A stretch of 64,000 nt of DNA, taken from contig NBIV01000007.1 in the NCBI GenBank assembly GCA_003194525.1, forward strand, positions 434,001 to 498,000. The letters run 5' to 3'. The position numbers were made by a program, and so were the translations under genes. This DNA is from Gracilariopsis chorda (taxonomy: Eukaryota; Rhodophyta; Florideophyceae; Gracilariales; Gracilariaceae). The notes under the pieces were generated by a model. That model had not been told where the DNA came from. It searched no databases and worked only from the letters and a program-made list of their open reading frames with translations. This document shows, one piece after another, positions 1 through 64,000 of this stretch (position 1 is its first letter; each line of letters starts with the position of its first letter).

Positions 1-789
1 AACAACGCTCCAGTACCACTCAGATCTACTGGTGGCATACAAAGCGCTTACCTTCTCCTCTGCAAGTTGTTTACAACACGACGCAAGGAGGATGTGGATC
101 TCAGAAGAACGCTCATTGCGTCCACAAACCAATTGGTCGATGAAGATAATGTAGCAGCGCTAAATCTGTTTCCTCGTGAGCACTTCACTCTTCCCTCAGT
201 GAAGGCTGTACAACCTGATCGGGGAAAGAACCCAGAGTAAGAAATCATCAGTACTATCACTCCCCAGTTTGAATATCAGTATGCGCTAACTGGAGTACCG
301 CCTCATAATTCGGACTTGAAGATTAGTGTGGCAGTTACGGCCAGTCGTAACGTGCTGCATCTTGCTGTGGTCAATGGACAGGTGTTCAAAGTCGTCCGTG
401 TCGATCAGTTTACGATACAGGTGGCTCAATTCGACAAGAACGGAGAGGTTCCGGAATAAAAGCTCCCTTCTGTATCTTGTCGACTTCTAGTTTTCTTTTG
501 CAGACATTCGCCTTATATGATGGCAGTTCGTTGGCTGTCTTGCTTTTGCAGCAACTGTTCAAAGAGAACAGAAAATGACCTTAGATGGCTTGGTTGGGGA
601 TGTGCATTCAAACTAATTCTGCGCTGGTACCTTGTACGTGAAATTGTCACGCGTTCGACCGAACAACCATATGTTGCTCCTGTATGAACAACAGCTTACA
701 CTAAGGAATGCGCACACAATCTATCCTACGCTGGTGACCAACGCAAACCTAGTTCTGCCTGAAGCTATTCAGTTTTGCATCCTCCCACA
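1..789 (+). pseudogene. Helitron helicase, C-terminal fragment
   Basis: Read with frame changes, this stretch matches residue for residue the C-terminal third of the Pif1-like helicase encoded at 17042-18547. Shared blocks are FTTRRKEDV against FTTRKKEDV, TNQLVDE against TNQLVEE, LTGVPPH against PTGVPHH, YVKLSRVR against YVELSRVR, and a tail PEAIQFC against QEAVDFV. The fragment is cut by the window edge and carries at least one in-frame stop and frame changes, so it is a dead, older copy of the same family. Its value is that it shows the ancestral residue at positions where the larger copy has mutated. About 120 bp after it the Helitron 3'-hairpin module begins, the order expected at a Helitron 3' end. 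Confidence 0.75.
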
Positions 790-894
790 ACCGTAATCAT
801 ATTTCTTGCGTTTTTAGTTCATTGAATTAAACTACTTCATTTTTGCTTTTGCTTTCTCCATTCCTTTTTACTCCCTCCCATTTTTATCACTCCT

Positions 895-3069
895 CCGCTG
901 CAGCGCACAGCGCCGCCTGCGGCCTTGGGCCGCTTCGTCTTGTTTCTCTCCTCTATCTCAACACCCCACTCTTAAGTATTTACATGCGTATGAAGGGGGT
1001 TTTGTTGAGTCATGGGAGGCGTTGTGTCACAAAATCACTTTTCACGCCCCCTTTTGCTCATACAAAACGCCCATTTGGCGCAACGCCTCCCTACCATTTA
1101 CAAACATCAGCAGGAGCAGCAGCAGCAAAGCTGGGGGCTTATTGGGTGGCACTACCATAATGATTGCAGTGCCTGCCAGATACAGAGAGCGACATGTCAC
1201 TTTTTTTCTCATTGGCTGGCACTGCAGTCAATTTAGGCACCTAAAAACAAACTTGTACGGCTCTGGATGCTCTAGATGCCGCGGCGCTCTGGAGTTCTAT
1301 GAGTGCTTTTGCGAGCGTAAGCGAGCATGTGCTCGAAGAGCCTCCAAACGCTACTAAATCAACAAAGCGACATAAACCACGTGGCGCACATGGCCTTTTG
1401 CCGCCAAAGACGGCTTCTACTTCTATCAAAACCCCAGTTATTATAATGATTTGTTCATGTATGAAGAGATTGTTGTTGATTGACGGGAGGCTTTGCGCCA
1501 AAAACAATTTCCTTGTACTCCTCTCTCAGTGCGTGCAATTTTTATTTTGGAGCAAAACTTCCCCGGTTATTAAAAATTTCAGCAGGAGCAGGAGCAGCAT
1601 CAGCAAAGCTCAAAGCTCATTGCCTGCTACTGCATTTTGACTGCTGCAGCTGCTAAATGCCTGGCACTGCAGCAGTCCTAGTCACTTTTTTGCCCAGTGG
1701 CGGGCACTGGCGTTATTAAAGCAGTGCCAGCCAATTAAAATCCACTGTAATCTCTATCCACAATTGCAGTGCAAGCCATTCATCAATGCCCGTGCGCTTA
1801 GTTGGAACTCTATTCCATACTTACTCTCGGCACTGCGGCTTCCATTAGTTTGCAGGGCATATGCGAACAATAGTGAGCAAAACCGGCCTGCAGATCCCCC
1901 GAAGTGACCTTTATTCAGCGGTACGCAGCGCCGCCCGCGGCCAAAGGCTGCTACCACGTTTTTTCTATCTATCTATGTCAAGATTCGACTTGTAAGCATT
2001 TAGATGCGTATGAAAGGGTTGTTCCTGAATAAATGGAGACGATGCGCCAATAAACCACCCTTTATGCCTCTCTAAGCGCATTAAGAAATCTTATTTGGCG
2101 CAATGCCTCCCTACTTTTTAGAAACTTAGCAGCGGCAGCAGCAGGAAAGCTGGCTGCTTAGTGGCTGGCTTTCACCTAATGAATGCGGTGCTAGCCAGCT
2201 ACAGAGAGCAACGTGTCGCGCTTTCCTCTCCTTGAATGGCACTGAAGTCAATTTAGGCACCTACACAAAAACTTCTATGGCTCCAGATACTCTAGGCAAC
2301 GCAACTTCTCGAGGTTCTGGGAGCACTACTGGGAGCGCAAGCGAGCAAAGTGCTTGGAGAGCGTTCGAACGCTACTAAATCACCAAAGCTACAAACACGA
2401 CACAGAGCGTAGCGCTGTCCACGGCCGAAGGCCGTTTCTACTTGTCTTATCTCTCCACTATAATGATATACACGCGCATGAGGGGGGTGTTCTTGATTGA
2501 ATGGAGGCGGTGCGCCAATAAACCGCCCTTTATGCCCCTCTACGCGTATCTCATCACCCCACTCTTAATGATTTGCTCATGCCCGAGGGGTGGTGTTGTT
2601 GACTAATGGGAGGCGTTGCGCCACAAAATCGCTTTGCACGCCCTCGTTTGCGCATAAAAAACGCCCATTTGGCGCAACGCCTCCCTAATATTTAAAAAAC
2701 TTAGCAAAAGCAGCAGCAGCAAAGCCGGCTGCTTAGTGGTTGGCACTCCCATAATGACTGCAGTGCCAGCCAGGTACAGAAAGAAACGTTTTGCGCTTTC
2801 TCCTCATTGCTCAGCACTGCTGTCAATTTCGGCACCTAAACACAAACCCTTACGGCTCTACATACTCTAGGCGCCGTGGCGCCCCGTGGTTGTACGAGTG
2901 CTATTGCGAGCGCAAGCGAGAAAAGTGCTCGGAGAACCTCCGAACGCTACTAAATACAAAAAGCTACAAAAACAACGCGGCACGCAGCGCCACCCACAGC
3001 CGGAGGCCGTTTTGTACTTGTCTAACCTACCTAAGGATTGCTCTGACAACGAGCAAGTTGACCCCTTAG
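895..3069 (+). repeat. Tandem array of Helitron 3'-end-bearing units
   Basis: Four to five degenerate units of about 480-575 bp lie head to tail. A GC-rich hairpin module (AGCGCCGCC, then GCGGCC and GGCC-type mini-hairpins, then a TTCTACTTGTCT-like tail) recurs near 906, 1388, 1926, 2411 and 2984. A second anchor, GGCGCAACGCCTCCCTA, recurs at 1077, 2097 and 2671, with a worn copy near 1555. Each unit also holds a CAGCAG-rich stretch and an inverted TTGGCGCAACGCC/GGAGGCGTTGCGCC pair. The last roughly 90 bp (2984-3069) match the 3' flank of the large Helitron at 18612-18706 and both end at CCCCTTA, so these look like non-autonomous copies piled up at one Helitron 3' end. The open frames here are not credible genes. 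Confidence 0.7.
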
Positions 3070-3136
3070 AATACATCAATAAAAGCACATTTATTTCCCT
3101 CCAAACAACCAGCCAATGGTAATCAAAGGATTTGCC

Positions 3137-3514
3137 CTACTGGCGCGAATCGGTCGAGCACGTGTATGATCTGTCACTCTCCATAGCCTCAACGTCTATC
3201 AACCCCGTTGAACCCGTCTCACACGTGGATATCTCTGACGGCCAGCGAATAGGCAAATCCTTGCTGCGTCCAATCACGCGGTAGTCTTCCAATTCCGTGT
3301 ACACTGTGTCGATTTTCGGGCCAATGGAGCACAAAATCTCTTCCAAAAAAAACCAATTGACATTGCCACGGTGCATATCAGTGTGCTTCAATGCAGCCTG
3401 TATGATGCACAATTTCTCCAATAATGTGCCCAAGCGAGGTAGAATAGCATCCTTACGGTCGCGCAAACGGCATAGTTGTAGGTAGCGAACCTCTGTTTGG
3501 GACATATCGGCCAT
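3137..3514 (-). CDS. Hypothetical small protein (125 aa)
   Basis: An open frame of 125 codons begins with MADMSQTEV; the in-frame upstream methionine at 3580 is less likely because the sequence between is low-complexity. The protein is mixed helical, with a leucine-patterned segment (RLGTLLEKLCIIQAALKH) that could be a short coiled coil, then a Trp-Phe-Phe patch and an acidic, serine-rich tail. No signal peptide, membrane span or known motif is visible, and I do not recognise a family. It lies between the Helitron-end array and a tandem repeat, so it could be a host gene or an accessory frame of a decayed element. It stands out from neighbouring frames by its non-repetitive, balanced composition. 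Confidence 0.45.
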   Translation of the reverse strand: MADMSQTEVRYLQLCRLRDRKDAILPRLGTLLEKLCIIQAALKHTDMHRGNVNWFFLEEILCSIGPKIDTVYTELEDYRVIGRSKDLPIRWPSEISTCETGSTGLIDVEAMESDRSYTCSTDSRQ

Positions 3515-3705
3515 GGTGTTAGAAAATAGTTGAAAAGAAGAAGTAGAGTAAAATAAGTTGTAGGTGGCTGCTTGGAACAAAGTTTCCTGCGACTTTAGGG
3601 TACGCTCTAGCTTAATTACACAATCTTCAGCACATTAGAAAATAGGTAAAATAGAAACGAAACCGATTAAAACAACAAAATACATTACGTATAGTACACC
3701 CTACC

Positions 3706-3910
3706 TATACCCTTCTAACAAAAATAGTTATAGCTTACGTAGCGCATACGTAGGCTGCGCAGTACTGCAAACGTATACCCTTCTAACAAAAATAGTTATA
3801 GTTTACGTAGCGCATACGTAAGCTGCGCAGTATTGCAAACGTATACCCTTCTAACAAAAATAATTTTAATCCATGTAGTGCATAAGTAGGCCATACAGTT
3901 CTAGAAACGT
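3706..3910. repeat. 68-bp tandem repeat, three copies
   Basis: The word CCTTCTAACA recurs at 3711, 3779 and 3847, an exact 68-bp period. The first two copies are almost identical and the third is clearly more diverged. Each unit contains a near-palindrome around TACGTAGCGCATACGTA. The array lies about 330 bp before the first Helitron codon and may belong to the Helitron's 5' region. Confidence 0.85.
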
Positions 3911-4231
3911 AGAACGCTGTGACAAGAATAGGAACAAACTATACGTTGCATACGTAGGTAAATTGTACTCCATATGTATTGACGTCTGAAACCAAGACCG
4001 AATAAGAATGCAATGCATATGTAATTAGTAAAGCACTACGAATGTAAACTATCCAGGTACTGATGGTGTCAGGAACATCTTGAGACAATAAAGAAAATAT
4101 GTATACGTATATGTCAGGCAAGAAACTATTATGCAACACCAGTTCTCTACTTAAGGGGCAGAGACGGTTCATGTTCCATGGAAAGGTGATTACCAAATCT
4201 CTCAACCTCTCTCCGGTTCTCTCAGTCCGAC

Positions 4232-4882
4232 ATGAGTTCTTCTTTGCATCGACCCCCATCACGAAGTGGTGGTCGCCGGTCAGAAGCAGGCCGTCGTCCA
4301 AGAGAGAATACACAGCCCGTGCATCAACGAGACATAACTGATGAGCTTGCGCAGGTGGACTTAGGAACTGGAACCCAGCCTCCTCAAAATGTTATGGAAC
4401 CTCACAACCCTGAGGAGATATACTTGAACTCCTCTCATTCTTCCGTTATTCAACAGGAACGAGATTGGACGGTTATGCGGTTCGCTGGGAGACCTCGCCA
4501 AGGCATTCACTATGGAGCAAAATATGTCTGGGATGCAAGGGCAGAGAATATTCGCCAAGGCCTCGCACGTCCAAGCTCTTCATATCCGGAGTACCAACCA
4601 GTCACTGGCACACTTCCAGCGTGTTGTGGGACGTGCAGTGCAAACGGCCATCGAGCACCTCGGTGTCCTCTCAAAGATTCGGGGTGGGTGCTTCGTATTC
4701 GTATGTGCAAATATTGTGGCGCAGTTCTGCTTGGTGCAGAGACCGAAGGAACATGCTGTGGATATAAAAGCTCCAGATCGCTTGGAGTTTCTTTCAGACG
4801 AGTGCATATCAATTCGCAACTTGAAGACATATATCGCTTGCGTTCTTTTCAAACGGTATCAACACACTTAAATGTGTTATTT
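4232..4882 (+). pseudogene. Helitron protein, N-terminal zinc-binding part
   Basis: The frame opens at ATG 4232 (MSSSLHRPPSRSGG) with an Arg/Ser-rich leader, then a CX2CX4HX4C knuckle (CGTCSANGHRAPRC), then CKYCGAVLLGAETEGTCC, which resembles the C-x2-C ... CC cluster near the N-terminus of Helitron proteins. It ends at THLNVLF, directly against the terminal repeat of the 7.1-kb insertion. After the insertion and its TT duplication the next codons read ATVVTFMDM in the same frame, which fits the YN..LAFTS-type block that follows the zinc region in Helitrons. The Helitron assignment of this part rests mainly on that continuity. Confidence 0.65.
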
Positions 4883-4905
4883 CGTCGGTGTTCTCGGAAT
4901 GCTAG
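4883..4905 (+). repeat. Left terminal inverted repeat of the 7.1-kb element
   Basis: This 23-bp end matches the reverse complement of 11962-11984 at 22 of 23 positions. The match stops exactly where the Helitron coding frame stops, and TT flanks it on the outside. The repeat finishes with GCTAG, which is then reiterated inward. Confidence 0.8.
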
Positions 4906-5150
4906 ATAAGGGTGCTAGATCGCAAGTTTGTTAGGCAATCACTCAAAAAAACTACGAAAACGCTAGATTCTGCTAGTTCGTGGTGGTTGGCAAGCAAAAA
5001 AAAAAATTTTTCGGAAATCACTCTTTCATATTTTCTATTGTCATCCGTCCCTAGTACCGCACTTCGCTAGTTTCAAGTTTAGAGCAAGTTCTTTGCTCAC
5101 TAAACGCTAGTTAGAGGGCTCGAAATGGCGCTGGCCGCGTAGCGGCCAGC
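4901..5150. repeat. Left subterminal GCTAG repeats and a terminal hairpin
   Basis: GCTAG followed by A or T occurs near 4901, 4913, 4961, 4970, 5058 and 5106. The right end carries the same word in inverted orientation near 11850 and 11961. A perfect hairpin, GCTGGCCGC-GTA-GCGGCCAGC, lies at 5130-5150. Clustered short words next to a TIR are typical transposase-binding arrays of CACTA-like elements. The hairpin may also end the transcript of the minus-strand gene that stops at 5325. Confidence 0.55.
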
Positions 5151-5324
5151 GGCCCCACCCCCATGCAACCCAAATTAACTTACATATTTCCATCTCGTGG
5201 ATTTCAAACTTCAAATTGTCAAAGTTTGGAGCCCAACTGTTCTCTCAGCCTCACTGGGTGGCACCCACACTCTTGAACACCAAACATAAAACCTCCCTTA
5301 CCATCCTTACCATCCTTCTTCTCC

Positions 5325-6083
5325 TTATCCTCTCATTCCACGCCTCCTCTTCAACCGACTCTCACCTTCTATTCCTTCGTCGTCCTTCTCCTCCAACCTC
5401 TTCCTTACAGCCCCTCGACCGGGAGTAACAGGAGTGCCTTCCCCGACAACAGCTCTCCCTTCCGCATCACACACCTTCTTCTGCATTTCCTCGATTAGAT
5501 GCACAGCCCTACCAACCAGTAAAAGTTGCTTCTCCAACACCAAAACCCGTCTACGCATCTCCTCGTTCTCCTTCCACAGTCTCCTCAGCTCCTCACCCAC
5601 ACACGCCACAACCCCATCGACATGCATTTCCGCCCACACCCCAGCCTCCCTTGCCCTCCTACGCAGCTCAGCCACAGCACCCATAGGCACCCCTTCCTCT
5701 GAAGAACTCAGCACCATCCCCCCCATCTCCACCACAACCTCCTCGATACACTCATCCAAACGCTCCTTAAGCCCTCCGCCCACGCTCCTCACCAGTTTCT
5801 TCACATCGCGGTAAAACCGACTCATTCGCCCCGCCCCACCTCCTCCTCCTCCCCGTCCTCCTCGACTTCCCTCGCCCTCACTTCCCTCCCCCCCATCCCC
5901 TCCCATCATCGTCCCAACCCCAAGCTCCCCGAACCCAACAACGTTCCTTCCCTTGCCCTCTTCACCATCACCCTTCCCTTCCTCCTCCTTCTTCGTCCTT
6001 GGAGGCGTCTCGGGGACCTCCCTCTTCTCCGCTTTATCCAACAACGCCAGTAGCTCCTCATCATTCACGTCTTCGCTAGACAT
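5325..6083 (-). CDS. Coiled-coil, Glu/Gly-rich cargo protein (252 aa)
   Basis: The start is the ATG giving MSSEDVNDEELLALLDK; the upstream in-frame start at 6104 is GTG and less likely. Order along the chain: an acidic helical head, a Lys/Glu-rich then Gly-rich linker (about 35-95, including GGRGGGGGGAG), a helical region with DVKKLVRSVGGGLKERLDE, and a heptad-like coiled coil (EELRRLWKENEEMRRRVLVLEKQL, roughly 165-205). It closes with a basic tail ending RLKRRRGMRG that could be a nuclear signal. I do not recognise a family. The gene lies inside the 7.1-kb transposon, on the same strand as the transposase and 240 bp from the membrane-protein gene. It has no stops or shifts despite sitting in decayed DNA, which suggests a working role. 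Confidence 0.65.
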   Translation of the reverse strand: MSSEDVNDEELLALLDKAEKREVPETPPRTKKEEEGKGDGEEGKGRNVVGFGELGVGTMMGGDGGEGSEGEGSRGGRGGGGGGAGRMSRFYRDVKKLVRSVGGGLKERLDECIEEVVVEMGGMVLSSSEEGVPMGAVAELRRRAREAGVWAEMHVDGVVACVGEELRRLWKENEEMRRRVLVLEKQLLLVGRAVHLIEEMQKKVCDAEGRAVVGEGTPVTPGRGAVRKRLEEKDDEGIEGESRLKRRRGMRG

Positions 6084-6325
6084 GGCTACTACACGCCCCA
6101 CCACAACGGCGCTCCCGTTCCTAACCCAACCACCAAGCGAGCACTCCCCAGGTACTTATCCAACCGCATTTTTTCACTCGCCCGTTTTCGCGCCATTTCC
6201 CACCGAGTCGTGTCCCACCAATAATCTGAAACGAAAAATTTAGAACGACATTAGTTTAACACTTCCTTCAGTTTACAACTCTATCACACTAACTTAGGTA
6301 TGTACAGGTAGAACTACGAACGTGT

Positions 6326-7522
6326 CTAAAGAAATGGTTCAAAACGAGAACCAACAGGCCTACAGTGCTCTCCTAGATTCGCAACATACCTTCGAAAATG
6401 GTACTCCAAGTCCATATCCACAGCCATACCCAAAAGAAGCAGCACGAAAAAGATAGTATTCTCCACTACAGGCGCGAGTCCCCTTACCTTGTGCAAAGAA
6501 GTATCGCTCAGGAACGTGAAAATCAAGTAGGTAAACACAACAGGGAACACCCTTCCGATATAGAGCCTCATAGTAGCCACACCATCTCTAAACCCAAGCA
6601 CCTTATTCAAACCACCGTATACGGTCCTGCACACATCCAAAATCAGCCCAACACTACCTCTCTGCACATATGGGAGCTCTCTCTCATTGTTAATGCTGTC
6701 CCTAGTCACAAAAAACATCGTTAGCCGTTCAACCACATACGACATACCCCCAAACATGAAACCACCAGTGAAAAATGCAAGAGCACCAGTCCTAAGTTCC
6801 ATTCCAATCGAAATTGGCGCTTCCAAGAAGTGATAGCCAACAAAAATACAAACATTCAACGGCAAAAGACCTGCCATCGTGAATCCAAGTAGTCTGTTTC
6901 GAATCACAGAAATCCGTGCCATTCGCTGGCTGTCCCGCAAAGGTACGTATGCCAATGAACCAAAATGCCTTCTATGCAATGCAAACACCATATCGAAGAT
7001 AAACAAATGCAAAACAGTCTCCAGAACTACCACAATCAACATCTTCGGAGACATTCGAACATCCCCTACCACATAATGCATCAAAAGCGGTTTCAATACA
7101 CCATAAAGAGCACCAATGGCTAATGAAAACAGAAACGCATATGCGCACCAAGCCCTGAAACTGAACATATGACGAGGGCTTCTAGAAACGTTTGGCGCAT
7201 TCTCCAGATATTGTATCAAATGAGTATTCCCGTACAGCACGTGCAAAAAATTTGAATTCGTTAAGATATAATTATGTGTCGGTACTTCGTCTAGAACCTC
7301 GTATATCTCCGTCACATCCTCCAAAACACCCGCGGTGAGCAACCTTGACGCCCCTCGCACAACACCCTTCTCCGTATCCGTACTATACCGAATTTCAAGT
7401 ACTTCGTCAAACCGAATCACCGTCTCATTCCGAAAGATATTCAGATACGCACGAGTCCTCCGGTCACTCTCGGAAGACTGCAAATAGTAGTCGTGGTGCT
7501 TGTGGATGTTCTCGAATGCCAT
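6326..7522 (-). CDS. Multi-pass membrane protein inside the transposon (398 aa)
   Basis: The start is the first ATG, giving MAFENIHKHHDYYL; the frame is open further upstream but has no ATG. The first 120 residues are soluble and acidic. About six hydrophobic spans follow: FRAWCAYAFLFSLAIGALYG, MLIVVVLETVLHLFIFDMVF, LLGFTMAGLLPLNVCIFVGY, ALAFFTGGFMFGGMSYV, FPVVFTYLIFTFL and NTIFFVLLLLGMAVDM, roughly residues 125 to 375, with a short tail after them. No transporter signature is visible and I do not recognise the family. It is intact and lies between the coiled-coil gene and a divergent small gene within the 7.1-kb element, so it is best treated as cargo of unknown function. Confidence 0.65.
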   Translation of the reverse strand: MAFENIHKHHDYYLQSSESDRRTRAYLNIFRNETVIRFDEVLEIRYSTDTEKGVVRGASRLLTAGVLEDVTEIYEVLDEVPTHNYILTNSNFLHVLYGNTHLIQYLENAPNVSRSPRHMFSFRAWCAYAFLFSLAIGALYGVLKPLLMHYVVGDVRMSPKMLIVVVLETVLHLFIFDMVFALHRRHFGSLAYVPLRDSQRMARISVIRNRLLGFTMAGLLPLNVCIFVGYHFLEAPISIGMELRTGALAFFTGGFMFGGMSYVVERLTMFFVTRDSINNERELPYVQRGSVGLILDVCRTVYGGLNKVLGFRDGVATMRLYIGRVFPVVFTYLIFTFLSDTSLHKVRGLAPVVENTIFFVLLLLGMAVDMDLEYHFRRYVANLGEHCRPVGSRFEPFL

Positions 7523-8083
7523 GTTTGAATGTCGATCACGATTGTACCTCCTCCCCACTTGAACCAACCTCTTCCTCGCTTATATGCACAACGTACCATC
7601 CTCCGACTTGCTAAACCCTCCCAATTCCAAACACGCGAAGCAGGGTTTTGAACCAGTACACGATAATGCATTCAGTGTCTACACTCCTTTTCATAAATCA
7701 AGCACTGCTTGCACCCCACACCGCATTCTGATATGAAAGGAACCACTACCTTCACTATGGACACATTTGGGAACCGCAGTCTTTCCCTGTAGCAATGTCG
7801 TGCTTCACATCCCTACAATCTCCTTTAATTCTCATAAATAATTACATATTCACTTTCATTTACATTTATATCTCATATGATTTGTCCACTATACCTTTCT
7901 TTATTCTCCCCACCGATATACCCGCCCACCAAGTTTCTTCTTATACCTGTACCTCTCTTAATAAAATATAACAGAGCTTCATCTTTCCAGACATCATCCC
8001 TTCACTATTAAACATCATCCAACACAAATGGCGTCATCTTTTCCACTCCCATCACCCTGTCCCTCTATTTACATCTATTCAAC
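7523..8083. other. Divergent intergenic region inside the 7.1-kb element
   Basis: No gene is seen. The segment separates the minus-strand membrane-protein gene from the plus-strand 106-aa gene and turns AT-rich after 7800. TAATAAAATATAAC near 7960 is a possible core promoter for the rightward gene, about 120 bp before its start codon. An out-of-frame ATG at 8028 precedes the chosen start and could act as a short upstream frame. Confidence 0.4.
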
Positions 8084-8404
8084 ATGTCAGAAAGTCGCTT
8101 CCCTCCTCATCCTTATGTCGCAACAACACATCGGGAGGAGGTACCCGTCGTGATGAGAGAACTTTTGCGCCTTGTAGCTCTTCATACACGAATTCATCAT
8201 AATACTCTCACCAATGAGCACTCCATGGAAGCACTACTCAAGTACGGAAAATCCCTCACATCCCTCAAGGCCTCCTTCTCTGAGTTTCACGTTCGAAACG
8301 GTTTCTTCTATGAAATCTCAAGAAAATTGAAGGAAGCTGGAGCTAAGGACCCAGCCCCCCTCCATACAAGGCTCGTAGACGTTATCCAGTTCCATATTGT
8401 ATGA
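8084..8404 (+). CDS. Small helical cargo protein (106 aa)
   Basis: ATG at 8084 gives MSESRFPPHPYVATTHREE, then a predicted helical body (VVMRELLRLVALHTRIHHN and MEALLKYGKSLTSLKASFSE) and a C-terminal helix (FYEISRKLKEAGAKD). It has no Cys-rich motif, signal peptide or membrane span. An AATAAA lies at 8468, about 65 bp after the stop, and could be its polyadenylation signal. The frame is short but the composition is protein-like. It is transcribed away from the other cargo genes and toward the 86-bp palindrome. Family unknown; a DNA-binding or adaptor role would be a guess. Confidence 0.5.
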   Translation: MSESRFPPHPYVATTHREEVPVVMRELLRLVALHTRIHHNTLTNEHSMEALLKYGKSLTSLKASFSEFHVRNGFFYEISRKLKEAGAKDPAPLHTRLVDVIQFHIV

Positions 8405-8639
8405 TAGTACTCAATAGAAGACCCATCATGAGTATGATACTTGCTCACATCCATTTCAAAAGAAACGAATAAACACATTGCACTAATTTAAGTCAAGTTT
8501 TACAAACGTTTATCACCATATATACTACTTATCATCATTAATCACTTTCATCGTCCTCTCCTATCAGACCCTGCAATCCTTTAGGGACCATCTCTCCCTC
8601 CTCATCATTTTGCATTGGTATTCGAAGTTTGTTTTTGGG

Positions 8640-8725
8640 GGTGGAGGTCCGTGGACCGGAGTGTCGTGGCGCTTCATCAGGCGCCTGATGAAGCGCCACG
8701 ACACTCCGGTCCACGGACCTCCACC
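8640..8725. repeat. 86-bp perfect palindrome with no spacer
   Basis: Two 43-bp arms are exact reverse complements with the centre between 8682 and 8683 (CAGGC|GCCTG). The arms begin GGTGGAGGTCCGTGGACC and match at every base. It lies between the 106-aa gene and the transposase. Perfect long palindromes without a spacer are unstable in most genomes, so this one is probably young or maintained. Confidence 0.97.
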
Positions 8726-8735
8726 ACGTGGCGGC

Positions 8736-8872
8736 CAGCAGTTCCGAAAATCAAAAAATTAGTTTAAAATTAGTGTCTGGAATGAACGGACATCTGCGGT
8801 ACGACCTAGTAGGTCATGGGCGGAAGATGCATGGTTCATTTTACACTAATTTTTTGATTTTCTGAACAGCTG
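8736..8872. repeat. 28-bp inverted repeat around the transposase 3' end
   Basis: CAGCAGTTCCGAAAATC... at 8736-8763 recurs inverted at 8845-8872 with three mismatches and an 81-bp spacer. The right arm lies inside the last transposase codons (SENQKISVK). It could be a small MITE-like insertion that became the gene's 3' end, or an internal regulatory repeat of the element. Confidence 0.75.
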
Positions 8873-11417
8873 GGTGGCGAAGGTCCGTGGATGGAGAGAG
8901 TGTCTGCGGAGAAGAGTTCTTGAAGAAGTTTTGGAGAAGTGTTTGGATTGGATCCGAGGTACTTTGCAGCAGTGAAGATGTCGTAGAATGAGATTCGTTT
9001 TCCGTCGCGTACAAAGCATGGTTTTCGGGGTTCGGTTGGAGTTTTTGATGGAGGATGAGAAGCAATAGAGGGTTCTGCTGAGAGTGGATTCCAATCCTTG
9101 ATGGCGGTGGAGCGGTCTATAGCGCGGATGGTTTCGTTGTGGGCAGTGGCTCTTCGTTTGGATGTCTTGGAGTAGTGAGATTTGAAGAGGACGTGGGCAT
9201 GTTCGAATATGCCTGCGTCGTTGAAGTGCAGACCTCCGTATCTACGTATGTCGTCGACGATGTGATCGAGGAGATGGAACTTGAGGGTACCGAGGTGCGA
9301 AGAGTGGTAGGGTCCGAGGACGGTGGTGGCTGTGAGTTTGAAGGATCTGATCTGTCGTTCGAGTGATTTGAGAGAGTCTTCGGTCCATTCGGAAGTGGAG
9401 TTGTATCGCATGGCGTAGAGAACGAGATCTGTGTACTTGGTGAAGACGGAAGTGATTGGGGAGGAGTCGATTTCGTTGCAGCATCTGTCGAAGAATGCTC
9501 CGATGAAGGGGAATACCATGTCGAGTGCGCGGTAATCTTTTGCTTCGAGCATTCCACGGAGTCCTTCTGTGGTGAAGAAGCCGTTAAGAGCTTGAGCGTT
9601 GTCGGAGGTGGAGAAGTCTATGTGGAGTCCAGTTGCAGGGGAATCTTTTTCGATGGCCGCAAGAATGGAGTTGGAGTGTTTGAGGATGGAGGTGCGGATG
9701 GATTGGAAGGATCTCTTGGATTTGCTGGGACCGACAATGGAGAAGAGGGAATCGGATCGGAGACGTTCGATTGCGGTGGCTTTGATGAGTTTAGAGACGC
9801 CGAGGTGGACGTTATGCAGTGGCTCGAAGGCGAAGATGTTGTAAGAAGAGAGAAGCGGAGTGATGTTGAAGATGGGGTATGATTCGAAGAGAGAAGTGTA
9901 CTTTGCGAGGGAGAGAGAATGAAGTGCTGTTGCTGCCTCTTCTTTTTTGGTGCGTGCCACTTTTGGTTTCCGGGCGAGTTGCGCTTCCTCGGATTCGCGG
10001 AGAAGGCAGGTGTGCTGTCTGCGATTGGTTCGAGTTTGGAGTTGTGTGCGGAAGGGGATGGGATCTGTATTGAGGAAGAGGTGTTCCCGAGGGACGGTGC
10101 ATCTCGGGCAAGGGTGCTGCGGCCGTGTTCCGTGGGAGATGGCGAGGATGTCCTTTGCTTCGGGGATGTCTGCGCAATAGCTGGCGAGGATGGGGTGGCA
10201 GTGGCGGAGGACACCGTGAGCGTCACGGAAGGAGAATCCTGGGAGCGCAGAGGTGAGGAGTGGGTTGAGGATGGTAGAGATGGCGCGCTGAATGAGGTTC
10301 ATTTTGGTCTCGCGTGGGATGTTGGAGGATGATTTCGGGACGTAGTCGCCGCCGTCGTCGAAGGCGGTAAACGGGGAGAAGGAGGTTGGAAGGTATCCGA
10401 GGAGTGTGAGATTTTCGGATATACACTTTCGGCGGAGGGCATCGGAGAAGTTGAGAAACGTGACGTGGAGGGGGTAGGAATTGACGGAGTAGCTTTTCAG
10501 GGAGGTTGCGGACTTGTCCGAGTAGAGCTGGACGAGGCCGATGAATGATTCGATACCGGTTTCCTGGGGGTGTGCCAGACGATGTCATCGACGGGGGACT
10601 GCATAATTTCCTGTTTGATGGCTGGGACGACTTTCTTTCCGAGGGCTGCAGCCATGGGATGTGCGAAAGCCGGGTGACCAGAAGACGAAGAAGATGAGGA
10701 AGATTGAGATACCGGCTGGAAGAAGGTGTTGTTGAGGTGTGCGAGTGCGAGTTGTTGCTTGAGGACGTCGATGGCACGTTTCTGGAAGAGGGTTGCGGAG
10801 AAGGTGTTGCGCTTGTCTGTGATGGTGGAAGGGTTGAAGCCGTTGGAACTGATGCGTTGCTTGAAGAGGTCCTCTTGCAGTGCGAGGCACTGCTTGGCGG
10901 AGGAGATGGAGGTCTGGAAGGAGGACTTGGAGAAGTCTGGATGGTTGAGGATGGAGATGAGCTCGTCTGCTTTGCGGGTGCTGACGGAGGATGCGATGGA
11001 GGAGATGTAGAGGACGAGTTGTTCGAGATGAGGGTTGTCGGCGAGAGGGGAAGGGGAACGAGAAGGGGGCGGGAGAAGGGGGTTTGAGGAAGAGACGGAG
11101 CCGATGGCGTGACTTGCGATATGGTAAGCGTCTTGGGTTTGAAGAGAGAGGGAAGCCTGTTGAAGTTCATATGGATCATCATCGGCGAGGGGGACGTTGT
11201 CGGAAGGACGGTGAGAGGGAAGGGGAGGAGAATTGATGGAGAGGTTGGGAACGGATTTTCGCTTCTTGGTCCTGGGAGGGAACTGAACTGGAGCGGTGGC
11301 TGTGGAGGAGGAACGCTTGTTGGCGGTGAGGCGATGGGGGCACCTGCGTTGGTGACTCTGAAGAGAGTATGTGGTGCGGCCGTGGAAGGAGCAGCGAGGG
11401 TAGCAACAGGGGAACAT
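8836..11417 (-). pseudogene. Plavaka/KDZ-like transposase, one frameshift
   Basis: The start at 11417 gives MFPCCYPRCSFHGRTTY, a C2H2-like N-terminal finger (CCYPRC...HQRRC) as in fungal Plavaka proteins. Later blocks fit the family: LYSDKSATSLKSYSVNSYPLH, a CPRC pair (QHPCPRCTVPRE), LHNVHLGVSKL, and near the end KFHLLDHIVDDIRRYGG with FEHAHVLFKSHYSK. Positions 11417 to about 10570 are in one frame and the rest to 8836 in another. The switch falls at a run of five G at 10566-10570, so a one-base indel (or sequencing slip) explains it; a short intron is possible. There are otherwise no stops over 850 codons, so the copy is young. The protein would cut and paste the surrounding 7.1-kb element. 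Confidence 0.7.
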
Positions 11418-11639
11418 GGTGCGGGAAGGAGAGTTGAAGGATTGGAAGGAGAAAGGGGAGCAAAGGGGTTGTTGGAGAGCGAAATGCGGGAGCGTAATTA
11501 TTATGGCGCACGGGGATGAAGTGGAGCAGGTGATGCCGAGCGTTTTGCGCTGGCTCGTGGACTGGTGCATGCTATGCAAGGCCGCAGACACTGACAACGA
11601 GTGAAGGATAGCGAGGGCTATCATGTTTTGTAAACTCTA

Positions 11640-11961
11640 ATTTATTTCCTATATATGTATTTATCTGAGCATCCTATCCTTCTATTTGAAGGGGCAGTTC
11701 CGGTGGTCCGGTCAGATTTTCAATCTCACCTTCACATGTGAAGGTATGTAGTAGTGGAGTCTGGACTCCACTTCGCGGAGTCCGGACTCGGTTTTTGGTC
11801 CGAAATAACTTGGAAATGTGAAGTGCTTTACTAGTTTATACTTTCAAAAAACTAGCAGTATTGAATGTGTGAAAATATTTTGATGGAAATTGATTCATTC
11901 AAAAGTGGGTTTTAAGAGTCGATATCCGTCCATTTCAATTCTTTCCCTTTTGATTGTCAAA
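11640..11961. repeat. Right subterminal region with palindromes
   Basis: No gene lies in these 320 bp. They hold an 18-bp perfect palindrome, ACCTTCACATGTGAAGGT (11728-11745), and a 13-bp hairpin with one mismatch (11757-11789, GAGTCTGGACTCC facing GGAGTCCGGACTC). Inverted GCTAGTTT words match those at the left end. The layout mirrors the left subterminal region of the same element. Confidence 0.6.
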
Positions 11962-11984
11962 CTAGCATTCCGAAAACACCGACG
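11962..11984 (-). repeat. Right terminal inverted repeat of the 7.1-kb element
   Basis: The sequence CTAGCATTCCGAAAACACC and the four bases GACG after it are the reverse complement of 4883-4905 with one mismatch. TT follows at 11985-11986, matching TT before the left end, and the Helitron frame resumes at 11987. Confidence 0.8.
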
Positions 11985-11986
11985 TT

Positions 11987-12630
11987 GCAACCGTTGTCAC
12001 ATTCATGGATATGAAGTACGTTCGGGGTGGAGGTCCGTCATTTCTTCGACTTCAAGGCAATGTGTCTCTTTCTTTTCCAGGCCAGGACGTGCGGTACACA
12101 TATTTGTGGTCGGAAGGTCCTCCCAGTCTTAATTCACGGGATTATTCTTCTTCTTTCACGAGAAGAATGGTGTCTAACCCGAATATTCGATACTTGGTTC
12201 CAAAGTTGTACGATCTCATGCAACCAAGACCAGATATTGTCCGACAGAGATATAGAAATTTGTTTAGACCAGACGAAAGTGTTCGAAGGAGATCAAACGC
12301 GGACGAATCTACTTTGGACATCTCTGCAGACGCTATTCAGGAAGGAATAGTTGTCCGGAATTATCAAGGTGCCCATGACTCCCGAATCGAGGTGAGCTCT
12401 GGTGCAGGACCGTTACCAGAAGACAGCCGAGGCCGACCTCTTGCAATGAGAGCTTTCGTCGTAAAGCCAAGTGGACTGTTCAGGTCCGAAGCCCCAGTTG
12501 CCCAGCTGGTAGGCGGAAGAGAATCCCATCACATGTCAACCGGAAATCTTCGACGTCGAATTGTCAAGTACAAGCGTTTGAAACCTGACTCAATGGAACC
12601 TGAGAAGGGAGCTTTTCCACTGCTCTACCC
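11987..12630 (+). pseudogene. Helitron protein, region before the Rep domain
   Basis: The frame reads ATVVTFMDMKYVRGGGPSF, then FLRLQGNVSLSFPG, RYTYLWSEGP and LMQPRPDIVRQRY, and ends PEKGAFPLLYP. These correspond to the FTS..., FRI.G..YH.IGSLLP, NP...FR and hPLxYPLLFPyGe blocks of Helitron proteins. The last block is cut after PLLYP by the Harbinger element. After its TTA duplication the next codons give YGEIHAPYD in the same frame, completing the usual LLYPYGE motif. Confidence 0.75.
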
Positions 12631-12896
12631 TTAGGCCCGTTCTACATTAGGACAGACCCAAGAAATACAATGGACACGAAAAACAGCTGAAATGGTCCCG
12701 AGCCATTTTTGAGCCGAGCGGACAATTTGGCGCCAATGTAGAAACGCTGCAACGACAGTGAAAACGATAGTTCCCTTTCGCGGTAGACAGAAAGAGTGCG
12801 GCTGTTCTGCGGTATACAAGCCTGTTTGTAAAGCTCAAACACTACGCTTCTCGTCTTCCTCCTTACCACCTCAGTGCAATTCTCTGTTCTAGAGAA

Positions 12897-13610
12897 ATGA
12901 GCGCAAGTCCCGACAACATCTCACCCAATGCAATGGCAAACACTGCGCTGTCTTTACCGGAGAATGACGCTTTACAATTGGCTCTATCTTCCCCACAAAA
13001 GGAAAAAAAAGATACACCAACGAGTGAGGCAATAGCGAACACATCAGAAAACAAAGAAAAAAGAGCCACAGACACACAGAACTACGATGAAGACACCGTT
13101 CAAATCTTGTTCAGAATGATGTTGAAAGCAGGATACGGAAACAGGAAAAAGCAGAAGAAAAGTCTGAAAGACGTATTTGTTGAAGCCACAAAGCTTGCAG
13201 AAGCGGAACACGGAGTCAAACACACAGCTAAAGGATGGCAAAAAACGTTCACCAGAATCAAGCAGGAATATTCTACTTTTCTAGCAAAGATCGCACAGTC
13301 TGGACGCGACGGCGATGATGAAGACCTTTACAACCGGCTTCAGTATTTTGAACTGATGCATGAAATTGAGAAAGGAAAAGCTCGTCACGAGCCACCGGGC
13401 CAATGTTCGACTGACGCTATTAGTCGCTTAACAGAATCCGGCATGTCTAGTGCACGCGAGAAAGCAAAATTAGGACACCAGTTAATGGTGGAGTCCTACT
13501 TAGAAGCGCAAGAGAAACGCTATACCCTGCTTTTGGAGGAATTGAAGCGCGGCAATGAGGAGAGAGCCAAAGTTCGCAATGTTCTGGAAGAACTTGTCCT
13601 CAAGTTTTAA
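12897..13610 (+). CDS. Harbinger-1 Myb/SANT-like DNA-binding protein (237 aa)
   Basis: ATG at 12897 opens a complete frame. A Ser/Lys-rich disordered head (1-60) precedes a trihelix/Myb-like region (about 65-140: DEDTVQILFRMMLKAGYGN ... FVEATKLAEAEH ... KGWQKTFTRIKQEYSTFL) with the spaced Trp/Phe pattern of SANT-type folds. A helical tail (HQLMVESYLEAQEKRYTLLL) may form a coiled coil. In this superfamily ORF1 proteins bind the terminal repeats and help bring the transposase to the nucleus and to DNA. The gene is intact, unlike its partner transposase. Confidence 0.8.
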   Translation: MSASPDNISPNAMANTALSLPENDALQLALSSPQKEKKDTPTSEAIANTSENKEKRATDTQNYDEDTVQILFRMMLKAGYGNRKKQKKSLKDVFVEATKLAEAEHGVKHTAKGWQKTFTRIKQEYSTFLAKIAQSGRDGDDEDLYNRLQYFELMHEIEKGKARHEPPGQCSTDAISRLTESGMSSAREKAKLGHQLMVESYLEAQEKRYTLLLEELKRGNEERAKVRNVLEELVLKF

Positions 13611-13613
13611 GGA

Positions 13614-14855
13614 TTATTTGCCCAATTCGTTGTTCACGGCATAGTAAAGTAATGCATCTCGTTGTATCTTACATGCAGATGTTTCTGCAATAATTGTATC
13701 ATCCTCCTCCACAACTTCATCTTGCGGTAACACGAAGTCTTCGAACTCTCCGTCATGCACAGAAAGATTGTGCAGTATCATACAAGCAATACACATCTTA
13801 GCAATTTCGTCTTCATGATGAAGGCGTACTCCATCTTTCAAAGCCAGAAACATTTGCTTCAGCATTCCGAATGCGCACTCTACTGGCTTTCTAGTTTGAC
13901 TACCAATGCCATCCTAATACTTCAGTACTGGGTTTGCCGCATGCTCACGTGTACTAGTGGTCTTCATCAGGTTCACTGATGTCGTGAATGCGCAGTCTCC
14001 AATCAGGTAGGGTCTGACAGGAATTTCAGCAATTACTAAATCCGGGATATTGTTTCCCAACCACAAACCATTTTCAATGTGGGCCTTTAAGCTACTGCGG
14101 TCGTAAATGGTAGAATCGCCGAGCACCCCAGAACGACCAACATCGGCATAGATAAACTTCCGATTTGCAGTAGCCACTGCAAAAATGACAATACTGGGGA
14201 ATCCTTTGTAGCATCTGTATTCATAGAACTGCTCATCAGGGCATGAGAGCCACTTAATGTGAGTTCCATCAACTGCTCCGACACAATATGCCAAGCCGCG
14301 GATGTCACTGAATCCTTTCATTGCTGCTGCTACTGTTTCTTCTTCGACCGGAAACCGAATTGCCTGTTCGTAAGTAAGCACTATACACTGTGACACCTCG
14401 GATATGATTGTGCTAACAGAGCTCGTTCCTATTCCCAACTGGCATGCAGTTTTTTCGCATGTGGATCCTCCTGCATAGAGCAGAAATGCTGCTAGTTTGA
14501 TTTCTGCTGGCAATGCTTTTCGAAATTGTGTGTTGCTGCGCTCGATTGTAGGCCGAATCTCATTCGCAATTTTGAAGAACAAGGTATAGGGAATTCGAAA
14601 CATTCTAGACCAAGAAGCAGAGAGTAGGAATTCTGTCGATATGGCATAGTCATAAAACCAATTTGGATTGTTGCGAGATCGCTTCCAAGATCTCCCAGGG
14701 ATACCCTTTCGATTGTCGGTGTTGATAGATAGAATAACTGGGACATCATCGACCAATGACTGCGAAAGAGCCCCAAGAGCTACGTTGTCGTCATCGGCAG
14801 AAAGAAAGGCGGCTACAGCCATGAGTAGTTTTCGCCGGCGATGATCATAGTTCAT
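13614..14855 (-). pseudogene. Harbinger-1 DDE transposase with one in-frame stop
   Basis: The first ATG gives MNYDHRRRKLLMAVAAF. DDE_Tnp_4-type motifs are present: CVGAVDGTHIKWLSCP with the first Asp, FIYADVGRSGVLGDSTIYD with the second, YLIGDCAF, and RKPVECAFGMLK with the Glu. Upstream is a helix-turn-helix-like block (LPAEIKLAAFLLYAGGS ... ACQLGIGTSSVSTII). A single TAG (13914-13916) falls between VLKY and DGIGSQTRKP, just before the catalytic Glu block; a C-to-T change of CAG would create it. Everything else is in one frame to 13614, so this copy died recently. Confidence 0.88.
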
Positions 14856-15037
14856 GTTGAAGATCTGTGGCGGTGTTGTCCATAGCGTGTACCCGCCTTC
14901 AAAGCGAGCCCAAGATCTGAACTGTTTGGACGCGAGTGGGACAGAAATCAAAATGTACTGGGAAAAGGGAATTTGACAATACTTGGGGATTCTCGACAGT
15001 ATGCGCCATGTCTTGTCCTAGTGTAGAACGGCCCTTA

Positions 15038-17041
15038 CGGTGAGATTCATGCCCCGTATGATACAGCAACATATACTTCATCGAGGGATGCGAACAACCG
15101 AGACGAAAGGAGCCTAACATGGGCAGAACACTCTAAGCGAAGACTGTACACCGATAATGTGCTGCTGAAATCTGGTACTCTTCTTCAGCAATGGTTGCTT
15201 CGTACTATCACAAACATTGAAGACTTGAGACTTCGTTACTTGGAAACAGAACAGATGAGAATGGTTGAAAAACGGGAGCTGCAGGCTGGAACCCATACCA
15301 GAACAGATGAACTTGGCCCTCCTGGTAAACTCTTCCTTCCCGGTAATCACAAAAACTCTCCGGCGTATTGGAAACAAAAATGACTGGATGTGCAAGCAAT
15401 GGTAGCTCGACTGGGCTCCCCGACGCTTTTCGTCACATTCACAATGAAATTATGGCGGGAAGAGATGAAAAGGCTTAGTATGGACAACGAAAACACCGGA
15501 GCATTTTCTCCACAGGGAGACAGATGCCGTCCTTTTCATAGGCCAGATCTTATTGCAAGAGTGTACAATCAGTATGCAAATTCAATCATGAAGGATCTAC
15601 AGAATAATTCAGAAGAGCTCTTTGGCTTGAAATGCATTGGGATTGCCGCCAAACTTGAGTTCCAGGAGAGAAATACTCCACATCATCATATTCTTTGGTT
15701 GGACGGGGGCGTAATTGAAGATTCTGAGATCATTGACACTTTGATCAAAGCCGAACTGCCTCGGGTGACTCGACTGAGGACCAGGAACTCCGAAAATTGG
15801 TGAAGAAATTCAATATGTACAGACACTCTCCATATTGCCGTGGTCGTACCTCTGACGGGAGGTGCAGATTTGGGTATGATCGACAAGAAATTGTGGCTGA
15901 AACAACGATAAATGAGTACACAAATCGAAAGAACTACTGAAGAAGAAGGACAGAAGATTTGAAAGTGGTTCCGTACAATCCAGATCTCACAATGAAGTAC
16001 AAGGCTCACATCAATGTTGAAAGAACCCAAGGTGGCAGCGCCGTAGCATACCTGATGAAGTATGCTTTCAAGAGTGCCAAAGAACAGGATTTGGTTGTAT
16101 CAAGTCGAACGGAAAGCCAATCAAGTGCACAGAGCGACATGCTTCAAGATGAGATCAGGGCGTACATGAGAGCGAGAGTGGTGGGCGCGGTTGAAGCTGC
16201 ATGGAACCTCTTTGACTTCAGGCATGTTCGCATCAATCCAACTGTACAGGCGCTTGACATACATATCCGTGTAGAGCGACAGGTTTTGATTCGAAATGAA
16301 AGACTGCCTAGACGTCTGAAGTCTTCCCTGCTGGAAAGACATTTCAGAAGAACCTCCTGGTACATGGACTTGGACTACATGACATACTACGAGACTGTAC
16401 GTGTATACGATAAGCTACCCCGCTCTGTACCAGAGTCTGACTCCACTCGGGATGGAGGAAGTCCACGAATGTACGTAGTGCAGCGATCCGAGAATGATCG
16501 AACTGTGACTCGAATTAGATTTGCTTCTCCCGCAAATCTCGAACTATTCGCTCTTCGAAAATTGTTTATGAACTCTGCATTCAGCTCCTTTGATGATCCA
16601 AAACGTGTTGGGAGCGAATCCTACTCAACTTATAGAGAAGCGGCAGTAGCCCGTGGACTATATATCCATGGTGACGAGTACGAAACGGCTTTTCATGAGG
16701 CAGTATGATACCATGCTACTCCTGCTGAGCTGCGTTACTTGGTCGTCACTTCTTTTCAACAAGGGATAAATCCTAAAACTGTGATTGAAAAGCACGAACG
16801 AGCTCTAACTGCAGATATAACCGAGAGAATCCGAGCACAAAGAAGAGAAGAACTACTTCGAAGAATCATTGAGATTTCGGACAGACATGGCGGTCGGCTT
16901 ATCAGAAATGATCAGTTCTTTCATCATACTGTATCACAACTTCATCTCAGAGAGAGCGAACTGCAATTAGCAGAGGAACAAGCTGAAGTACGTCGCAGCT
17001 CTTCTTCGAGGTCCAGGCGAAGGTAAAAAGAGAGATATGAT
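15038..17041 (+). pseudogene. Helitron HUH (Rep) endonuclease region
   Basis: Diagnostic blocks appear in order: LGPPGKLFLPGNHKNSPAYW, MVARLGSPTLFVTFTM, then ERNTPHHHILWL, which holds the two-His HUH motif. Next come VVPYNPDLTMKYKAHINVE and the two-tyrosine motif AYLMKYAFK. The family nicks DNA and joins to the 5' end for rolling-circle transposition. The region carries TGA stops at 15381-15383, about 15939 and 16706-16708, a TAA at 17024-17026, and one frameshift near 15770-15800. Most of the motif residues survive, so decay is recent. Confidence 0.88.
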
Positions 17042-18547
17042 GATCTGAAAGAAGGCCAGAAGCAAGTTTTTGACAAAATAATGAGAGAAATAAAATACCA
17101 AGATAGAATGGGAGAGTCTGAAAGATGCAACACACACGGAAGCGTTTTCTTCTTACAAGGACGAGCGGGGACAGGGAAGACCTATCTCCTATCTTTGCTG
17201 AGAGATATTGTTGAGCACGAAGGCTTATTGGTGCAGATGACAGCCGCAACAGGTATTGCTGCTGCCCTATATGAAGGCGGAAGAACTTTGCATAGTTTGC
17301 TTGGATTGGGAGTTGATGACAAAAACGATTCGCAGAGTAGAGAGCGTCGGACACTTTCCAAGTACGGACCACGATCACAGAGAGCAGAACTAGTACGGAA
17401 GATTATTTTGCTGGTAATTGATGAAGCTTCAATGTGCCCGAAAATGCTCTTCGAGAGTGTGAACACCGTACTGAAGGACTTAAGAAACTCTACGAAAGAC
17501 TTTGGAGGCATGGTCGTAGTTATGGCAGGCAATTATATGCAACTGCTTCCAGTCGTTCCAAGAACGAGAACAGTATCCGAAAAGGATGGAACAATTCGTG
17601 TAATTCCAGTGAGTCTCCTACGGGAGCTTCCATGGTACTCTTGCGAGCTTTGGGTCAGAAGAGTGAAAGTTCTTCGCCTTACAGAACAGGTTCGTCAACA
17701 AGATGATCCAGTTTTTGCAAAAGGTTTGCTCAGTCTTGGTCGTGGGACGTTTCCAGCATCTTCAAGGCTTCCGCTTATGTCTACGTCAGATGTACACGAA
17801 GCATACAAGTTGATTTGGAAATGGTTTACAACACGGAAGAAAGAAGATGTCAAGCTCAACCGATTGATTGTTGCGCCAACAAACCAATTAGTGGAGGAAC
17901 ATAACCAGAACGCATTGGAGTATTTCCCAGGAAGGATGTTTGCCTTGAAGTCTGCAACGACGATCGTTCCCAACCGAGGGCCAACCGGTGAAAACTTGCA
18001 CACAAATAGTATCATTGGACCTGAACTGACGTATAATTACGCTCCAACTGGAGTCCCGCACCACCATTTGAAACTGAAGTTGGGTGTTTCTGTTATGGTG
18101 ATTCGAAATGTACTTCATCCGCACTTGTTGAATGGAAAGATGTTTATCGTTACCAGCATTTCTCTCAGAGTGATTCGACCTTCGGGCATTGATGAACATG
18201 GAGAAATTCAGCAAAGCTTTTTAATGCACCGTATTGACATTGTTTTCGAGTTTGCAGATGTGAAAATCAAACGTCGACAGTTTCCCATCAGATTGGTATT
18301 TGCAGCAACTGTGCATGAAGCGCAAGGACAAACGCTGAGGAAAATGATAATTGACTTTCGAACAAACTTTTTTTCGCCGGTTCAGGTCTATGTTGAACTT
18401 TCGCGTGTCAGAACATCTGACGATGTGTTACTGCTGCATAGTGAAGACGAGACGCCTTGAAATGCGCAGGATTTCCATCCAATGCCCGTGAGCATCAAAA
18501 ACCCTGTTTTCCAAGAAGCTGTAGACTTTGTAGATGGGCATCATTAG
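17042..18547 (+). pseudogene. Helitron Pif1-family helicase region
   Basis: Walker A is FFLQGRAGTGKTYLLSLL, followed by MTAATGIAAALYEGGRTLHS (motif Ia), Walker B LLVIDEASMC, GGMVVVMAGNYMQLLPVV (motif III), and late motifs VFAATVHEAQGQTLR and VYVELSRVRTSDDVLLL. This is the SF1B helicase fused to Rep in Helitrons. The frame continues past a TGA at 18458-18460 as NAQDFHPMPV...QEAVDFVDGHH to a stop at 18547. The older fragment at 1-789 has an Arg codon at the matching place (LRNAH), so the TGA is a later C-to-T-type loss. Confidence 0.88.
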
Positions 18548-18611
18548 TTTGACATAGTTTAGTTTATGCGTAAACCAAAATTTGTGCAGATATCTTATGC
18601 AAACTTTTGGC

Positions 18612-18706
18612 TGCGGCGCGAAGCGCCGCCTGCGGCCGAAGGCCACTTTTCCTTGTCTCTAACCTAGCTAAGGATTTGTGCGACAACGACCTTCGCACCC
18701 CTTAAA
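18612..18706 (+). repeat. Helitron 3'-terminal hairpin module
   Basis: GGCGCGAAGCGCC and CGGCCGAAGGCC form two adjacent short hairpins, followed 15-20 bases later by CTAA/CTAG words that fit the CTRR end of Helitrons. The segment from here to CCCCTTA (18704) closely matches 2984-3069 at the end of the tandem array, including CTAAGGATT and GACAACGA. Where exactly the element ends is not settled. Confidence 0.6.
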
Positions 18707-18821
18707 AAATAAGTAAAATGCACCATTTCGCTTTTTTGGCGCAAACTGCGCCACCACCCAAAATCGTGTTTCACGTTCATTTTTTGAGCCTTTTGGTACG
18801 CCAACTCTTTGCACCAATGAT

Positions 18822-18855
18822 AATCAAACGTTTTGGACAACCAAAACGTTTGATT
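18822..18855. repeat. Perfect 15-bp hairpin
   Basis: AATCAAACGTTTTGG and its exact reverse complement are separated by ACAA. It lies in a 430-bp stretch without genes between the Helitron end and Harbinger-2. It belongs to the set of short perfect palindromes described in the findings. Confidence 0.95.
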
Positions 18856-18892
18856 CTCAGGTTTGCCACACCTCAAGCTCCGGCCCTATCAC

Positions 18893-19012
18893 TCTTTCCT
18901 GCAGGCAAGATGCAGACATCACAACTGCAGGAAAGTGGTAGGGCGGCGCTACCACTCTTCCCCGCAGGCAAGATGCAGACGTCACCACTGCAGGAAAGAG
19001 TGCTAGGGCCGA
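18893..19012 (+). repeat. Two tandem 63-bp hairpin units
   Basis: CAGGCAAGATGCAGAC recurs at 18902 and 18965. Each unit is itself an inverted repeat, CTTTCCTGCAG facing CTGCAGGAAAG in the first and a slightly worn form in the second. The array ends in GGGCCGAAGGCCC, the same GGCC-GAA-GGCC mini-hairpin seen at Helitron 3' ends. Confidence 0.85.
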
Positions 19013-19331
19013 AGGCCCTTCTTAACCTTGTAGGGGTATAAGGATAACCTGGATACACCAATGGTACACAGTCTAGAAGTCGCGAATGAAAAAATTGCGT
19101 TTATTGCAATTTTACAGACGGATAAGATGGAATAGAGAGTTTACGAAAGTAGATTTTTTTCACATGGCTTGCAAATTTCGTGAAACGTATTACAAGTTTC
19201 CGGTCTAAGAGAAAGCTTGATTTCCGAGCCAAGTCATTTATTCTCTTACAGCCCGAGTTTGTGAAGTTCGCTTCACTTGTATTTTGTTCAATTCGCGGGA
19301 ATTATTCCCGCGTATATTATATGAGGTTCGT

Positions 19332-20339
19332 ATGTCTGTCCATGAGGAGGCCAGCTCCTTAATCTCACCTCTACGCAAACTACTCCTCGCGAAGCCCATA
19401 CTTGGCACTACTCGCATTCCTTTCCTCTTCGATATGGCTACCCCGCTGCCTTCCTCCCCTGAATCGGTCCCCAACCCCCCTGTGCCTGCTACCATCCAAA
19501 CGCCGTCTACCGTCACAAGCACACCAACCACGACGCCTAAGACTACCAAGAAAAAACGCATTCGCTTCTCTGCTGCATGGGATCTGTTCCTACTTAAGGC
19601 TATCTCTGCAGTGGATGCCCATACCGCGCCGCACGGCGAAACGCAACCAAGATTCGAAGAAGCGCTGCAAATATTTTTGGCTGCAGTCCCGGAATCCTGG
19701 CTTGCAACTGTAACGGCAACATCGTGGAAGACCCTTAACGATCGCTTCAAGAAAATTATATCTGAGCATAGGAAGGCTGTCAATTGTAATGCAGTTGCAT
19801 CAGGTATAATTGAAGTGCGAGGGGAGCGCGAAACTTTATTAGATGACTTGATTCTGGAAATAGATGAGTTCGAAGAGCGCCGCCGTACCGAACGTGATGA
19901 GGGTACAGAGCTAGATAAACGTCTTGTCGCAGCTGGAGCACAAATGCGAGCTCGGGCGCTTTCAAGAGAAAGGTCATTGGACCGAGAATCTGGTGAGGAA
20001 TCGGAGCAAAAGCGGAAAAAGCGCCCACTCATCGTGGATTCTGATGACGAAGAGCAAGATATGATTAGTGCTCATATCGCTGCTCGTAGGGAGATTGAGG
20101 GGAAAAGGCTCAAGTTGGAAGAGGACATGTTCTGTTTTGAACAGAGAAGAGAGGAGCGGGAAGAATCGCGTTTGCAGAGGGCACAGGAGTTGGAAGAGAA
20201 GCGACTGACGCTGGAAGCGAAACGAATTGATATGGAAGAAAAAAGGGCTGCTATGGATAGGGAGCAAATCAAGCAATATGCTGCTGAACGCACAGCCACT
20301 TTAGACGTGCTGGCAGCCCTAGCTAAGAAACTGCAGTGA
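19332..20339 (+). CDS. Harbinger-2 Myb/SANT-like protein (335 aa)
   Basis: The earliest ATG in the frame gives MSVHEEASSLISPL; a second (MATPLPSSPES, 19434) may be the true start because the first overlaps promoter-like sequence. A Pro/Thr-rich head precedes a Myb-like trihelix block (KKKRIRFSAAWDLFLLKA ... SWKTLNDRFKKIISEHRK). A long charged coiled coil fills most of the rest (ERRRTERDEG, RREIEGKRLKLEEDMFCFEQ, EEKRLTLEAKRIDMEEKRA). This is the usual ORF1 of PIF/Harbinger elements. It is complete, with no stops. Confidence 0.78.
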   Translation: MSVHEEASSLISPLRKLLLAKPILGTTRIPFLFDMATPLPSSPESVPNPPVPATIQTPSTVTSTPTTTPKTTKKKRIRFSAAWDLFLLKAISAVDAHTAPHGETQPRFEEALQIFLAAVPESWLATVTATSWKTLNDRFKKIISEHRKAVNCNAVASGIIEVRGERETLLDDLILEIDEFEERRRTERDEGTELDKRLVAAGAQMRARALSRERSLDRESGEESEQKRKKRPLIVDSDDEEQDMISAHIAARREIEGKRLKLEEDMFCFEQRREEREESRLQRAQELEEKRLTLEAKRIDMEEKRAAMDREQIKQYAAERTATLDVLAALAKKLQ

Positions 20340-20349
20340 GATTTGTCTC

Positions 20350-21489
20350 TTAGGCCTCACCTAGATATTTGGAAAGTGAAGGGGGAGCACAGTTGAAATA
20401 GGAAGCACTTTGGCCTCCAGAGTGGGGACATACTTTGAAGTTCCAGAGTAAAGCGGAGGATTTGTACATAAATGCAATCGGTGCTTGGCGAACTTTAAGC
20501 TGTCGTTTGTAATCTTGGGAAGACCAGATCTGTTTGAGATCTTTGTACGACCATTCCACACCTTCGCGAACCGCACTCATAGACTTGTTATAAATTGCTT
20601 CCTCTGCAGAACATCCGACACGAGGGAAGGCAGTTTGCAACCATGGCCTGAGAACGTATGCTGCATCCCCAAATATGCAGTATTGTACATTGTCGATAAC
20701 CAATGAAGATTGTAGAACACCATCTAATTGACTCTGACGATATAAAGTCATGTCGTGACGCCGTCCTACCTCTGGGCCGTACAAGTAAAACACTAGGCCA
20801 TCAGGAGTAGTGATGGTCTGATATATCAAACAATGAATCCTCTTATGCCCAGAATAGCAGCTTCTCTGATTTGCAGAAGGACCGCCTGGCCGGCTCATTT
20901 CTATTTTCGTACAATCGATAAACCCAATACAATTGTCAAGCGGAGCGCCTTACGACGCAATAGTTTCTGCATATAATCGGGCTCGACTCTCCATTAGGCT
21001 TGACTGAAACGTGCTTAACAGATCCCCATGTACTGGAACAAAATTTTCAACAACCTACCAGAAGACTTCCGACAGTGCTGATGAACGCATATCTAACATC
21101 AACTCAACATCCACCCATCTGATTGGAGAAGCTAATCTTCTCAACATTATACATGTAGCAGCCACAGGATCACAAAAGTATCCTGAACGCTTTGTTCTTC
21201 TACAATTCCAGCCTGTAAGCGTGATGATAGCGCCAAGATCTTGTTTTCGAAATCGGAAGTTCCATAGGCATTTTTCATCACTAAACACGTTCACATTAAA
21301 TGACGTGACGCTGATGTGTCTAGATCGACGTTGAATGAGACGAACGTCTATTGAAACCCGTCGGTATTGCTTCTCCAGACGTAACAAAACCTTATCTTCG
21401 GCTCCAGCAAGCAACGCAAGACTAGTTATGCGTGAGCGCTTTTGTTTGCGGCGGATAGCCGCTCCGATTTGATAGTCCTTCTGCTTCAT
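20350..21489 (-). pseudogene. Harbinger-2 DDE transposase with two in-frame stops
   Basis: One frame runs from MKQKDYQIGAAIRRKQKR to the end, interrupted by TAG at 21055-21057 (after SEVFW) and TAA at 20950-20952 (after ETIAS). Catalytic blocks are CIGFIDCTKIEMSRPGG (first Asp), YLYGPEVGRRHDMTLYRQS (second Asp), CIFGDAAYVLRPWLQ, and SAVREGVEWSYKDLKQIW (Glu region). CYSGHKRIHCLIYQTIT is the usual strand after the first Asp. Both stops are one C-to-T step from Gln codons. The N-terminus may be longer than the chosen ATG. Confidence 0.82.
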
Positions 21490-21565
21490 GGCACGGACGA
21501 AGTGCCACTGAAGGATGGTCTGTGGGGAACATGGGGATTGTCAGAGGAAACAGAATAAAATTCTG

Positions 21566-21594
21566 GCTCGTACTCACATTGTGTGAGTACGAGC
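21566..21594. repeat. Perfect 13-bp hairpin in Harbinger-2
   Basis: GCTCGTACTCACA faces TGTGAGTACGAGC across a TTG loop. It lies between the transposase start and the right TIR and may be a later insertion or a regulatory structure. Confidence 0.93.
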
Positions 21595-22279
21595 TAGCGG
21601 AACCAGAACGGTTGACCTTGTGAAGTCATATTTGATCGTAAACTTGCATGACACAAATATGACCTCAAATTTCTGTTTAGATTTATGAGTCATATTTGCA
21701 AGTCATGTGAAAAAAAAATACTTTCGTAAACTCTCTAATGGCGTATATAAATAAAGAGTAATGGTACGCCTGCTCAGTTGGGTCGAACCTGTCGTAGCAA
21801 AGCAATGTTATTTCGTTATTCCTACTGGGAATCTGTATACATCCTTCCTTCAGCCCAGAAGGCATTCGTCACTTCGGATGCGAGGCAAACAACAATTCAT
21901 TGATCAGGTGCAGGGTCGATCTTGCGACTATGTTAGTGTTGAAGCTAATCATCGCTCCAATCGCTGGCAATCCGGTGTTTGAATACTGAGCGTACATCCT
22001 AGCGACCGGATATCAGCACCTTTTCGGTCAACAGATATTTAGAAAGCAATGTTCCTCCATTACGTTGTACCGAGTTATATCAGTGACTGGTCGCGTATGT
22101 ACATATGTTTGCGTGTTTGATGAGGGAACGGTTGCAACGAAAGAGAGGTAAGACACACCCCCAAGATAAAAGCCGACAAAGAGGCGTTCAGTTCTTCTTC
22201 TCCAGTCATTCCCAACTAAAGCATATCGCGGAATCTCACAGAACGACAGATTCGCACGAATAAACAAAGAAGAAGAAAC

Positions 22280-22693
22280 ATGGCTTACTACCCACGACAG
22301 CCCGAAGCGTCAGAGAAAACAGCAGGCAAACGAGCAGTGGCGTATTTGAACTTTATGAGGAATATGAAGACATTAGACAAACTGTGGTGGCACGACAACC
22401 TCTATGGCTATGTACAAATGATCAACAATGAGAAGAAAGACGGTGCCCCGATGCAAAAGCTAGATGGAATTATTACAGAGTCGCATACGTTGGATGGGAC
22501 TGATATCGACGTTGTGCGGGATGAAGTGATGAGTAAGTGGATCACTGCGAGACAGGAATGTGGTGAGGATAACTCGATGCTGTTTGTTGAGGACTATCGC
22601 TACTGTGCTGTCGGTCTCTTGAATGACGTTCAGAATCGAAAGGTATACGTCACCATCGCGCTGTGTTCGCGGAGGCACCCGCTGGTATCGTAA
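22280..22693 (+). CDS. Small protein with a CAP-like pattern (137 aa)
   Basis: ATG at 22280 lies in a good context (AAGAAACATGG) after an A-rich leader; GATAAAAG about 110 bp upstream is a possible core promoter. The pattern AYLNFMRNMKTLDKLWWHDNL, VMSKWITARQECGEDN and a final YCAVGLLNDV..KVYVTIAL recalls the order of blocks in CAP/SCP-like proteins, but the conserved His and Glu pairs are not clear and there is no signal peptide, so this is only a suggestion. Only three cysteines are present. The gene stands alone between Harbinger-2 and a run of dispersed repeats. It could also be a lineage-specific protein. Confidence 0.55.
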   Translation: MAYYPRQPEASEKTAGKRAVAYLNFMRNMKTLDKLWWHDNLYGYVQMINNEKKDGAPMQKLDGIITESHTLDGTDIDVVRDEVMSKWITARQECGEDNSMLFVEDYRYCAVGLLNDVQNRKVYVTIALCSRRHPLVS

Positions 22694-22730
22694 GCGACCA
22701 GCCGTTCGATAATCTAAGTGCACTTTTTTG

Positions 22731-22845
22731 CACATGGCCAGAAAAGCTGTTGGTTTATCGAGAGAGAGAGGGGTTCTTCTCAATGTAACCTCTACCGTAG
22801 TCTTGGAATTAGAGACGCGAGCTCATATAAACACACACACACACC
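22731..22845 (+). repeat. Dispersed repeat R1, copy 1
   Basis: The consensus reads from ATGGCCAGAAAAGCTGTTGG through GAGAGAGAGGGG, TTCTCAATGTAACC and TCTTGGAATTAGAGAC to CATATAAACACACACAC. It is found again at 22938-23050 in the same orientation and inverted at 27440-27553. It ends in a CA microsatellite and encodes nothing obvious. Confidence 0.85.
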
Positions 22846-22854
22846 TTTTTGCAG

Positions 22855-22889
22855 AACAGCAAATGCCTTTCTAGAAGGCATTTGCTGTT
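22855..22889. repeat. Perfect 15-bp hairpin
   Basis: AACAGCAAATGCCTT faces AAGGCATTTGCTGTT across a TCTAG loop, immediately after the CA run of R1 copy 1. Confidence 0.95.
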
Positions 22890-22937
22890 GCTACACTTGA
22901 ATTCTAAATGTGTGTAATGGTTAGCAATCTATGCTCT

Positions 22938-23050
22938 AACATGGCCACAAAAGTTGGGTTGTCTAGAGAGAGAGGGGGGTTGTTTTCAATGTAACCCCTA
23001 CCATGATCTTGGAACTGGAGACAGGAGCTCATGTAAACCCACACATTCTT
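22938..23050 (+). repeat. Dispersed repeat R1, copy 2
   Basis: It begins AACATGGCCACAAAAGTTGG and matches copy 1 through GAGAGAGAGGGG, AATGTAACCCCTACC and GAGCTCATGTAAAC. It is the more diverged of the two adjacent copies. Confidence 0.8.
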
Positions 23051-24088
23051 TAACCACAAAACGTCTTATTTAAGATCTATATAACACTCGAACGCACTGT
23101 GTGCCATTCACTACAACTTAATGTTTGATCAGCGCATCCGTAGGCAGCGACGCGAAGGCAGGCGTTGCTCTGGGTGTCAATGCAATATACGGAAGTTGCG
23201 TTGGTTCAGAACAGTGCACTGTGAAATCACAGTGACCATAAGATGCAGGAATGCTCTGCTATGTGCGTGTGATATACATTAAACAGCATCGTCTTGTCGT
23301 GGCCACTTACGCAGGTTCTCACGTCGGTGGGTATCCAAGACATCCCTAGCGCCTTCCTTTCTCCACGAGCCCAACAAATGATGCAGAGCCGTCAGAACGT
23401 TCTTGCTGTCATAGCAGAGAGTTCAGCGCACGCTTCACGTGTTTGTTCCCGACAGCATACAGTACTGTAGCTACCCTTGTACGAAGGGTTCGTCTTTGAC
23501 ACGATGTGTCGCATCAGTTCTGACAAGCATGCACAGTTTGTACTAGAATTTCGAATCCTTCGAAATTCAAAGTTTGAACGGTAGTGGGCGTAGTGTTACC
23601 TTTTGTACGAAGGTAGGCAGCTCTTCGTTTTCTGGAAGAAAATGAACAGAATGGTATTCTGCCATTCCGGCCGAGAGACAAATCCGGATATGAACAGGAT
23701 GCGAAAGGAGCGCTCTACTAGAGATAAACGGTACGCTCTAAAACTATGGGTCTTCTAGGGCCATATGGCGCCCATACTATGGCTGTACCAGACCTAAAAT
23801 TACTTACAATGTGGGACTTGCGGCTCCGCTGAGTTGCAGGCGCGCGGACACTGCTTTGGCGCACCTGCCGCGAAAGAACTAATGAAATGATCACGTTTTG
23901 GTGTCACTTCTTCGCAACGTGTGCAACTGCTTTCACTGTAACACTTTGCACTCCTAAGACACATCGGCTCGGGTCCTGTTTTAGGGATATTCTTGACGTT
24001 GTACGAGTGCGATCGCTAAGGGCGATCGCGCTCGTGCAACGATACCGAGATCTGCCGGTAGACACTCCTGTGTCTGGAAACTTCATTT
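23051..24088. other. Gene-free interval
   Basis: I see no credible gene in this 1-kb stretch. It contains small palindromes and one larger imperfect hairpin (23998-24040), 19-bp arms with two mismatches around GCGATCGC. That hairpin lies 49 bp beyond the aldehyde dehydrogenase stop codon and could mark the end of that transcript. Confidence 0.5.
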
Positions 24089-25732
24089 TCAGTGCTCAAT
24101 GTCTTCCATCGCTTCAGTATCGAGCTTTCCTTTCGAAGAGATTGAAGCAAATCTGCGAAATGGCATCCCGCCGAAGAGGCGCATACCGTTTTCGAACCAG
24201 TTGCAAGACTTGTCTCCCATATTCGAATAGAATGACGGATGCAGTATTCCCAAGATCCTTGCCAGAAACGGTGTAGAGTGCATGACCGGTTTAGTGTGCG
24301 AGAACGTCTCAAATCCACGACTGAATCCATATGAACCCATCCCGGATTCACCAACGCCTCCCAAGAAAGAATTGCGAGCTCCAATCTGAAGTACACTTTC
24401 ATTGACAGCAACTGATCCCGATCGAGTTCTTGACAGAACCTGGTCTTTTTCTTTGGCGTCTTGTGTGAAAAGATAAAGTGCCAGAGGATGAGGTCGAAGG
24501 TTCACAAAATCAATGGCGTCGTTAATGGATTTCACGCGCAGCACCGGCAAGATCGGACCAAAAATTTCATCCCTCATTAACACATCGTTTTCGTCTTCAA
24601 TGGCAACTACGGTTGGTGCAACATAATGACTATCGGTATCATCGTGTTCGCCGCCTGTTAGCACTTTTCCACCGGTTTCTTGGAGTAGCGAGACAACCCG
24701 TTGATGGTGGTGTGATGAAACCAGTCGACCATAGTGATGGGTTTTGCTGGGAGCATTGCCGTATGTGACGCGTATGTTTGTCAAAACCTGTTTCAAAAAC
24801 TCGTCATACACCCCGTCTTCTACAAGACAGTAGTCCTTCGGTCGTCAATAGAGAATCAAATTCATCGAGTCCTTGGAGGTTAGTAGCTACTATTCAGCAG
24901 TACGCAGTAGGAGACCGACCAAAGCATGGGCCGAAACACAAGCCAGATAAGAATAACTTACAACAGCGAGACAAATCTGACCACAGTTCACGAATCGACC
25001 TCGCACTATAGACGAAACCGCAGTTGGAACGTGGGCAGCTGATGAGACTATAGCGGGGGATTTACCGCCAAGTTCTAAGGTGACCGGTGTAAGAAACTTA
25101 GCTGCAGCAGCAAGAACACTTCTTCCTCGGAATGAACTGCCCGTGAACACGATATGATCCCATCTGAGACTCAGTAACTGTTCACAAACATCTGAGCCGC
25201 CAGTTACAACGGAAAAGACTCTCGGATCCAGTACAGATGAAAGACTAACAAGGAACCTTTCGGATGCGGGAGTTAGCTCTGATGGCTTGATACAAACCGT
25301 GTTGCCTGCCGCCAGTGCTGCGGCTAGAGGACGTAGGATTACATGCGTTGGAAAATTGAAAGCTCCGAAAATTAGGACTGTCCCCAGTGGATCCTTGTGC
25401 AAGTAGACGGGCGCAACGAAATCATAGGATGCAAGTTTGGGTTTGCTGAGGTTGCGTATGTTGCTTATGAGGTATGATATGTCTTTGAAGATTGGCATGA
25501 TATCGTAGATGAGAGCTTCCATCCTGTGCTTGTGCAGGTCGGTTTGTAAGGCGTTGAAGTGGTTCTGTTCATGATTTGAGAGAAACTCATAAAGGGCTTT
25601 CAGTTGGGCAATGCGAAAGTCGATTGGAAGTGTGACGCCCGACGCGAAGGCTGTTGTGAGGGATTCGTGGGCAGCGGCTGGTGTGCTCGCAGAAGCCGAT
25701 GCGCTCTCAGAGGCAGACGCGTGCTTTAACAT
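24089..25732 (-). CDS. Class-3 / fatty aldehyde dehydrogenase, two exons (505 aa)
   Basis: This oxidises aldehydes to acids with NAD(P)+. The start is the first ATG (MLKHASASES); an upstream in-frame start would be GTG. Exon 1 is 25732-24962 and exon 2 is 24835-24089. The 126-bp intron has a GTAAGTTATTC donor and ends CGAAG, phase 0. Splicing joins GQICLAV to DYCLVEDGVYDEFLKQV, restoring the family's standard block. Catalytic residues are Glu220 in LELGGKSPAIV and Cys254 in NCGQIC. FNFPTHVILRPLAAALAAGN, IVFTGSS and RDEIFGPILPVL are cofactor and fold motifs. The length and the hydrophobic segment near the C-terminus (ARILGILHPSFY) fit ALDH3-type enzymes, some of which are membrane-attached. 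A low-complexity SASESASASAS run follows the N-terminus. Confidence 0.93.
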
Positions 25733-27439
25733 TTTTTTGTTATGATCCGTCAGACGGGGAGGGTTGACAGAGACCACTGTTCTGAAGCAAAGTAACCCTT
25801 TAGCACAGCGGGAAGTGTTGTAGGGGAACTACCACCTACTGCTGCCTCCCTTTATAAGACGAATAGATAAGCCCTCTGACCCAGAGGATAGTCCTTTGGT
25901 AAGGGTTACGCAGGGTGGCCAGAGCTTCCCGTCTGTGGTTGCCTGAGCCACGCACGAAAGAATTCTGCGCATCCACTTGATGTTATGCAGAGCAGTCATC
26001 ACGAAGTGCGGCATGGTTCATGCCGCACTTCGTCATGTTTGTGTTTGAGGCACTGCTAGGGTAACCCTTTACTTACCTTTTACCATTTGTAGCTATTTTG
26101 ATGCCACATACGAGCCGCAATGTGTCATGTGACATATCATAGCAGGTCTTTGTCGAAGGGCGTTGTATGCGATCTTGCGCCTGTGCCGTTGGTACAGTAT
26201 CCTTAATAACCCTGTTACCCATAATTGAGTGATATTTCCTCTGTTGTCCACCATTTCATAAAATGGAAGGCTAGTAGAGTTAGTCTAAACGGTACCGTTA
26301 CTACCTAGCTAGCAGCAAGGGTATGTAAGGGTTTGAAGGCTTCTCGGAAAGACAAACTACCTGTACCGTTCGAGTCCTGCGTTCTGAGGTTCCAAGTGCA
26401 TGAGTGGATGGGAGATGTCACAAATATGGGGGTCGGCATCTAGCCAAGGTAAAAAGACTGTCTTTTCGGAATTAGTGACGTGATTCCCATAAACAGCAAC
26501 AGCAATAGTCCTCATCAACTTTGTCCTACCCCATTCAAGTTCTTTGCGCGAGCTCAAACGCTTATACAAGCAGGCTTATATTGTGATGATCAATATCAAA
26601 CTGCAAACCTTTACTATTTGTGTTCATAAAAACTTTGGAGAACTTCTGCGATTTGATTCAATGCGAACCTGTGCTCATGTCATCTCTCTTCTAGATGCTG
26701 TGTATAGCCGATTGTCAGTAACATTGTCCAAGACCACCGCGTTATTCGTTCCACGGCCTGTTCCGAAAAAGCGCCTTCGGATTGTATACACATATTGCAG
26801 TTTATATCTTTAGGCTCATGACAGATTAGTCCGGTGTGAAGGTACAAGGGTAGATTCATCTTCGGAAGAGGTAAACCTTTGCTTGAAGGAGCGCCAAAAA
26901 GTTTGCGGGTTGCAAGTGTTTGGGTTGCATTAGAAACTCGAATGCAAATTCATTTGCTCAGTTCAGATTTCTTTTCCACTGCAACAAGTGCACCGCGAGA
27001 AGGCGTATTAAGTATACCTTCGAGGGAGATGCCGGTAATTTTTGTTGTTGTTTGGGTGGCCGCAAAACGAGCTGCCCCACTGCCGCAGCGCCATTTTGCA
27101 TGATGCTTTATCAGTTTTGCTCGCATCAATCCAGCCTCAAAGCTACCAAACAACATGATTAGCGAAGTACTCTCTCTCTTTTACGGGTAAACTAGTTTTA
27201 TTGCTACGTAGCGCCGAGGTACTCAAAACAGCACTATGCAGTTTGATTGGGGTTTCCGGCAAGAGCATACATTTTACCTTTTTGCCAGGGTTGATGTGCC
27301 TTCAAGAAAAGGGGTCCTATTATAAGAAGTTGAATGATCTGTGCAGAGAACCAGCACAAGAGCGCCGGATTGGCTCAATCCTTTTCATACCGATCTTCTT
27401 AACAGCGCCGACCAAATCACTGGCTTCCTTCAGCACGAC
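25733..27439. other. Gene-free interval with a perfect hairpin
   Basis: No credible gene is visible in 1.7 kb upstream of the aldehyde dehydrogenase. A perfect 14-bp hairpin, CGAAGTGCGGCATG with a GTT loop, lies at 26002-26032. Short GGTAACCCTTT-type words recur here (25795, 26055) and in other intergenic stretches. The promoter of the aldehyde dehydrogenase must lie in the first few hundred bases, but no clear TATA box is seen. Confidence 0.45.
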
Positions 27440-27553
27440 AAGGTGTGTGTGTGTTTATATGAGTTCGTGTCTCTAATTCTAAGACTGCGAGAGGGGTTAC
27501 GTTGAGAAGAACCCCTCTCTCTCTAGATAAACCAACAGATTTTCTGGCCATGT
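27440..27553 (-). repeat. Dispersed repeat R1, copy 3 (inverted)
   Basis: Read on the minus strand it matches copy 1 closely: ATGGCCAGAAAATCTGTTGG, GAGAGAGAGGGGTTCTTCTC, then ATATAAACACACACACACC. It is nearer to copy 1 than copy 1 is to copy 2. A worn fourth stretch lies at about 27898-27945. Confidence 0.85.
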
Positions 27554-27584
27554 TCTTACTATTGATACTGAAAGGCTGAAAGGT

Positions 27585-27684
27585 TGTTGGTCTCCGTGAG
27601 AGACCCAATCGCCTGTCCATTTCGCTTCCCTCGTTGGCGGAAGGAAGAGGGGTACACCTCGTGAAGGCGGATCGGCTTGTACCC
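27585..27684 (+). repeat. Dispersed repeat R3, copy 1
   Basis: The segment runs from TTGGTCTCCGTGAGAGACCC through ATTTCGCTTCCCTCG and CTCGTGAAGGCGGATCG to TTGTACCC. It matches the reverse complement of 54344-54434 at roughly three of four positions by eye. A small GGTCTC/GAGACC hairpin sits at one end of both copies. Confidence 0.7.
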
Positions 27685-28087
27685 TTACTATTGGTTGGGC
27701 GTGAGAACCTTGCCTCCCTCGGAGAGGTTGAATTTCTCGACGTCGGGATGTCGCTCTTTGGCGGCATCTAAGAACAAAATGGTCTACACTATTCAGTATG
27801 TTGAGCCCACATCCGAGGGGGCAGAAACATTTCTTATTGTGCACAGGATTGCAACACATTTCAAGGATTGCAATTCGATGGGGTGTGATAGTCCGCCAGT
27901 GGCCACAAAAGTTGTTAGCTTTCTTGAGGAGAGAGAAGTTTTTCACATGAGAAACCACTATCAGCGTGCCGTAATCAGGCATGCTGACCCCACAATAAAG
28001 AAGAAGAAGATGGGGTGTGACTAGACCCATCAACCCATCAGATTGCAAAGATTGCACCTATCAATTTGAAATCAAAGGTAGGCATTA

Positions 28088-28493
28088 GAGCATCTCCACC
28101 CATTTTGCAAACTGCAATTCTACCAAATTGAGCTGACAACACGTATGACACTAGCGGGGTTTTGATAGGCTCACGCATCCAACAGACGACAGTATCCGTA
28201 AGCGCAATCGTTCACTCTGATTGGTGCAGAAACTCTCCCGAAAATTATTTTAGAAAACTAGCATCGCATTGGAGTTGGACTGGAAGCAGGGCAGTCGCGC
28301 TTCAAAATCGCCCGATTTGAAACCCAATTTGGCCGGTTCCAATCCAAACTCCAACTCAAATAACGCAATGATAAATAGCTAATATTTTCCTTGGAATGCG
28401 CCCAAACCAATCATATTGCGCGTCAGTCTTACGAAAACAGCGCGTAACCCGACATCATGGCATTTGGAGTTTGACAAATGGGTGGAGATGATC
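28088..28493. mobile_element. Tourist-like MITE (PIF/Harbinger type), 406 bp
   Basis: The left end GAGCATCTCCACCCATTTTG and the right end inverted GATCATCTCCACCCATTTG form TIRs of about 30 bp. TTA is duplicated at 28085-28087 and 28494-28496, as for PIF/Harbinger. There is no coding potential. The TIR matches neither Harbinger element in the window, so its transposase source is elsewhere. Confidence 0.88.
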
Positions 28494-28526
28494 TTAGACT
28501 GAGTTGAATATAAGCTCATCTGGAAT

Positions 28527-28624
28527 CACGATGCTAAATCGCTTTGCGCTGGATATCGTTGTGGTGAGGGACCACTGCAAGGTACTAGCGAGTCCCGCTC
28601 AGGGCACATGCAGTTCTGCCCGTC
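28527..28624 (+). repeat. Dispersed repeat R2, copy 1
   Basis: It begins CACGATGCTAAATCGCTTTG, runs through GTGGTGAGGGACCACTGCAA and AGCGAGTCCCGCTCAG, and ends near CATGCAGTTCTGCCCG. The reverse complement of 36245-36341 carries the same order with scattered changes. No TIR or coding sequence is visible. Confidence 0.85.
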
Positions 28625-28916
28625 AAGATGTGCCAACCTCCCAAAAAGGCTGGCATGCCGAAAAGGCTGTAAAAAACTATAAACGTACGCCGGATGACGA
28701 AGCCAAATGAAGATGCTAATGGGTCTATTAGGGGATTTAGCCGTCGAATAGATAATTAGCAATCTATTTGCAGAAAGCGAATACCGTCGCCTTGGAATGG
28801 AAGACACGCGCCCATAACCACACACACACAAATATGTTAAGCATAAGGCAATGTGTGAGGATAAAGCTCCGCTCACCGTTTTTATCAGACAATGAGGAAA
28901 GAGGAGATGGAATGGA

Positions 28917-28987
28917 CCATCTCACTATCCTTAGGGATGGTGAGAAAGCGTCCTGCCTTCTTACCATCCCTGAGGATGGTGTGATGG
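28917..28987. repeat. Imperfect 30-bp inverted repeat
   Basis: CCATCTCACTATCCTTAGGG on the left faces an inverted CCATCACACCATCCTCAGGG on the right across an 11-base loop. About five mismatches separate the arms. Confidence 0.85.
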
Positions 28988-29018
28988 CTGCTTACAATTC
29001 CGCTTCCATGCGATCATG

Positions 29019-29228
29019 TTAGGACACTAACTACCGAGAAAGACGACTAGCGTCTTTTTCGCTGAGTATAAAAGGAGGGAACAGAGCTCGGCCTTCGCCT
29101 CTCCTCTGTTCCCCAACCCATTATCATCATCAACTTTACTTCCCTAAGCAAAGGAAACTTCCTTTTTGGGCCGTCTCTAGCTACCACTACAGGCCGCCCC
29201 TTTTTTTACTTATTATTTCACGACACAA
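29019..29228 (+). mobile_element. Possible solo LTR-like remnant
   Basis: The segment begins TGTTAGG and ends CACA before ATGGTAACTC. It contains a strong TATA box (GAGTATAAAAGG, near 29066) and a TGGTA word just after its end, where a primer-binding site would lie. No gag or pol coding follows, so if it is an LTR it is a broken fossil. A plain Pol II promoter is an equal explanation. Confidence 0.22.
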
Positions 29229-30803
29229 TGGTAACTCTCTATCAGTTGGTGGAAGATCTCCGGTGTTAATTGTGCAATCCGTTACCATCGCGCTTTGCGA
29301 AAGGGTTAGACTGCTATATCAAAATCGAAAGCGCTTTGTAGCCAAGAGCGGGTTGCGACATGTTTCGCTCCGACAGAGCAATTGGTTTCATAGAGAAATC
29401 CTACCGTAGTACTTCGGTTAAGTCTGGACAAGCTACAACAAGGGCATAAATGAAAGCTCAGAAGAAGTTCGCCATATATCTTACATCTGGGGATATCAAT
29501 CGGAATAATTTACAGTAGAGGAGCAGAACTGGCACAGGACTCGACGGGACAATTCCGAATGAAAACGGGTAGACGGCCGAAGGTAGCAACATGATAGAAC
29601 GATCAGGAAGACGATGGTCATGCATTTGTCCAATAGCGTACTCTCGGAGCAGCGCTTTCTGGATAGAACTGCTAAGGGGTTAGATTGCTTACCCGTAACC
29701 CTTTACCATTTATCCTTTACCCTTCAGCGTTGCCATGGGTTGAGACTAAATCCTAGGCAGGGTACGAGGAAAATACGTAATCGAACAACGCCAGGGATTG
29801 CTCTGCATGAATGATGCAGAGGTCTACATGCTGTAGACCTCTGCATCACTCATGTAGACTCTACGTGTGTAGGTCTCCACGCCCTCTCACAGAGCGTGTT
29901 CAAATGATTTTGTCCCGCGTGGCGCAGTGTGCGATCTTGCAGTGGCCGATACAGAGGAGGATTCTAAGGCTACGGTAAGGGGATATCTCTTTCTCGCCGC
30001 AGCGGTGAATCCAGGCCCTAGGCCGACATGTATGTTTCATGTCCCACTCCGGGGCAGTTATGAAATGGGAAGCTCATGCCTCGCCGTGGGGTGATAAACC
30101 TATACGTGGCTATCTGCCGTTGGGTACTGTAGTTTTTGATGCCTGCTCACCATGCGCTAGTGGCTCGAAATAGGAAGCATGTCTTTGTTGCAGAGCAACA
30201 AAGACGGCTAAGTTAGATTTTTTGGATACTGTATCTGTCTCGTGTTTGGTTTAGTCCAAGGTGATTGGGGAGCTATAGCGGACATTATGTCTTGAGATAA
30301 GCAGCGAAGTCCCCGATTCGCGAGAAATCGACTGCCTCAACTGGATATTCCAGGAGCGCAAAGACCAGCGAGAAATAAGAACACAACGTTGGTAATATCG
30401 CCGTGGATTGTATCGTTGTCTTACGAATCTATCAACACCTTTCCTGCAAACGTGGTTGAAGAGGCGGAGATCGGAACTACACGCCCCTCATATGCAGAAT
30501 GGAATGGCTAACCACGACTATGTTTGCAGTGCGCGCATATTCAACAGACACCGACGATACACGTCGCTTTATGCGAACGCGGCCGTGCATTTATGTCTTC
30601 GGAATACAACAAGATGCGAGTTGTAAGTGATATACGAAGAGGAACCCTTTGCACCTTTACTTACATTCTTTGCTCAAGGCTTCGCGCATTCCTAGCCGTG
30701 CAGAGCAGTGCTCAAGACTCCGTTCCACTTAAAAGCCGTCTGTCTTCACAACTTGTTGCTACGTCCTTGGTAGCAACCTGCTCTTCTGTTGAACCACCCT
30801 ACA
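29229..30803. other. Gene-free interval with two perfect hairpins
   Basis: No credible gene lies in this 1.6-kb stretch. Hairpins lie at 29812-29848 (16-bp arms, GATGCAGAGGTCTAC core, 5-base loop) and 30181-30205 (GTCTTTGTTGC with an AGA loop). CACTTAAAAGCCG about 75 bp before the next gene is a possible core promoter. Confidence 0.45.
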
Positions 30804-31979
30804 ATGGCTCCGTATGTCTCTATCATCGCGCTCCTCACTGTAATCACACTTGCTACGCAATGTGATGCATGTTGTCCGTCTTCTTTCTCGCTTGCACTTG
30901 GGAGCTATACAAATCATGCCTGGTACCCACCTTCGAAGGGTACTGGAGTGTATATTGTTGACTACGCAAATGATCAACTGTGGCTATCCAAGGTTCTTAA
31001 GCCATCTATAACCAACGAAAACCCCGCCTACTTGGCTGTGCGTAGACCGTTTATCTATGTTGCCAATGAGAATTACCCGATCAACGGCTCTGTTACTCGT
31101 GTGTTCCTCTCTGATGATAGAAATACTGTCAGTTCTACGTTCGCTAATGCATCTGGCCACTTCACGACTTATGTGGCCATGCACTCGGAAGATATTGTAA
31201 TGGGCGCCAACTTCTTGAGCTCATTCGATACCTATATTAGTCGTGGAGATACATTTATGCGCGCACGTTCTTTTGTTGTACCACCGGAGCTTGCTTCAGA
31301 GATTGTCACTAACATGACTCTGGGTCCCATGTTTGGACAACCACACCCACATATTGTATTGCCCTACCGTGAAGGTGTTATTGTTTGTGACGCTGGATCT
31401 AACATTATTTGGTACTTCAGACTAGACTTTTCGTCGGGCGCCCTTTCAATGATCAATCGAGTACAGTTGCGCGTTACTGATGGACCGCGCCATGCGGTCA
31501 AGCATACGATGACAGATACCTTGTACATTCTTAATGAAGTATCAGTGTCGTTGGCTGTGCTGAAGCCGTCACATGATGGAGTGCAGCTCCAGTACATGAT
31601 GGACGTTCTGGAAGAAAAACAGGAAGGGGTAACTCTGGCGGCCATTAGAACAACGCAAGATGGGCGTTTCCTTTACGTTTCTGTCAGGAATCCGGGTACA
31701 ACTGACGGAGCTGTTGTGGCCTACAGGCTCAACCGCCACACCGGGGATATACAGCACAAGATCGGCATGTGGAGCACGTTCGGAGTGCATGCGAGAGACT
31801 TCTGCATAATTGAAAGAGCTAGGTTTATGGGTAGATGCACTAGCTTTTTGGCTTCTGTGCACAGAGATTCGGACAATCTGGTGCTTATCGAGAGAGATAG
31901 AGGTTCGGGAATGCTACGACCATATCCGGCTGCTACGCTCAATGTGTCGACGCCAACCTCAGTGACTCCCATATGGTGA
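30804..31979 (+). CDS. Secreted beta-propeller lactonase-like protein (391 aa)
   Basis: ATG at 30804 gives MAPYVSIIALLTVITLATQCDA, a clear signal peptide. The rest fits the lactonase/YbhE-type seven-bladed propeller (6-phosphogluconolactonase or carboxymuconate-cyclase-like): FSLALGSYTNHAWYPPSKGTG, YLAVRRPFIYVANEN, FGQPHPHIVLPYREGVIVCD, TDGPRHAVKH followed by TLYILNEVSVSLAVL, and RTTQDGRFLYVSVRNPGTTD. The GPRH-x-(9-12)-LYILNE order is diagnostic for the family. Several N-glycosylation sites (NGS, NAS, NMT, NVS) fit secretion. A cell-wall or extracellular sugar-lactone role is inferred from the signal peptide; the substrate is unknown. Confidence 0.85.
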   Translation: MAPYVSIIALLTVITLATQCDACCPSSFSLALGSYTNHAWYPPSKGTGVYIVDYANDQLWLSKVLKPSITNENPAYLAVRRPFIYVANENYPINGSVTRVFLSDDRNTVSSTFANASGHFTTYVAMHSEDIVMGANFLSSFDTYISRGDTFMRARSFVVPPELASEIVTNMTLGPMFGQPHPHIVLPYREGVIVCDAGSNIIWYFRLDFSSGALSMINRVQLRVTDGPRHAVKHTMTDTLYILNEVSVSLAVLKPSHDGVQLQYMMDVLEEKQEGVTLAAIRTTQDGRFLYVSVRNPGTTDGAVVAYRLNRHTGDIQHKIGMWSTFGVHARDFCIIERARFMGRCTSFLASVHRDSDNLVLIERDRGSGMLRPYPAATLNVSTPTSVTPIW

Positions 31980-33856
31980 TAATTGAAATTTCGTTCAGTG
32001 CGCAATTCCATGACAGACAGCCCAGGTGCTCGCTGTGAAGTTGAGATGAATACGCCTTGACACCGTCTAATGTTTGTGCATAACCAAGCGGAGGGAGCTC
32101 CGGTTCTTGTGATAGCGTAATAGTGTTATATTTTCTGTGAGCCACTGGGCCGTACCTTCCGATGCTCTGGTGGGTCGATCTTGTTCGCGATAATTCGCTT
32201 CTCCAATAGGATCGTTTCTTTCCCTAGTATTACAGTGTCGCTGACTGTCGTCTCTCTTCTTTCTCGCGGAGTTTGCATCTCACGGCAGCCTGGCGATGAA
32301 GCGATTTGTTCCCTTCTTTGCCTTCTGTTTTGCAGTTGCACTTCGGAACGTTCTTGTTCAGGTAAATTATGACGACAGCTGCAGAACGATATGGGCAAGC
32401 CATCCTTTCGCTCTCTGGTGTGAATTAGTCTGTTATCTCGCCCCAAGAAACGATTAGAGCACTTTGACCGCTGTGTGAACTTCTTTTTGGCGTCCAACAA
32501 GTCACTAGGCGCATCCACATGGCTCTTTTGCCGGGTTCTTGCCGTGGTTCTGTCAGCTCGACCAACCTAACACATGTGCTCAAGCGTTTATTGCGATATA
32601 AAGGTGCAGGAATAAAGGTATAAAGGGTTAGCGGTCCAGCCTACCTATACATATAGGTGGTTATTAAGCACTGGACCTTTCAATCAACGCCACAGTGACT
32701 TGATAGCCAGTCTATACAGATGCCGTGGTTATCAAGCGTAGGACCCTCCTGATTCTCAAAGAAGAAGAGAAACCATCACCACCAGCCCTCACAGCCTCCC
32801 AGTCAAAGCGCGAAGCGGCCCTTAGAGCAAGTACGACGTCTTTCTCGAGCCCCCATTTGAGAGATAAGGGAGTTAGGGCTAGCGATCCTAGCCCTCTTAT
32901 CATGACCCTTCTTTCGACTCCTGCCTTTGGGGTTCCTGCTGACGACACTCTTACGATATGTCTACCAGACCCTCCTTCATATCAGCATATACAATTTGTG
33001 TTTTTAGACGGCTTCGTCTTTTCTTTCCCTAATATATGGAAGTTCCTCGTAGCATGATTATAGCGGGATGAGACTTCATTTTCTTCACGAAGAGGGAGCA
33101 CACATATGACCATTCACTTAAAAAGTATTATTCCTAATGCATGCACACGATCAGTGGTCATAGCGGGGATCTTTGGCAGAGGCTCTGTCCTCTTTCGCGC
33201 AGAACCTTTTTCCTGTCCCTCGTTGACCTCTCTCTAAGACCAACGAGAAATGTCTTTATCATGATCTTACCGCGCTCTCACTGTCTCTGATTGCGAAGAG
33301 TGCAGTAGAAAAGATCGAAGGCGTGTAAGCTGCTTTCTCTAAAGACCGAGCACGCTAGAGTGACATGGTGACGAAGTCACTGTGGCCAAAACTGGCGCCA
33401 CACCTTCTGTCAGTTCAATCCTTTGTTTTTGTTCTGAAGCTGGAAAACAGTCGTGAAGATCATGGATTTCTCGACTGTTACATTGTATCTATTTCCATAC
33501 ATGTGTACCCGCAAGATGACGTTATTTCAAAGAACAGCTTATGAAGAGTTTCTTGGTCGCTATCAAAGATCGAAGTTCCGTGAAACGGGTTGTACATGAG
33601 AAACACTGCAGCGAAGTCGTAATGGAAATTTGTTGCCGACTATGCCCACCTGGTTGTGAAGCTAGTGCCTGTATCAAGATCAAACGGCGAAGAAAGCGAA
33701 AAGAAAATGGTTCAGCGCAAGAAGTACTCGCCTGTTGGAACAAGACAACTAGACAGACGTGTCTGACGGATCCTTATCGTCGAAGCGAAGAATTCAAAGG
33801 TGGAGCCGAAACTTAAAAGAACCTTTTCTATCCACTGATATGGACAGAGGGCCTGT
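31980..33856. other. Gene-free interval
   Basis: Nearly 1.9 kb without a convincing gene. Short frames exist on both strands (for example 32126-32518 minus and 33541-33816 plus) but lack protein-like composition or motifs. A near-duplicate word, GTGGTTATTAAGC / GTGGTTATCAAGC, lies at about 32658 and 32724, each followed by GGACC. AGGGCTAG-CGATC-CTAGCCCT is a small hairpin near 32876. Confidence 0.4.
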
Positions 33857-35924
33857 CTACAACTTTGCTGAGACTTTCGGCACTGCATGCTCACTTTCAC
33901 AACTCATCGTCGCCGCCCCAATACCTTTTGTGATGGCGTCAGCTTCACAATCACCTGCAGCCAGTGCAGCTATACAAACTCCAGCAAAGCAATCACCGGC
34001 TCCAGTTGTGTTCACCATCCCACTTCTGACATCTTTTGCGTCAAAGTCAGCGATTTGCAAACGTCCATTTACGCAAGAGTATTGACGGACACCTTGTTCT
34101 CCACGAGTGCATATCACAGAAGCCTTCTCTGCACACGACCTTAACAGGGCAAGGGCGCAGTCTTCAATGCTCCCCACACAGCCGAGCGCTCGACCCATTT
34201 CACAGAGCTCTGCTTCATTTGGGGAAGTGTACTTCACAGCACTGAGAGCACTCGCCATTACAATGCGAACGCATTTATGAAGACTTGTCGGCTCATACCA
34301 TACCGGTACGCCAGCTTTGGCGCATTGTGAAGCAACCTGGCTCAGCTGGGAAGGCAAAAGATTACCGTCTATGAGGGCAATTCGTGCTGTTCGAAGCGCG
34401 GAGGTAATATCTTCGAACGCGTCGTTTGCAAGAGGCACTCCATCGTGTTCTTCATTGCCAAACATATCGTTCAGATCTGCAACTGCAACCTTTGAAGAAA
34501 GCATACAACGTGTAAGTATACGGACAAAGACAATGTCAGCCCACTCCGCTTCGTCAAACTATACGAAGGACATGCCTTCTTTTGCTCAGTAAACGAGTCC
34601 AAGAAAGGGAAAAACTTACGGCGAGGTCTCCCCGATGATCATGCACAATGCTAACAACACCTGAACGCTTCCCAGGATATTGTCTTACATACCTTGTGTC
34701 CATGCCTTCTTGTTGCATGAAGCGCAGAAGTGTTTGACCAGCAACATCATCTCCAACACAAGATACAAATGTCACTCGTGCATTTCCAAGCGTGCTAGCC
34801 GCATGAGCGATGTTCCGACCAACGCCTCCAGCACATATACGGATAACACCCACGTTTGAAGTACGAGGCAATAACTCGGATCGCGGGTCGCAGTGAACAT
34901 CAAGCGCAGTGCCACCAACTACGAGCACATGAGGTTTGTCATCGGAAAAAGAAGTGAACGCCCTTTTCTGCAGTTGGGATAAATGCGCTGCAAGGCGTGC
35001 TGCAACGGCGGCATTGTTCTCCGCAAGTGCGATGTTTGCGCGTACCGATGCACCCTTCGTGAGCGCTGCGACTCGCTTTAAGAGGAAGGGGGTTACCTGG
35101 TTGGAGGTGAGTTGCTGTTGTTGCAATTCCTCCAATGCACGTCGCTCCGCCGATTCAATAAGGTTTGTATCTGCATCGAATCGTGCTGGGATTGGTACGG
35201 CCAACAACATTCCGCTTCGCAGACCGAGTCCCAGGGAATGCAAGAAGACGCTGGCAACATCTCGCTCAGATTGGACAGTAACAGGGGCTCGATGGGAAGA
35301 TCCGCGATGCAAAAAGGCCGGGAAAGACTTTGAACCAAGCACTAAAGTGGGAACAGAAGCGGTTTCCAGCAGTTCGAGTGTATTTGCCACGTCAAGGACA
35401 GATTTGACTCCCGCAGATACGACCAGCTGTGGAATGTTGGCCAATGCCGGGATATCTGCAGATATATCAAGCGGATGGGGAATACCCCTGTGTACACCCC
35501 CAATACCACCCGTGGCAAACACTTTCACGCCTGCAGTGGAGGAAAGAAACATAGTCGCTGCCACAGTAGTGGCGCCGTCTTCTTTTCGAGCCATTGCAGT
35601 TGGCAAGTCTCTAATGCTCAGCTTCCGCACATTTTGCGAGCGACATATGTGTGCGATTTGTTCATCGGTCAGCCCGATGAAGGGCACTCCGGAAAGCATG
35701 GCAACAGTGGCTGGTACTGCGCCATTTGCGCGAATTACATCCTGCAGTTGATGCGCAGCTCGTTTATTGTGGGGACGAGGTAGACCGTGGGCTAGAATAG
35801 TGGATTCCAATGCTACGACTGGGTCGCCGCGTGCAAGCGCCGCACGGACCTCGGGATGAACGCAAAGGATGCGTGCGACGGACGCTCTCGACTTCGAGAG
35901 CTCAAGCTCGCTCCAGCTGTGCAT
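33857..35924 (-). CDS. Pseudouridine-5'-phosphate glycosidase / pseudouridine kinase fusion, two exons (645 aa)
   Basis: The protein joins a PsuG (IndA-like) domain (about 15-325) to a PfkB-family kinase domain (about 335-640). The kinase phosphorylates pseudouridine and the glycosidase splits the C-glycosidic bond to uracil and ribose 5-phosphate. PsuG motifs are VVALESTILAHGLPRP (Glu40 matches the catalytic Glu), FATGGIGGVHRG and VVSAGVKSVLDV with the Schiff-base Lys. PfkB motifs are VVGGTALDVHC, ICAGGVGRNIAHAASTLG and the C-terminal signature VNTTGAGDCFAG. Exon 1 is 35924-34620 and exon 2 is 34489-33857. The 130-bp phase-0 intron (GTAAGTTTTTC donor, CTTCAAAG acceptor) joins HRGDLA to VAVADLNDM. 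The fused order G-K is known from other eukaryotes. Confidence 0.93.
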
Positions 35925-37196
35925 GATGCGCTCAGAGCCAGGGAAGTTTGCTTTGTGACCGCGCTGTAATCTGAAGATTGATCTTCAATCATGCATCCTT
36001 TTTTTCTTGCCGTCAGTCGGTAGCGTTAGCAATCTACCCTTGTTAAGAATACTGTACAGTACTCAAGAGAGCATCTAACCGTCTCTCTCTTCGGTTCTTC
36101 GATTTATACAACGTGCGCTTGAATACATTGGTAATGGGTTACGAAGAGTAGCCTTCCAGCAGGGGTAACCATTTACTTTGAGATTGTACGGGTTTGCCGT
36201 GGACGTTCGGTTCTGCGGCTTGCGGATGCCCCTGAGAGCATCGGCGGGCGGAACTGCATGTGCGCTGAGCGGGACTCGCCAGCACCTTGTGGTGATCCCT
36301 CACCACAGCAAGTATCCAGCGCAAAGCGATTTAGCATCGTGGGCTGCGCCAATTTTGATGCCCCTGAATGTAATATGACAGCGTTGTGTGAACACCGAGT
36401 AAAGTTTACTGACGGTACGGAGGGTAAAGAGTTAAAGGGTTACAACAGCTTTACACGCGTTGATACAGCGGGTGCGATGCATGTGCGGAGTACGATTTGG
36501 TGCAGTCATGATTGCGGCTTGCATTGAGGCATGGGAATGCATGAGAACGGGAATGCATACGAATGGCAATGCATAAGAATGTGCTTGAGATTCATTTCAA
36601 AGCGGGTGTTGCAACATGCAAGTCAAGACAGGGGCCCTCGCACCAACCATAGAACGTGATAAGTCGCAGGGCGCAGCTCCTGTGATGTGGTGTGTGCAAC
36701 CAGTAGTGTTGCGGCAAAGAGCCTTCAGCGAACGCGCTCTCTTTTCCAGAGCTTGGATAAGGCTTGGTAATGCTGGGAGTGGGTTGTAATGCACAAGTTG
36801 CGCGCTGCGCGTGTCTGCGTGTGGGAGAACAAGCGCGGAGCTGCGCCATCATGGCTCACGACGGGCTGCGGTTGGAGACGGCGGATTCGGATTCGGATTC
36901 GGTAGCTTTGCACGTGGCCACACAGCACGCTCCAACGCGCCGTGCGCCAGTGCTGACGCACGCATCATCATGATGCTGGCAAAAAAAATGGCACAGTAGC
37001 CGTACAACCGAGCCCCGCGCCCCACTGGCCAACGCCGCACAACTCAACTGCAAAGTGCACGTGCACCCAGCAACGCCATAGATAGTGCACCGAAAAGTCG
37101 TGCCACGCCTTCCCTTCCGTTATCCCATTCTTCGTCCTCCCCCGCGCGCATTGCTTACCAACGCTCTCCCAAGTCTTCTCCACCCATCGCGTCATA
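35925..37196. other. Gene-free interval with repeats
   Basis: No gene is visible in 1.27 kb. It holds R2 copy 2 (36245-36341) and a 16-bp tandem repeat, GGGAATGCATGAGAAC, three copies at 36533-36580. ATTCGGATTCGGATTCGG lies near 36888. The last 300 bp are the likely promoter and leader of the SPFH gene, and are CpG-rich. Confidence 0.5.
36245..36341 (-). repeat. Dispersed repeat R2, copy 2 (inverted)
   Basis: On the minus strand it reads CACGATGCTAAATCGCTTTG, then GTGGTGAGGGATCACCAC, GCGAGTCCCGCTCAGCG and CATGCAGTTCCGCCCG, collinear with 28527-28624. Confidence 0.85.
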
Positions 37197-39374
37197 ATGG
37201 GTAAGCAGCGACCTTTCTTCGAATTCAAAGGTTTGTCCGGTTTACTAGGAGACGCTTCTTCCTCAGATTCCCGTTCGAATCATCATACCTACTACTCCTC
37301 CGCCTACCCTTCTCACCGGCGCCGCCGCCGCCATCACCACCGTCGTCATCACCGCAAGCCCTCCAAGCATTACAGTCGTCGCAAGCACTTTGCCGAAGAT
37401 CAGCGCATCCGTAGAAAACGCGCCGAGTTGCGCAGTCGCGATGATCCCGCCTATCTGGCGCATGAGATGCGACGTGATGAACATCGCCGTGAAAGTGTTC
37501 GACATTCCGTTTTAGGCGGCGCTGAAGCGTCTCATGCGCCCTCGCAATCCGCCTACAACAGTAAGAAGGAGTACTTTGAACGTGTCCGTCATCAGTATGC
37601 AACCGCTTCTCCCAATTCTCACCCACCGTATCCACCTGATGCTCACCCGGTCCAATCACCCCCACCACCTGCCTTTGGCGCTCCTGAACACGACCCCATC
37701 GTTCAGCCACAAGTGAATCAGTCCGGCCTCCACTATACTGGGACGCCTCCGCCGCCGCCCCCACCTGCAGGAGCGCCTCCTCGCAGCGGAGCCAATAACG
37801 GCGCTCGTCGTCCGCTTTCAGACCCCGCTCAAAACTCAGAAGATCAGCACCTCGCTCAGCAGCAGTCTGAAGAAGAGGGCGAAGAGCTAATACCAGGTCA
37901 ACGTGGACTTCTTAAAAAGCTCTACAAGAGCAAGCTTCTGGAAGGCTTCACCGGCGACAAGCCTCGCAAGAAGCGTAAATGGTTCGCTGCTGCAGGCGCC
38001 CTGGCGGGAGCTGCGGCCCTCGCCTTTGCGGGTAAGAGGTACATGGACAGAAAGAAGGAAGAGCAAAAGGAACAGGAGGAACAAGCTGAGGCAGAGGCTG
38101 CCGAACAATATGGTGAGCCCGGTCCTTATGACGCCGAAGGCGTTTATCTCGGCCCAAACCCTCTGAACCTCGTTCCACCACCTACCAAGATTTCCGTCAA
38201 GGTTCCGCAGAATGAGATTTTCATTGTTGAGCGTAGCGGACAGTACCACCGTCAACTTCATGCAGGCAGTCACTTCCTTATCCCTTGTGTTGATACCGTT
38301 TCATTCCGATACTCGCTTAAGGAGGCCAGTATGCCCATTCCCTGGCTACCGTGCTTTACGCGCGATAACGTTCCCATACGTGTTAACGCGGCTGTGTTCA
38401 TTCGGGTAGACAACGCGGTAGATGCTTCTTACAACATTGACAACGCGTATCATTCTTTCATTATCCTGGTTCAGAGCACCATAAAACGAGAGTTCAATAA
38501 GATGACCGTGGAACAGGCATACACCGAACATCATCAACTGGACCAGATTATCAAGGACATTGTTAACACAGCGGCCAGAGCATGGGGTATTCGCTGCACT
38601 CGCTTTGAGATTGGCGAAGTCGAGCTGCCAGAAGACCTTCGCGTCTCCCTCGAACAAGCCGCCGCCGCGGACAGACAACGTCGCGAAGAAGTACGCGCCG
38701 CCGAAACACAACGCGAAATCATGGTCAACCGCGCTGAGGCAGAGATGCAAATGCAGATGAGAATGTCACAAGCTCGACAAGTGGAAATGGTGAACCAAGC
38801 CATCGGCGAGGCACATGCCATCACCGAACGTAGTGAAGCTATCACCAACGCCATGAGGGATCTTGCAGAAGCTGTCAGTGGCCCGAATGGTGAGAAGGCC
38901 ATGCAAATGCGCCTTGCAGAGCAGTATCTCCAAGCGTATGGACAAATTGCGACCGCTGGCGGAAACCCTCCCGCACCGGATCCTCGTCGTGTGGCCGCCA
39001 CCATGAATGACGCCATTGGCCTGTTGAACACGTTGGGACAGCCAAGTTCAAATGTGCACAACCCTTGTGTCTTCCCCGAGACAAATCCGTTTGCTAACGC
39101 ACCTCAGTTTCAACCACAAGCAGGTAGTTCTACCGGAGGTATGATCCAAGGTGTTCCGGACGTACCTACTACAGGCATTTATCACCCTTCACAAGGCAGT
39201 CAGCACCATTCCAGTGGAATTCCCCCAGGGACGCCAGCCATGTCTCAAACCACAATGCAGGGCGGTCAAGGCTCAACAACTCCTGCTGGGAAAGCGTTGA
39301 AGCCTTATCCACAGCCAAGGAGAACACCCGCAAAACAACGCCCGAAATCAACACCGAAGTTCAAACCGACTTGA
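37197..39374 (+). CDS. SPFH/Band-7 domain membrane protein (725 aa)
   Basis: The N-terminal 110 residues are His/Arg-rich (RRRRRHHHRRHHRK), followed by a Pro-rich linker with PPPPPPPAGAPP. Basic residues (KKRK) precede one hydrophobic span (WFAAAGALAGAAALAFAG, 262-279). The SPFH domain covers about 330-550: KVPQNEIFIVERSGQYHR, LIPCVDTV, FTRDNVPIRVNAAVFIRVDN, then the helical EAVREQ-like stretch with Ala/Glu repeats (RREEVRAAETQREIMVNRAE). It resembles stomatin-like proteins, which form ring-shaped membrane scaffolds, but the long N-terminal extension and Gln/Pro/Thr-rich tail are unusual. Which membrane it serves is not clear from the sequence. A second, divergent SPFH-like gene lies 7 kb downstream (46553). 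Confidence 0.9.
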   Translation: MGKQRPFFEFKGLSGLLGDASSSDSRSNHHTYYSSAYPSHRRRRRHHHRRHHRKPSKHYSRRKHFAEDQRIRRKRAELRSRDDPAYLAHEMRRDEHRRESVRHSVLGGAEASHAPSQSAYNSKKEYFERVRHQYATASPNSHPPYPPDAHPVQSPPPPAFGAPEHDPIVQPQVNQSGLHYTGTPPPPPPPAGAPPRSGANNGARRPLSDPAQNSEDQHLAQQQSEEEGEELIPGQRGLLKKLYKSKLLEGFTGDKPRKKRKWFAAAGALAGAAALAFAGKRYMDRKKEEQKEQEEQAEAEAAEQYGEPGPYDAEGVYLGPNPLNLVPPPTKISVKVPQNEIFIVERSGQYHRQLHAGSHFLIPCVDTVSFRYSLKEASMPIPWLPCFTRDNVPIRVNAAVFIRVDNAVDASYNIDNAYHSFIILVQSTIKREFNKMTVEQAYTEHHQLDQIIKDIVNTAARAWGIRCTRFEIGEVELPEDLRVSLEQAAAADRQRREEVRAAETQREIMVNRAEAEMQMQMRMSQARQVEMVNQAIGEAHAITERSEAITNAMRDLAEAVSGPNGEKAMQMRLAEQYLQAYGQIATAGGNPPAPDPRRVAATMNDAIGLLNTLGQPSSNVHNPCVFPETNPFANAPQFQPQAGSSTGGMIQGVPDVPTTGIYHPSQGSQHHSSGIPPGTPAMSQTTMQGGQGSTTPAGKALKPYPQPRRTPAKQRPKSTPKFKPT

Positions 39375-40129
39375 TGCTTGTGTTGGCTATGCAATATAAA
39401 GGACCTTATTCTTGCTTTGATGCTATGTGCTGGTAAACAAAAAACGAGTCAAATGTGCACATGCCGGTACGCGACGGAACAAATTCTTTTTCGTGCTTCT
39501 CAATGGATAAGTTGCATGGATGAGTGAGAAGGCCATTGTTAACATGAAAATAGCGACTGAGAAATTCTCCCAAGATCATTTACAACCGTGCTTTCGAGTT
39601 TGTCTAGCAAAAGATTGTGAATATGGTTGCTGGTGGCACAAAGTTTTGACTCCTTTGCTTGAAGCAACCAAGGCGTTGGATGAAAGTTGCTGTATTTGCG
39701 GTTGTGTGGACTTACATGGATAAGACAAAATGGGCTCTAGAATGCGTGCACTTGATACGTAGGCTAAAAGGTTAGACCTAGACCGCTAACCCTCACCATA
39801 AAGGCTTGATGTATAGTGCTTCATGCAACAGGTGTTTTGTGAATCACTAGTAAAACCGGTAGGCTACAAGGGGCTACAACGGTACGATGAAAGTGCCACT
39901 GGTGGTTGCTTTTCTCGGTTGTTGCTGGTTGCGCCTTCTGCCGAATGTGAACGGTGTTACGCTTCATCAAGAACTTGGTCTCTTTTCTATGATAAGCCCA
40001 ACCCTCTTCCGGCGCCTGTGCCTACCCGAAGCGCGCCCGTCTTCGCCATAATCCGCAGTGCCACGTCTTATTTGGACGCGGGCGAGTAACGTTTACCTAC
40101 GCTAAGTGATGTTGAAGCTCGTCAGCTCC
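39375..40129. other. Gene-free interval
   Basis: I see no gene, RNA or clear repeat in these 755 bases. Frames here are short and lack protein-like composition. Confidence 0.4.
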
Positions 40130-41393
40130 ATGGCGTCGCGTTGTATTCATCTGATCATCTTCTTCGTCCTACTCTACAACCGCCTCATCCTAGCAATCGA
40201 CACGTCCATCTTGGACATAATCGAACTGAATGACCATTGCGCCTATGCGCTCCCGGATTGAGGCCTTTGCGCGTGATGCCTTTGCACGTTCCATTCTCTT
40301 CGCAAAGAACGATGAATCCTCGCTGGTATTTCTTCACTCTTCTTTCCCAGATTTTGTCGTTGGTCGCATCAGCGACCTACCGAATTCCCATGTATTTGAA
40401 GCCGATTCATTACCTCATCCGTTCAGTTCCATTGTCTACCAAATGAGAGCTTTTAAAACCGTGTCGAATCTTCAAGTTACGACTGTTGGGACCTACCAGA
40501 AGGCACAAGAGTATTTGCTAGGAGCGGATGCCATCACTTGAAAGAACGTGACCAAGTTTTTAAGAGCTCCATTGTCACCCGGACCTGTCCCATGATATGG
40601 GGCACGCGATCGAAGTTTGAGTACGCGACGTAAACGTTTCATTTGCCGCATGGATGCGGAATCCACGTTTGAACGATGTGGTTACGCTGCGGACTCATAA
40701 GGCGGCGAGAGTCATGAATAAGATAAAACGAGCAGGGGCGCTGTTAAACGTGGGGTGAACATCGAAAAGGTGACGTTCCCGACTGTGGCGATGGCGCAGA
40801 CGCATGTCGTCATAGCCGTGGAACCGGTGGGAGTGAATGTGGATCTGTGTATGACTGCGAACCTGAATGGGTGGTTGGGACAAACTGGATTCTTACTTCT
40901 AAAAGAAGCTATGACTTACCCGGCTGGGATCATAGAAATGTTCGTGCCAGAGGGCAGAGAGAACAGTTCGGCTTTCAATGACACGGCTGCGGTGGGGAAC
41001 GCCAGAAAGGCAGAGCATGGGGGGTTAGCCGGGGAATTAGCCGACGTGGTTGTCGGAGACACTGTACCGCGAGAGGGAGGGTTCAAACCGGTGATACATG
41101 AGGGCATGAGCTCCACGTGTTACGCGGATTGACTAGATATTAGGCGCAGCCAGAGCAGTAGTCAAGTTCCCGTGATGATGGAGAAGGACCCGAAGCTAAT
41201 GCACATGTCAGAAGTGGATCCGTGGGAAATATACCAACTGATGGTGTGGAACTCGGGTACGAGCGAGACGCACTGCACGCCTGCAGTCGATGTGGAAAAC
41301 GTGCACTTGGTGGTGGATGGAACGTCACTGAGTAGGCGAGAGTGCTCACCTGGTGGGTGTTGCGATACCTTCTACTTCAAGAGCCATAGATAG
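40130..41393 (+). pseudogene. Decayed secreted or Golgi-type protein gene
   Basis: ATG at 40130 gives MASRCIHLIIFFVLLYNRL, a good signal or anchor sequence, but stops after 43 codons. From 40230 a different frame stays protein-like to 41393, broken by a handful of stops (40539, 41130 and several between 40590 and 40725). Its best block is VAMAQTHVVIAVEPVG, later YPAGIIEMFVPEG, and a cysteine-rich end CSPGGCCDTFYF. The order THV-hydrophobic-G ... GIIEMF-PEG faintly recalls GT61/DUF563 glycosyltransferases (HGAGLTN ... vvElfP), but the key residues are not clear. It may be a pseudogene, or a gene whose introns I cannot place. Confidence 0.35.
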
Positions 41394-42152
41394 TTTGGGC
41401 TGGGACGGGAGTCGGGTTGGAAGGGTACGGGAACGAGGGTCATGTGCGTTTGTTATGAAGGGTGAAGTGATTTGGGATGGGATACGATGGTTCGCTCGCG
41501 TGAGCGTCTTATAACAGAGGCGATCGCATATCGTTCAGGGCCACGAGCTGGTTTCCGAAGTAAAAACCGAGATCGGCGCATGGTTCGTCGCGGTTCGATG
41601 ACGAGAGAGGGGGGCGCTCGGGTACGTCGTTTCAATGCCTTTTCTATGATGGATGATTTCAGCGACCAGACACTCGAGTTGGTCGGTAGTTTGCAACCGT
41701 GGATCGAACAAAGAAAGCAAACAAACGTTGGGCGGCAAGCTTCGACTCCAGCAGGAAGCCGGCCTCCATTGCGCGGAAAGCTACAAATACCACGATAGCC
41801 TCTTGCACATGTATCTTCACATGGTTGCTTGGTGTTCGTCCCAAACAATGTTTGTCATGTCCCGACTCTTTATCCGCAAAGTCTCAAAGAAACGAAATGC
41901 AGTTGGCAAAATCATTTGTAATATGTGTTTTTGCAAAAAACGGCGCATTCGCTACGAAGAGACAAATCCGCAGAGCGCACGGTGTTTAGGGTTCATCCTC
42001 TTGATCCGTATCTAGAAACAACACCTTCCATTTCAACACACCGCATCTATCTTCACCGTATTCATCACTTCTAAGCCTTGTCGTTGTTCACTTAGTTTCC
42101 ACTCGTCCCCCCACAGGACGACACCACAAGCTCTTTCCCCCTCCCATCCAAG
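41394..42152. other. Intergenic interval before the NAP1 gene
   Basis: A 108-codon frame (41472-41798, plus) begins MGWDTMVRSRERLITEAIAY and has moderate protein-like composition, but nothing confirms it. The last 130 bp form the likely promoter and leader of the NAP1 gene. Confidence 0.35.
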
Positions 42153-43085
42153 ATGTCTTCCCACACAGAGCCCCACGAAGAAAGCCAAGCCCCTGAGCGA
42201 AGCGAAGCTCTCTCCGATCGTCAACTCAGCTTGCTCGCTCCAGATCTCTTCGATGAACCTGAGAAAAAAGCATCGCTACTAGCTCTTCGGGACTTACATC
42301 GCAACTACGATTCAGTGTATCAACAATACATACAAGCCAAAATTCGTCTCGAGGAGACATATGTGAACGATGTCAAACCTATCATGGATCAACGAAAGCA
42401 ATACCTTGACCGAGCGGACATTTACAACTTTTGGAGTTGCGTCTTTGACAACTGTGACACTTTGCGCGACAACATTACCATGAAAGATGCTGCTGCTCTA
42501 CGGTACTTGACTGATGTATCTTGTGAAACGAAGACCATTAACACTGTTGCAGAAAGCCCACTGAACAACCCTGACTGGCCTGTAGGATCCTTTGTGCTAC
42601 GCTTTCGATTTCGACACAATCCCTACTTTGAAGACCAAGTGTTGACAAAGGCATACGTCATGTGTGACCACGACTTCGAACATCCTTCCGAAACAATCGG
42701 TTGTTCTATTGTATGGAAGCCAGGGAAAGACCTCACCGTCAAGACGCTGAGAAAGAAGACGCAGAACGGCAAAATACTCGTCAGGAAGCAAAGCACAGAT
42801 TCATTCTTTAACTTCTTCAAGCCGCCCAAATTGCCGGATGAAGATGATGAAGAGGTTGACCCCACTCTTGTGGAGGAGATTGAAGAGGTTTTAGATGCTG
42901 ATTTTGAAATAGCTGAATGTCTGAGAGATGATGTTATTCCAAGGGCGTTGTTGTACTTTTTGGACGTTGCTAATCAAAGTGAGTGTTATAGTAATCATGA
43001 CTCTTCTGAAGAACAAGACGTTGAGGACCGGTCTGATAACGACGGCGACGATGCTGATGTTGACGACGACGCTGATGCTATGTGA
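42153..43085 (+). CDS. NAP1/SET-family nucleosome assembly protein (310 aa)
   Basis: This is a histone chaperone that shields H2A-H2B and helps assemble nucleosomes. An N-terminal dimerisation helix (ALRDLHRNYDSVYQQYIQAK, about 45-64) leads into the NAP fold: DIYNFWSCVFDNCDTLRDNI, ALRYLTDVSCE, GSFVLRFRFRHNPYFEDQVL, TIGCSIVWKPGKDLTVKTLR, then DSFFNFFKPPKLPDEDDEE and DFEIAECLRDDVIPRALLYF. The C-terminus (from about 283) is an acidic Asp/Ser tail, standard for histone binding. Length and order match NAP1 proteins of plants and fungi; it is intronless. An AATAAA at 43236, 150 bp after the stop, may be its polyadenylation signal. Confidence 0.94.
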   Translation: MSSHTEPHEESQAPERSEALSDRQLSLLAPDLFDEPEKKASLLALRDLHRNYDSVYQQYIQAKIRLEETYVNDVKPIMDQRKQYLDRADIYNFWSCVFDNCDTLRDNITMKDAAALRYLTDVSCETKTINTVAESPLNNPDWPVGSFVLRFRFRHNPYFEDQVLTKAYVMCDHDFEHPSETIGCSIVWKPGKDLTVKTLRKKTQNGKILVRKQSTDSFFNFFKPPKLPDEDDEEVDPTLVEEIEEVLDADFEIAECLRDDVIPRALLYFLDVANQSECYSNHDSSEEQDVEDRSDNDGDDADVDDDADAM

Positions 43086-44019
43086 GCAAGGTGTTGTCTT
43101 TCGTCTTGTCCGTGATGCAGGCAGCTCTTTACGTTCAAATTCCAACTTTAACTTTTATTTTCATTTCTTTCACTGAGTAGGTAGACGGCTCACTTGATCC
43201 TGCGTTGAGAAACATTTTCTCAAAGCCGTGCAGACAATAAACGGATGGGACTCGGACATAGCATTGCATAATAAATATGGGGCTCTTTTAGAACGGATAT
43301 GCTTTATTGTTTCGCTTCAGTCCCTTCCTAGCGACAACCCGAGCGCTACGTGAAGTGTCTGGGTAAGAGAAATGCTAACTGAAATTAGAGCATGATTCCA
43401 TGTGGGATACGTATGTTCGTAGGATGGAAAAGCTCCGTGTAGGTCAGACCTTTATAGTTTGAGCTCGTGTACCACGCTTGATTCTACCGGTCAACCAGTT
43501 TCATAACGAGCTGTTCGAAGAAGAAAACAGGACGAAACAAAGCTACACAGAGATGCAGACGTGTCGAAGTCGTTGGATTTTGATTGTAGCCAAGTGGAAC
43601 GAACATTGTAGCTTGTTGAACCATTTGACATAGATGCTGTACCACAATGTTTGTGAGTGCTTCTGCACTAGTGCGCTACGGGCCCTGGGCGTTCCGGAAA
43701 CTGCTCGGCGTTATGTATGCTGTCGAAGTGATTACGATGATCGTCAAGTCATGTGCTCCTGCATCAGATGTTATTATCCGGGCTGCGACGTTGAAGGTTC
43801 AACACCTGGACGTCCGAGGCATGGACCGAACCAAATATGTTGGACCTACTACCCTTCTAGCCTAGTTAGATACTGTACTACAGTACTAGCAAGCCTACTA
43901 CTGTAGTACTACGACTTTTCGAGTGTCAAACAACTCAGTGTCATGATAACACCATGTCACCATGACATTGAGTTCGTCACGGGTGGAATTCTGTCTTATA
44001 CGAAGGTAGGCTTTCACAA
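43086..44019. other. Intergenic interval with two adjacent palindromes
   Basis: No convincing gene. Two inverted repeats sit side by side just before the methyltransferase gene: GTACTACAGTA facing TACTGTAGTAC (43875-43909, perfect, 13-base loop), and AACTCAGTGTCATG facing CATGACATTGAGTT (43932-43974, one mismatch). They could be transcription signals or insertion scars. Confidence 0.55.
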
Positions 44020-45009
44020 ATGGAGAGCTCACGGATCTGGCTAACAACTCAAAAGACTCCGGGCGTGGCCAGGTGCTGCTCACGACAGTACATCCGAACC
44101 ATGTCCGGCCCAGAAGACGGGGGACTGCACTTACGCGTGCGTGTATATTACCAATTCGAGAAACCGCGGAATGGGTACCAGTTGCTGGTCAACGTAGGCC
44201 GCAAATGGTGGCATTGTGAGAATGGAAAGTACCACATAGATTCATCAGTAGTAATGGACAGGTTGAAACACATTGACAAAAGATACACTGCACATGTGTA
44301 CTCAGAGGAGGTCGAATGCTTTGTGAAGTTGGAAAAGGAAGGAGGCGTGGCCTATCTGGAGGAACACGAACGCCAAAAAGGCGTGGCGCCACGTCTGGAC
44401 GTGAAGCTAATCGAGGACGGAAGCGACGTTAAACAACGCGAAGAAATCGCGCGAAGCATTACATGCAACTCGGCGCAAACAAGCCTAACAGGCTGTTGGT
44501 TTGGGATTGGAATCATTCGCGGCAAAAGCGCAAGCAACCACGGTTCATTATGGCGCTCGGCGCTACAATTCGGCGCGGCGTTAACGTTCACCATCGGCAA
44601 ACGGTACGACAAGAAAGTGGAAGGCTGCGCCGACATGTATAAAACGCACCGCCAAATCCCGTGCATGGCGTACGAGAACTGGGAAACGATGCTTCGAAAC
44701 TGCGCCGTGGACGCCAAGATCGTGGTTGTGGAGTATGGAGGAGAGGATGTGAGCAGGTTTGCACACCCCAAACGGGCGATTTACGTGCTGGGAAGTGAGG
44801 ATGGTGGGGTGCCGCCTTCATTGGTGCAACGCGCTCATTGTCACGTTAGCGTGCCTACTGCGGAGGGGAGACCGAGTAGCCTGAACGTTGCGGCGGCCGG
44901 CGCGGTTGTTATGTACGACAGATTTGTGAAAGTGAGCGGTGATGGGCGGAATGCAAAGCGTGGACGTGCTGAGAACGGTGACGATGAAGATGAAAAGACG
45001 GTAACATGA
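44020..45009 (+). CDS. SpoU-family RNA 2'-O-methyltransferase (329 aa)
   Basis: This transfers a methyl group from S-adenosylmethionine to a ribose 2'-OH of tRNA or rRNA using a knotted SPOUT fold. All three SpoU motifs are in the C-terminal half: SNHGSLWRSALQFGA (motif 1), AIYVLGSEDGGVPPSLVQRA (motif 2) and VSVPTAEGRPSSLNVAAAG (motif 3), where SLNVA forms the knot floor. The first 130 residues (YYQFEKPRNGYQLLVNVGRK ... EEVECFVKLEKEGG) match no domain I recognise and may bind RNA. The extreme N-terminus (MESSRIWLTTQKTPGVARCC, then SRQYIRT) is Arg/Ser/Thr-rich without acidic residues after position 2, so an organelle presequence is possible. MSGPEDGG at 44101 is the alternative start. The tail is charged and probably disordered. 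Confidence 0.88.
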   Translation: MESSRIWLTTQKTPGVARCCSRQYIRTMSGPEDGGLHLRVRVYYQFEKPRNGYQLLVNVGRKWWHCENGKYHIDSSVVMDRLKHIDKRYTAHVYSEEVECFVKLEKEGGVAYLEEHERQKGVAPRLDVKLIEDGSDVKQREEIARSITCNSAQTSLTGCWFGIGIIRGKSASNHGSLWRSALQFGAALTFTIGKRYDKKVEGCADMYKTHRQIPCMAYENWETMLRNCAVDAKIVVVEYGGEDVSRFAHPKRAIYVLGSEDGGVPPSLVQRAHCHVSVPTAEGRPSSLNVAAAGAVVMYDRFVKVSGDGRNAKRGRAENGDDEDEKTVT

Positions 45010-46552
45010 GCGTTGCTGAGAGGGGCTGGTTTTTGGGCGGCAGAGTTGGAAATGAGGGCGATGAAGGGGTGGGGTACGCGGCAGTAACGAGTATGGGAAG
45101 TGGAATTGATGGAAGCTCTAGAGCAAGCGTTGTTCCGTCGGTAAAACGGCACGAGTGAATATATATGGCTCTCAAGAGCGGTGGATGGATGAGTGTCTGT
45201 CAGCATGACTGGCTGTGGATATACCGACGGCTGAAAAGAGTTGCTCAGGCGTGTGGCGACGGGGAAGGTGGCGTGCAAAGCGTGCAGAAAGCAAAGCAGG
45301 TGAACAGACTCACGACGCACTCTGCGCGCAAGTGGAACCTTTTTTGGTAGCTGGTGTGGGACAAAATGCAGCGGCGACGACGGGGAAGGTGGCGTGCAAA
45401 GCGTGCAGAAAGCAAAGCAGGTGACCAGACTCACGACGCGCTCCGCGCGCAAGTGGAACCTTTTTTGGTAGCTGGTGTGGGACAAAATGCAGCGGCGACG
45501 ACGACTTGCGGGGGCGCATGGCGTGCACCGCCGCGGATAGATACCGCCGGTAACGCCAACGGATGTGAGCAGGTGGCGCACGGGGGGCACGGCGGAAGGC
45601 GCAGCATTGCTAGTAGCATACATGCCAATGAAGTGGTTCAAAATGAAAGCGCACTCGCTGAAAGTTTGTCAGTTACTGTCATAGTCAAAACGACTAGGCC
45701 ACACATGTGCGGTGTGAACTGATGATAGTCGCAGCTGGTACACGTATATCAACCACCACAGCTACAAAGCGACAAGTGTTGATGTGCTCGTAAGTTACAC
45801 AACACATACTCTCGTTTTATGAATACAAGCAGCACCAACGTAACATCTCAGTATCCCGTTGTGCGCGTATTGGTTGTGCGCACATTTTGCGCAGCGCACA
45901 GGGTCCGTTCAAAGGGGAGAAAACGCAGTGAGAAGTGTTTCTTCTTCGTCACTGTCCCCCGCACTTGGCAGGCAGTGCCAAGCGCGACTCAGCAGTTTAT
46001 TTTAGCTCATCCTCGGAGCAGCGCGAGCTGCACCAGCTCATGTCAGCGTAAGTACTTGAGCTTACGTCAGTAGTGCAACAGCGCGCACCCGCAACAACCA
46101 AAACGCAACGCCAGCAACAACGCGTGACGCGCACAAGCGGCAGCAGCCACATGTGATTGGCCAAAACCATGATACACGTGTACCACCATGCAGCGCCCCC
46201 CGCCAATCAACGCGCTACACCACAGCAAAACACAGCGCGCGCGCAACAAACGCGTCACCACGGCCACCACATGCGGCAGCGGAAGGGCGTCTGCCATGCG
46301 ACAAGCGGTGCGGCAGGCACTCAACGCGTGGACACGTGTACACCGTCGCGCTGCGTTGCCCCGCTGACCTGGCACTGCGCCTTCCCCCAAGTCATCCATC
46401 ATCACTCCTGTGTACGTACGCGTCTGCCATCGCCCCCGCCCACCGTCTCGCGCCCGCGGCCCCCCTCCTCTCCCTCCCACCCCCGCCTTCCGGCCACACT
46501 AACCCGCCGTTCACCCCCCACCCCCTCCCCCCCGCCTCGCAACCCCTTCATA
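45010..46552. other. Intergenic interval with a tandem duplication
   Basis: No credible gene lies between the methyltransferase and the second Band-7-like gene. A 121-bp unit is duplicated (45257-45498). The rest is CpG- and CA-rich with many ACGCG words. The last 150 bp are C-rich and lead to ATG 46553. Confidence 0.45.
45257..45498 (+). repeat. 121-bp tandem duplication
   Basis: CGACGGGGAAGGTGGCGTGC begins at 45257 and again at 45378. The two copies differ at only a few bases (for example GTGAACAGAC against GTGACCAGAC). Both contain ACCTTTTTTGGTAGC. Confidence 0.95.
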
Positions 46553-49500
46553 ATGCCTCCCTCCTCTTCTTCCTCCCGTCCCTCAACCATATCCCGCTCC
46601 CTTCCCCGTATACCACCCGCAACCCCTCCATCCGGCACCGTCTACGTCGTCGAAAGGCTCGGCCGTTTTTCCCGTCTAATCCATTCCTCCAAGCCAGCCT
46701 CCCCACTGCTCCCCGTGGTAGACAAGATAATCGCCGCTTTCAACACCCGTCGCATCCAACAGTCCTTCCCACCCGCAGGCCACTCCCTCACTCTTTCAAA
46801 CCGAGTGCGAACCCTAATCCAAGCCACCTGGACCCTACGAGTATCCGACCCCAAAAAGCTGGCGTACCGTGTCGAAAACGCCGACCGAAGCCTCCAGCTT
46901 CTGGTCGAGCTACGAGTCAACGATACCCTCTCCGCAGAGCGTACCCTCCCACGCACGCCCTCCGAACTTGCCGTTCTCTCCGATGCCATTTGCGCCGCCA
47001 TCGACCGAACCTCCTCAAAGTTCGGCGTTCGTTGCCTTTCCTTCTCCGTCCTGTCCGCCACCGCCGTAGAAAGCGCACGCTCCCCGCCGTCGGCAACGCC
47101 CACCCCCCAAGTGCAGAATGCTCAACTCTCAACCTCCACCCCGTCACTCGAGCCCGTTCTACCAGAGCTGCCTCACGACCGCTTCGCCGCTTTGCCGCAT
47201 GCGCCTCCACCGGAACGCTTTCCAATATACTATCCGCAACCGCAACCGCCTCCGCCGCCACGCCCCCAACCGCATCCCGCCCCGATACTGCTCCCGGTGC
47301 TGGCCACCTTAGCGCCACCGCCCATGGAACCGCTTCCGCCGCAAACGTTGCCAATCTTACCGCCGCCTATTATGCCGCAAACAGAATACGTGCCACCCGC
47401 AATGAGCCATCCTCACAGCTTGCCGCAACCCCAAATCCACCATTTGCACCAACGGCACGTGCAGCAGTCCATCACGTTTCCGCCGCACTTCCCCCCGTTG
47501 ACATGGCCACAACCGCTGGACCAAGAGCCGTCGGAAACAACCATTAGTTCGCTTGAAGCTCCGGTATCCATGCAACCTATCGAACCGCAGCGTTCGATAT
47601 CTATCGCGTCACAATTACTGCAACCGTCACGGTCCTCGCGGCGTGTACAGCACTCACCCGACAGACAAGCGCCGCTCGGCCAGCAGCAACTTGAACAACG
47701 CCAACTGCCTCCAATAACATTTCCACATCTGCCTAACTCTTTCAACTCCGACTCGCAGAGTCCCACCGAACCGCACTCATCGTCCGCTGAATCCCAGACC
47801 TCCACGGAAGCTACCGCGTCCACAGAGCAACGTTCATCAACGGAGGAGCTATCACGCGCTTCGCAACCTCAGCAGAAGCCCGAAGCGAGTGCTCTTCAGA
47901 GGTCATCTTCGGCGTCCGATGTCAAGGACAAGTCCTCACCCTTACCGGGCCCTACATCCCGCAAGCCGTTAAGAGCGCCTCCTCCGTCCCCCGTCATCCC
48001 GGCCATAACAGATGATGCCCGAGATGCTCGCGACATCCTCACCGCTCACCTACATCGCGCGCTTGAGCCGTTACAGAGCCATGACGTCGACGCGTTGTCT
48101 CCGCCTTTGTTGCCGCAAACCCGGGAGCCTGGGGACCTCTCTCCAAACTTTGCCAAGTACTTGCATGAACTGCCGGCAACGCCGGCAAATCTCGTCCCAT
48201 CGAGCGAAAGTTCAGACGCTTGTGACACCGTCGTTGGCAAACCCCTTCCCATGGAGACCAGGATTCCGGGCGTCTCGGATCGCCCGCCTTCTGACGATGG
48301 CCAAGCAGACGAAGACTGCGGGGTCGAAGACTACGCGGAGAACAAGTCTTCGCAGAGACAGCTCGTGCCGGTCTTCCCATCTGTTGCGTCTTTGGGGCCT
48401 ATCGCAGCGGTGACGGCAATGGCGGTTAAGCAGCTGGCCGGACACAGCTCAAACCAAGGCGGTGACCCACCTTCATCTATTGAGAGCACTGGGCAAGGCC
48501 AGAACATTGAAAATGTTGATCTGGCACGTGGGGAAGCGACCACGGAGGTTCGTGTTGGTCCTCATCAAAACGAAGAACCTCCGGTCAGTGAGAAGGTTTC
48601 TGCGAGACAAGCGACCCCGCATGTGAACACTCTCAGGTCTGCCTACTTATCTCCTCTGCCTGCCGCGCCGCTACCGCCTACGATCGGAAGCAGCACGGAT
48701 GCCGTGCCTTCTGGCGACCGAGATGCAATGGAAGAGGAGTTTCATGGGCACCCGGGGTACAATGAAGATGGCGAAAACCAGGCGGGCGACAACTCATCCA
48801 CCGAGGCAGTGCACGACAAGAATATTTCTTCCTCGGATGACGATGAAAAGCGTGGGTCTGCGTCTCGGGTGAGCGGTCGAAACGGCAACACTTCGCTGCT
48901 GAGTTCTGTAGTTGGGAAGACGGAAAGGCTGAGGTCTGCCGGGGTGAACTTTGCCTCGGATTTGATCGACGCACCGTTGCGGCTTATCCAGGCACGCTCC
49001 AACACAGCGCGGATCAAGGACTCGTCCCCGTCGAGCCCCAAGAGTTCTCGCCGGCGATTGGCTAAAGTCCTGTCTCCCAAAAAGGAACAGAACCACTCGC
49101 AGAGCAGGGATGAGGACTTCGAGGAACGGCTTGCTCTGGAGATGAGTCGCATGGAAGAGAAGCAGGTGGCAAGGCGGGACGAACGCGATGACAATAGCCG
49201 TCAAGCAGAGCGTAACGGCGTCAGAGTGGGAATAAGAGACCGTGCATTCGATGATGAGCGACTGAAGGAACAGCTCCTGCAGAGAGAGCGACTACTAGAT
49301 GAACTCGATGGAATCAGACGGGCTCATAGCGACGAAGCTATTAGAAACGAGGATGACTCCACAGACGCGGACAGCCTGGACATGTGCATGGATGACGGGT
49401 CTGACTCTGAACGAGCAACTTTCGATGACGAAGCTCTGGCCAGAGGTGAAGCTCATTCTCGCCGCAAACGGGCCAAGTCATCCCACAGACATCGACATCG

Positions 49501-50326
49501 CCGTCGTCAGGAGCATTACGAAGACATGTACAACGACGACGTGTCTTCGAATGAAAGCTTCTGCACTGAATGCGGACGTGACCATGGGAAACATGATGGC
49601 GAGTACTCAACCGAAAGAAGCTCAAGAGGCAGACGAAGAAAGTCTAGAAAGCATTCCAACTCCTCTGATACATACTACGATGACGAAGACTTGGAGTTAT
49701 ATCACGGTCATCGTAGTTCTTACAAGAATCGGGGCAGTCGGCATAGAAGGTCGTCGAGCGAGCGGGGTTCTGATAGTCACTCCTCGTCAAGCCACAAAGA
49801 GCGTCACAGAAGGAGAAAGTGTGGCTCGCGGGAGAGGGGGGTTGATGATGAGCCCTCGTCGTCGAAGCGCAGTCGAAGCGTGGAAAGTAAGCACTCCCAC
49901 TCGAGACGGCGTTCCAGCTCACGGGGGACATCGAAAGAGCTTGACGGGGAAAGACGTCACAAGAGCTCGAAGGGTAAGTCACGGAGTCGGCGTCGCCACC
50001 ATGCGCAATACGTGCCTGTTTGTTCCGACTTGCACTATCCCCATCATGGATATCAACCTCCAAAGTCGATCTACCGACACCGACTACCGGAATCTGGCTC
50101 TGAGGAAGAAGAAGAGATTCCTTGGTATTGCGAGGGCCAGTCCGCTCCGGAGGACACGGGCAGAGACGAACGCTCGCATTCGATGCACGACAATGAGGAC
50201 AGACGGTCTCGGAATATCAATCCGATGAAGTACTCGAGCTACGGTCGTCGCGATCGGTACGGTAGGAAACGTGGTGCTCATCACAATCGCACGGTTCACT
50301 TCTTGTATGACGAGAGGAGACGGTGA
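46553..50326 (+). CDS. Divergent Band-7-like domain with a long RS-rich tail (1257 aa)
   Basis: ATG at 46553 is preferred; the frame is open 400 bp further upstream but there it looks like leader. Residues 25-175 read GTVYVVERLGRFSRLIHSSK, LLPVVDKIIAAF, DPKKLAYRVENADRSLQLLV and SSKFGVRCLSFSVLS. This matches the layout of an SPFH/Band-7 domain (VVERfGkf ... lip.vD.i ... V.da ... G... f.i) without the usual long Ala/Glu helix. A Pro-rich stretch follows (about 180-330), then a Ser/Thr/Glu-rich middle. From about 960 to the end the protein is rich in SR, RS, RH and RRR runs, as in splicing or RNA-linked proteins (HRHRHRRRQEH, SKRSRSVESKHSHSRRRSSS). No transmembrane span is seen. The combination is unfamiliar to me. 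Single exon, with AATAAA at 50614. Confidence 0.75.
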   Translation: MPPSSSSSRPSTISRSLPRIPPATPPSGTVYVVERLGRFSRLIHSSKPASPLLPVVDKIIAAFNTRRIQQSFPPAGHSLTLSNRVRTLIQATWTLRVSDPKKLAYRVENADRSLQLLVELRVNDTLSAERTLPRTPSELAVLSDAICAAIDRTSSKFGVRCLSFSVLSATAVESARSPPSATPTPQVQNAQLSTSTPSLEPVLPELPHDRFAALPHAPPPERFPIYYPQPQPPPPPRPQPHPAPILLPVLATLAPPPMEPLPPQTLPILPPPIMPQTEYVPPAMSHPHSLPQPQIHHLHQRHVQQSITFPPHFPPLTWPQPLDQEPSETTISSLEAPVSMQPIEPQRSISIASQLLQPSRSSRRVQHSPDRQAPLGQQQLEQRQLPPITFPHLPNSFNSDSQSPTEPHSSSAESQTSTEATASTEQRSSTEELSRASQPQQKPEASALQRSSSASDVKDKSSPLPGPTSRKPLRAPPPSPVIPAITDDARDARDILTAHLHRALEPLQSHDVDALSPPLLPQTREPGDLSPNFAKYLHELPATPANLVPSSESSDACDTVVGKPLPMETRIPGVSDRPPSDDGQADEDCGVEDYAENKSSQRQLVPVFPSVASLGPIAAVTAMAVKQLAGHSSNQGGDPPSSIESTGQGQNIENVDLARGEATTEVRVGPHQNEEPPVSEKVSARQATPHVNTLRSAYLSPLPAAPLPPTIGSSTDAVPSGDRDAMEEEFHGHPGYNEDGENQAGDNSSTEAVHDKNISSSDDDEKRGSASRVSGRNGNTSLLSSVVGKTERLRSAGVNFASDLIDAPLRLIQARSNTARIKDSSPSSPKSSRRRLAKVLSPKKEQNHSQSRDEDFEERLALEMSRMEEKQVARRDERDDNSRQAERNGVRVGIRDRAFDDERLKEQLLQRERLLDELDGIRRAHSDEAIRNEDDSTDADSLDMCMDDGSDSERATFDDEALARGEAHSRRKRAKSSHRHRHRRRQEHYEDMYNDDVSSNESFCTECGRDHGKHDGEYSTERSSRGRRRKSRKHSNSSDTYYDDEDLELYHGHRSSYKNRGSRHRRSSSERGSDSHSSSSHKERHRRRKCGSRERGVDDEPSSSKRSRSVESKHSHSRRRSSSRGTSKELDGERRHKSSKGKSRSRRRHHAQYVPVCSDLHYPHHGYQPPKSIYRHRLPESGSEEEEEIPWYCEGQSAPEDTGRDERSHSMHDNEDRRSRNINPMKYSSYGRRDRYGRKRGAHHNRTVHFLYDERRR

Positions 50327-51230
50327 TGAGAGGGTTCCATTGGGGGACGTGTTTCTACGCCTATCGTTTGCAGTGCTTCAGTGGACGTGCTCTTATTCAG
50401 CAGATACGATCAGTATTATTGTGGCCAGCGCGGGTCCTTATTTTTTTTGGGGGGGGTGAGGGGCTTTTGATTTGTCACGTTTTTCGAGTTGCAGTTCTTT
50501 TTTTTTCCACTGGCGACGTTGCTTGCGACTTTGGGCTAATGAGTTTTATAGATTGTTGTCCGCTTTGTACATTACCGTGCGGTATCTACTAAGATACCTT
50601 GGTAACTTGTACAAATAAAACCAGACAGAAGTTTGATTTCAATATCCGTGGTAGACAGCCTTCTGTCGCTCGCGGGCGGCGGTTAAAAGCGCAAAGATGG
50701 AGCACACGGCTGGGAGACGCGGAAGACTGTGATACGCAGAGCGAGCAATATTGCAATTGCGGAAGGCACGCGTACCGTCGGTGTACCTCCCTCCACAAAG
50801 GGCAAAACTATGTACACGCTCCCCAACACGGCATGTCTTACGCACGGCGGTGATGGAAAATGCTAAGCTGCACGCGACGAATGATCCGTCAGACGTGCCG
50901 GTAAACCACTCACGTGAACGACCAGCCGTTTGTTACACATTTACTGGCGACGCACATAAAGTACCACCACCGAGCATGTCGGCTGCTTCGCTCCCCGTAC
51001 ACACCTTACTACAGCGCGGCACAACGCCTCAGTTCACGCACAACACACGAGAGTACGCAAAAGAACACCGCCCCCCCCCCCCCCCCCCCCCCTCCACCCC
51101 CCACACCCCTCCACATCGAAACAAAACAAACGTTATACAATCCTCGACCTCAGAATAGATCCCCATTCCAACCGCAACACCCCTCCACAAAAACACACAA
51201 GTGCTAAAAAAACAAAAGTACAGTTCTTGT
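50327..51230. other. Intergenic interval with a 22-base C run
   Basis: No gene is visible. Two genes converge here, and a pure run of 22 C lies at 51071-51092 followed by a C-rich tail. AATAAA at 50614 probably ends the upstream transcript. Confidence 0.5.
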
Positions 51231-52937
51231 TCAAGTGTCCTTCCTCACGCCTCCAAACTGGTCCACAAGAATATCGACAAGTTTAGGAATGAGGTCTTCC
51301 TTCGTGGCAGGAATGCGGTCCGCAACTTTCTCGCCCAATTCAGCCCCCTCCCCAATCTTGCCGCCGACGAAGATTTTAACGCCCTCAACCGCCTTGCCGT
51401 CCTTCTTCGCCGGGCAACCCATGAGACCAATGTCCGCCACCTGAACCTGTCCACAGCTGTTCGGACATCCAGTCCAATGAATTCGCACATCGCGAGGAAC
51501 GTGCACAACTTTTTCAAGTTCCTCAGCAAGAGAAATGGCGCGATTCTTCGTCTCGATCAGCGCGAGACCACAGAACTGCGCGCCCGTGCACGACACGAGG
51601 TTGCCCATAATACGGCCCGGCGCCACCGAAAAGCGCTCAAACAGGTGCTCAGCGAGCATTTGCTGCACGCGTTCATTAGGGACATTGGGGAACAGAATGT
51701 TTTGTTCCACGGTGAGGCGCACCTCTCCGTTGCTGTACTTGTCGGCAATGTGTGCAATAGCGTCAAAGTCGGCTGTTTCAAGGCGGCCTGCAGGCACGCA
51801 GGCTGCTACCCAGGAGAGACCCGGTTGTTTCTGAGGGTGTACGCCGAGCACATTTCGTCTTTCAGCCGGTTGGTCGTACTCTGGACCGCCCTTGACAGCG
51901 CGCTGCAACGGTGCTCCCATGGCCGATTCAATTTGATCTCTAAACGTTTTCATTCCTAACTGGTCAACCATGTACATGAGACGGGTGGCCTGACGATTTT
52001 TCCTATCGCCATGATCGCGGAACCAGAGCAAAACGGTTTCACAAAAGCGAACCACGTCGGACTGGGGCAGCCACACGTCCATAGGCAAGGCCTCCGCATC
52101 CCTCTTAATGGAGAAGAAACCGCCGATAACAACGTTAAAGCCAATGTGTGCGGTTTGCGGGTGGGCCATCGGTACAAGTCCAATGTCGTTGATGTGGGTG
52201 TGCGCAAAGTCATCCCTCGATCCGGACACGGCTATGTTGAACTTGCGAGGAAGGTTGGTGAGTTGAGGGCGGCCCTTTCTGCTATCGGTGATCATATCGT
52301 TGATGTCATGACACAATTGGCGCGTATCGACCATCTCCAACGGATCAATGCCTGCAAGCGGGCTTCCGACGAGATTTCGGACGTTATCCATGCCGCTCAT
52401 AAAGCTGGTGAGACCGAGTTGATACAAGCCGTCACAGATTTGAGCGGCGTGTTCCAACAGCACGCCCCTCAACTGAATGTTCATTCTGGTGGTCACATCG
52501 CCACATCCGTGCGGTCCGTACGGGCGCAGACAGGTGGCAAAGAAGCGCAGCTGCTGCGAGGAGAGAATTCCATTGGGCACCTTCAGACGCATCATGAATC
52601 TTCCGGGCGTGCGCTTGCGACGATGAAAGAGGCCTGCCCACTTGAGGCGGATGTCGATGTCGTCTGCGTCGATGGCGTCCCACGAGGTGTTCCCGTCGCG
52701 CAGAATGGCGGCGAGCTCGTGTATCTCTGTCCACATGGCGGAGCCGTCCTTCTGCAGCTTGAGCTTCTCGAACTTGTTTCCGCCGCGGGCGCGCTCGACG
52801 GCGCGGTCGGGCAGGTGCGCGTCGCCCTTGGGCGCGGCGTGCAGCACCATTGCGGGGGTGGGGGGGAGAGGGCGGCACGCTGGTGGGGCGGGCGGGGGGG
52901 CCAGTCGCAGGGGGACGGGGGTGAGGAAGGCGGACAT
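51231..52937 (-). CDS. nirA: Ferredoxin-nitrite reductase, plastid (568 aa)
   Basis: This reduces nitrite to ammonium with six electrons from ferredoxin, using siroheme and a [4Fe-4S] cluster. The ATG giving MSAFLTPVPLRLAPPPAPPA starts a Pro/Ala-rich, acid-free leader typical of a plastid transit peptide; the frame continues 60 codons upstream but that part overlaps promoter sequence. Mature-enzyme landmarks are the first half RRKRTPGRFMMRLKVPNGIL and CGDVTTRMNIQLRG, then NLPRKFNIAVSGSRDD, and the cluster ligands Cys450 and Cys456 (SCTGAQFC) with Cys491 and Cys495 (WTGCPNSC). TGRxxFC- and TGCPNxC-type motifs and length separate NirA/SiR from other families. NirA is preferred over sulfite reductase because of the overall match to plant and cyanobacterial NirA. 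Single exon, with a zinc-finger gene 487 bp away, divergent. Confidence 0.92.
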   Translation of the reverse strand: MSAFLTPVPLRLAPPPAPPACRPLPPTPAMVLHAAPKGDAHLPDRAVERARGGNKFEKLKLQKDGSAMWTEIHELAAILRDGNTSWDAIDADDIDIRLKWAGLFHRRKRTPGRFMMRLKVPNGILSSQQLRFFATCLRPYGPHGCGDVTTRMNIQLRGVLLEHAAQICDGLYQLGLTSFMSGMDNVRNLVGSPLAGIDPLEMVDTRQLCHDINDMITDSRKGRPQLTNLPRKFNIAVSGSRDDFAHTHINDIGLVPMAHPQTAHIGFNVVIGGFFSIKRDAEALPMDVWLPQSDVVRFCETVLLWFRDHGDRKNRQATRLMYMVDQLGMKTFRDQIESAMGAPLQRAVKGGPEYDQPAERRNVLGVHPQKQPGLSWVAACVPAGRLETADFDAIAHIADKYSNGEVRLTVEQNILFPNVPNERVQQMLAEHLFERFSVAPGRIMGNLVSCTGAQFCGLALIETKNRAISLAEELEKVVHVPRDVRIHWTGCPNSCGQVQVADIGLMGCPAKKDGKAVEGVKIFVGGKIGEGAELGEKVADRIPATKEDLIPKLVDILVDQFGGVRKDT

Positions 52938-53423
52938 GTTGAAGGCGGGGGGTGGGTGGAGGGGACGGGCGCGGGCGCGGCCGCGGGGCGGGGGGCGCGG
53001 TGTATAAGAACGGACGGCGCAACGGCGGAGAGCACACACGACGAGCGCGCGGCGTGCGCAGCAGTTCGAAAGCACAGCGGCCACACGCGTGCGCGCGTGC
53101 TCCAAAAGTAACGTCAAATGCGCGCCGCGAGCGGCGGCGCGCGCGCCGTTGCGACAGCGCGGCGCTCGCGCGTTCCGTTGCGGAAGCGGCGCGCGCGCCG
53201 CACGCGCCGCATGCCGTCGCGCCTCATTTGATGTTCACAGCGCCGCCAATCGGCGCTCACAACGTCTTGTTGCGCCCAGCCGCAACCCCCCAACTACAAG
53301 AGCAGCGGCTCCCGCCCGCCCCCCGTCCTTCCCCATCCCCGTCCCCATTCGCTCCCGCCTGTGCCCCTCCCCCCCCCCCAACACCCCCTCCCCAACAACA
53401 ACACACCCCCCCCCCCCCTCACC
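52938..53423. promoter_or_regulatory. Shared divergent promoter, nirA and zinc-finger gene
   Basis: These 486 bp separate the two start codons and are very GC- and CpG-rich, with runs such as GCGCGCGCCG. GTGTATAAGAACGG near 53001 is the only TATA-like word and faces the zinc-finger gene. A run of 14 C immediately precedes the zinc-finger start. Confidence 0.5.
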
Positions 53424-54143
53424 ATGGACGCCGGCGGACGCTGGCGTTGCGAGCGTTGCTTCAAGACGTTCTCATCTTCCTCCGCCAAGAATCGGCACAG
53501 CTTTCACGCCCACATCGCCACACACACTCCCCCCTCCTCCCCCCCCTCAACGCCCACCCCCTCCTCCATCCGCTCCAGACACCCCCCCGCCCCGCCCCCC
53601 CCCACAGCCAGCGCCCTCAATTTGGCGCAGCCACGCCTACCATCTGTGCCCGCCCCAAGCGTCGCGTGCAGCTACCCCCTCCACCCATCCGTGGCGTGTC
53701 ACATCTGCTCAGCTCATTTTCACAGCACGCAGCATCTGCAGCAGCACCTGCAGCAGTTCCATGCGCAGCAGCGCAGCGCGTCGCAGTCGCAGTCGCAGTC
53801 GCAGCGTGGCGTGGCGTCGCCGCCGCCGCGCACGTCGGCGTTGCCGCGCGCGCACCCCAAGTTGTTTCCGTGTGAAATCTGCGGGCAGTCTTTTGCAACC
53901 ACGGCGTCGCGCAACCAACACGTCAAGTCGGCGCACAAGCGCATCCACATTCACGAGTGCGTCAAGTGCGGCACGCGATTCACCAGACACAGCAGTCTTC
54001 AAGACCATCTTCACAACATCCACGGCGGCGGAAACCCGTACAAGTGCTCGTGGTGCGATGCGGGGTTTGGCAAGAAGTGGTTGCTTCAAGAGCACAGACA
54101 GTCGTGTCGCTCGCGACGCGCCCAGTATGCTCACCATCGTTGA
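53424..54143 (+). CDS. C2H2 zinc-finger protein, five fingers (239 aa)
   Basis: ATG at 53424 (CACCATGG) is chosen; the frame is open upstream but there it is a C-run leader. Fingers are CERCFKTFSSSSAKNRHSFH (near 9-30), CHICSAHFHSTQHLQQHLQQ ending FH (about 93-114), CEICGQSFATTASRNQHVKS ending AH, CVKCGTRFTRHSSLQDHLHN ending IH, and a last one with CSWCDAGFGKKWLLQEHRQS, ending in C (C2HC type). Between the first two is a Pro/Ser-rich linker (PPAPPPPTAS), and SQSQSQSQ precedes the third. Three regularly spaced C-terminal fingers suggest DNA binding. Its head-to-head position with nirA makes a role in nitrogen control worth testing, but that is inference. Confidence 0.88.
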   Translation: MDAGGRWRCERCFKTFSSSSAKNRHSFHAHIATHTPPSSPPSTPTPSSIRSRHPPAPPPPTASALNLAQPRLPSVPAPSVACSYPLHPSVACHICSAHFHSTQHLQQHLQQFHAQQRSASQSQSQSQRGVASPPPRTSALPRAHPKLFPCEICGQSFATTASRNQHVKSAHKRIHIHECVKCGTRFTRHSSLQDHLHNIHGGGNPYKCSWCDAGFGKKWLLQEHRQSCRSRRAQYAHHR

Positions 54144-54834
54144 TACCGTTTTGGTGTGTTTGGCGCTTTAGCGCTTGTGTAACTGTACGTAGATAGATGG
54201 CGAAGGTAGGGTTAGATGTACTAGTGTGCTGCAAACCAAGTAAGTTAGTCGTCCCAGTAAACTCCAGATCAAAATAGTCTTAGCCTCCGGTGATATGCAT
54301 TTTTTGCACCACAAGCGGCCGTTGCCCTACCTAACTTTAACTTGGGCACAAGCGATCCGCCTTCACGTGGTGTGCCTGTCTTCTCGCAAGAGAAGCGAAA
54401 CGGATCTGCGGTTGGGTCTCCAACGGAGACCAGCATAGAACCCGTAAAAGAGAGAGAGAACTTTAACTTAAAGTCTAGTCGTCTCGTTTACTCCGTCAGT
54501 TCGCTCAGCTCAGTGTTACATGTCTATATACAACTTGTACTGTAATGCTGATGTTGACAACCTTCCCCCTTCCGCGCACAAAATATTTTCCTTTTCCCGA
54601 AAATATTTTCACCTAAAACGCCCCAACTCCACTTTCGCTTCGCATCCCCACAAGTGCACACATCTTCAAAGCTGGCGCGCCCCTACGCTCTCTCACATCT
54701 CATCACATCGCCCTCCCCCCGTCGCCGTGCATAACTAAAAACCCCCCACCGCCCCCCTCTTTCTTCTTGCCAAGCTTTAATCACACCTTCGTCATACACA
54801 CCCTCTCCACTTGTCTAACTTTCTTCCTTCTAAC
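54144..54834. other. Intergenic interval with an R3 repeat
   Basis: No gene is visible in this 690-bp stretch. R3 copy 2 lies at 54344-54434. The final 130 bp are C- and T-rich (CCCCCTCTTTCTTCTT) and lead to the THOC2 start, a pyrimidine-rich promoter or leader. Confidence 0.5.
54344..54434 (-). repeat. Dispersed repeat R3, copy 2 (inverted)
   Basis: On the minus strand it reads TGGTCTCCGTTGGAGACCC, then CCGTTTCGCTTCTCTTGC, CACGTGAAGGCGGATCGC and TTGTGCCC, in the same order as 27585-27684. GGTCTCC-AAC-GGAGACC forms a short hairpin. Confidence 0.7.
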
Positions 54835-57800
54835 ATGGCCGCCCCTGCAGAGCCCGTCGTCGACCTCCATACCGTCTTTCGCATCTTCGACAATGCAATC
54901 GCCTCCCCCACTCCCCCCTCCCTCTCCAAGATAATTTCAGACACAAAAGCCGTTCGCACCGATGCAACCGTCCTCGCAAACGCAATCTCTCTCTACATAA
55001 AGCTCCTCAAGACCGCCCCGACAAATCCCCCCTCCCCCAACACCGCACTCCCGCGCTTCCGCTCCCTCATCGACGCCCTGCTATCGTCCGGAACTCTACC
55101 CAACGACGTCTTATTGCGCGCCCTGGACCACGACGCGCTTGACACCCTGCAGCCCAACCTCAACCACGCAGCCGAGGAAAAGCGCATACGTACAAGAATG
55201 TGGTTTCTGCAAACTCGTTTCAATCTGTTCCGCGAGGAGTCTGAGGGGTATTCAAAGATGATTAACCTTCTTTACGACTGTATCAAACGACCGCATCACA
55301 TGCCCATCGACCTCACCGTTCACAAATGCATGCAGCTTATTTCCCGCTTCAATCTAACTTTTAACAGAGTTACCGAACTCGTCATCAGTGCCGCCGCAGA
55401 ATACATGGAACCGCAGTTATCAAAGAGTGCTTCGATGCCTATCGACCATCGATTACCCGCCCATCTCTCGTGTTTGCTTTCCGCGTTTCCTGCAAATCAT
55501 ATTTCGAGTGTCGTCGGTGCTATGCTTCAGTTGTATCATGCTTGTCATAACGTTGATACCAATGCCTCTACCAACGATCCTCACTCCCTTCATGAGCTTG
55601 AACAACCTACTCCCGCCCCGTTGCTTGCTACCGTCGCCGTGCTTATTCGAGAGCGATTTATGACCGTTGCCGATGTGTGGGCGTACATGTCTCCCATGGA
55701 TAACAAGCTTTTCAACGCCAAGTTTGTCGAGTACGAAAAACACCTTTTGGAACTATCGCGAGAAGTCTCTTCTGCAAAGCTAGCAAAGCGCGATAGCGCA
55801 AGTGAAACATTCAAACCTTCTTCGTACGGTCGTGGTTCAAGTGATCGTGATATCTTCACCAAGTATACTTTCACTGATGCTGGACCGTTGCCGCGATTCG
55901 TCTCCCAGAAATTGCAGTTTATAAGCATGTTGGTGGGCCTTGCCCGATGGGATGATGCAATGTCCGCCATTCTACTGTTGCAGGTTGGAAGCGCTCAGAT
56001 TGATATCGCCGCACATCCGGATATGGCACATACCCTCACCTCCTTAGCTGAAGTTCTGCTTCAACCCCTGTTTCACAACACGCATCCCAGTCTTTATCAC
56101 CATGCAGAACCGGTTACCGAGGCGCTTCGCCAGTTGGGCGGAAGAGAGAATCGATGTCCCGTTCCACTAGATACGGTTGAGCAACTTGTTTCTGCTGATA
56201 AGGATGGTCCTGGCGCTGTTGTACGACAAATTCTCTTTGTTTTGGGCCCGCACGCGAGACACTCTCCACGTCTCCTGTTCGCCCTGTGTCGTGTTTTGAA
56301 GGGGCGGAAGGAAAAGGAGGCGATTGACATTATGCGAGATGTGGTGCTTCCGGCTTTTTCTCTTCTGCAGTCCAATACCGGCTTGGCAAACGCCATTTGG
56401 GACGTGCTCAAAGAGTTACCCCACACCACCCGATGGAAGCTTTATGGCCATTTGCAAGAAGATGTGACACGGACTTGTGCCGTTTACAAGGTCGTCGCTG
56501 AACGTGCTGCTTATGAAATGAAGTACATTCTCAAACGACTTACCATTGACAACGCCAACTCCTTTCTCACCGCGGTGGCAAAGCTTACCACGGGCCAGGC
56601 GCTACCGGCATTCAATGCGACGTTGGACAGGGTGCAGGGTTACCCGGCTGATACCGTTACTATATCACCCGTCATAGACGCATGTCGCAACTGCACCAAC
56701 CTTGGCATTGATATGCTGTTGTACTTGCTTCTTGATCGGATGGCAAACTCTGAGAAGAACCGACTCAAGGACGATGGTGTGAATACCGCTCAATGGTATG
56801 CAACGCTCTCCCTCTTTCTTGGCACTGCACTCCGCAAGTTGCATGTCACATCTCAACAAATTGACGCTGTGCTCGGTTTCCTTTTCACAAAGCTGACTGT
56901 GTACGAGGAGTCGTTGCTCATGACAGCCCTCAGTGATATCATCAGGTGTGTGTCGGACATTGAAGTTGACGTCAATATCACTACTCGTCAGGCAAAAGCT
57001 AAAGGTGGTGGCAAATATCTGCAGGAAATTGTCACCGGCGGCTGGAGTAAGCTCGCACCCGAGCCTCAAATGGTTGGCAACGCCTTCGACTTCAAATCGG
57101 AGCGCGAACGAAGAATTTCAACCATTTTGATGCAGAGGGCGTTTGAGCGATCTGGTCTGCATGGTCCCATTGCCGTCGTTCTCGGCCAGTTCACGAAGAG
57201 CACAATCTATCATGAGGACATCCGGTCTATGCCTTTAAAACTCGGCGCGAACATTGTCGATATGGCAAGGACAAGCTTGATCCAGCTTTGCAAGTTCTTG
57301 GATTATTCGCCTGTTGGAACCAGAGAACCTGCGGTCGCACAACAGAAGCTCTGGAGCCCTCTTGTTTCTATCGGGTTGACAAAAATGATTAGTGACCTCA
57401 GCATCCCGACGTCCTCGGCCGTAGAACTTATGGGCCCATCTCTGGATTTTCTTGAGGATGCCGCTTCTTTGGAGAAGTCATCTGAAAGTCAAACCAAGGA
57501 AGCAAACCAGAACAAGGCCAGCGTGGATGAGAAGGAGAAGGCGAACGCGAGCAACAACGAAGCACCGACGCGTTCAAAGGACGTTGAGATGGTCGATGTA
57601 GCGAAGAGACAGGAGGGTCAGCCTGATATTGCCGAGTTTGCCGCGAAAATATCAGAGAGAACTGGAGGAGCGCTAGTACCGTATCTCATACGCACTTTCT
57701 GGACGTTGAAGTTGAGCGACATTTCTGTTCCAGTAGATCTATACGATGTGGAAAAGAAGCGAATGGCGTCCGTAAAGTCTATGTGGGAGAAGCAAGTGGA

Positions 57801-60186
57801 CATCTTCCGTCGCCACATGCACAACGACAAGGACCGCCTCAGCAGATCCGAGGCTGAACTTCGAAGGATTCGAGAGTACAACGAACAACTGCAGGTTGAG
57901 TGCGATGCAAAACTGCAGAGACGATCTCGAGTCCGAGAGATTCTACTCGCCCACAAGAAGGATTTCGTGAGGCAAGAGAAACCAGATGACCACGAACGAA
58001 CAGTAATCGCGTTCATTCAAGAGTGTGTGCTGCCAAAGGGCAAGGTTTCTTCTTCTGATGCAATCTTTTGCGCGAGATTTGTGGAGATGCTCTTGGACCT
58101 GGACATCCCCGCGATGGAGTACACGGAGTTCTTTGAAACTTTTGTACAGATCGTACCCCTGGCCATACGTGGATGTTCTGAAAACGAAGCTCTGGGTCTC
58201 TCTGTTCTGGTAAGGGAAATTCTTGTTACTCTGGAAAAATGGCGGAGTAATCGCAAGGTGTTTGAATCCGAGGCTGCAGATAATAAAGAGAACGGCTTTC
58301 GGGAATCAGGCGACAAAGCGGATCAGAAACCAATGCGACACGAAAGATACTGTCAATGGTTATTTGATATTCACGAGCGCCTGACGAATGGTCTTCATGC
58401 CGTTCTTGGAAGCAATGAATACCTCCACCAGCGCAATTCGCTAGCTTTGCTGGCTGGTATCATTGATGTCTACCCCAAGGTGGTAGAACATGCTTCCAAG
58501 ATCGAAGTTCAGATCAAGGAGCTGTCACGGTCTGAGCTTGAAGATCTAAAGCTTGTGTCTAACGGTGTGCATGCTAGACTTCAGGCCGGGAAAGCTAAGC
58601 GCCTCCCACGACACATTTTCACTTTGCGACCATCTAGCAGTACCTCAGCGATGGTCGATAGCTCCAAGAAACACACGACTCAACCGCCTGACACGAAGAA
58701 GGCTGCAGATGCGAAAGACTCAAAGGAGAAACAAGTACAACAGACGCAAGGGGAAGCTTCGAATGTCGTCGCGAACGGAGGGAACGCAGAGCAAAGTGGG
58801 AACTTGCCCAAGCCACTGGCTGTTTCTTCTCTGGCATCGGAAGCTAAACCTGACGCCGTGAAGTTCAATCCTGACGCGAAAGAGTTCTTTCCCAAGACGC
58901 ATTCGAGCCCCAGCAAGGGAGCCGTGATCTCGAATGTTGGTAAGCGGGCTCGGGAAGGTGAAGTGACTGCAAGACCCGGTACCGGTAATGACGACCGGAA
59001 GGAGCATGCGCCACCGCTAAAGAAGCAAAGAAATCAAGACAGAGCACCGGCGAATTCTCGGTCTAACAGCGGAGATCGACGCCTCCCAATGCGTGACGAG
59101 GGCGGAAAGCCACCTCTGCGGGAAAGGTACGACGAAAGGAGGAGTTCCTCAGACAGAAAGTCGCAGAGGCAAAATGATCGAAACATGTCTCCTCCGCCAG
59201 ACCGTACCGGGAATGGGTCTAAGGCTTATGGCCGTGATTTGGATGGTGCTGCTTCAACCGGCAAGCACGAGCCTAACCGCCCACTTCCCTTCAAAGATGG
59301 AAGAGACGATCGCAAAGCCCAGAGCCAAGAACCGAAGAGAAAAGGCAGTGACAAGTCACTGGAAGCAACGCGCGGGGGCTCTGCCTTTCCTAGATCGAAC
59401 TCCATGAAACGGGCCTCTTCCTCCGATGAAATTAAGAGATCTTCTGCCAAGAGTGATCAGCGACGAGCCACTGACAGTGATAAACGAGAATTCGCTAGAT
59501 CGACCAGTGGTGCTGACAAGGCGGAAGGCGGCGGACTCGGCAAGGGTAGTCATTCGATACGCAGAGATTCGAGAAAGAGAGATGGCGCCTCTCGAGACAG
59601 AGAAGGTCGTTCCCCGCGCGGGTCTAGAGTGGAAAGCGATAGCGGTCGCAGGCGAGATCACGGTGGACGCTACGAGTATGGAAACGGGATGAATGCCCGC
59701 GACTTACATCGTGGAGACCATGGGCGCAACACGGACGGACGCTCAGATGATATCAAGACATCAGTTGACCACGGCAGGGATATTGGCCCAGAGCAGCCCA
59801 ACAAGAGACGAAGGGATTATTCCCAAGCGCGCGGTGGGTACTATGAGGGCGACGGACATCGCGGAAAACGGTCGCGACTTGATGACATGGACAAGCGGTA
59901 TATTGGAGGAAGCTCAGGAGACGGACGGTATGGCAGAGCAGGAGGACAACGGGATTTTTCCTCAGCGCCACCAGGACCTGGCTGGATAGATGAGCAACGT
60001 CGCGGCGATGAGCGGAGACGAGATGTGCCCCATGTTGGATGGCAACCGCGCGTTGACCGGGATTATGATCGTCGCCGCGATGATCGAGACGACCCGTACG
60101 ACAGAAGGGATGATCGCAACCGTGGGGATCGAAGAGACAGGAGAAATCGACCACCGCCTCCCCCATCCAGACGTGGACAACGTTAA
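54835..60186 (+). CDS. THOC2: THO complex subunit 2 (1783 aa)
   Basis: This is the scaffold of the THO/TREX complex, which couples transcription to mRNA packaging and nuclear export. ATG at 54835 (MAAPAEPVVDLHTVFRIFD) is the first true start. The N-terminal two-thirds are alpha-helical repeats. The Tho2 core lies near 945-1110: LIRTFWTLKLSDISVPVDLY, KRMASVKSMWEKQ, then FIQECVLPKGKVSSSDAIFC and ARFVEMLLDLDIP, matching the conserved sFWqLsL-D--vP-e-Y and F-q-cv-PR---s--DAiyCA-F blocks. From about 1265 the chain is disordered and charged, rich in RD, SR and DR runs, as in plant and animal THOC2 tails. It is a single uninterrupted exon of 5.3 kb, remarkable for this gene elsewhere but in keeping with an intron-poor genome. 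Confidence 0.93.
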   Translation: MAAPAEPVVDLHTVFRIFDNAIASPTPPSLSKIISDTKAVRTDATVLANAISLYIKLLKTAPTNPPSPNTALPRFRSLIDALLSSGTLPNDVLLRALDHDALDTLQPNLNHAAEEKRIRTRMWFLQTRFNLFREESEGYSKMINLLYDCIKRPHHMPIDLTVHKCMQLISRFNLTFNRVTELVISAAAEYMEPQLSKSASMPIDHRLPAHLSCLLSAFPANHISSVVGAMLQLYHACHNVDTNASTNDPHSLHELEQPTPAPLLATVAVLIRERFMTVADVWAYMSPMDNKLFNAKFVEYEKHLLELSREVSSAKLAKRDSASETFKPSSYGRGSSDRDIFTKYTFTDAGPLPRFVSQKLQFISMLVGLARWDDAMSAILLLQVGSAQIDIAAHPDMAHTLTSLAEVLLQPLFHNTHPSLYHHAEPVTEALRQLGGRENRCPVPLDTVEQLVSADKDGPGAVVRQILFVLGPHARHSPRLLFALCRVLKGRKEKEAIDIMRDVVLPAFSLLQSNTGLANAIWDVLKELPHTTRWKLYGHLQEDVTRTCAVYKVVAERAAYEMKYILKRLTIDNANSFLTAVAKLTTGQALPAFNATLDRVQGYPADTVTISPVIDACRNCTNLGIDMLLYLLLDRMANSEKNRLKDDGVNTAQWYATLSLFLGTALRKLHVTSQQIDAVLGFLFTKLTVYEESLLMTALSDIIRCVSDIEVDVNITTRQAKAKGGGKYLQEIVTGGWSKLAPEPQMVGNAFDFKSERERRISTILMQRAFERSGLHGPIAVVLGQFTKSTIYHEDIRSMPLKLGANIVDMARTSLIQLCKFLDYSPVGTREPAVAQQKLWSPLVSIGLTKMISDLSIPTSSAVELMGPSLDFLEDAASLEKSSESQTKEANQNKASVDEKEKANASNNEAPTRSKDVEMVDVAKRQEGQPDIAEFAAKISERTGGALVPYLIRTFWTLKLSDISVPVDLYDVEKKRMASVKSMWEKQVDIFRRHMHNDKDRLSRSEAELRRIREYNEQLQVECDAKLQRRSRVREILLAHKKDFVRQEKPDDHERTVIAFIQECVLPKGKVSSSDAIFCARFVEMLLDLDIPAMEYTEFFETFVQIVPLAIRGCSENEALGLSVLVREILVTLEKWRSNRKVFESEAADNKENGFRESGDKADQKPMRHERYCQWLFDIHERLTNGLHAVLGSNEYLHQRNSLALLAGIIDVYPKVVEHASKIEVQIKELSRSELEDLKLVSNGVHARLQAGKAKRLPRHIFTLRPSSSTSAMVDSSKKHTTQPPDTKKAADAKDSKEKQVQQTQGEASNVVANGGNAEQSGNLPKPLAVSSLASEAKPDAVKFNPDAKEFFPKTHSSPSKGAVISNVGKRAREGEVTARPGTGNDDRKEHAPPLKKQRNQDRAPANSRSNSGDRRLPMRDEGGKPPLRERYDERRSSSDRKSQRQNDRNMSPPPDRTGNGSKAYGRDLDGAASTGKHEPNRPLPFKDGRDDRKAQSQEPKRKGSDKSLEATRGGSAFPRSNSMKRASSSDEIKRSSAKSDQRRATDSDKREFARSTSGADKAEGGGLGKGSHSIRRDSRKRDGASRDREGRSPRGSRVESDSGRRRDHGGRYEYGNGMNARDLHRGDHGRNTDGRSDDIKTSVDHGRDIGPEQPNKRRRDYSQARGGYYEGDGHRGKRSRLDDMDKRYIGGSSGDGRYGRAGGQRDFSSAPPGPGWIDEQRRGDERRRDVPHVGWQPRVDRDYDRRRDDRDDPYDRRDDRNRGDRRDRRNRPPPPPSRRGQR

Positions 60187-61469
60187 AGGTTATGGCCCGT
60201 GCTTCCGCTGTTGTGAGATGAATCGCTCAACTTGTTTTTACTTCGCTGTTATGTTTTGCACTGCTTTGCACTATCTAGTTCGTAACGCATGTCTTTCCAG
60301 TATTTGCCTTTATCCAACGGTTGTACTAAATGTCAGTCACTAACAAACCCGTGGTTGTTTTCGGCGCTTACGTTGATAATGATGTTTCGGATTTGTTAAT
60401 AAGTGCTTCATTTGAGGTAAGGTGAGGTAAGCTAACGGGCGTGCTTGTGAAAACGTTCAACTCGTGATGGCTTTCTGTTAGATACCATGTTTGCGTTTGG
60501 CTAGACGAATGCAGTCGCGTTTCTTAACACACAGTGGACTTCATATAGCCGTTCAGTATGAGGCCTGCTGTGCATCAGTTGGTCAGTCTTTTGGGACTCG
60601 GCACCGCCTCGTATCCTTTCCCGTTTGGTAGTTTTATAGTCTTAGTGGCGTTGAGGGTATGCGTGTATAGTTTGCTTTTCGTACGGACTGGGAAGAATGG
60701 CTCTGTGGTGGAAGGGCTTCGTGTATTTCGTAGTAGAAAGTTGTACGTGGCTTGTTGTATAAAGGAATGCATTCAAGATCATGGACATGTAGACAAATTG
60801 AAGGTATGTCGAGAGGATGTGCTGAGCATGTTTTGAAGGTGGTTCAGTTCCTGATTCAGGAATCTTGACCCCGCATGCTTCGCGGATGTACTCCGCCACT
60901 TTCTGACCGTCTTGCCCCAGAAGATGCAGTAAATGGAGGTGCTAATTGCTCACGAAGCAGCGACAAAGAGAGCGGTTTGCAATGCCCTGTGGACAGTACC
61001 TTGGTACAGTATCTACAGGAACATGGTGAACAGAACAGTGTAACATGTCAACACACGTGAGTCAACAACTTGGCAATTCGTCAACACCTGAAGCAACATC
61101 TTGAGCACAGCTACGTATCAATACGCGGCGACGTGTACCATCGGCAGTTATGGCTCACCTCACGTAGCTCTGGACGCGGGATCGGACTCCGATTATTGGA
61201 GGCATCATCACAGTTCATCTCGCCAAGCGAGAGTAGGGTTGGGAGAGTATCCGTGTAGCCTTTAAGCCTTACGGGTACAGATTTCCAATTCCAGAGCACC
61301 ACCGCCATCGCCCAACACATTTTTGTGCTCAAGAGTACCATTGGTATCCACCGTATCATTCCCTTAGCTTCAACTGCCACACTCTCTTGTCATTCCGCTC
61401 CCCAAGTGGTCTTCTCAGCACCCCCCGTTGCCAAACCATAATGTAATACTCCGTCCTTCATCCGAAACA
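60187..61469. other. Gene-free interval
   Basis: No convincing gene in 1.28 kb between THOC2 and the ligase gene. A 92-codon frame (60558-60836) has one hydrophobic stretch but poor composition otherwise. TTCCTGATTCAGGAA near 60855 is a 15-base palindrome. The final 80 bp are the probable leader of the ligase gene. Confidence 0.4.
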
Positions 61470-62958
61470 ATGTATCGGTCGCTGTCCATTCTCCACAAAT
61501 CCGATGGCACCACAATACCTCTTCAACACGCCGTTTCGCATTTCAACACATGTCTAGCTCCCCACCTTCACATTGCACGCATTAACAACCGCCGTCTTCG
61601 TGTCGCTCTATTCCGTCTGCCACCAGAAACCGCATTGGCTTCTACTTTTGCTCTTCACACTCTTTCATGCACTCCCGTCTTTCTAAATGACCGGTGGGGA
61701 CATAATGAGCTTCAACTTTCGCTCCAAACGTTTCCAGTATCGCTACTAATCACAACAGCAGTCGAGCAACGATTGCTCTCCGCCGTACTTGCAGATCTTC
61801 CAGATCCTCCCGCACTACTCATTCTCCAAAACGATGGCACGTTTTCATGTTCTTCTTCACCTCAATCTTTGCAGAACGCTCTCGACCTTCCCATGGAAAC
61901 GTGCGCCGTGTTCTTCACCTCCGGTACATCGGGCACTCCAAAAGCAGTGCCACTAACATTCCGCAATATACAAGTTCAATCCCGTTTTAAGCAACACTCT
62001 CTACGTCTATCTCCGACATCGGTATACCTCCATCTTGCTCCTCTGTGTCATCTCTCGGGCTTCTCCTCAAGTCATGCCGCCGCTTTGTCACACGCGCATC
62101 ACGTTTTCCCACCTTCAGTTTTGCACGCAAGCGAAAAGTCTCAGGCCCAAGCGTTGCTTAACTTCACGCGCCGGACGCGTGTAACGCATCTCGTTGCTGT
62201 ACCAGCCACTTTGCAGCTGCTCTGCGATGCTGCCCAAGATATCGCTCTTCCCGACGTTCGGGTTGTTTTGTACGGTGGTGCTCGAGCTGATGCACCACTT
62301 GTTGCGACACTTTCGCAGTTGTGTCCACACGCCAGTGTTCTCGGCGCATATGGAATGTCCGAAGCTGCCAGCAGTGTGATTATGCAAGAACATCCGGAAC
62401 GAGCGTATATACTTCCGCATTTCGCAGCTCGCATCGTGGATACATCTACTGGACGCACTTGCAAAGCAGGAGAGCGAGGTGAGTTATGGTTGAGCGGGGC
62501 CGCTTTGTTTAGTGGATACGCTTCTTTACCAGCGCGTGCGCGCTTTCAAGAAGGATTTTTTTCGAACGGGCGATGTGATCGTGCAAAATGATGACGGAAG
62601 CGTCATTGTGTTGGGACGTGTAGCAGACACTATTCGTTCCGCAGGGGAAACGGTATGGCCTGTGGAAGTTGAAGACGCTCTGACCGCCCATCCCATCGTG
62701 AAGGAAGCCGTTGTAGTAGGTGTGCCACATCGAGTACTTGGAGAAGCCGTTGTGGCTGCTGTTGTGTTGATGGTTCGGGAGGCAATTACAGGCGTTGTTA
62801 CCACGCTTATGAAAACATGTAGAGAGTCTTTGGCGCACTACAAATGCCCGAAAAGAATCGTTGTGACCGAATATTTGCCCAGAAACGCCAACGGGAAAGT
62901 CAGTCGCGCAGATGTTCGGCGCATGTTCGGAGCGGATAGAAGAGCTGCGCGTATGTGA
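61470..62958 (+). pseudogene. AMP-forming acyl-CoA ligase, MenE/AAE14-like, one frameshift
   Basis: Acyl-CoA ligases activate a carboxylate with ATP and pass it to CoA. The first ATG gives MYRSLSILHKSDGTTIPLQ. Motifs in order: CAVFFTSGTSGTPKAVPLTF (P-loop), VYLHLAPLCHLSGFSS, VVLYGGARAD, GAYGMSEAAS, GELWLSGAALFSGYA, then in a second frame TGDVIVQNDDGSVIVLGR, IRSAGETVWPVEVEDAL, GVPHRVLGEAVVAAV and YLPRNANGKVSR with the catalytic Lys. YLH-APLCH and the roughly 495-residue length point to 2-succinylbenzoate-CoA ligase (plant AAE14, bacterial MenE), a phylloquinone step. The frame switches at a run of seven T (62556-62562); six would read GFFRTGDV. It is either a recent mutation or a sequencing error, since no other break is seen. 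Confidence 0.78.
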
Positions 62959-64000
62959 GGATTGTTTTTCCTGGACGAGCTACCGAACCCTACGCGCTCA
63001 AGTCGTTTTGCTTCTCTACGCCGCTGAGTGTTCAGAAGAGACTTCCACGTTGGTGTATCTGTGAATTAAAGCAGCCCGTTTCAGAAATGGTGAGTGCTTT
63101 ATTCACGAGTATCGACTTTCATTGGGTTTGTAGAGAATTGGATGCAGTTCTAATTCCATCTCACGAATGTTTAGAAAGGACGCGCTTTGGAAAATGGTTT
63201 ATCATCTCCAGTACTCCGAAGGTACCGCTGGTCCTAACTTCGTTAGGTTCTCAAGTATCCTTGGGGCACACTCGGTTCCACCTTGTCTCCCATGCGTGCC
63301 GAGATCCATGGAAAGGTGGTCCTGCTACCTCCTCAAAATCAAGTCCTTGACATCGTGGAACTTAGCTCAAAGAACATCTCATCCGCATTAATCATATCTC
63401 ATCGCATCATGTAACCGTCAGTCCAAGTGCAAGACTTGACCACTTGATATGATGACGAATTGTGTTAACAAACTGCAAGAACGTGACAACCTTGAGAAAT
63501 CCATCCCAAGATGGAACATAAGATTCGTGTCAAATATATCCAAGCTCCTCAAACATATGATCACGTATCAGTACAATACGCCACGACGACTTGCTATTTT
63601 TGATGTGTCTCATTTTTGTAGTACCATCCGCTGCTGCTAAAGTAGATTTTACCTTTTTTGTTCCTTGTGCGCAGTTCTTGATTTCCACAATACCGCAAAA
63701 AACGTTTCCAGTGTTGCCCCTATTGCGTTGCTAGGCTCATACAGATTGTTCTCAACAAATTGGATCTGTACGAGATTCTTGGCTGCTGTTCTCTGTGATT
63801 GATGTGTGCAGCAAACATCTCGTTAGTCCAGAATCGAGAAAGCATCGTGCCTCGTTCCATGAGTTAAATGTGGAATGGGACATTGGAGATAACAATTCCG
63901 GTTTCTTTTCGACTAGGAATCTATAACAATAGTCTGAAACATAGCCATGAGTCTTGTTCGCACCTCACACGTCTCTTGCTCGCATGGCCACTCCACAGAT
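62959..64000. other. Gene-free interval to the window edge
   Basis: I see no credible gene or RNA. Short frames exist (for example 63731-63924, plus, ending FFSTRNL) without recognisable motifs. CTAACTTCGTTAG near 63236 is a small palindrome. The edge may cut into another gene. Confidence 0.35.

Follow-up and report, generated by a model that had tools for sequence, protein, structure and literature searches.

A 7.1-kb mobile unit of probable Plavaka lineage with further long reading frames in the red alga Gracilariopsis chorda

Known systems and comparison with the present element

Autonomous Plavaka transposons are defined by the transposase domain PF18759, and Helitrons by the domains PF14214 and PF05970 together (PMC8290104). 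The CACTA/EnSpm-Mirage-Chapaev-Transib clade, which includes Plavaka, has target duplications of 2 to 5 bp (2-3 bp in Plavaka), and a C(2)C and an H(3-4)H motif between the second D and the last E of the transposase (PMC12730594). The termini are TGT..ACA in PlavakaA, CATCA..TGATG in PlavakaB, and CA..TG "in most cases" across the clade (PMC12730594). Additional genes in such elements are already in print. Some fungal PlavakaA/B elements also carry a TET/JBP gene (Kojima 2025, PMC12730594), Plavaka transposases accompany other genes in the giant repeats of Amoebidium, which are tandem gene clusters that can reach 50 kb and many of which include tyrosine recombinases (PMC11244446), and EnSpm/CACTA relatives in the red alga Chondrus crispus have 4-5 ORFs in 16-20 kb (Kojima et al. 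2013, cited in PMC6431247). A Plavaka-type cut-and-paste element is likewise in print for an alga, the green Auxenochlorella; the passage on this EnSpm-Plavaka mentions no additional genes (PMC12633428). For a protein acting on subterminal repeats, TNPA is the precedent (PMC2613891).

The element described here lies in a 64,000-nucleotide stretch of Gracilariopsis chorda DNA (the window). It shares with the fungal PlavakaA/B elements the transposase family, the 2-bp duplication, and the C(2)C/H(3-4)H motifs, and it has no TET/JBP gene, since a Pfam search at E 1 found no family for its extra genes. Like the Amoebidium repeats, it combines a Plavaka transposase with other genes, but it is 7.1 kb long and has defined ends and no tyrosine recombinase match. 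By analogy with En/Spm (TNPA/TNPD), it may pair a transposase with a second protein for the subterminal repeats, although this zipper protein has no Pfam match and the element has no CACTA termini. A preliminary description of this locus stated that no described element was known with this gene set. That statement was not refuted: the passages covered on such elements describe no zipper or membrane protein, and a literature search for comparable cargo gene sets gave nothing relevant except one review (PMC6431247). However, multi-ORF EnSpm elements (PMC6431247) and Plavaka-flanked clusters (PMC11244446) were in print before.

Element ends and insertion site

The boundaries of the element and the frame that it interrupts are as follows.

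4883..4905, + strand: left terminal inverted repeat (TIR), 22/23 match with the right end
11962..11984, - strand: right terminal inverted repeat, 22/23 match with the left end
4881..4882: left TT of the target-site duplication
11985..11986: right TT of the target-site duplication
4901..5110, + strand: left subterminal GCTAG words, six, in one orientation
11852..11966, - strand: right subterminal GCTAG words, two, inward-facing
4232..4882, + strand: interrupted frame, left piece
11987..12634, + strand: interrupted frame, right piece

The terminal repeats, the TT duplication and the GCTAG words at both ends had all been proposed earlier, and all were recovered. A search of the whole window allowing up to 3 mismatches found two matches to the 23-bp repeat, which are the two element ends, so that the window holds one element only; no match arose in 100 shuffles. 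Within the outermost 250 bp of each end, the GCTAG word occurs six times on the left and twice on the right, always facing inward and never reversed, and outside the element no 250 bp of the window has more than three on one strand. Excision of 4883-11986 fuses the flanks into a single 432-aa frame, while two alternative excisions stop after 226 and 265 aa. The 7.1-kb mobile unit is thus real. Taken alone, the TT duplication, being two equal bases, is weak evidence. The exact TIR had no match in viral_contigs.

The element seems to have inserted into what is left of another mobile element. The preliminary description named the restored frame a Helitron; the frame itself was restored, but its 432-aa product has no Pfam Helitron match: Pfam gives only a zinc knuckle (E 7.5), and PDB nothing beyond chance (best E 0.6). 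The Pfam search also found no PF14214 in the joined product, in its two pieces, or in ORFs 15941-16708 and 17027-18460. We nevertheless regard the older frame as probably a Helitron, because ORF 17027-18460 encodes a PIF1 helicase (PF05970, 1.2e-38) and because of Helitron-like motifs. When a neighbouring Harbinger unit was removed to lengthen the frame, no candidate exceeded 560 aa. Neither Rfam nor a tRNA scan had a hit in the window.

Transposase and lineage

The transposase is read from two ORFs, which qualifies the earlier account of a single mobile unit whose transposase is Plavaka/CACTA-like, an account otherwise supported by the domain match.

8836..10584, - strand: transposase ORF2, Plavaka DDE core (PF18759)
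10497..11417, - strand: transposase ORF1, from the ATG before a zinc-finger-like CCYPRC..H..RC motif

ORF2 matches PF18759 (Plavaka) at 5.8e-21 with 75.5 bits, against a score cut-off of 26.3, over profile positions 114-318 of 325; ORF1 has no Pfam match. Along ORF2 lie SDK (D codon at 10518), ADIP (D at 10170), CPRC (from 10110), HLLDH (from 9276), and FEH (E at 9204). The D, D and E residues, assigned by eye, are presumably the catalytic ones. CPRC and HLLDH are the sole C(2)C and H(3)H motifs past the second D, and the resulting order D..D..C(2)C..H(3)H..E is that published for the clade. Against PDB, the best ORF2 match was 0.14, and in viral_contigs four stretches matched by pattern, of which none was confirmed.

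The domain match, the 2-bp TT duplication, and the C(2)C and H(3)H motifs agree with Plavaka, while the termini, CGTCG..CGACG, are neither those of PlavakaA or PlavakaB nor CA..TG. Of the features of CACTA (En/Spm proper), the CACTA termini and the 3-bp duplication are absent, and subterminal repeats, which an element-encoded protein may bind, are present. The sequence thus suggests that the element belongs to the Plavaka lineage of the CACTA/EnSpm-Mirage-Chapaev-Transib clade, where its transposase places it, and outside PlavakaA and PlavakaB, from which its termini keep it apart.

ORF1 and ORF2 are in different reading frames, and the break resembles a frameshift more than it does an intron. 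The transposase holds 12 frame-keeping splice pairs, whose sole GTA donor reads GTATCT, and GTAAGT starts both of the host introns that were located by eye. The Pfam score, 75 bits when spliced and 76 bits when read across, does not tell the two apart. The transposase would cut at the 23-bp ends, and the frame change near 10570 probably disables that of this copy, except if the change reflects splicing, programmed slippage or a mistake in the assembly.

Additional reading frames

Two further long frames lie within the ends, together with a shorter, uncertain one.

5325..6083, - strand: acidic 252-aa protein, pI 5.4
6326..7522, - strand: 398-aa membrane protein
8084..8404, + strand: 106-aa ORF, uncertain gene

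All three had been described as intact cargo genes. The 398-aa ORF is clearly a gene, with its length equalled in 0/1000 shuffles and its 3-periodicity in 0/500. Hydropathy gives its product five clear hydrophobic spans, not the six first reported. The 252-aa ORF is probably a gene: two runs of 1000 shuffles equalled its length 25 and 16 times, its 3-periodicity was equalled in 0/500, and its product has a basic C-terminus besides a heptad leucine zipper at about residues 159-200. The heptad score was equalled in 1/2000 residue shuffles, a score devised post hoc with the pattern already seen. The 106-aa ORF is doubtful as a gene and marginally above chance (length equalled in 55/1000 shuffles, periodicity in 21/500), and it ranks first of six frames by host codons.

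That the extra frames are open through composition only, with no protein made, appears very unlikely. The marginal 106-aa ORF and a zipper length that shuffling reproduces 25 and 16 times per 1000 would fit this, as would the host-codon ranks of third (zipper) and second (membrane) of six frames, but the 398-aa length never arose in 1000 shuffles, and neither the hydrophobic spans of the membrane protein nor the heptads of the zipper protein are expected from it.

Relatives of the three proteins were sought in several collections. Pfam and NCBIfam gave nothing at E 1. The zipper protein had three weak PHROGs matches of unknown function (0.0073, 0.0078, 0.83) and 14 chance matches in PDB (best 0.14, mostly over the Gly-rich part); the membrane protein had one chance match in PDB (E 2) and none in PHROGs or by tblastn against phages and plasmids; the 106-aa ORF matched nothing in PHROGs or PDB. 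In viral_contigs, 10, 2 and 15 stretches matched the zipper, membrane and 106-aa proteins by pattern, as did 7 stretches of genome_contigs for the membrane protein, and none was confirmed. These searches point to no convincing relative in the collections, which are mostly prokaryotic and viral; being poor in algal sequence, they make this absence say little. AlphaFold2, run without an alignment, gave a mean pLDDT of 40 for the membrane protein and 47 for the 106-aa ORF.

By analogy with TNPA of maize En/Spm, the zipper protein may dimerise in the nucleus and bridge the GCTAG-bearing ends. Its link to the GCTAG words is one of analogy only.

Origin of the additional genes

Two origins had been offered, recent capture of host genes or genes that serve the element, and codon use mildly disfavours the former. 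The zipper gene correlates with host codon use at -0.08 and the membrane gene at 0.02, compared with 0.34-0.73 in 8/9 host genes and 0.18-0.34 in four neighbouring mobile-element pieces. This is weak evidence, because the host SpoU frame also gives -0.02. We consider it unlikely that the zipper and membrane genes came from the host and were recently acquired by this copy only. That neither frame is interrupted and that the searched collections would miss algal genes suits a recent uptake; yet the codon use of the two genes is unlike that of 8/9 host genes, and in the left half coding and intergenic DNA agree in skew, as would follow from a shared evolution.

The explanation that we favour as a whole, and hold to be reasonably probable, is a Plavaka-lineage cut-and-paste transposon inside an older frame, with an accessory zipper protein and a resident membrane gene, which would be a long-resident passenger or a helper. 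If several copies share this layout, the element would be a small, well-bounded eukaryotic cut-and-paste element that retains genes for which cutting has no obvious need. Beside the fungal TET/JBP elements and the Amoebidium clusters, it would be the third type of Plavaka to carry additional genes, and one could then ask directly if membrane proteins are able to assist a transposon.

Central palindrome, inverted duplicate and GC skew

Three features at the centre of the element, an inverted duplicate, an adjoining palindrome and a skew reversal, are pointed out here for the first time.

8640..8725: perfect palindrome, 86 bp
8700..8770, + strand: inverted duplicate of the transposase 3' end, pairing with 8838-8904

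The inverted duplicate has a local alignment score of 82, against a maximum of 30 in 300 shuffles. GC skew turns from C-rich to G-rich at 8606, and this reversal exceeds that of every other 7.1-kb stretch of the window. On the left side, third codon positions and noncoding DNA are skewed alike; on the right, the skew is chiefly in the transposase. A single transcription-linked bias was rejected as the sole cause, because the acidic, membrane and transposase genes are on the same strand, yet the first two are opposite to the third in skew sign. A literature search on skew and palindromes in transposons gave no relevant title among the matches listed, and a scan of 8400-9000 for bacterial-type promoters and terminators gave nothing informative.

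The junction of duplicate and palindrome, together with the skew turn, would be expected if the left part came from a source other than the transposase, either as one of two related elements joined tail to tail or as a foreign block left of the palindrome. Immediately left of the junction, the + strand also gives a weak reading of a transposase-like C-terminus (tblastn, E 0.05). Such a composite is nonetheless quite unlikely, as the left half holds no other remains of a second transposase (best other tblastn E 2.1) and, by eye, the two ends show no likeness beyond the 23-bp repeats.

The palindrome sits at the skew turn, as around a replication origin, and one could suppose that the element copies itself extrachromosomally from a central hairpin origin, with the membrane protein serving that stage. 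If true, this would give a DDE transposon a replicative plasmid- or virus-like phase. We regard it as highly improbable, and it is weakened by the right-hand noncoding stretch 11637-11838, where the skew is only +0.08.

A Plavaka-lineage transposon and its transposase

The element is a cut-and-paste transposon of the Plavaka lineage with two extra genes, and has the following features.

4883-4905: left terminal inverted repeat (TIR), identical with the right repeat at 22 of 23 positions
8640-8725: perfect palindrome of 86 bp
8836-10584, minus strand: transposase ORF2, Plavaka match PF18759 (5.8e-21; profile positions 114-318 of 325)
10497-11636, minus strand: transposase ORF1, zinc-finger-like start, in a frame different from ORF2
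11962-11984: right TIR, identical with the left repeat at 22 of 23 positions

The motifs of ORF2 follow the order D (SDK), D (ADIPEAK), CPRC, HLLDH and E (FEH), of which the D, D and E, assigned by eye, are presumably the three catalytic residues. For Plavaka and its clade, PMC12730594 lists C(2)C and H(3-4)H motifs, and this order is consistent with them. The ends of the element do not match the fungal Plavaka termini given in that paper, and we therefore place the element in the Plavaka lineage but outside PlavakaA or B. Plavaka in algae is not in itself new, since EnSpm-Plavaka elements have been reported from the green alga Auxenochlorella (PMC12633428). Related elements with more genes are also already published, namely EnSpm families of Chondrus crispus that measure 16-20 kb and carry 4-5 ORFs (Kojima et al., as cited in PMC6431247).

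ORF1 had no match in the Pfam search. A splice-pair scan between ORF1 and ORF2 (donors 10560-10900, acceptors 10480-10640, minimum 40 nt, frame kept open) returned 12 frame-keeping pairs, among which the single pair with a GTA donor was GTATCT..CCCCCAG (149 nt). Two host introns could be located by eye; they interrupt the genes for the pseudouridine glycosidase-kinase and an aldehyde dehydrogenase, and both start with GTAAGT. Pfam scores were nearly equal for the spliced (75 bits) and read-across (76 bits) versions, the latter extending the match back to profile position 93. We lean to a frameshift, through mutation, assembly error or programmed slippage, as the source of the frame change.

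Insertion site

The TIR pair had no further occurrence in the 64 kb at up to three mismatches and none in 100 shuffles, and TT lies on either flank of the element. Excision of 4883-11986 fused the frame starting at 4232 to that ending at 12634, giving 432 stop-free codons, whereas two neighbouring alternative excisions ran into stops after 226 and 265 codons. The joined product showed no Helitron match in the Pfam search and only chance matches against PDB. The interrupted target is nevertheless likely a Helitron, because a PIF1 helicase ORF lies downstream at 17027-18460 (1.2e-38). The Helitron criterion of PMC8290104 also includes PF14214, which the Pfam search did not find.

Coding potential and codon use of the cargo

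The 398-aa membrane ORF exceeds chance: its length was equalled in 0/1000 dinucleotide shuffles and its 3-base periodicity, in a test blind to strand, in 0/500, and its product has five strongly hydrophobic stretches. The 252-aa acidic ORF is a probable gene, with its length equalled in 25/1000 and 16/1000 shuffles (two runs), its periodicity in 0/500, and its heptad score, devised after the heptads were seen, in 1 of 2000 residue shuffles. For the 106-aa ORF (length 55/1000, periodicity 21/500), status as a gene is doubtful. In host-codon ranking among six frames, the 106-aa ORF came first, the 398-aa ORF second and the 252-aa ORF third.

Codon use was compared with nine host genes, all with Pfam matches, each left out in turn for its own value. 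Eight of them correlated at 0.34-0.73, and the ninth, SpoU, at -0.02. Within the element, the 252-aa gene gave -0.08, the 398-aa gene 0.02 and the 106-aa ORF 0.25, while the two transposase pieces reached 0.38 and 0.46. Four pieces of neighbouring mobile elements fell at 0.18-0.34. Recent capture of the cargo from the host is therefore mildly disfavoured. The two extra genes have probably been resident for a long time.

GCTAG occurs six times on the plus strand in the first 250 bp of the element and twice on the minus strand in the last 250 bp, with no reversed copies at the element ends. Outside the element, any 250-bp stretch holds at most three per strand, and the word is not over-represented window-wide (66 observed vs 85 expected). 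In En/Spm-type elements, repeated subterminal words are TNPA sites, according to PMC2613891. By analogy, one extra-gene product may perhaps be a TNPA-like end-binding protein.

Central palindrome and GC skew

Beside the perfect palindrome, the transposase 3' end (8838-8904) recurs in inverted orientation at 8700-8770; the two copies align with a score of 82, vs a maximum of 30 in 300 shuffles. The region 8630-8910 folds as single-stranded DNA with a z of -15.9. Cumulative GC skew turns at 8606, next to the palindrome; this closeness is no independent evidence, because both sit between the transposase and the remainder. The skew excursion reached 735 in the element and at most 490 in 449 other, mutually overlapping windows of the same length.

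In the left half, which holds the cargo, the skew kept its sign whether or not the DNA was coding: four noncoding stretches ranged from -0.34 to -0.51, and the three ORFs, at third codon positions, from -0.31 to -0.73. In the right half, skew was +0.75 and +0.68 in transposase third positions, +0.47 in the open stretch preceding the transposase ATG and +0.25 at 8726-8835; it almost vanished at 11637-11838 (+0.08), and the element ends were neutral (-0.01, -0.02). One transcription-linked bias was ruled out as the sole cause, since the acidic and membrane genes are opposite in sign to the same-strand transposase. The plainer reading is that two parts with different origin have opposite codon preferences, which could account for the skew. 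Near the right end, 11728-11793 contains an 18-bp perfect palindrome, and more short inverted GGAGTC..GACTCC repeats were seen by eye.

Neighbouring features

A second element adjoins at 12627-15041, with 28-nt inverted arms (86% complementary), a 237-aa ORF (plus strand) and a DDE_Tnp_4 transposase (minus strand, 2.8e-07), the gene layout of PIF/Harbinger elements. An empty-site join across it did not lengthen the frame. The 372-aa ORF at 19221-20339, charged and coiled-coil-like by eye (best Pfam E 1.8), is perhaps the second protein of another element. The pseudouridine glycosidase-kinase fusion gene at 33857-35984, with Indigoidine_A and PfkB domains, lies in two ORFs parted by an apparent short intron with a GTAAGT donor.
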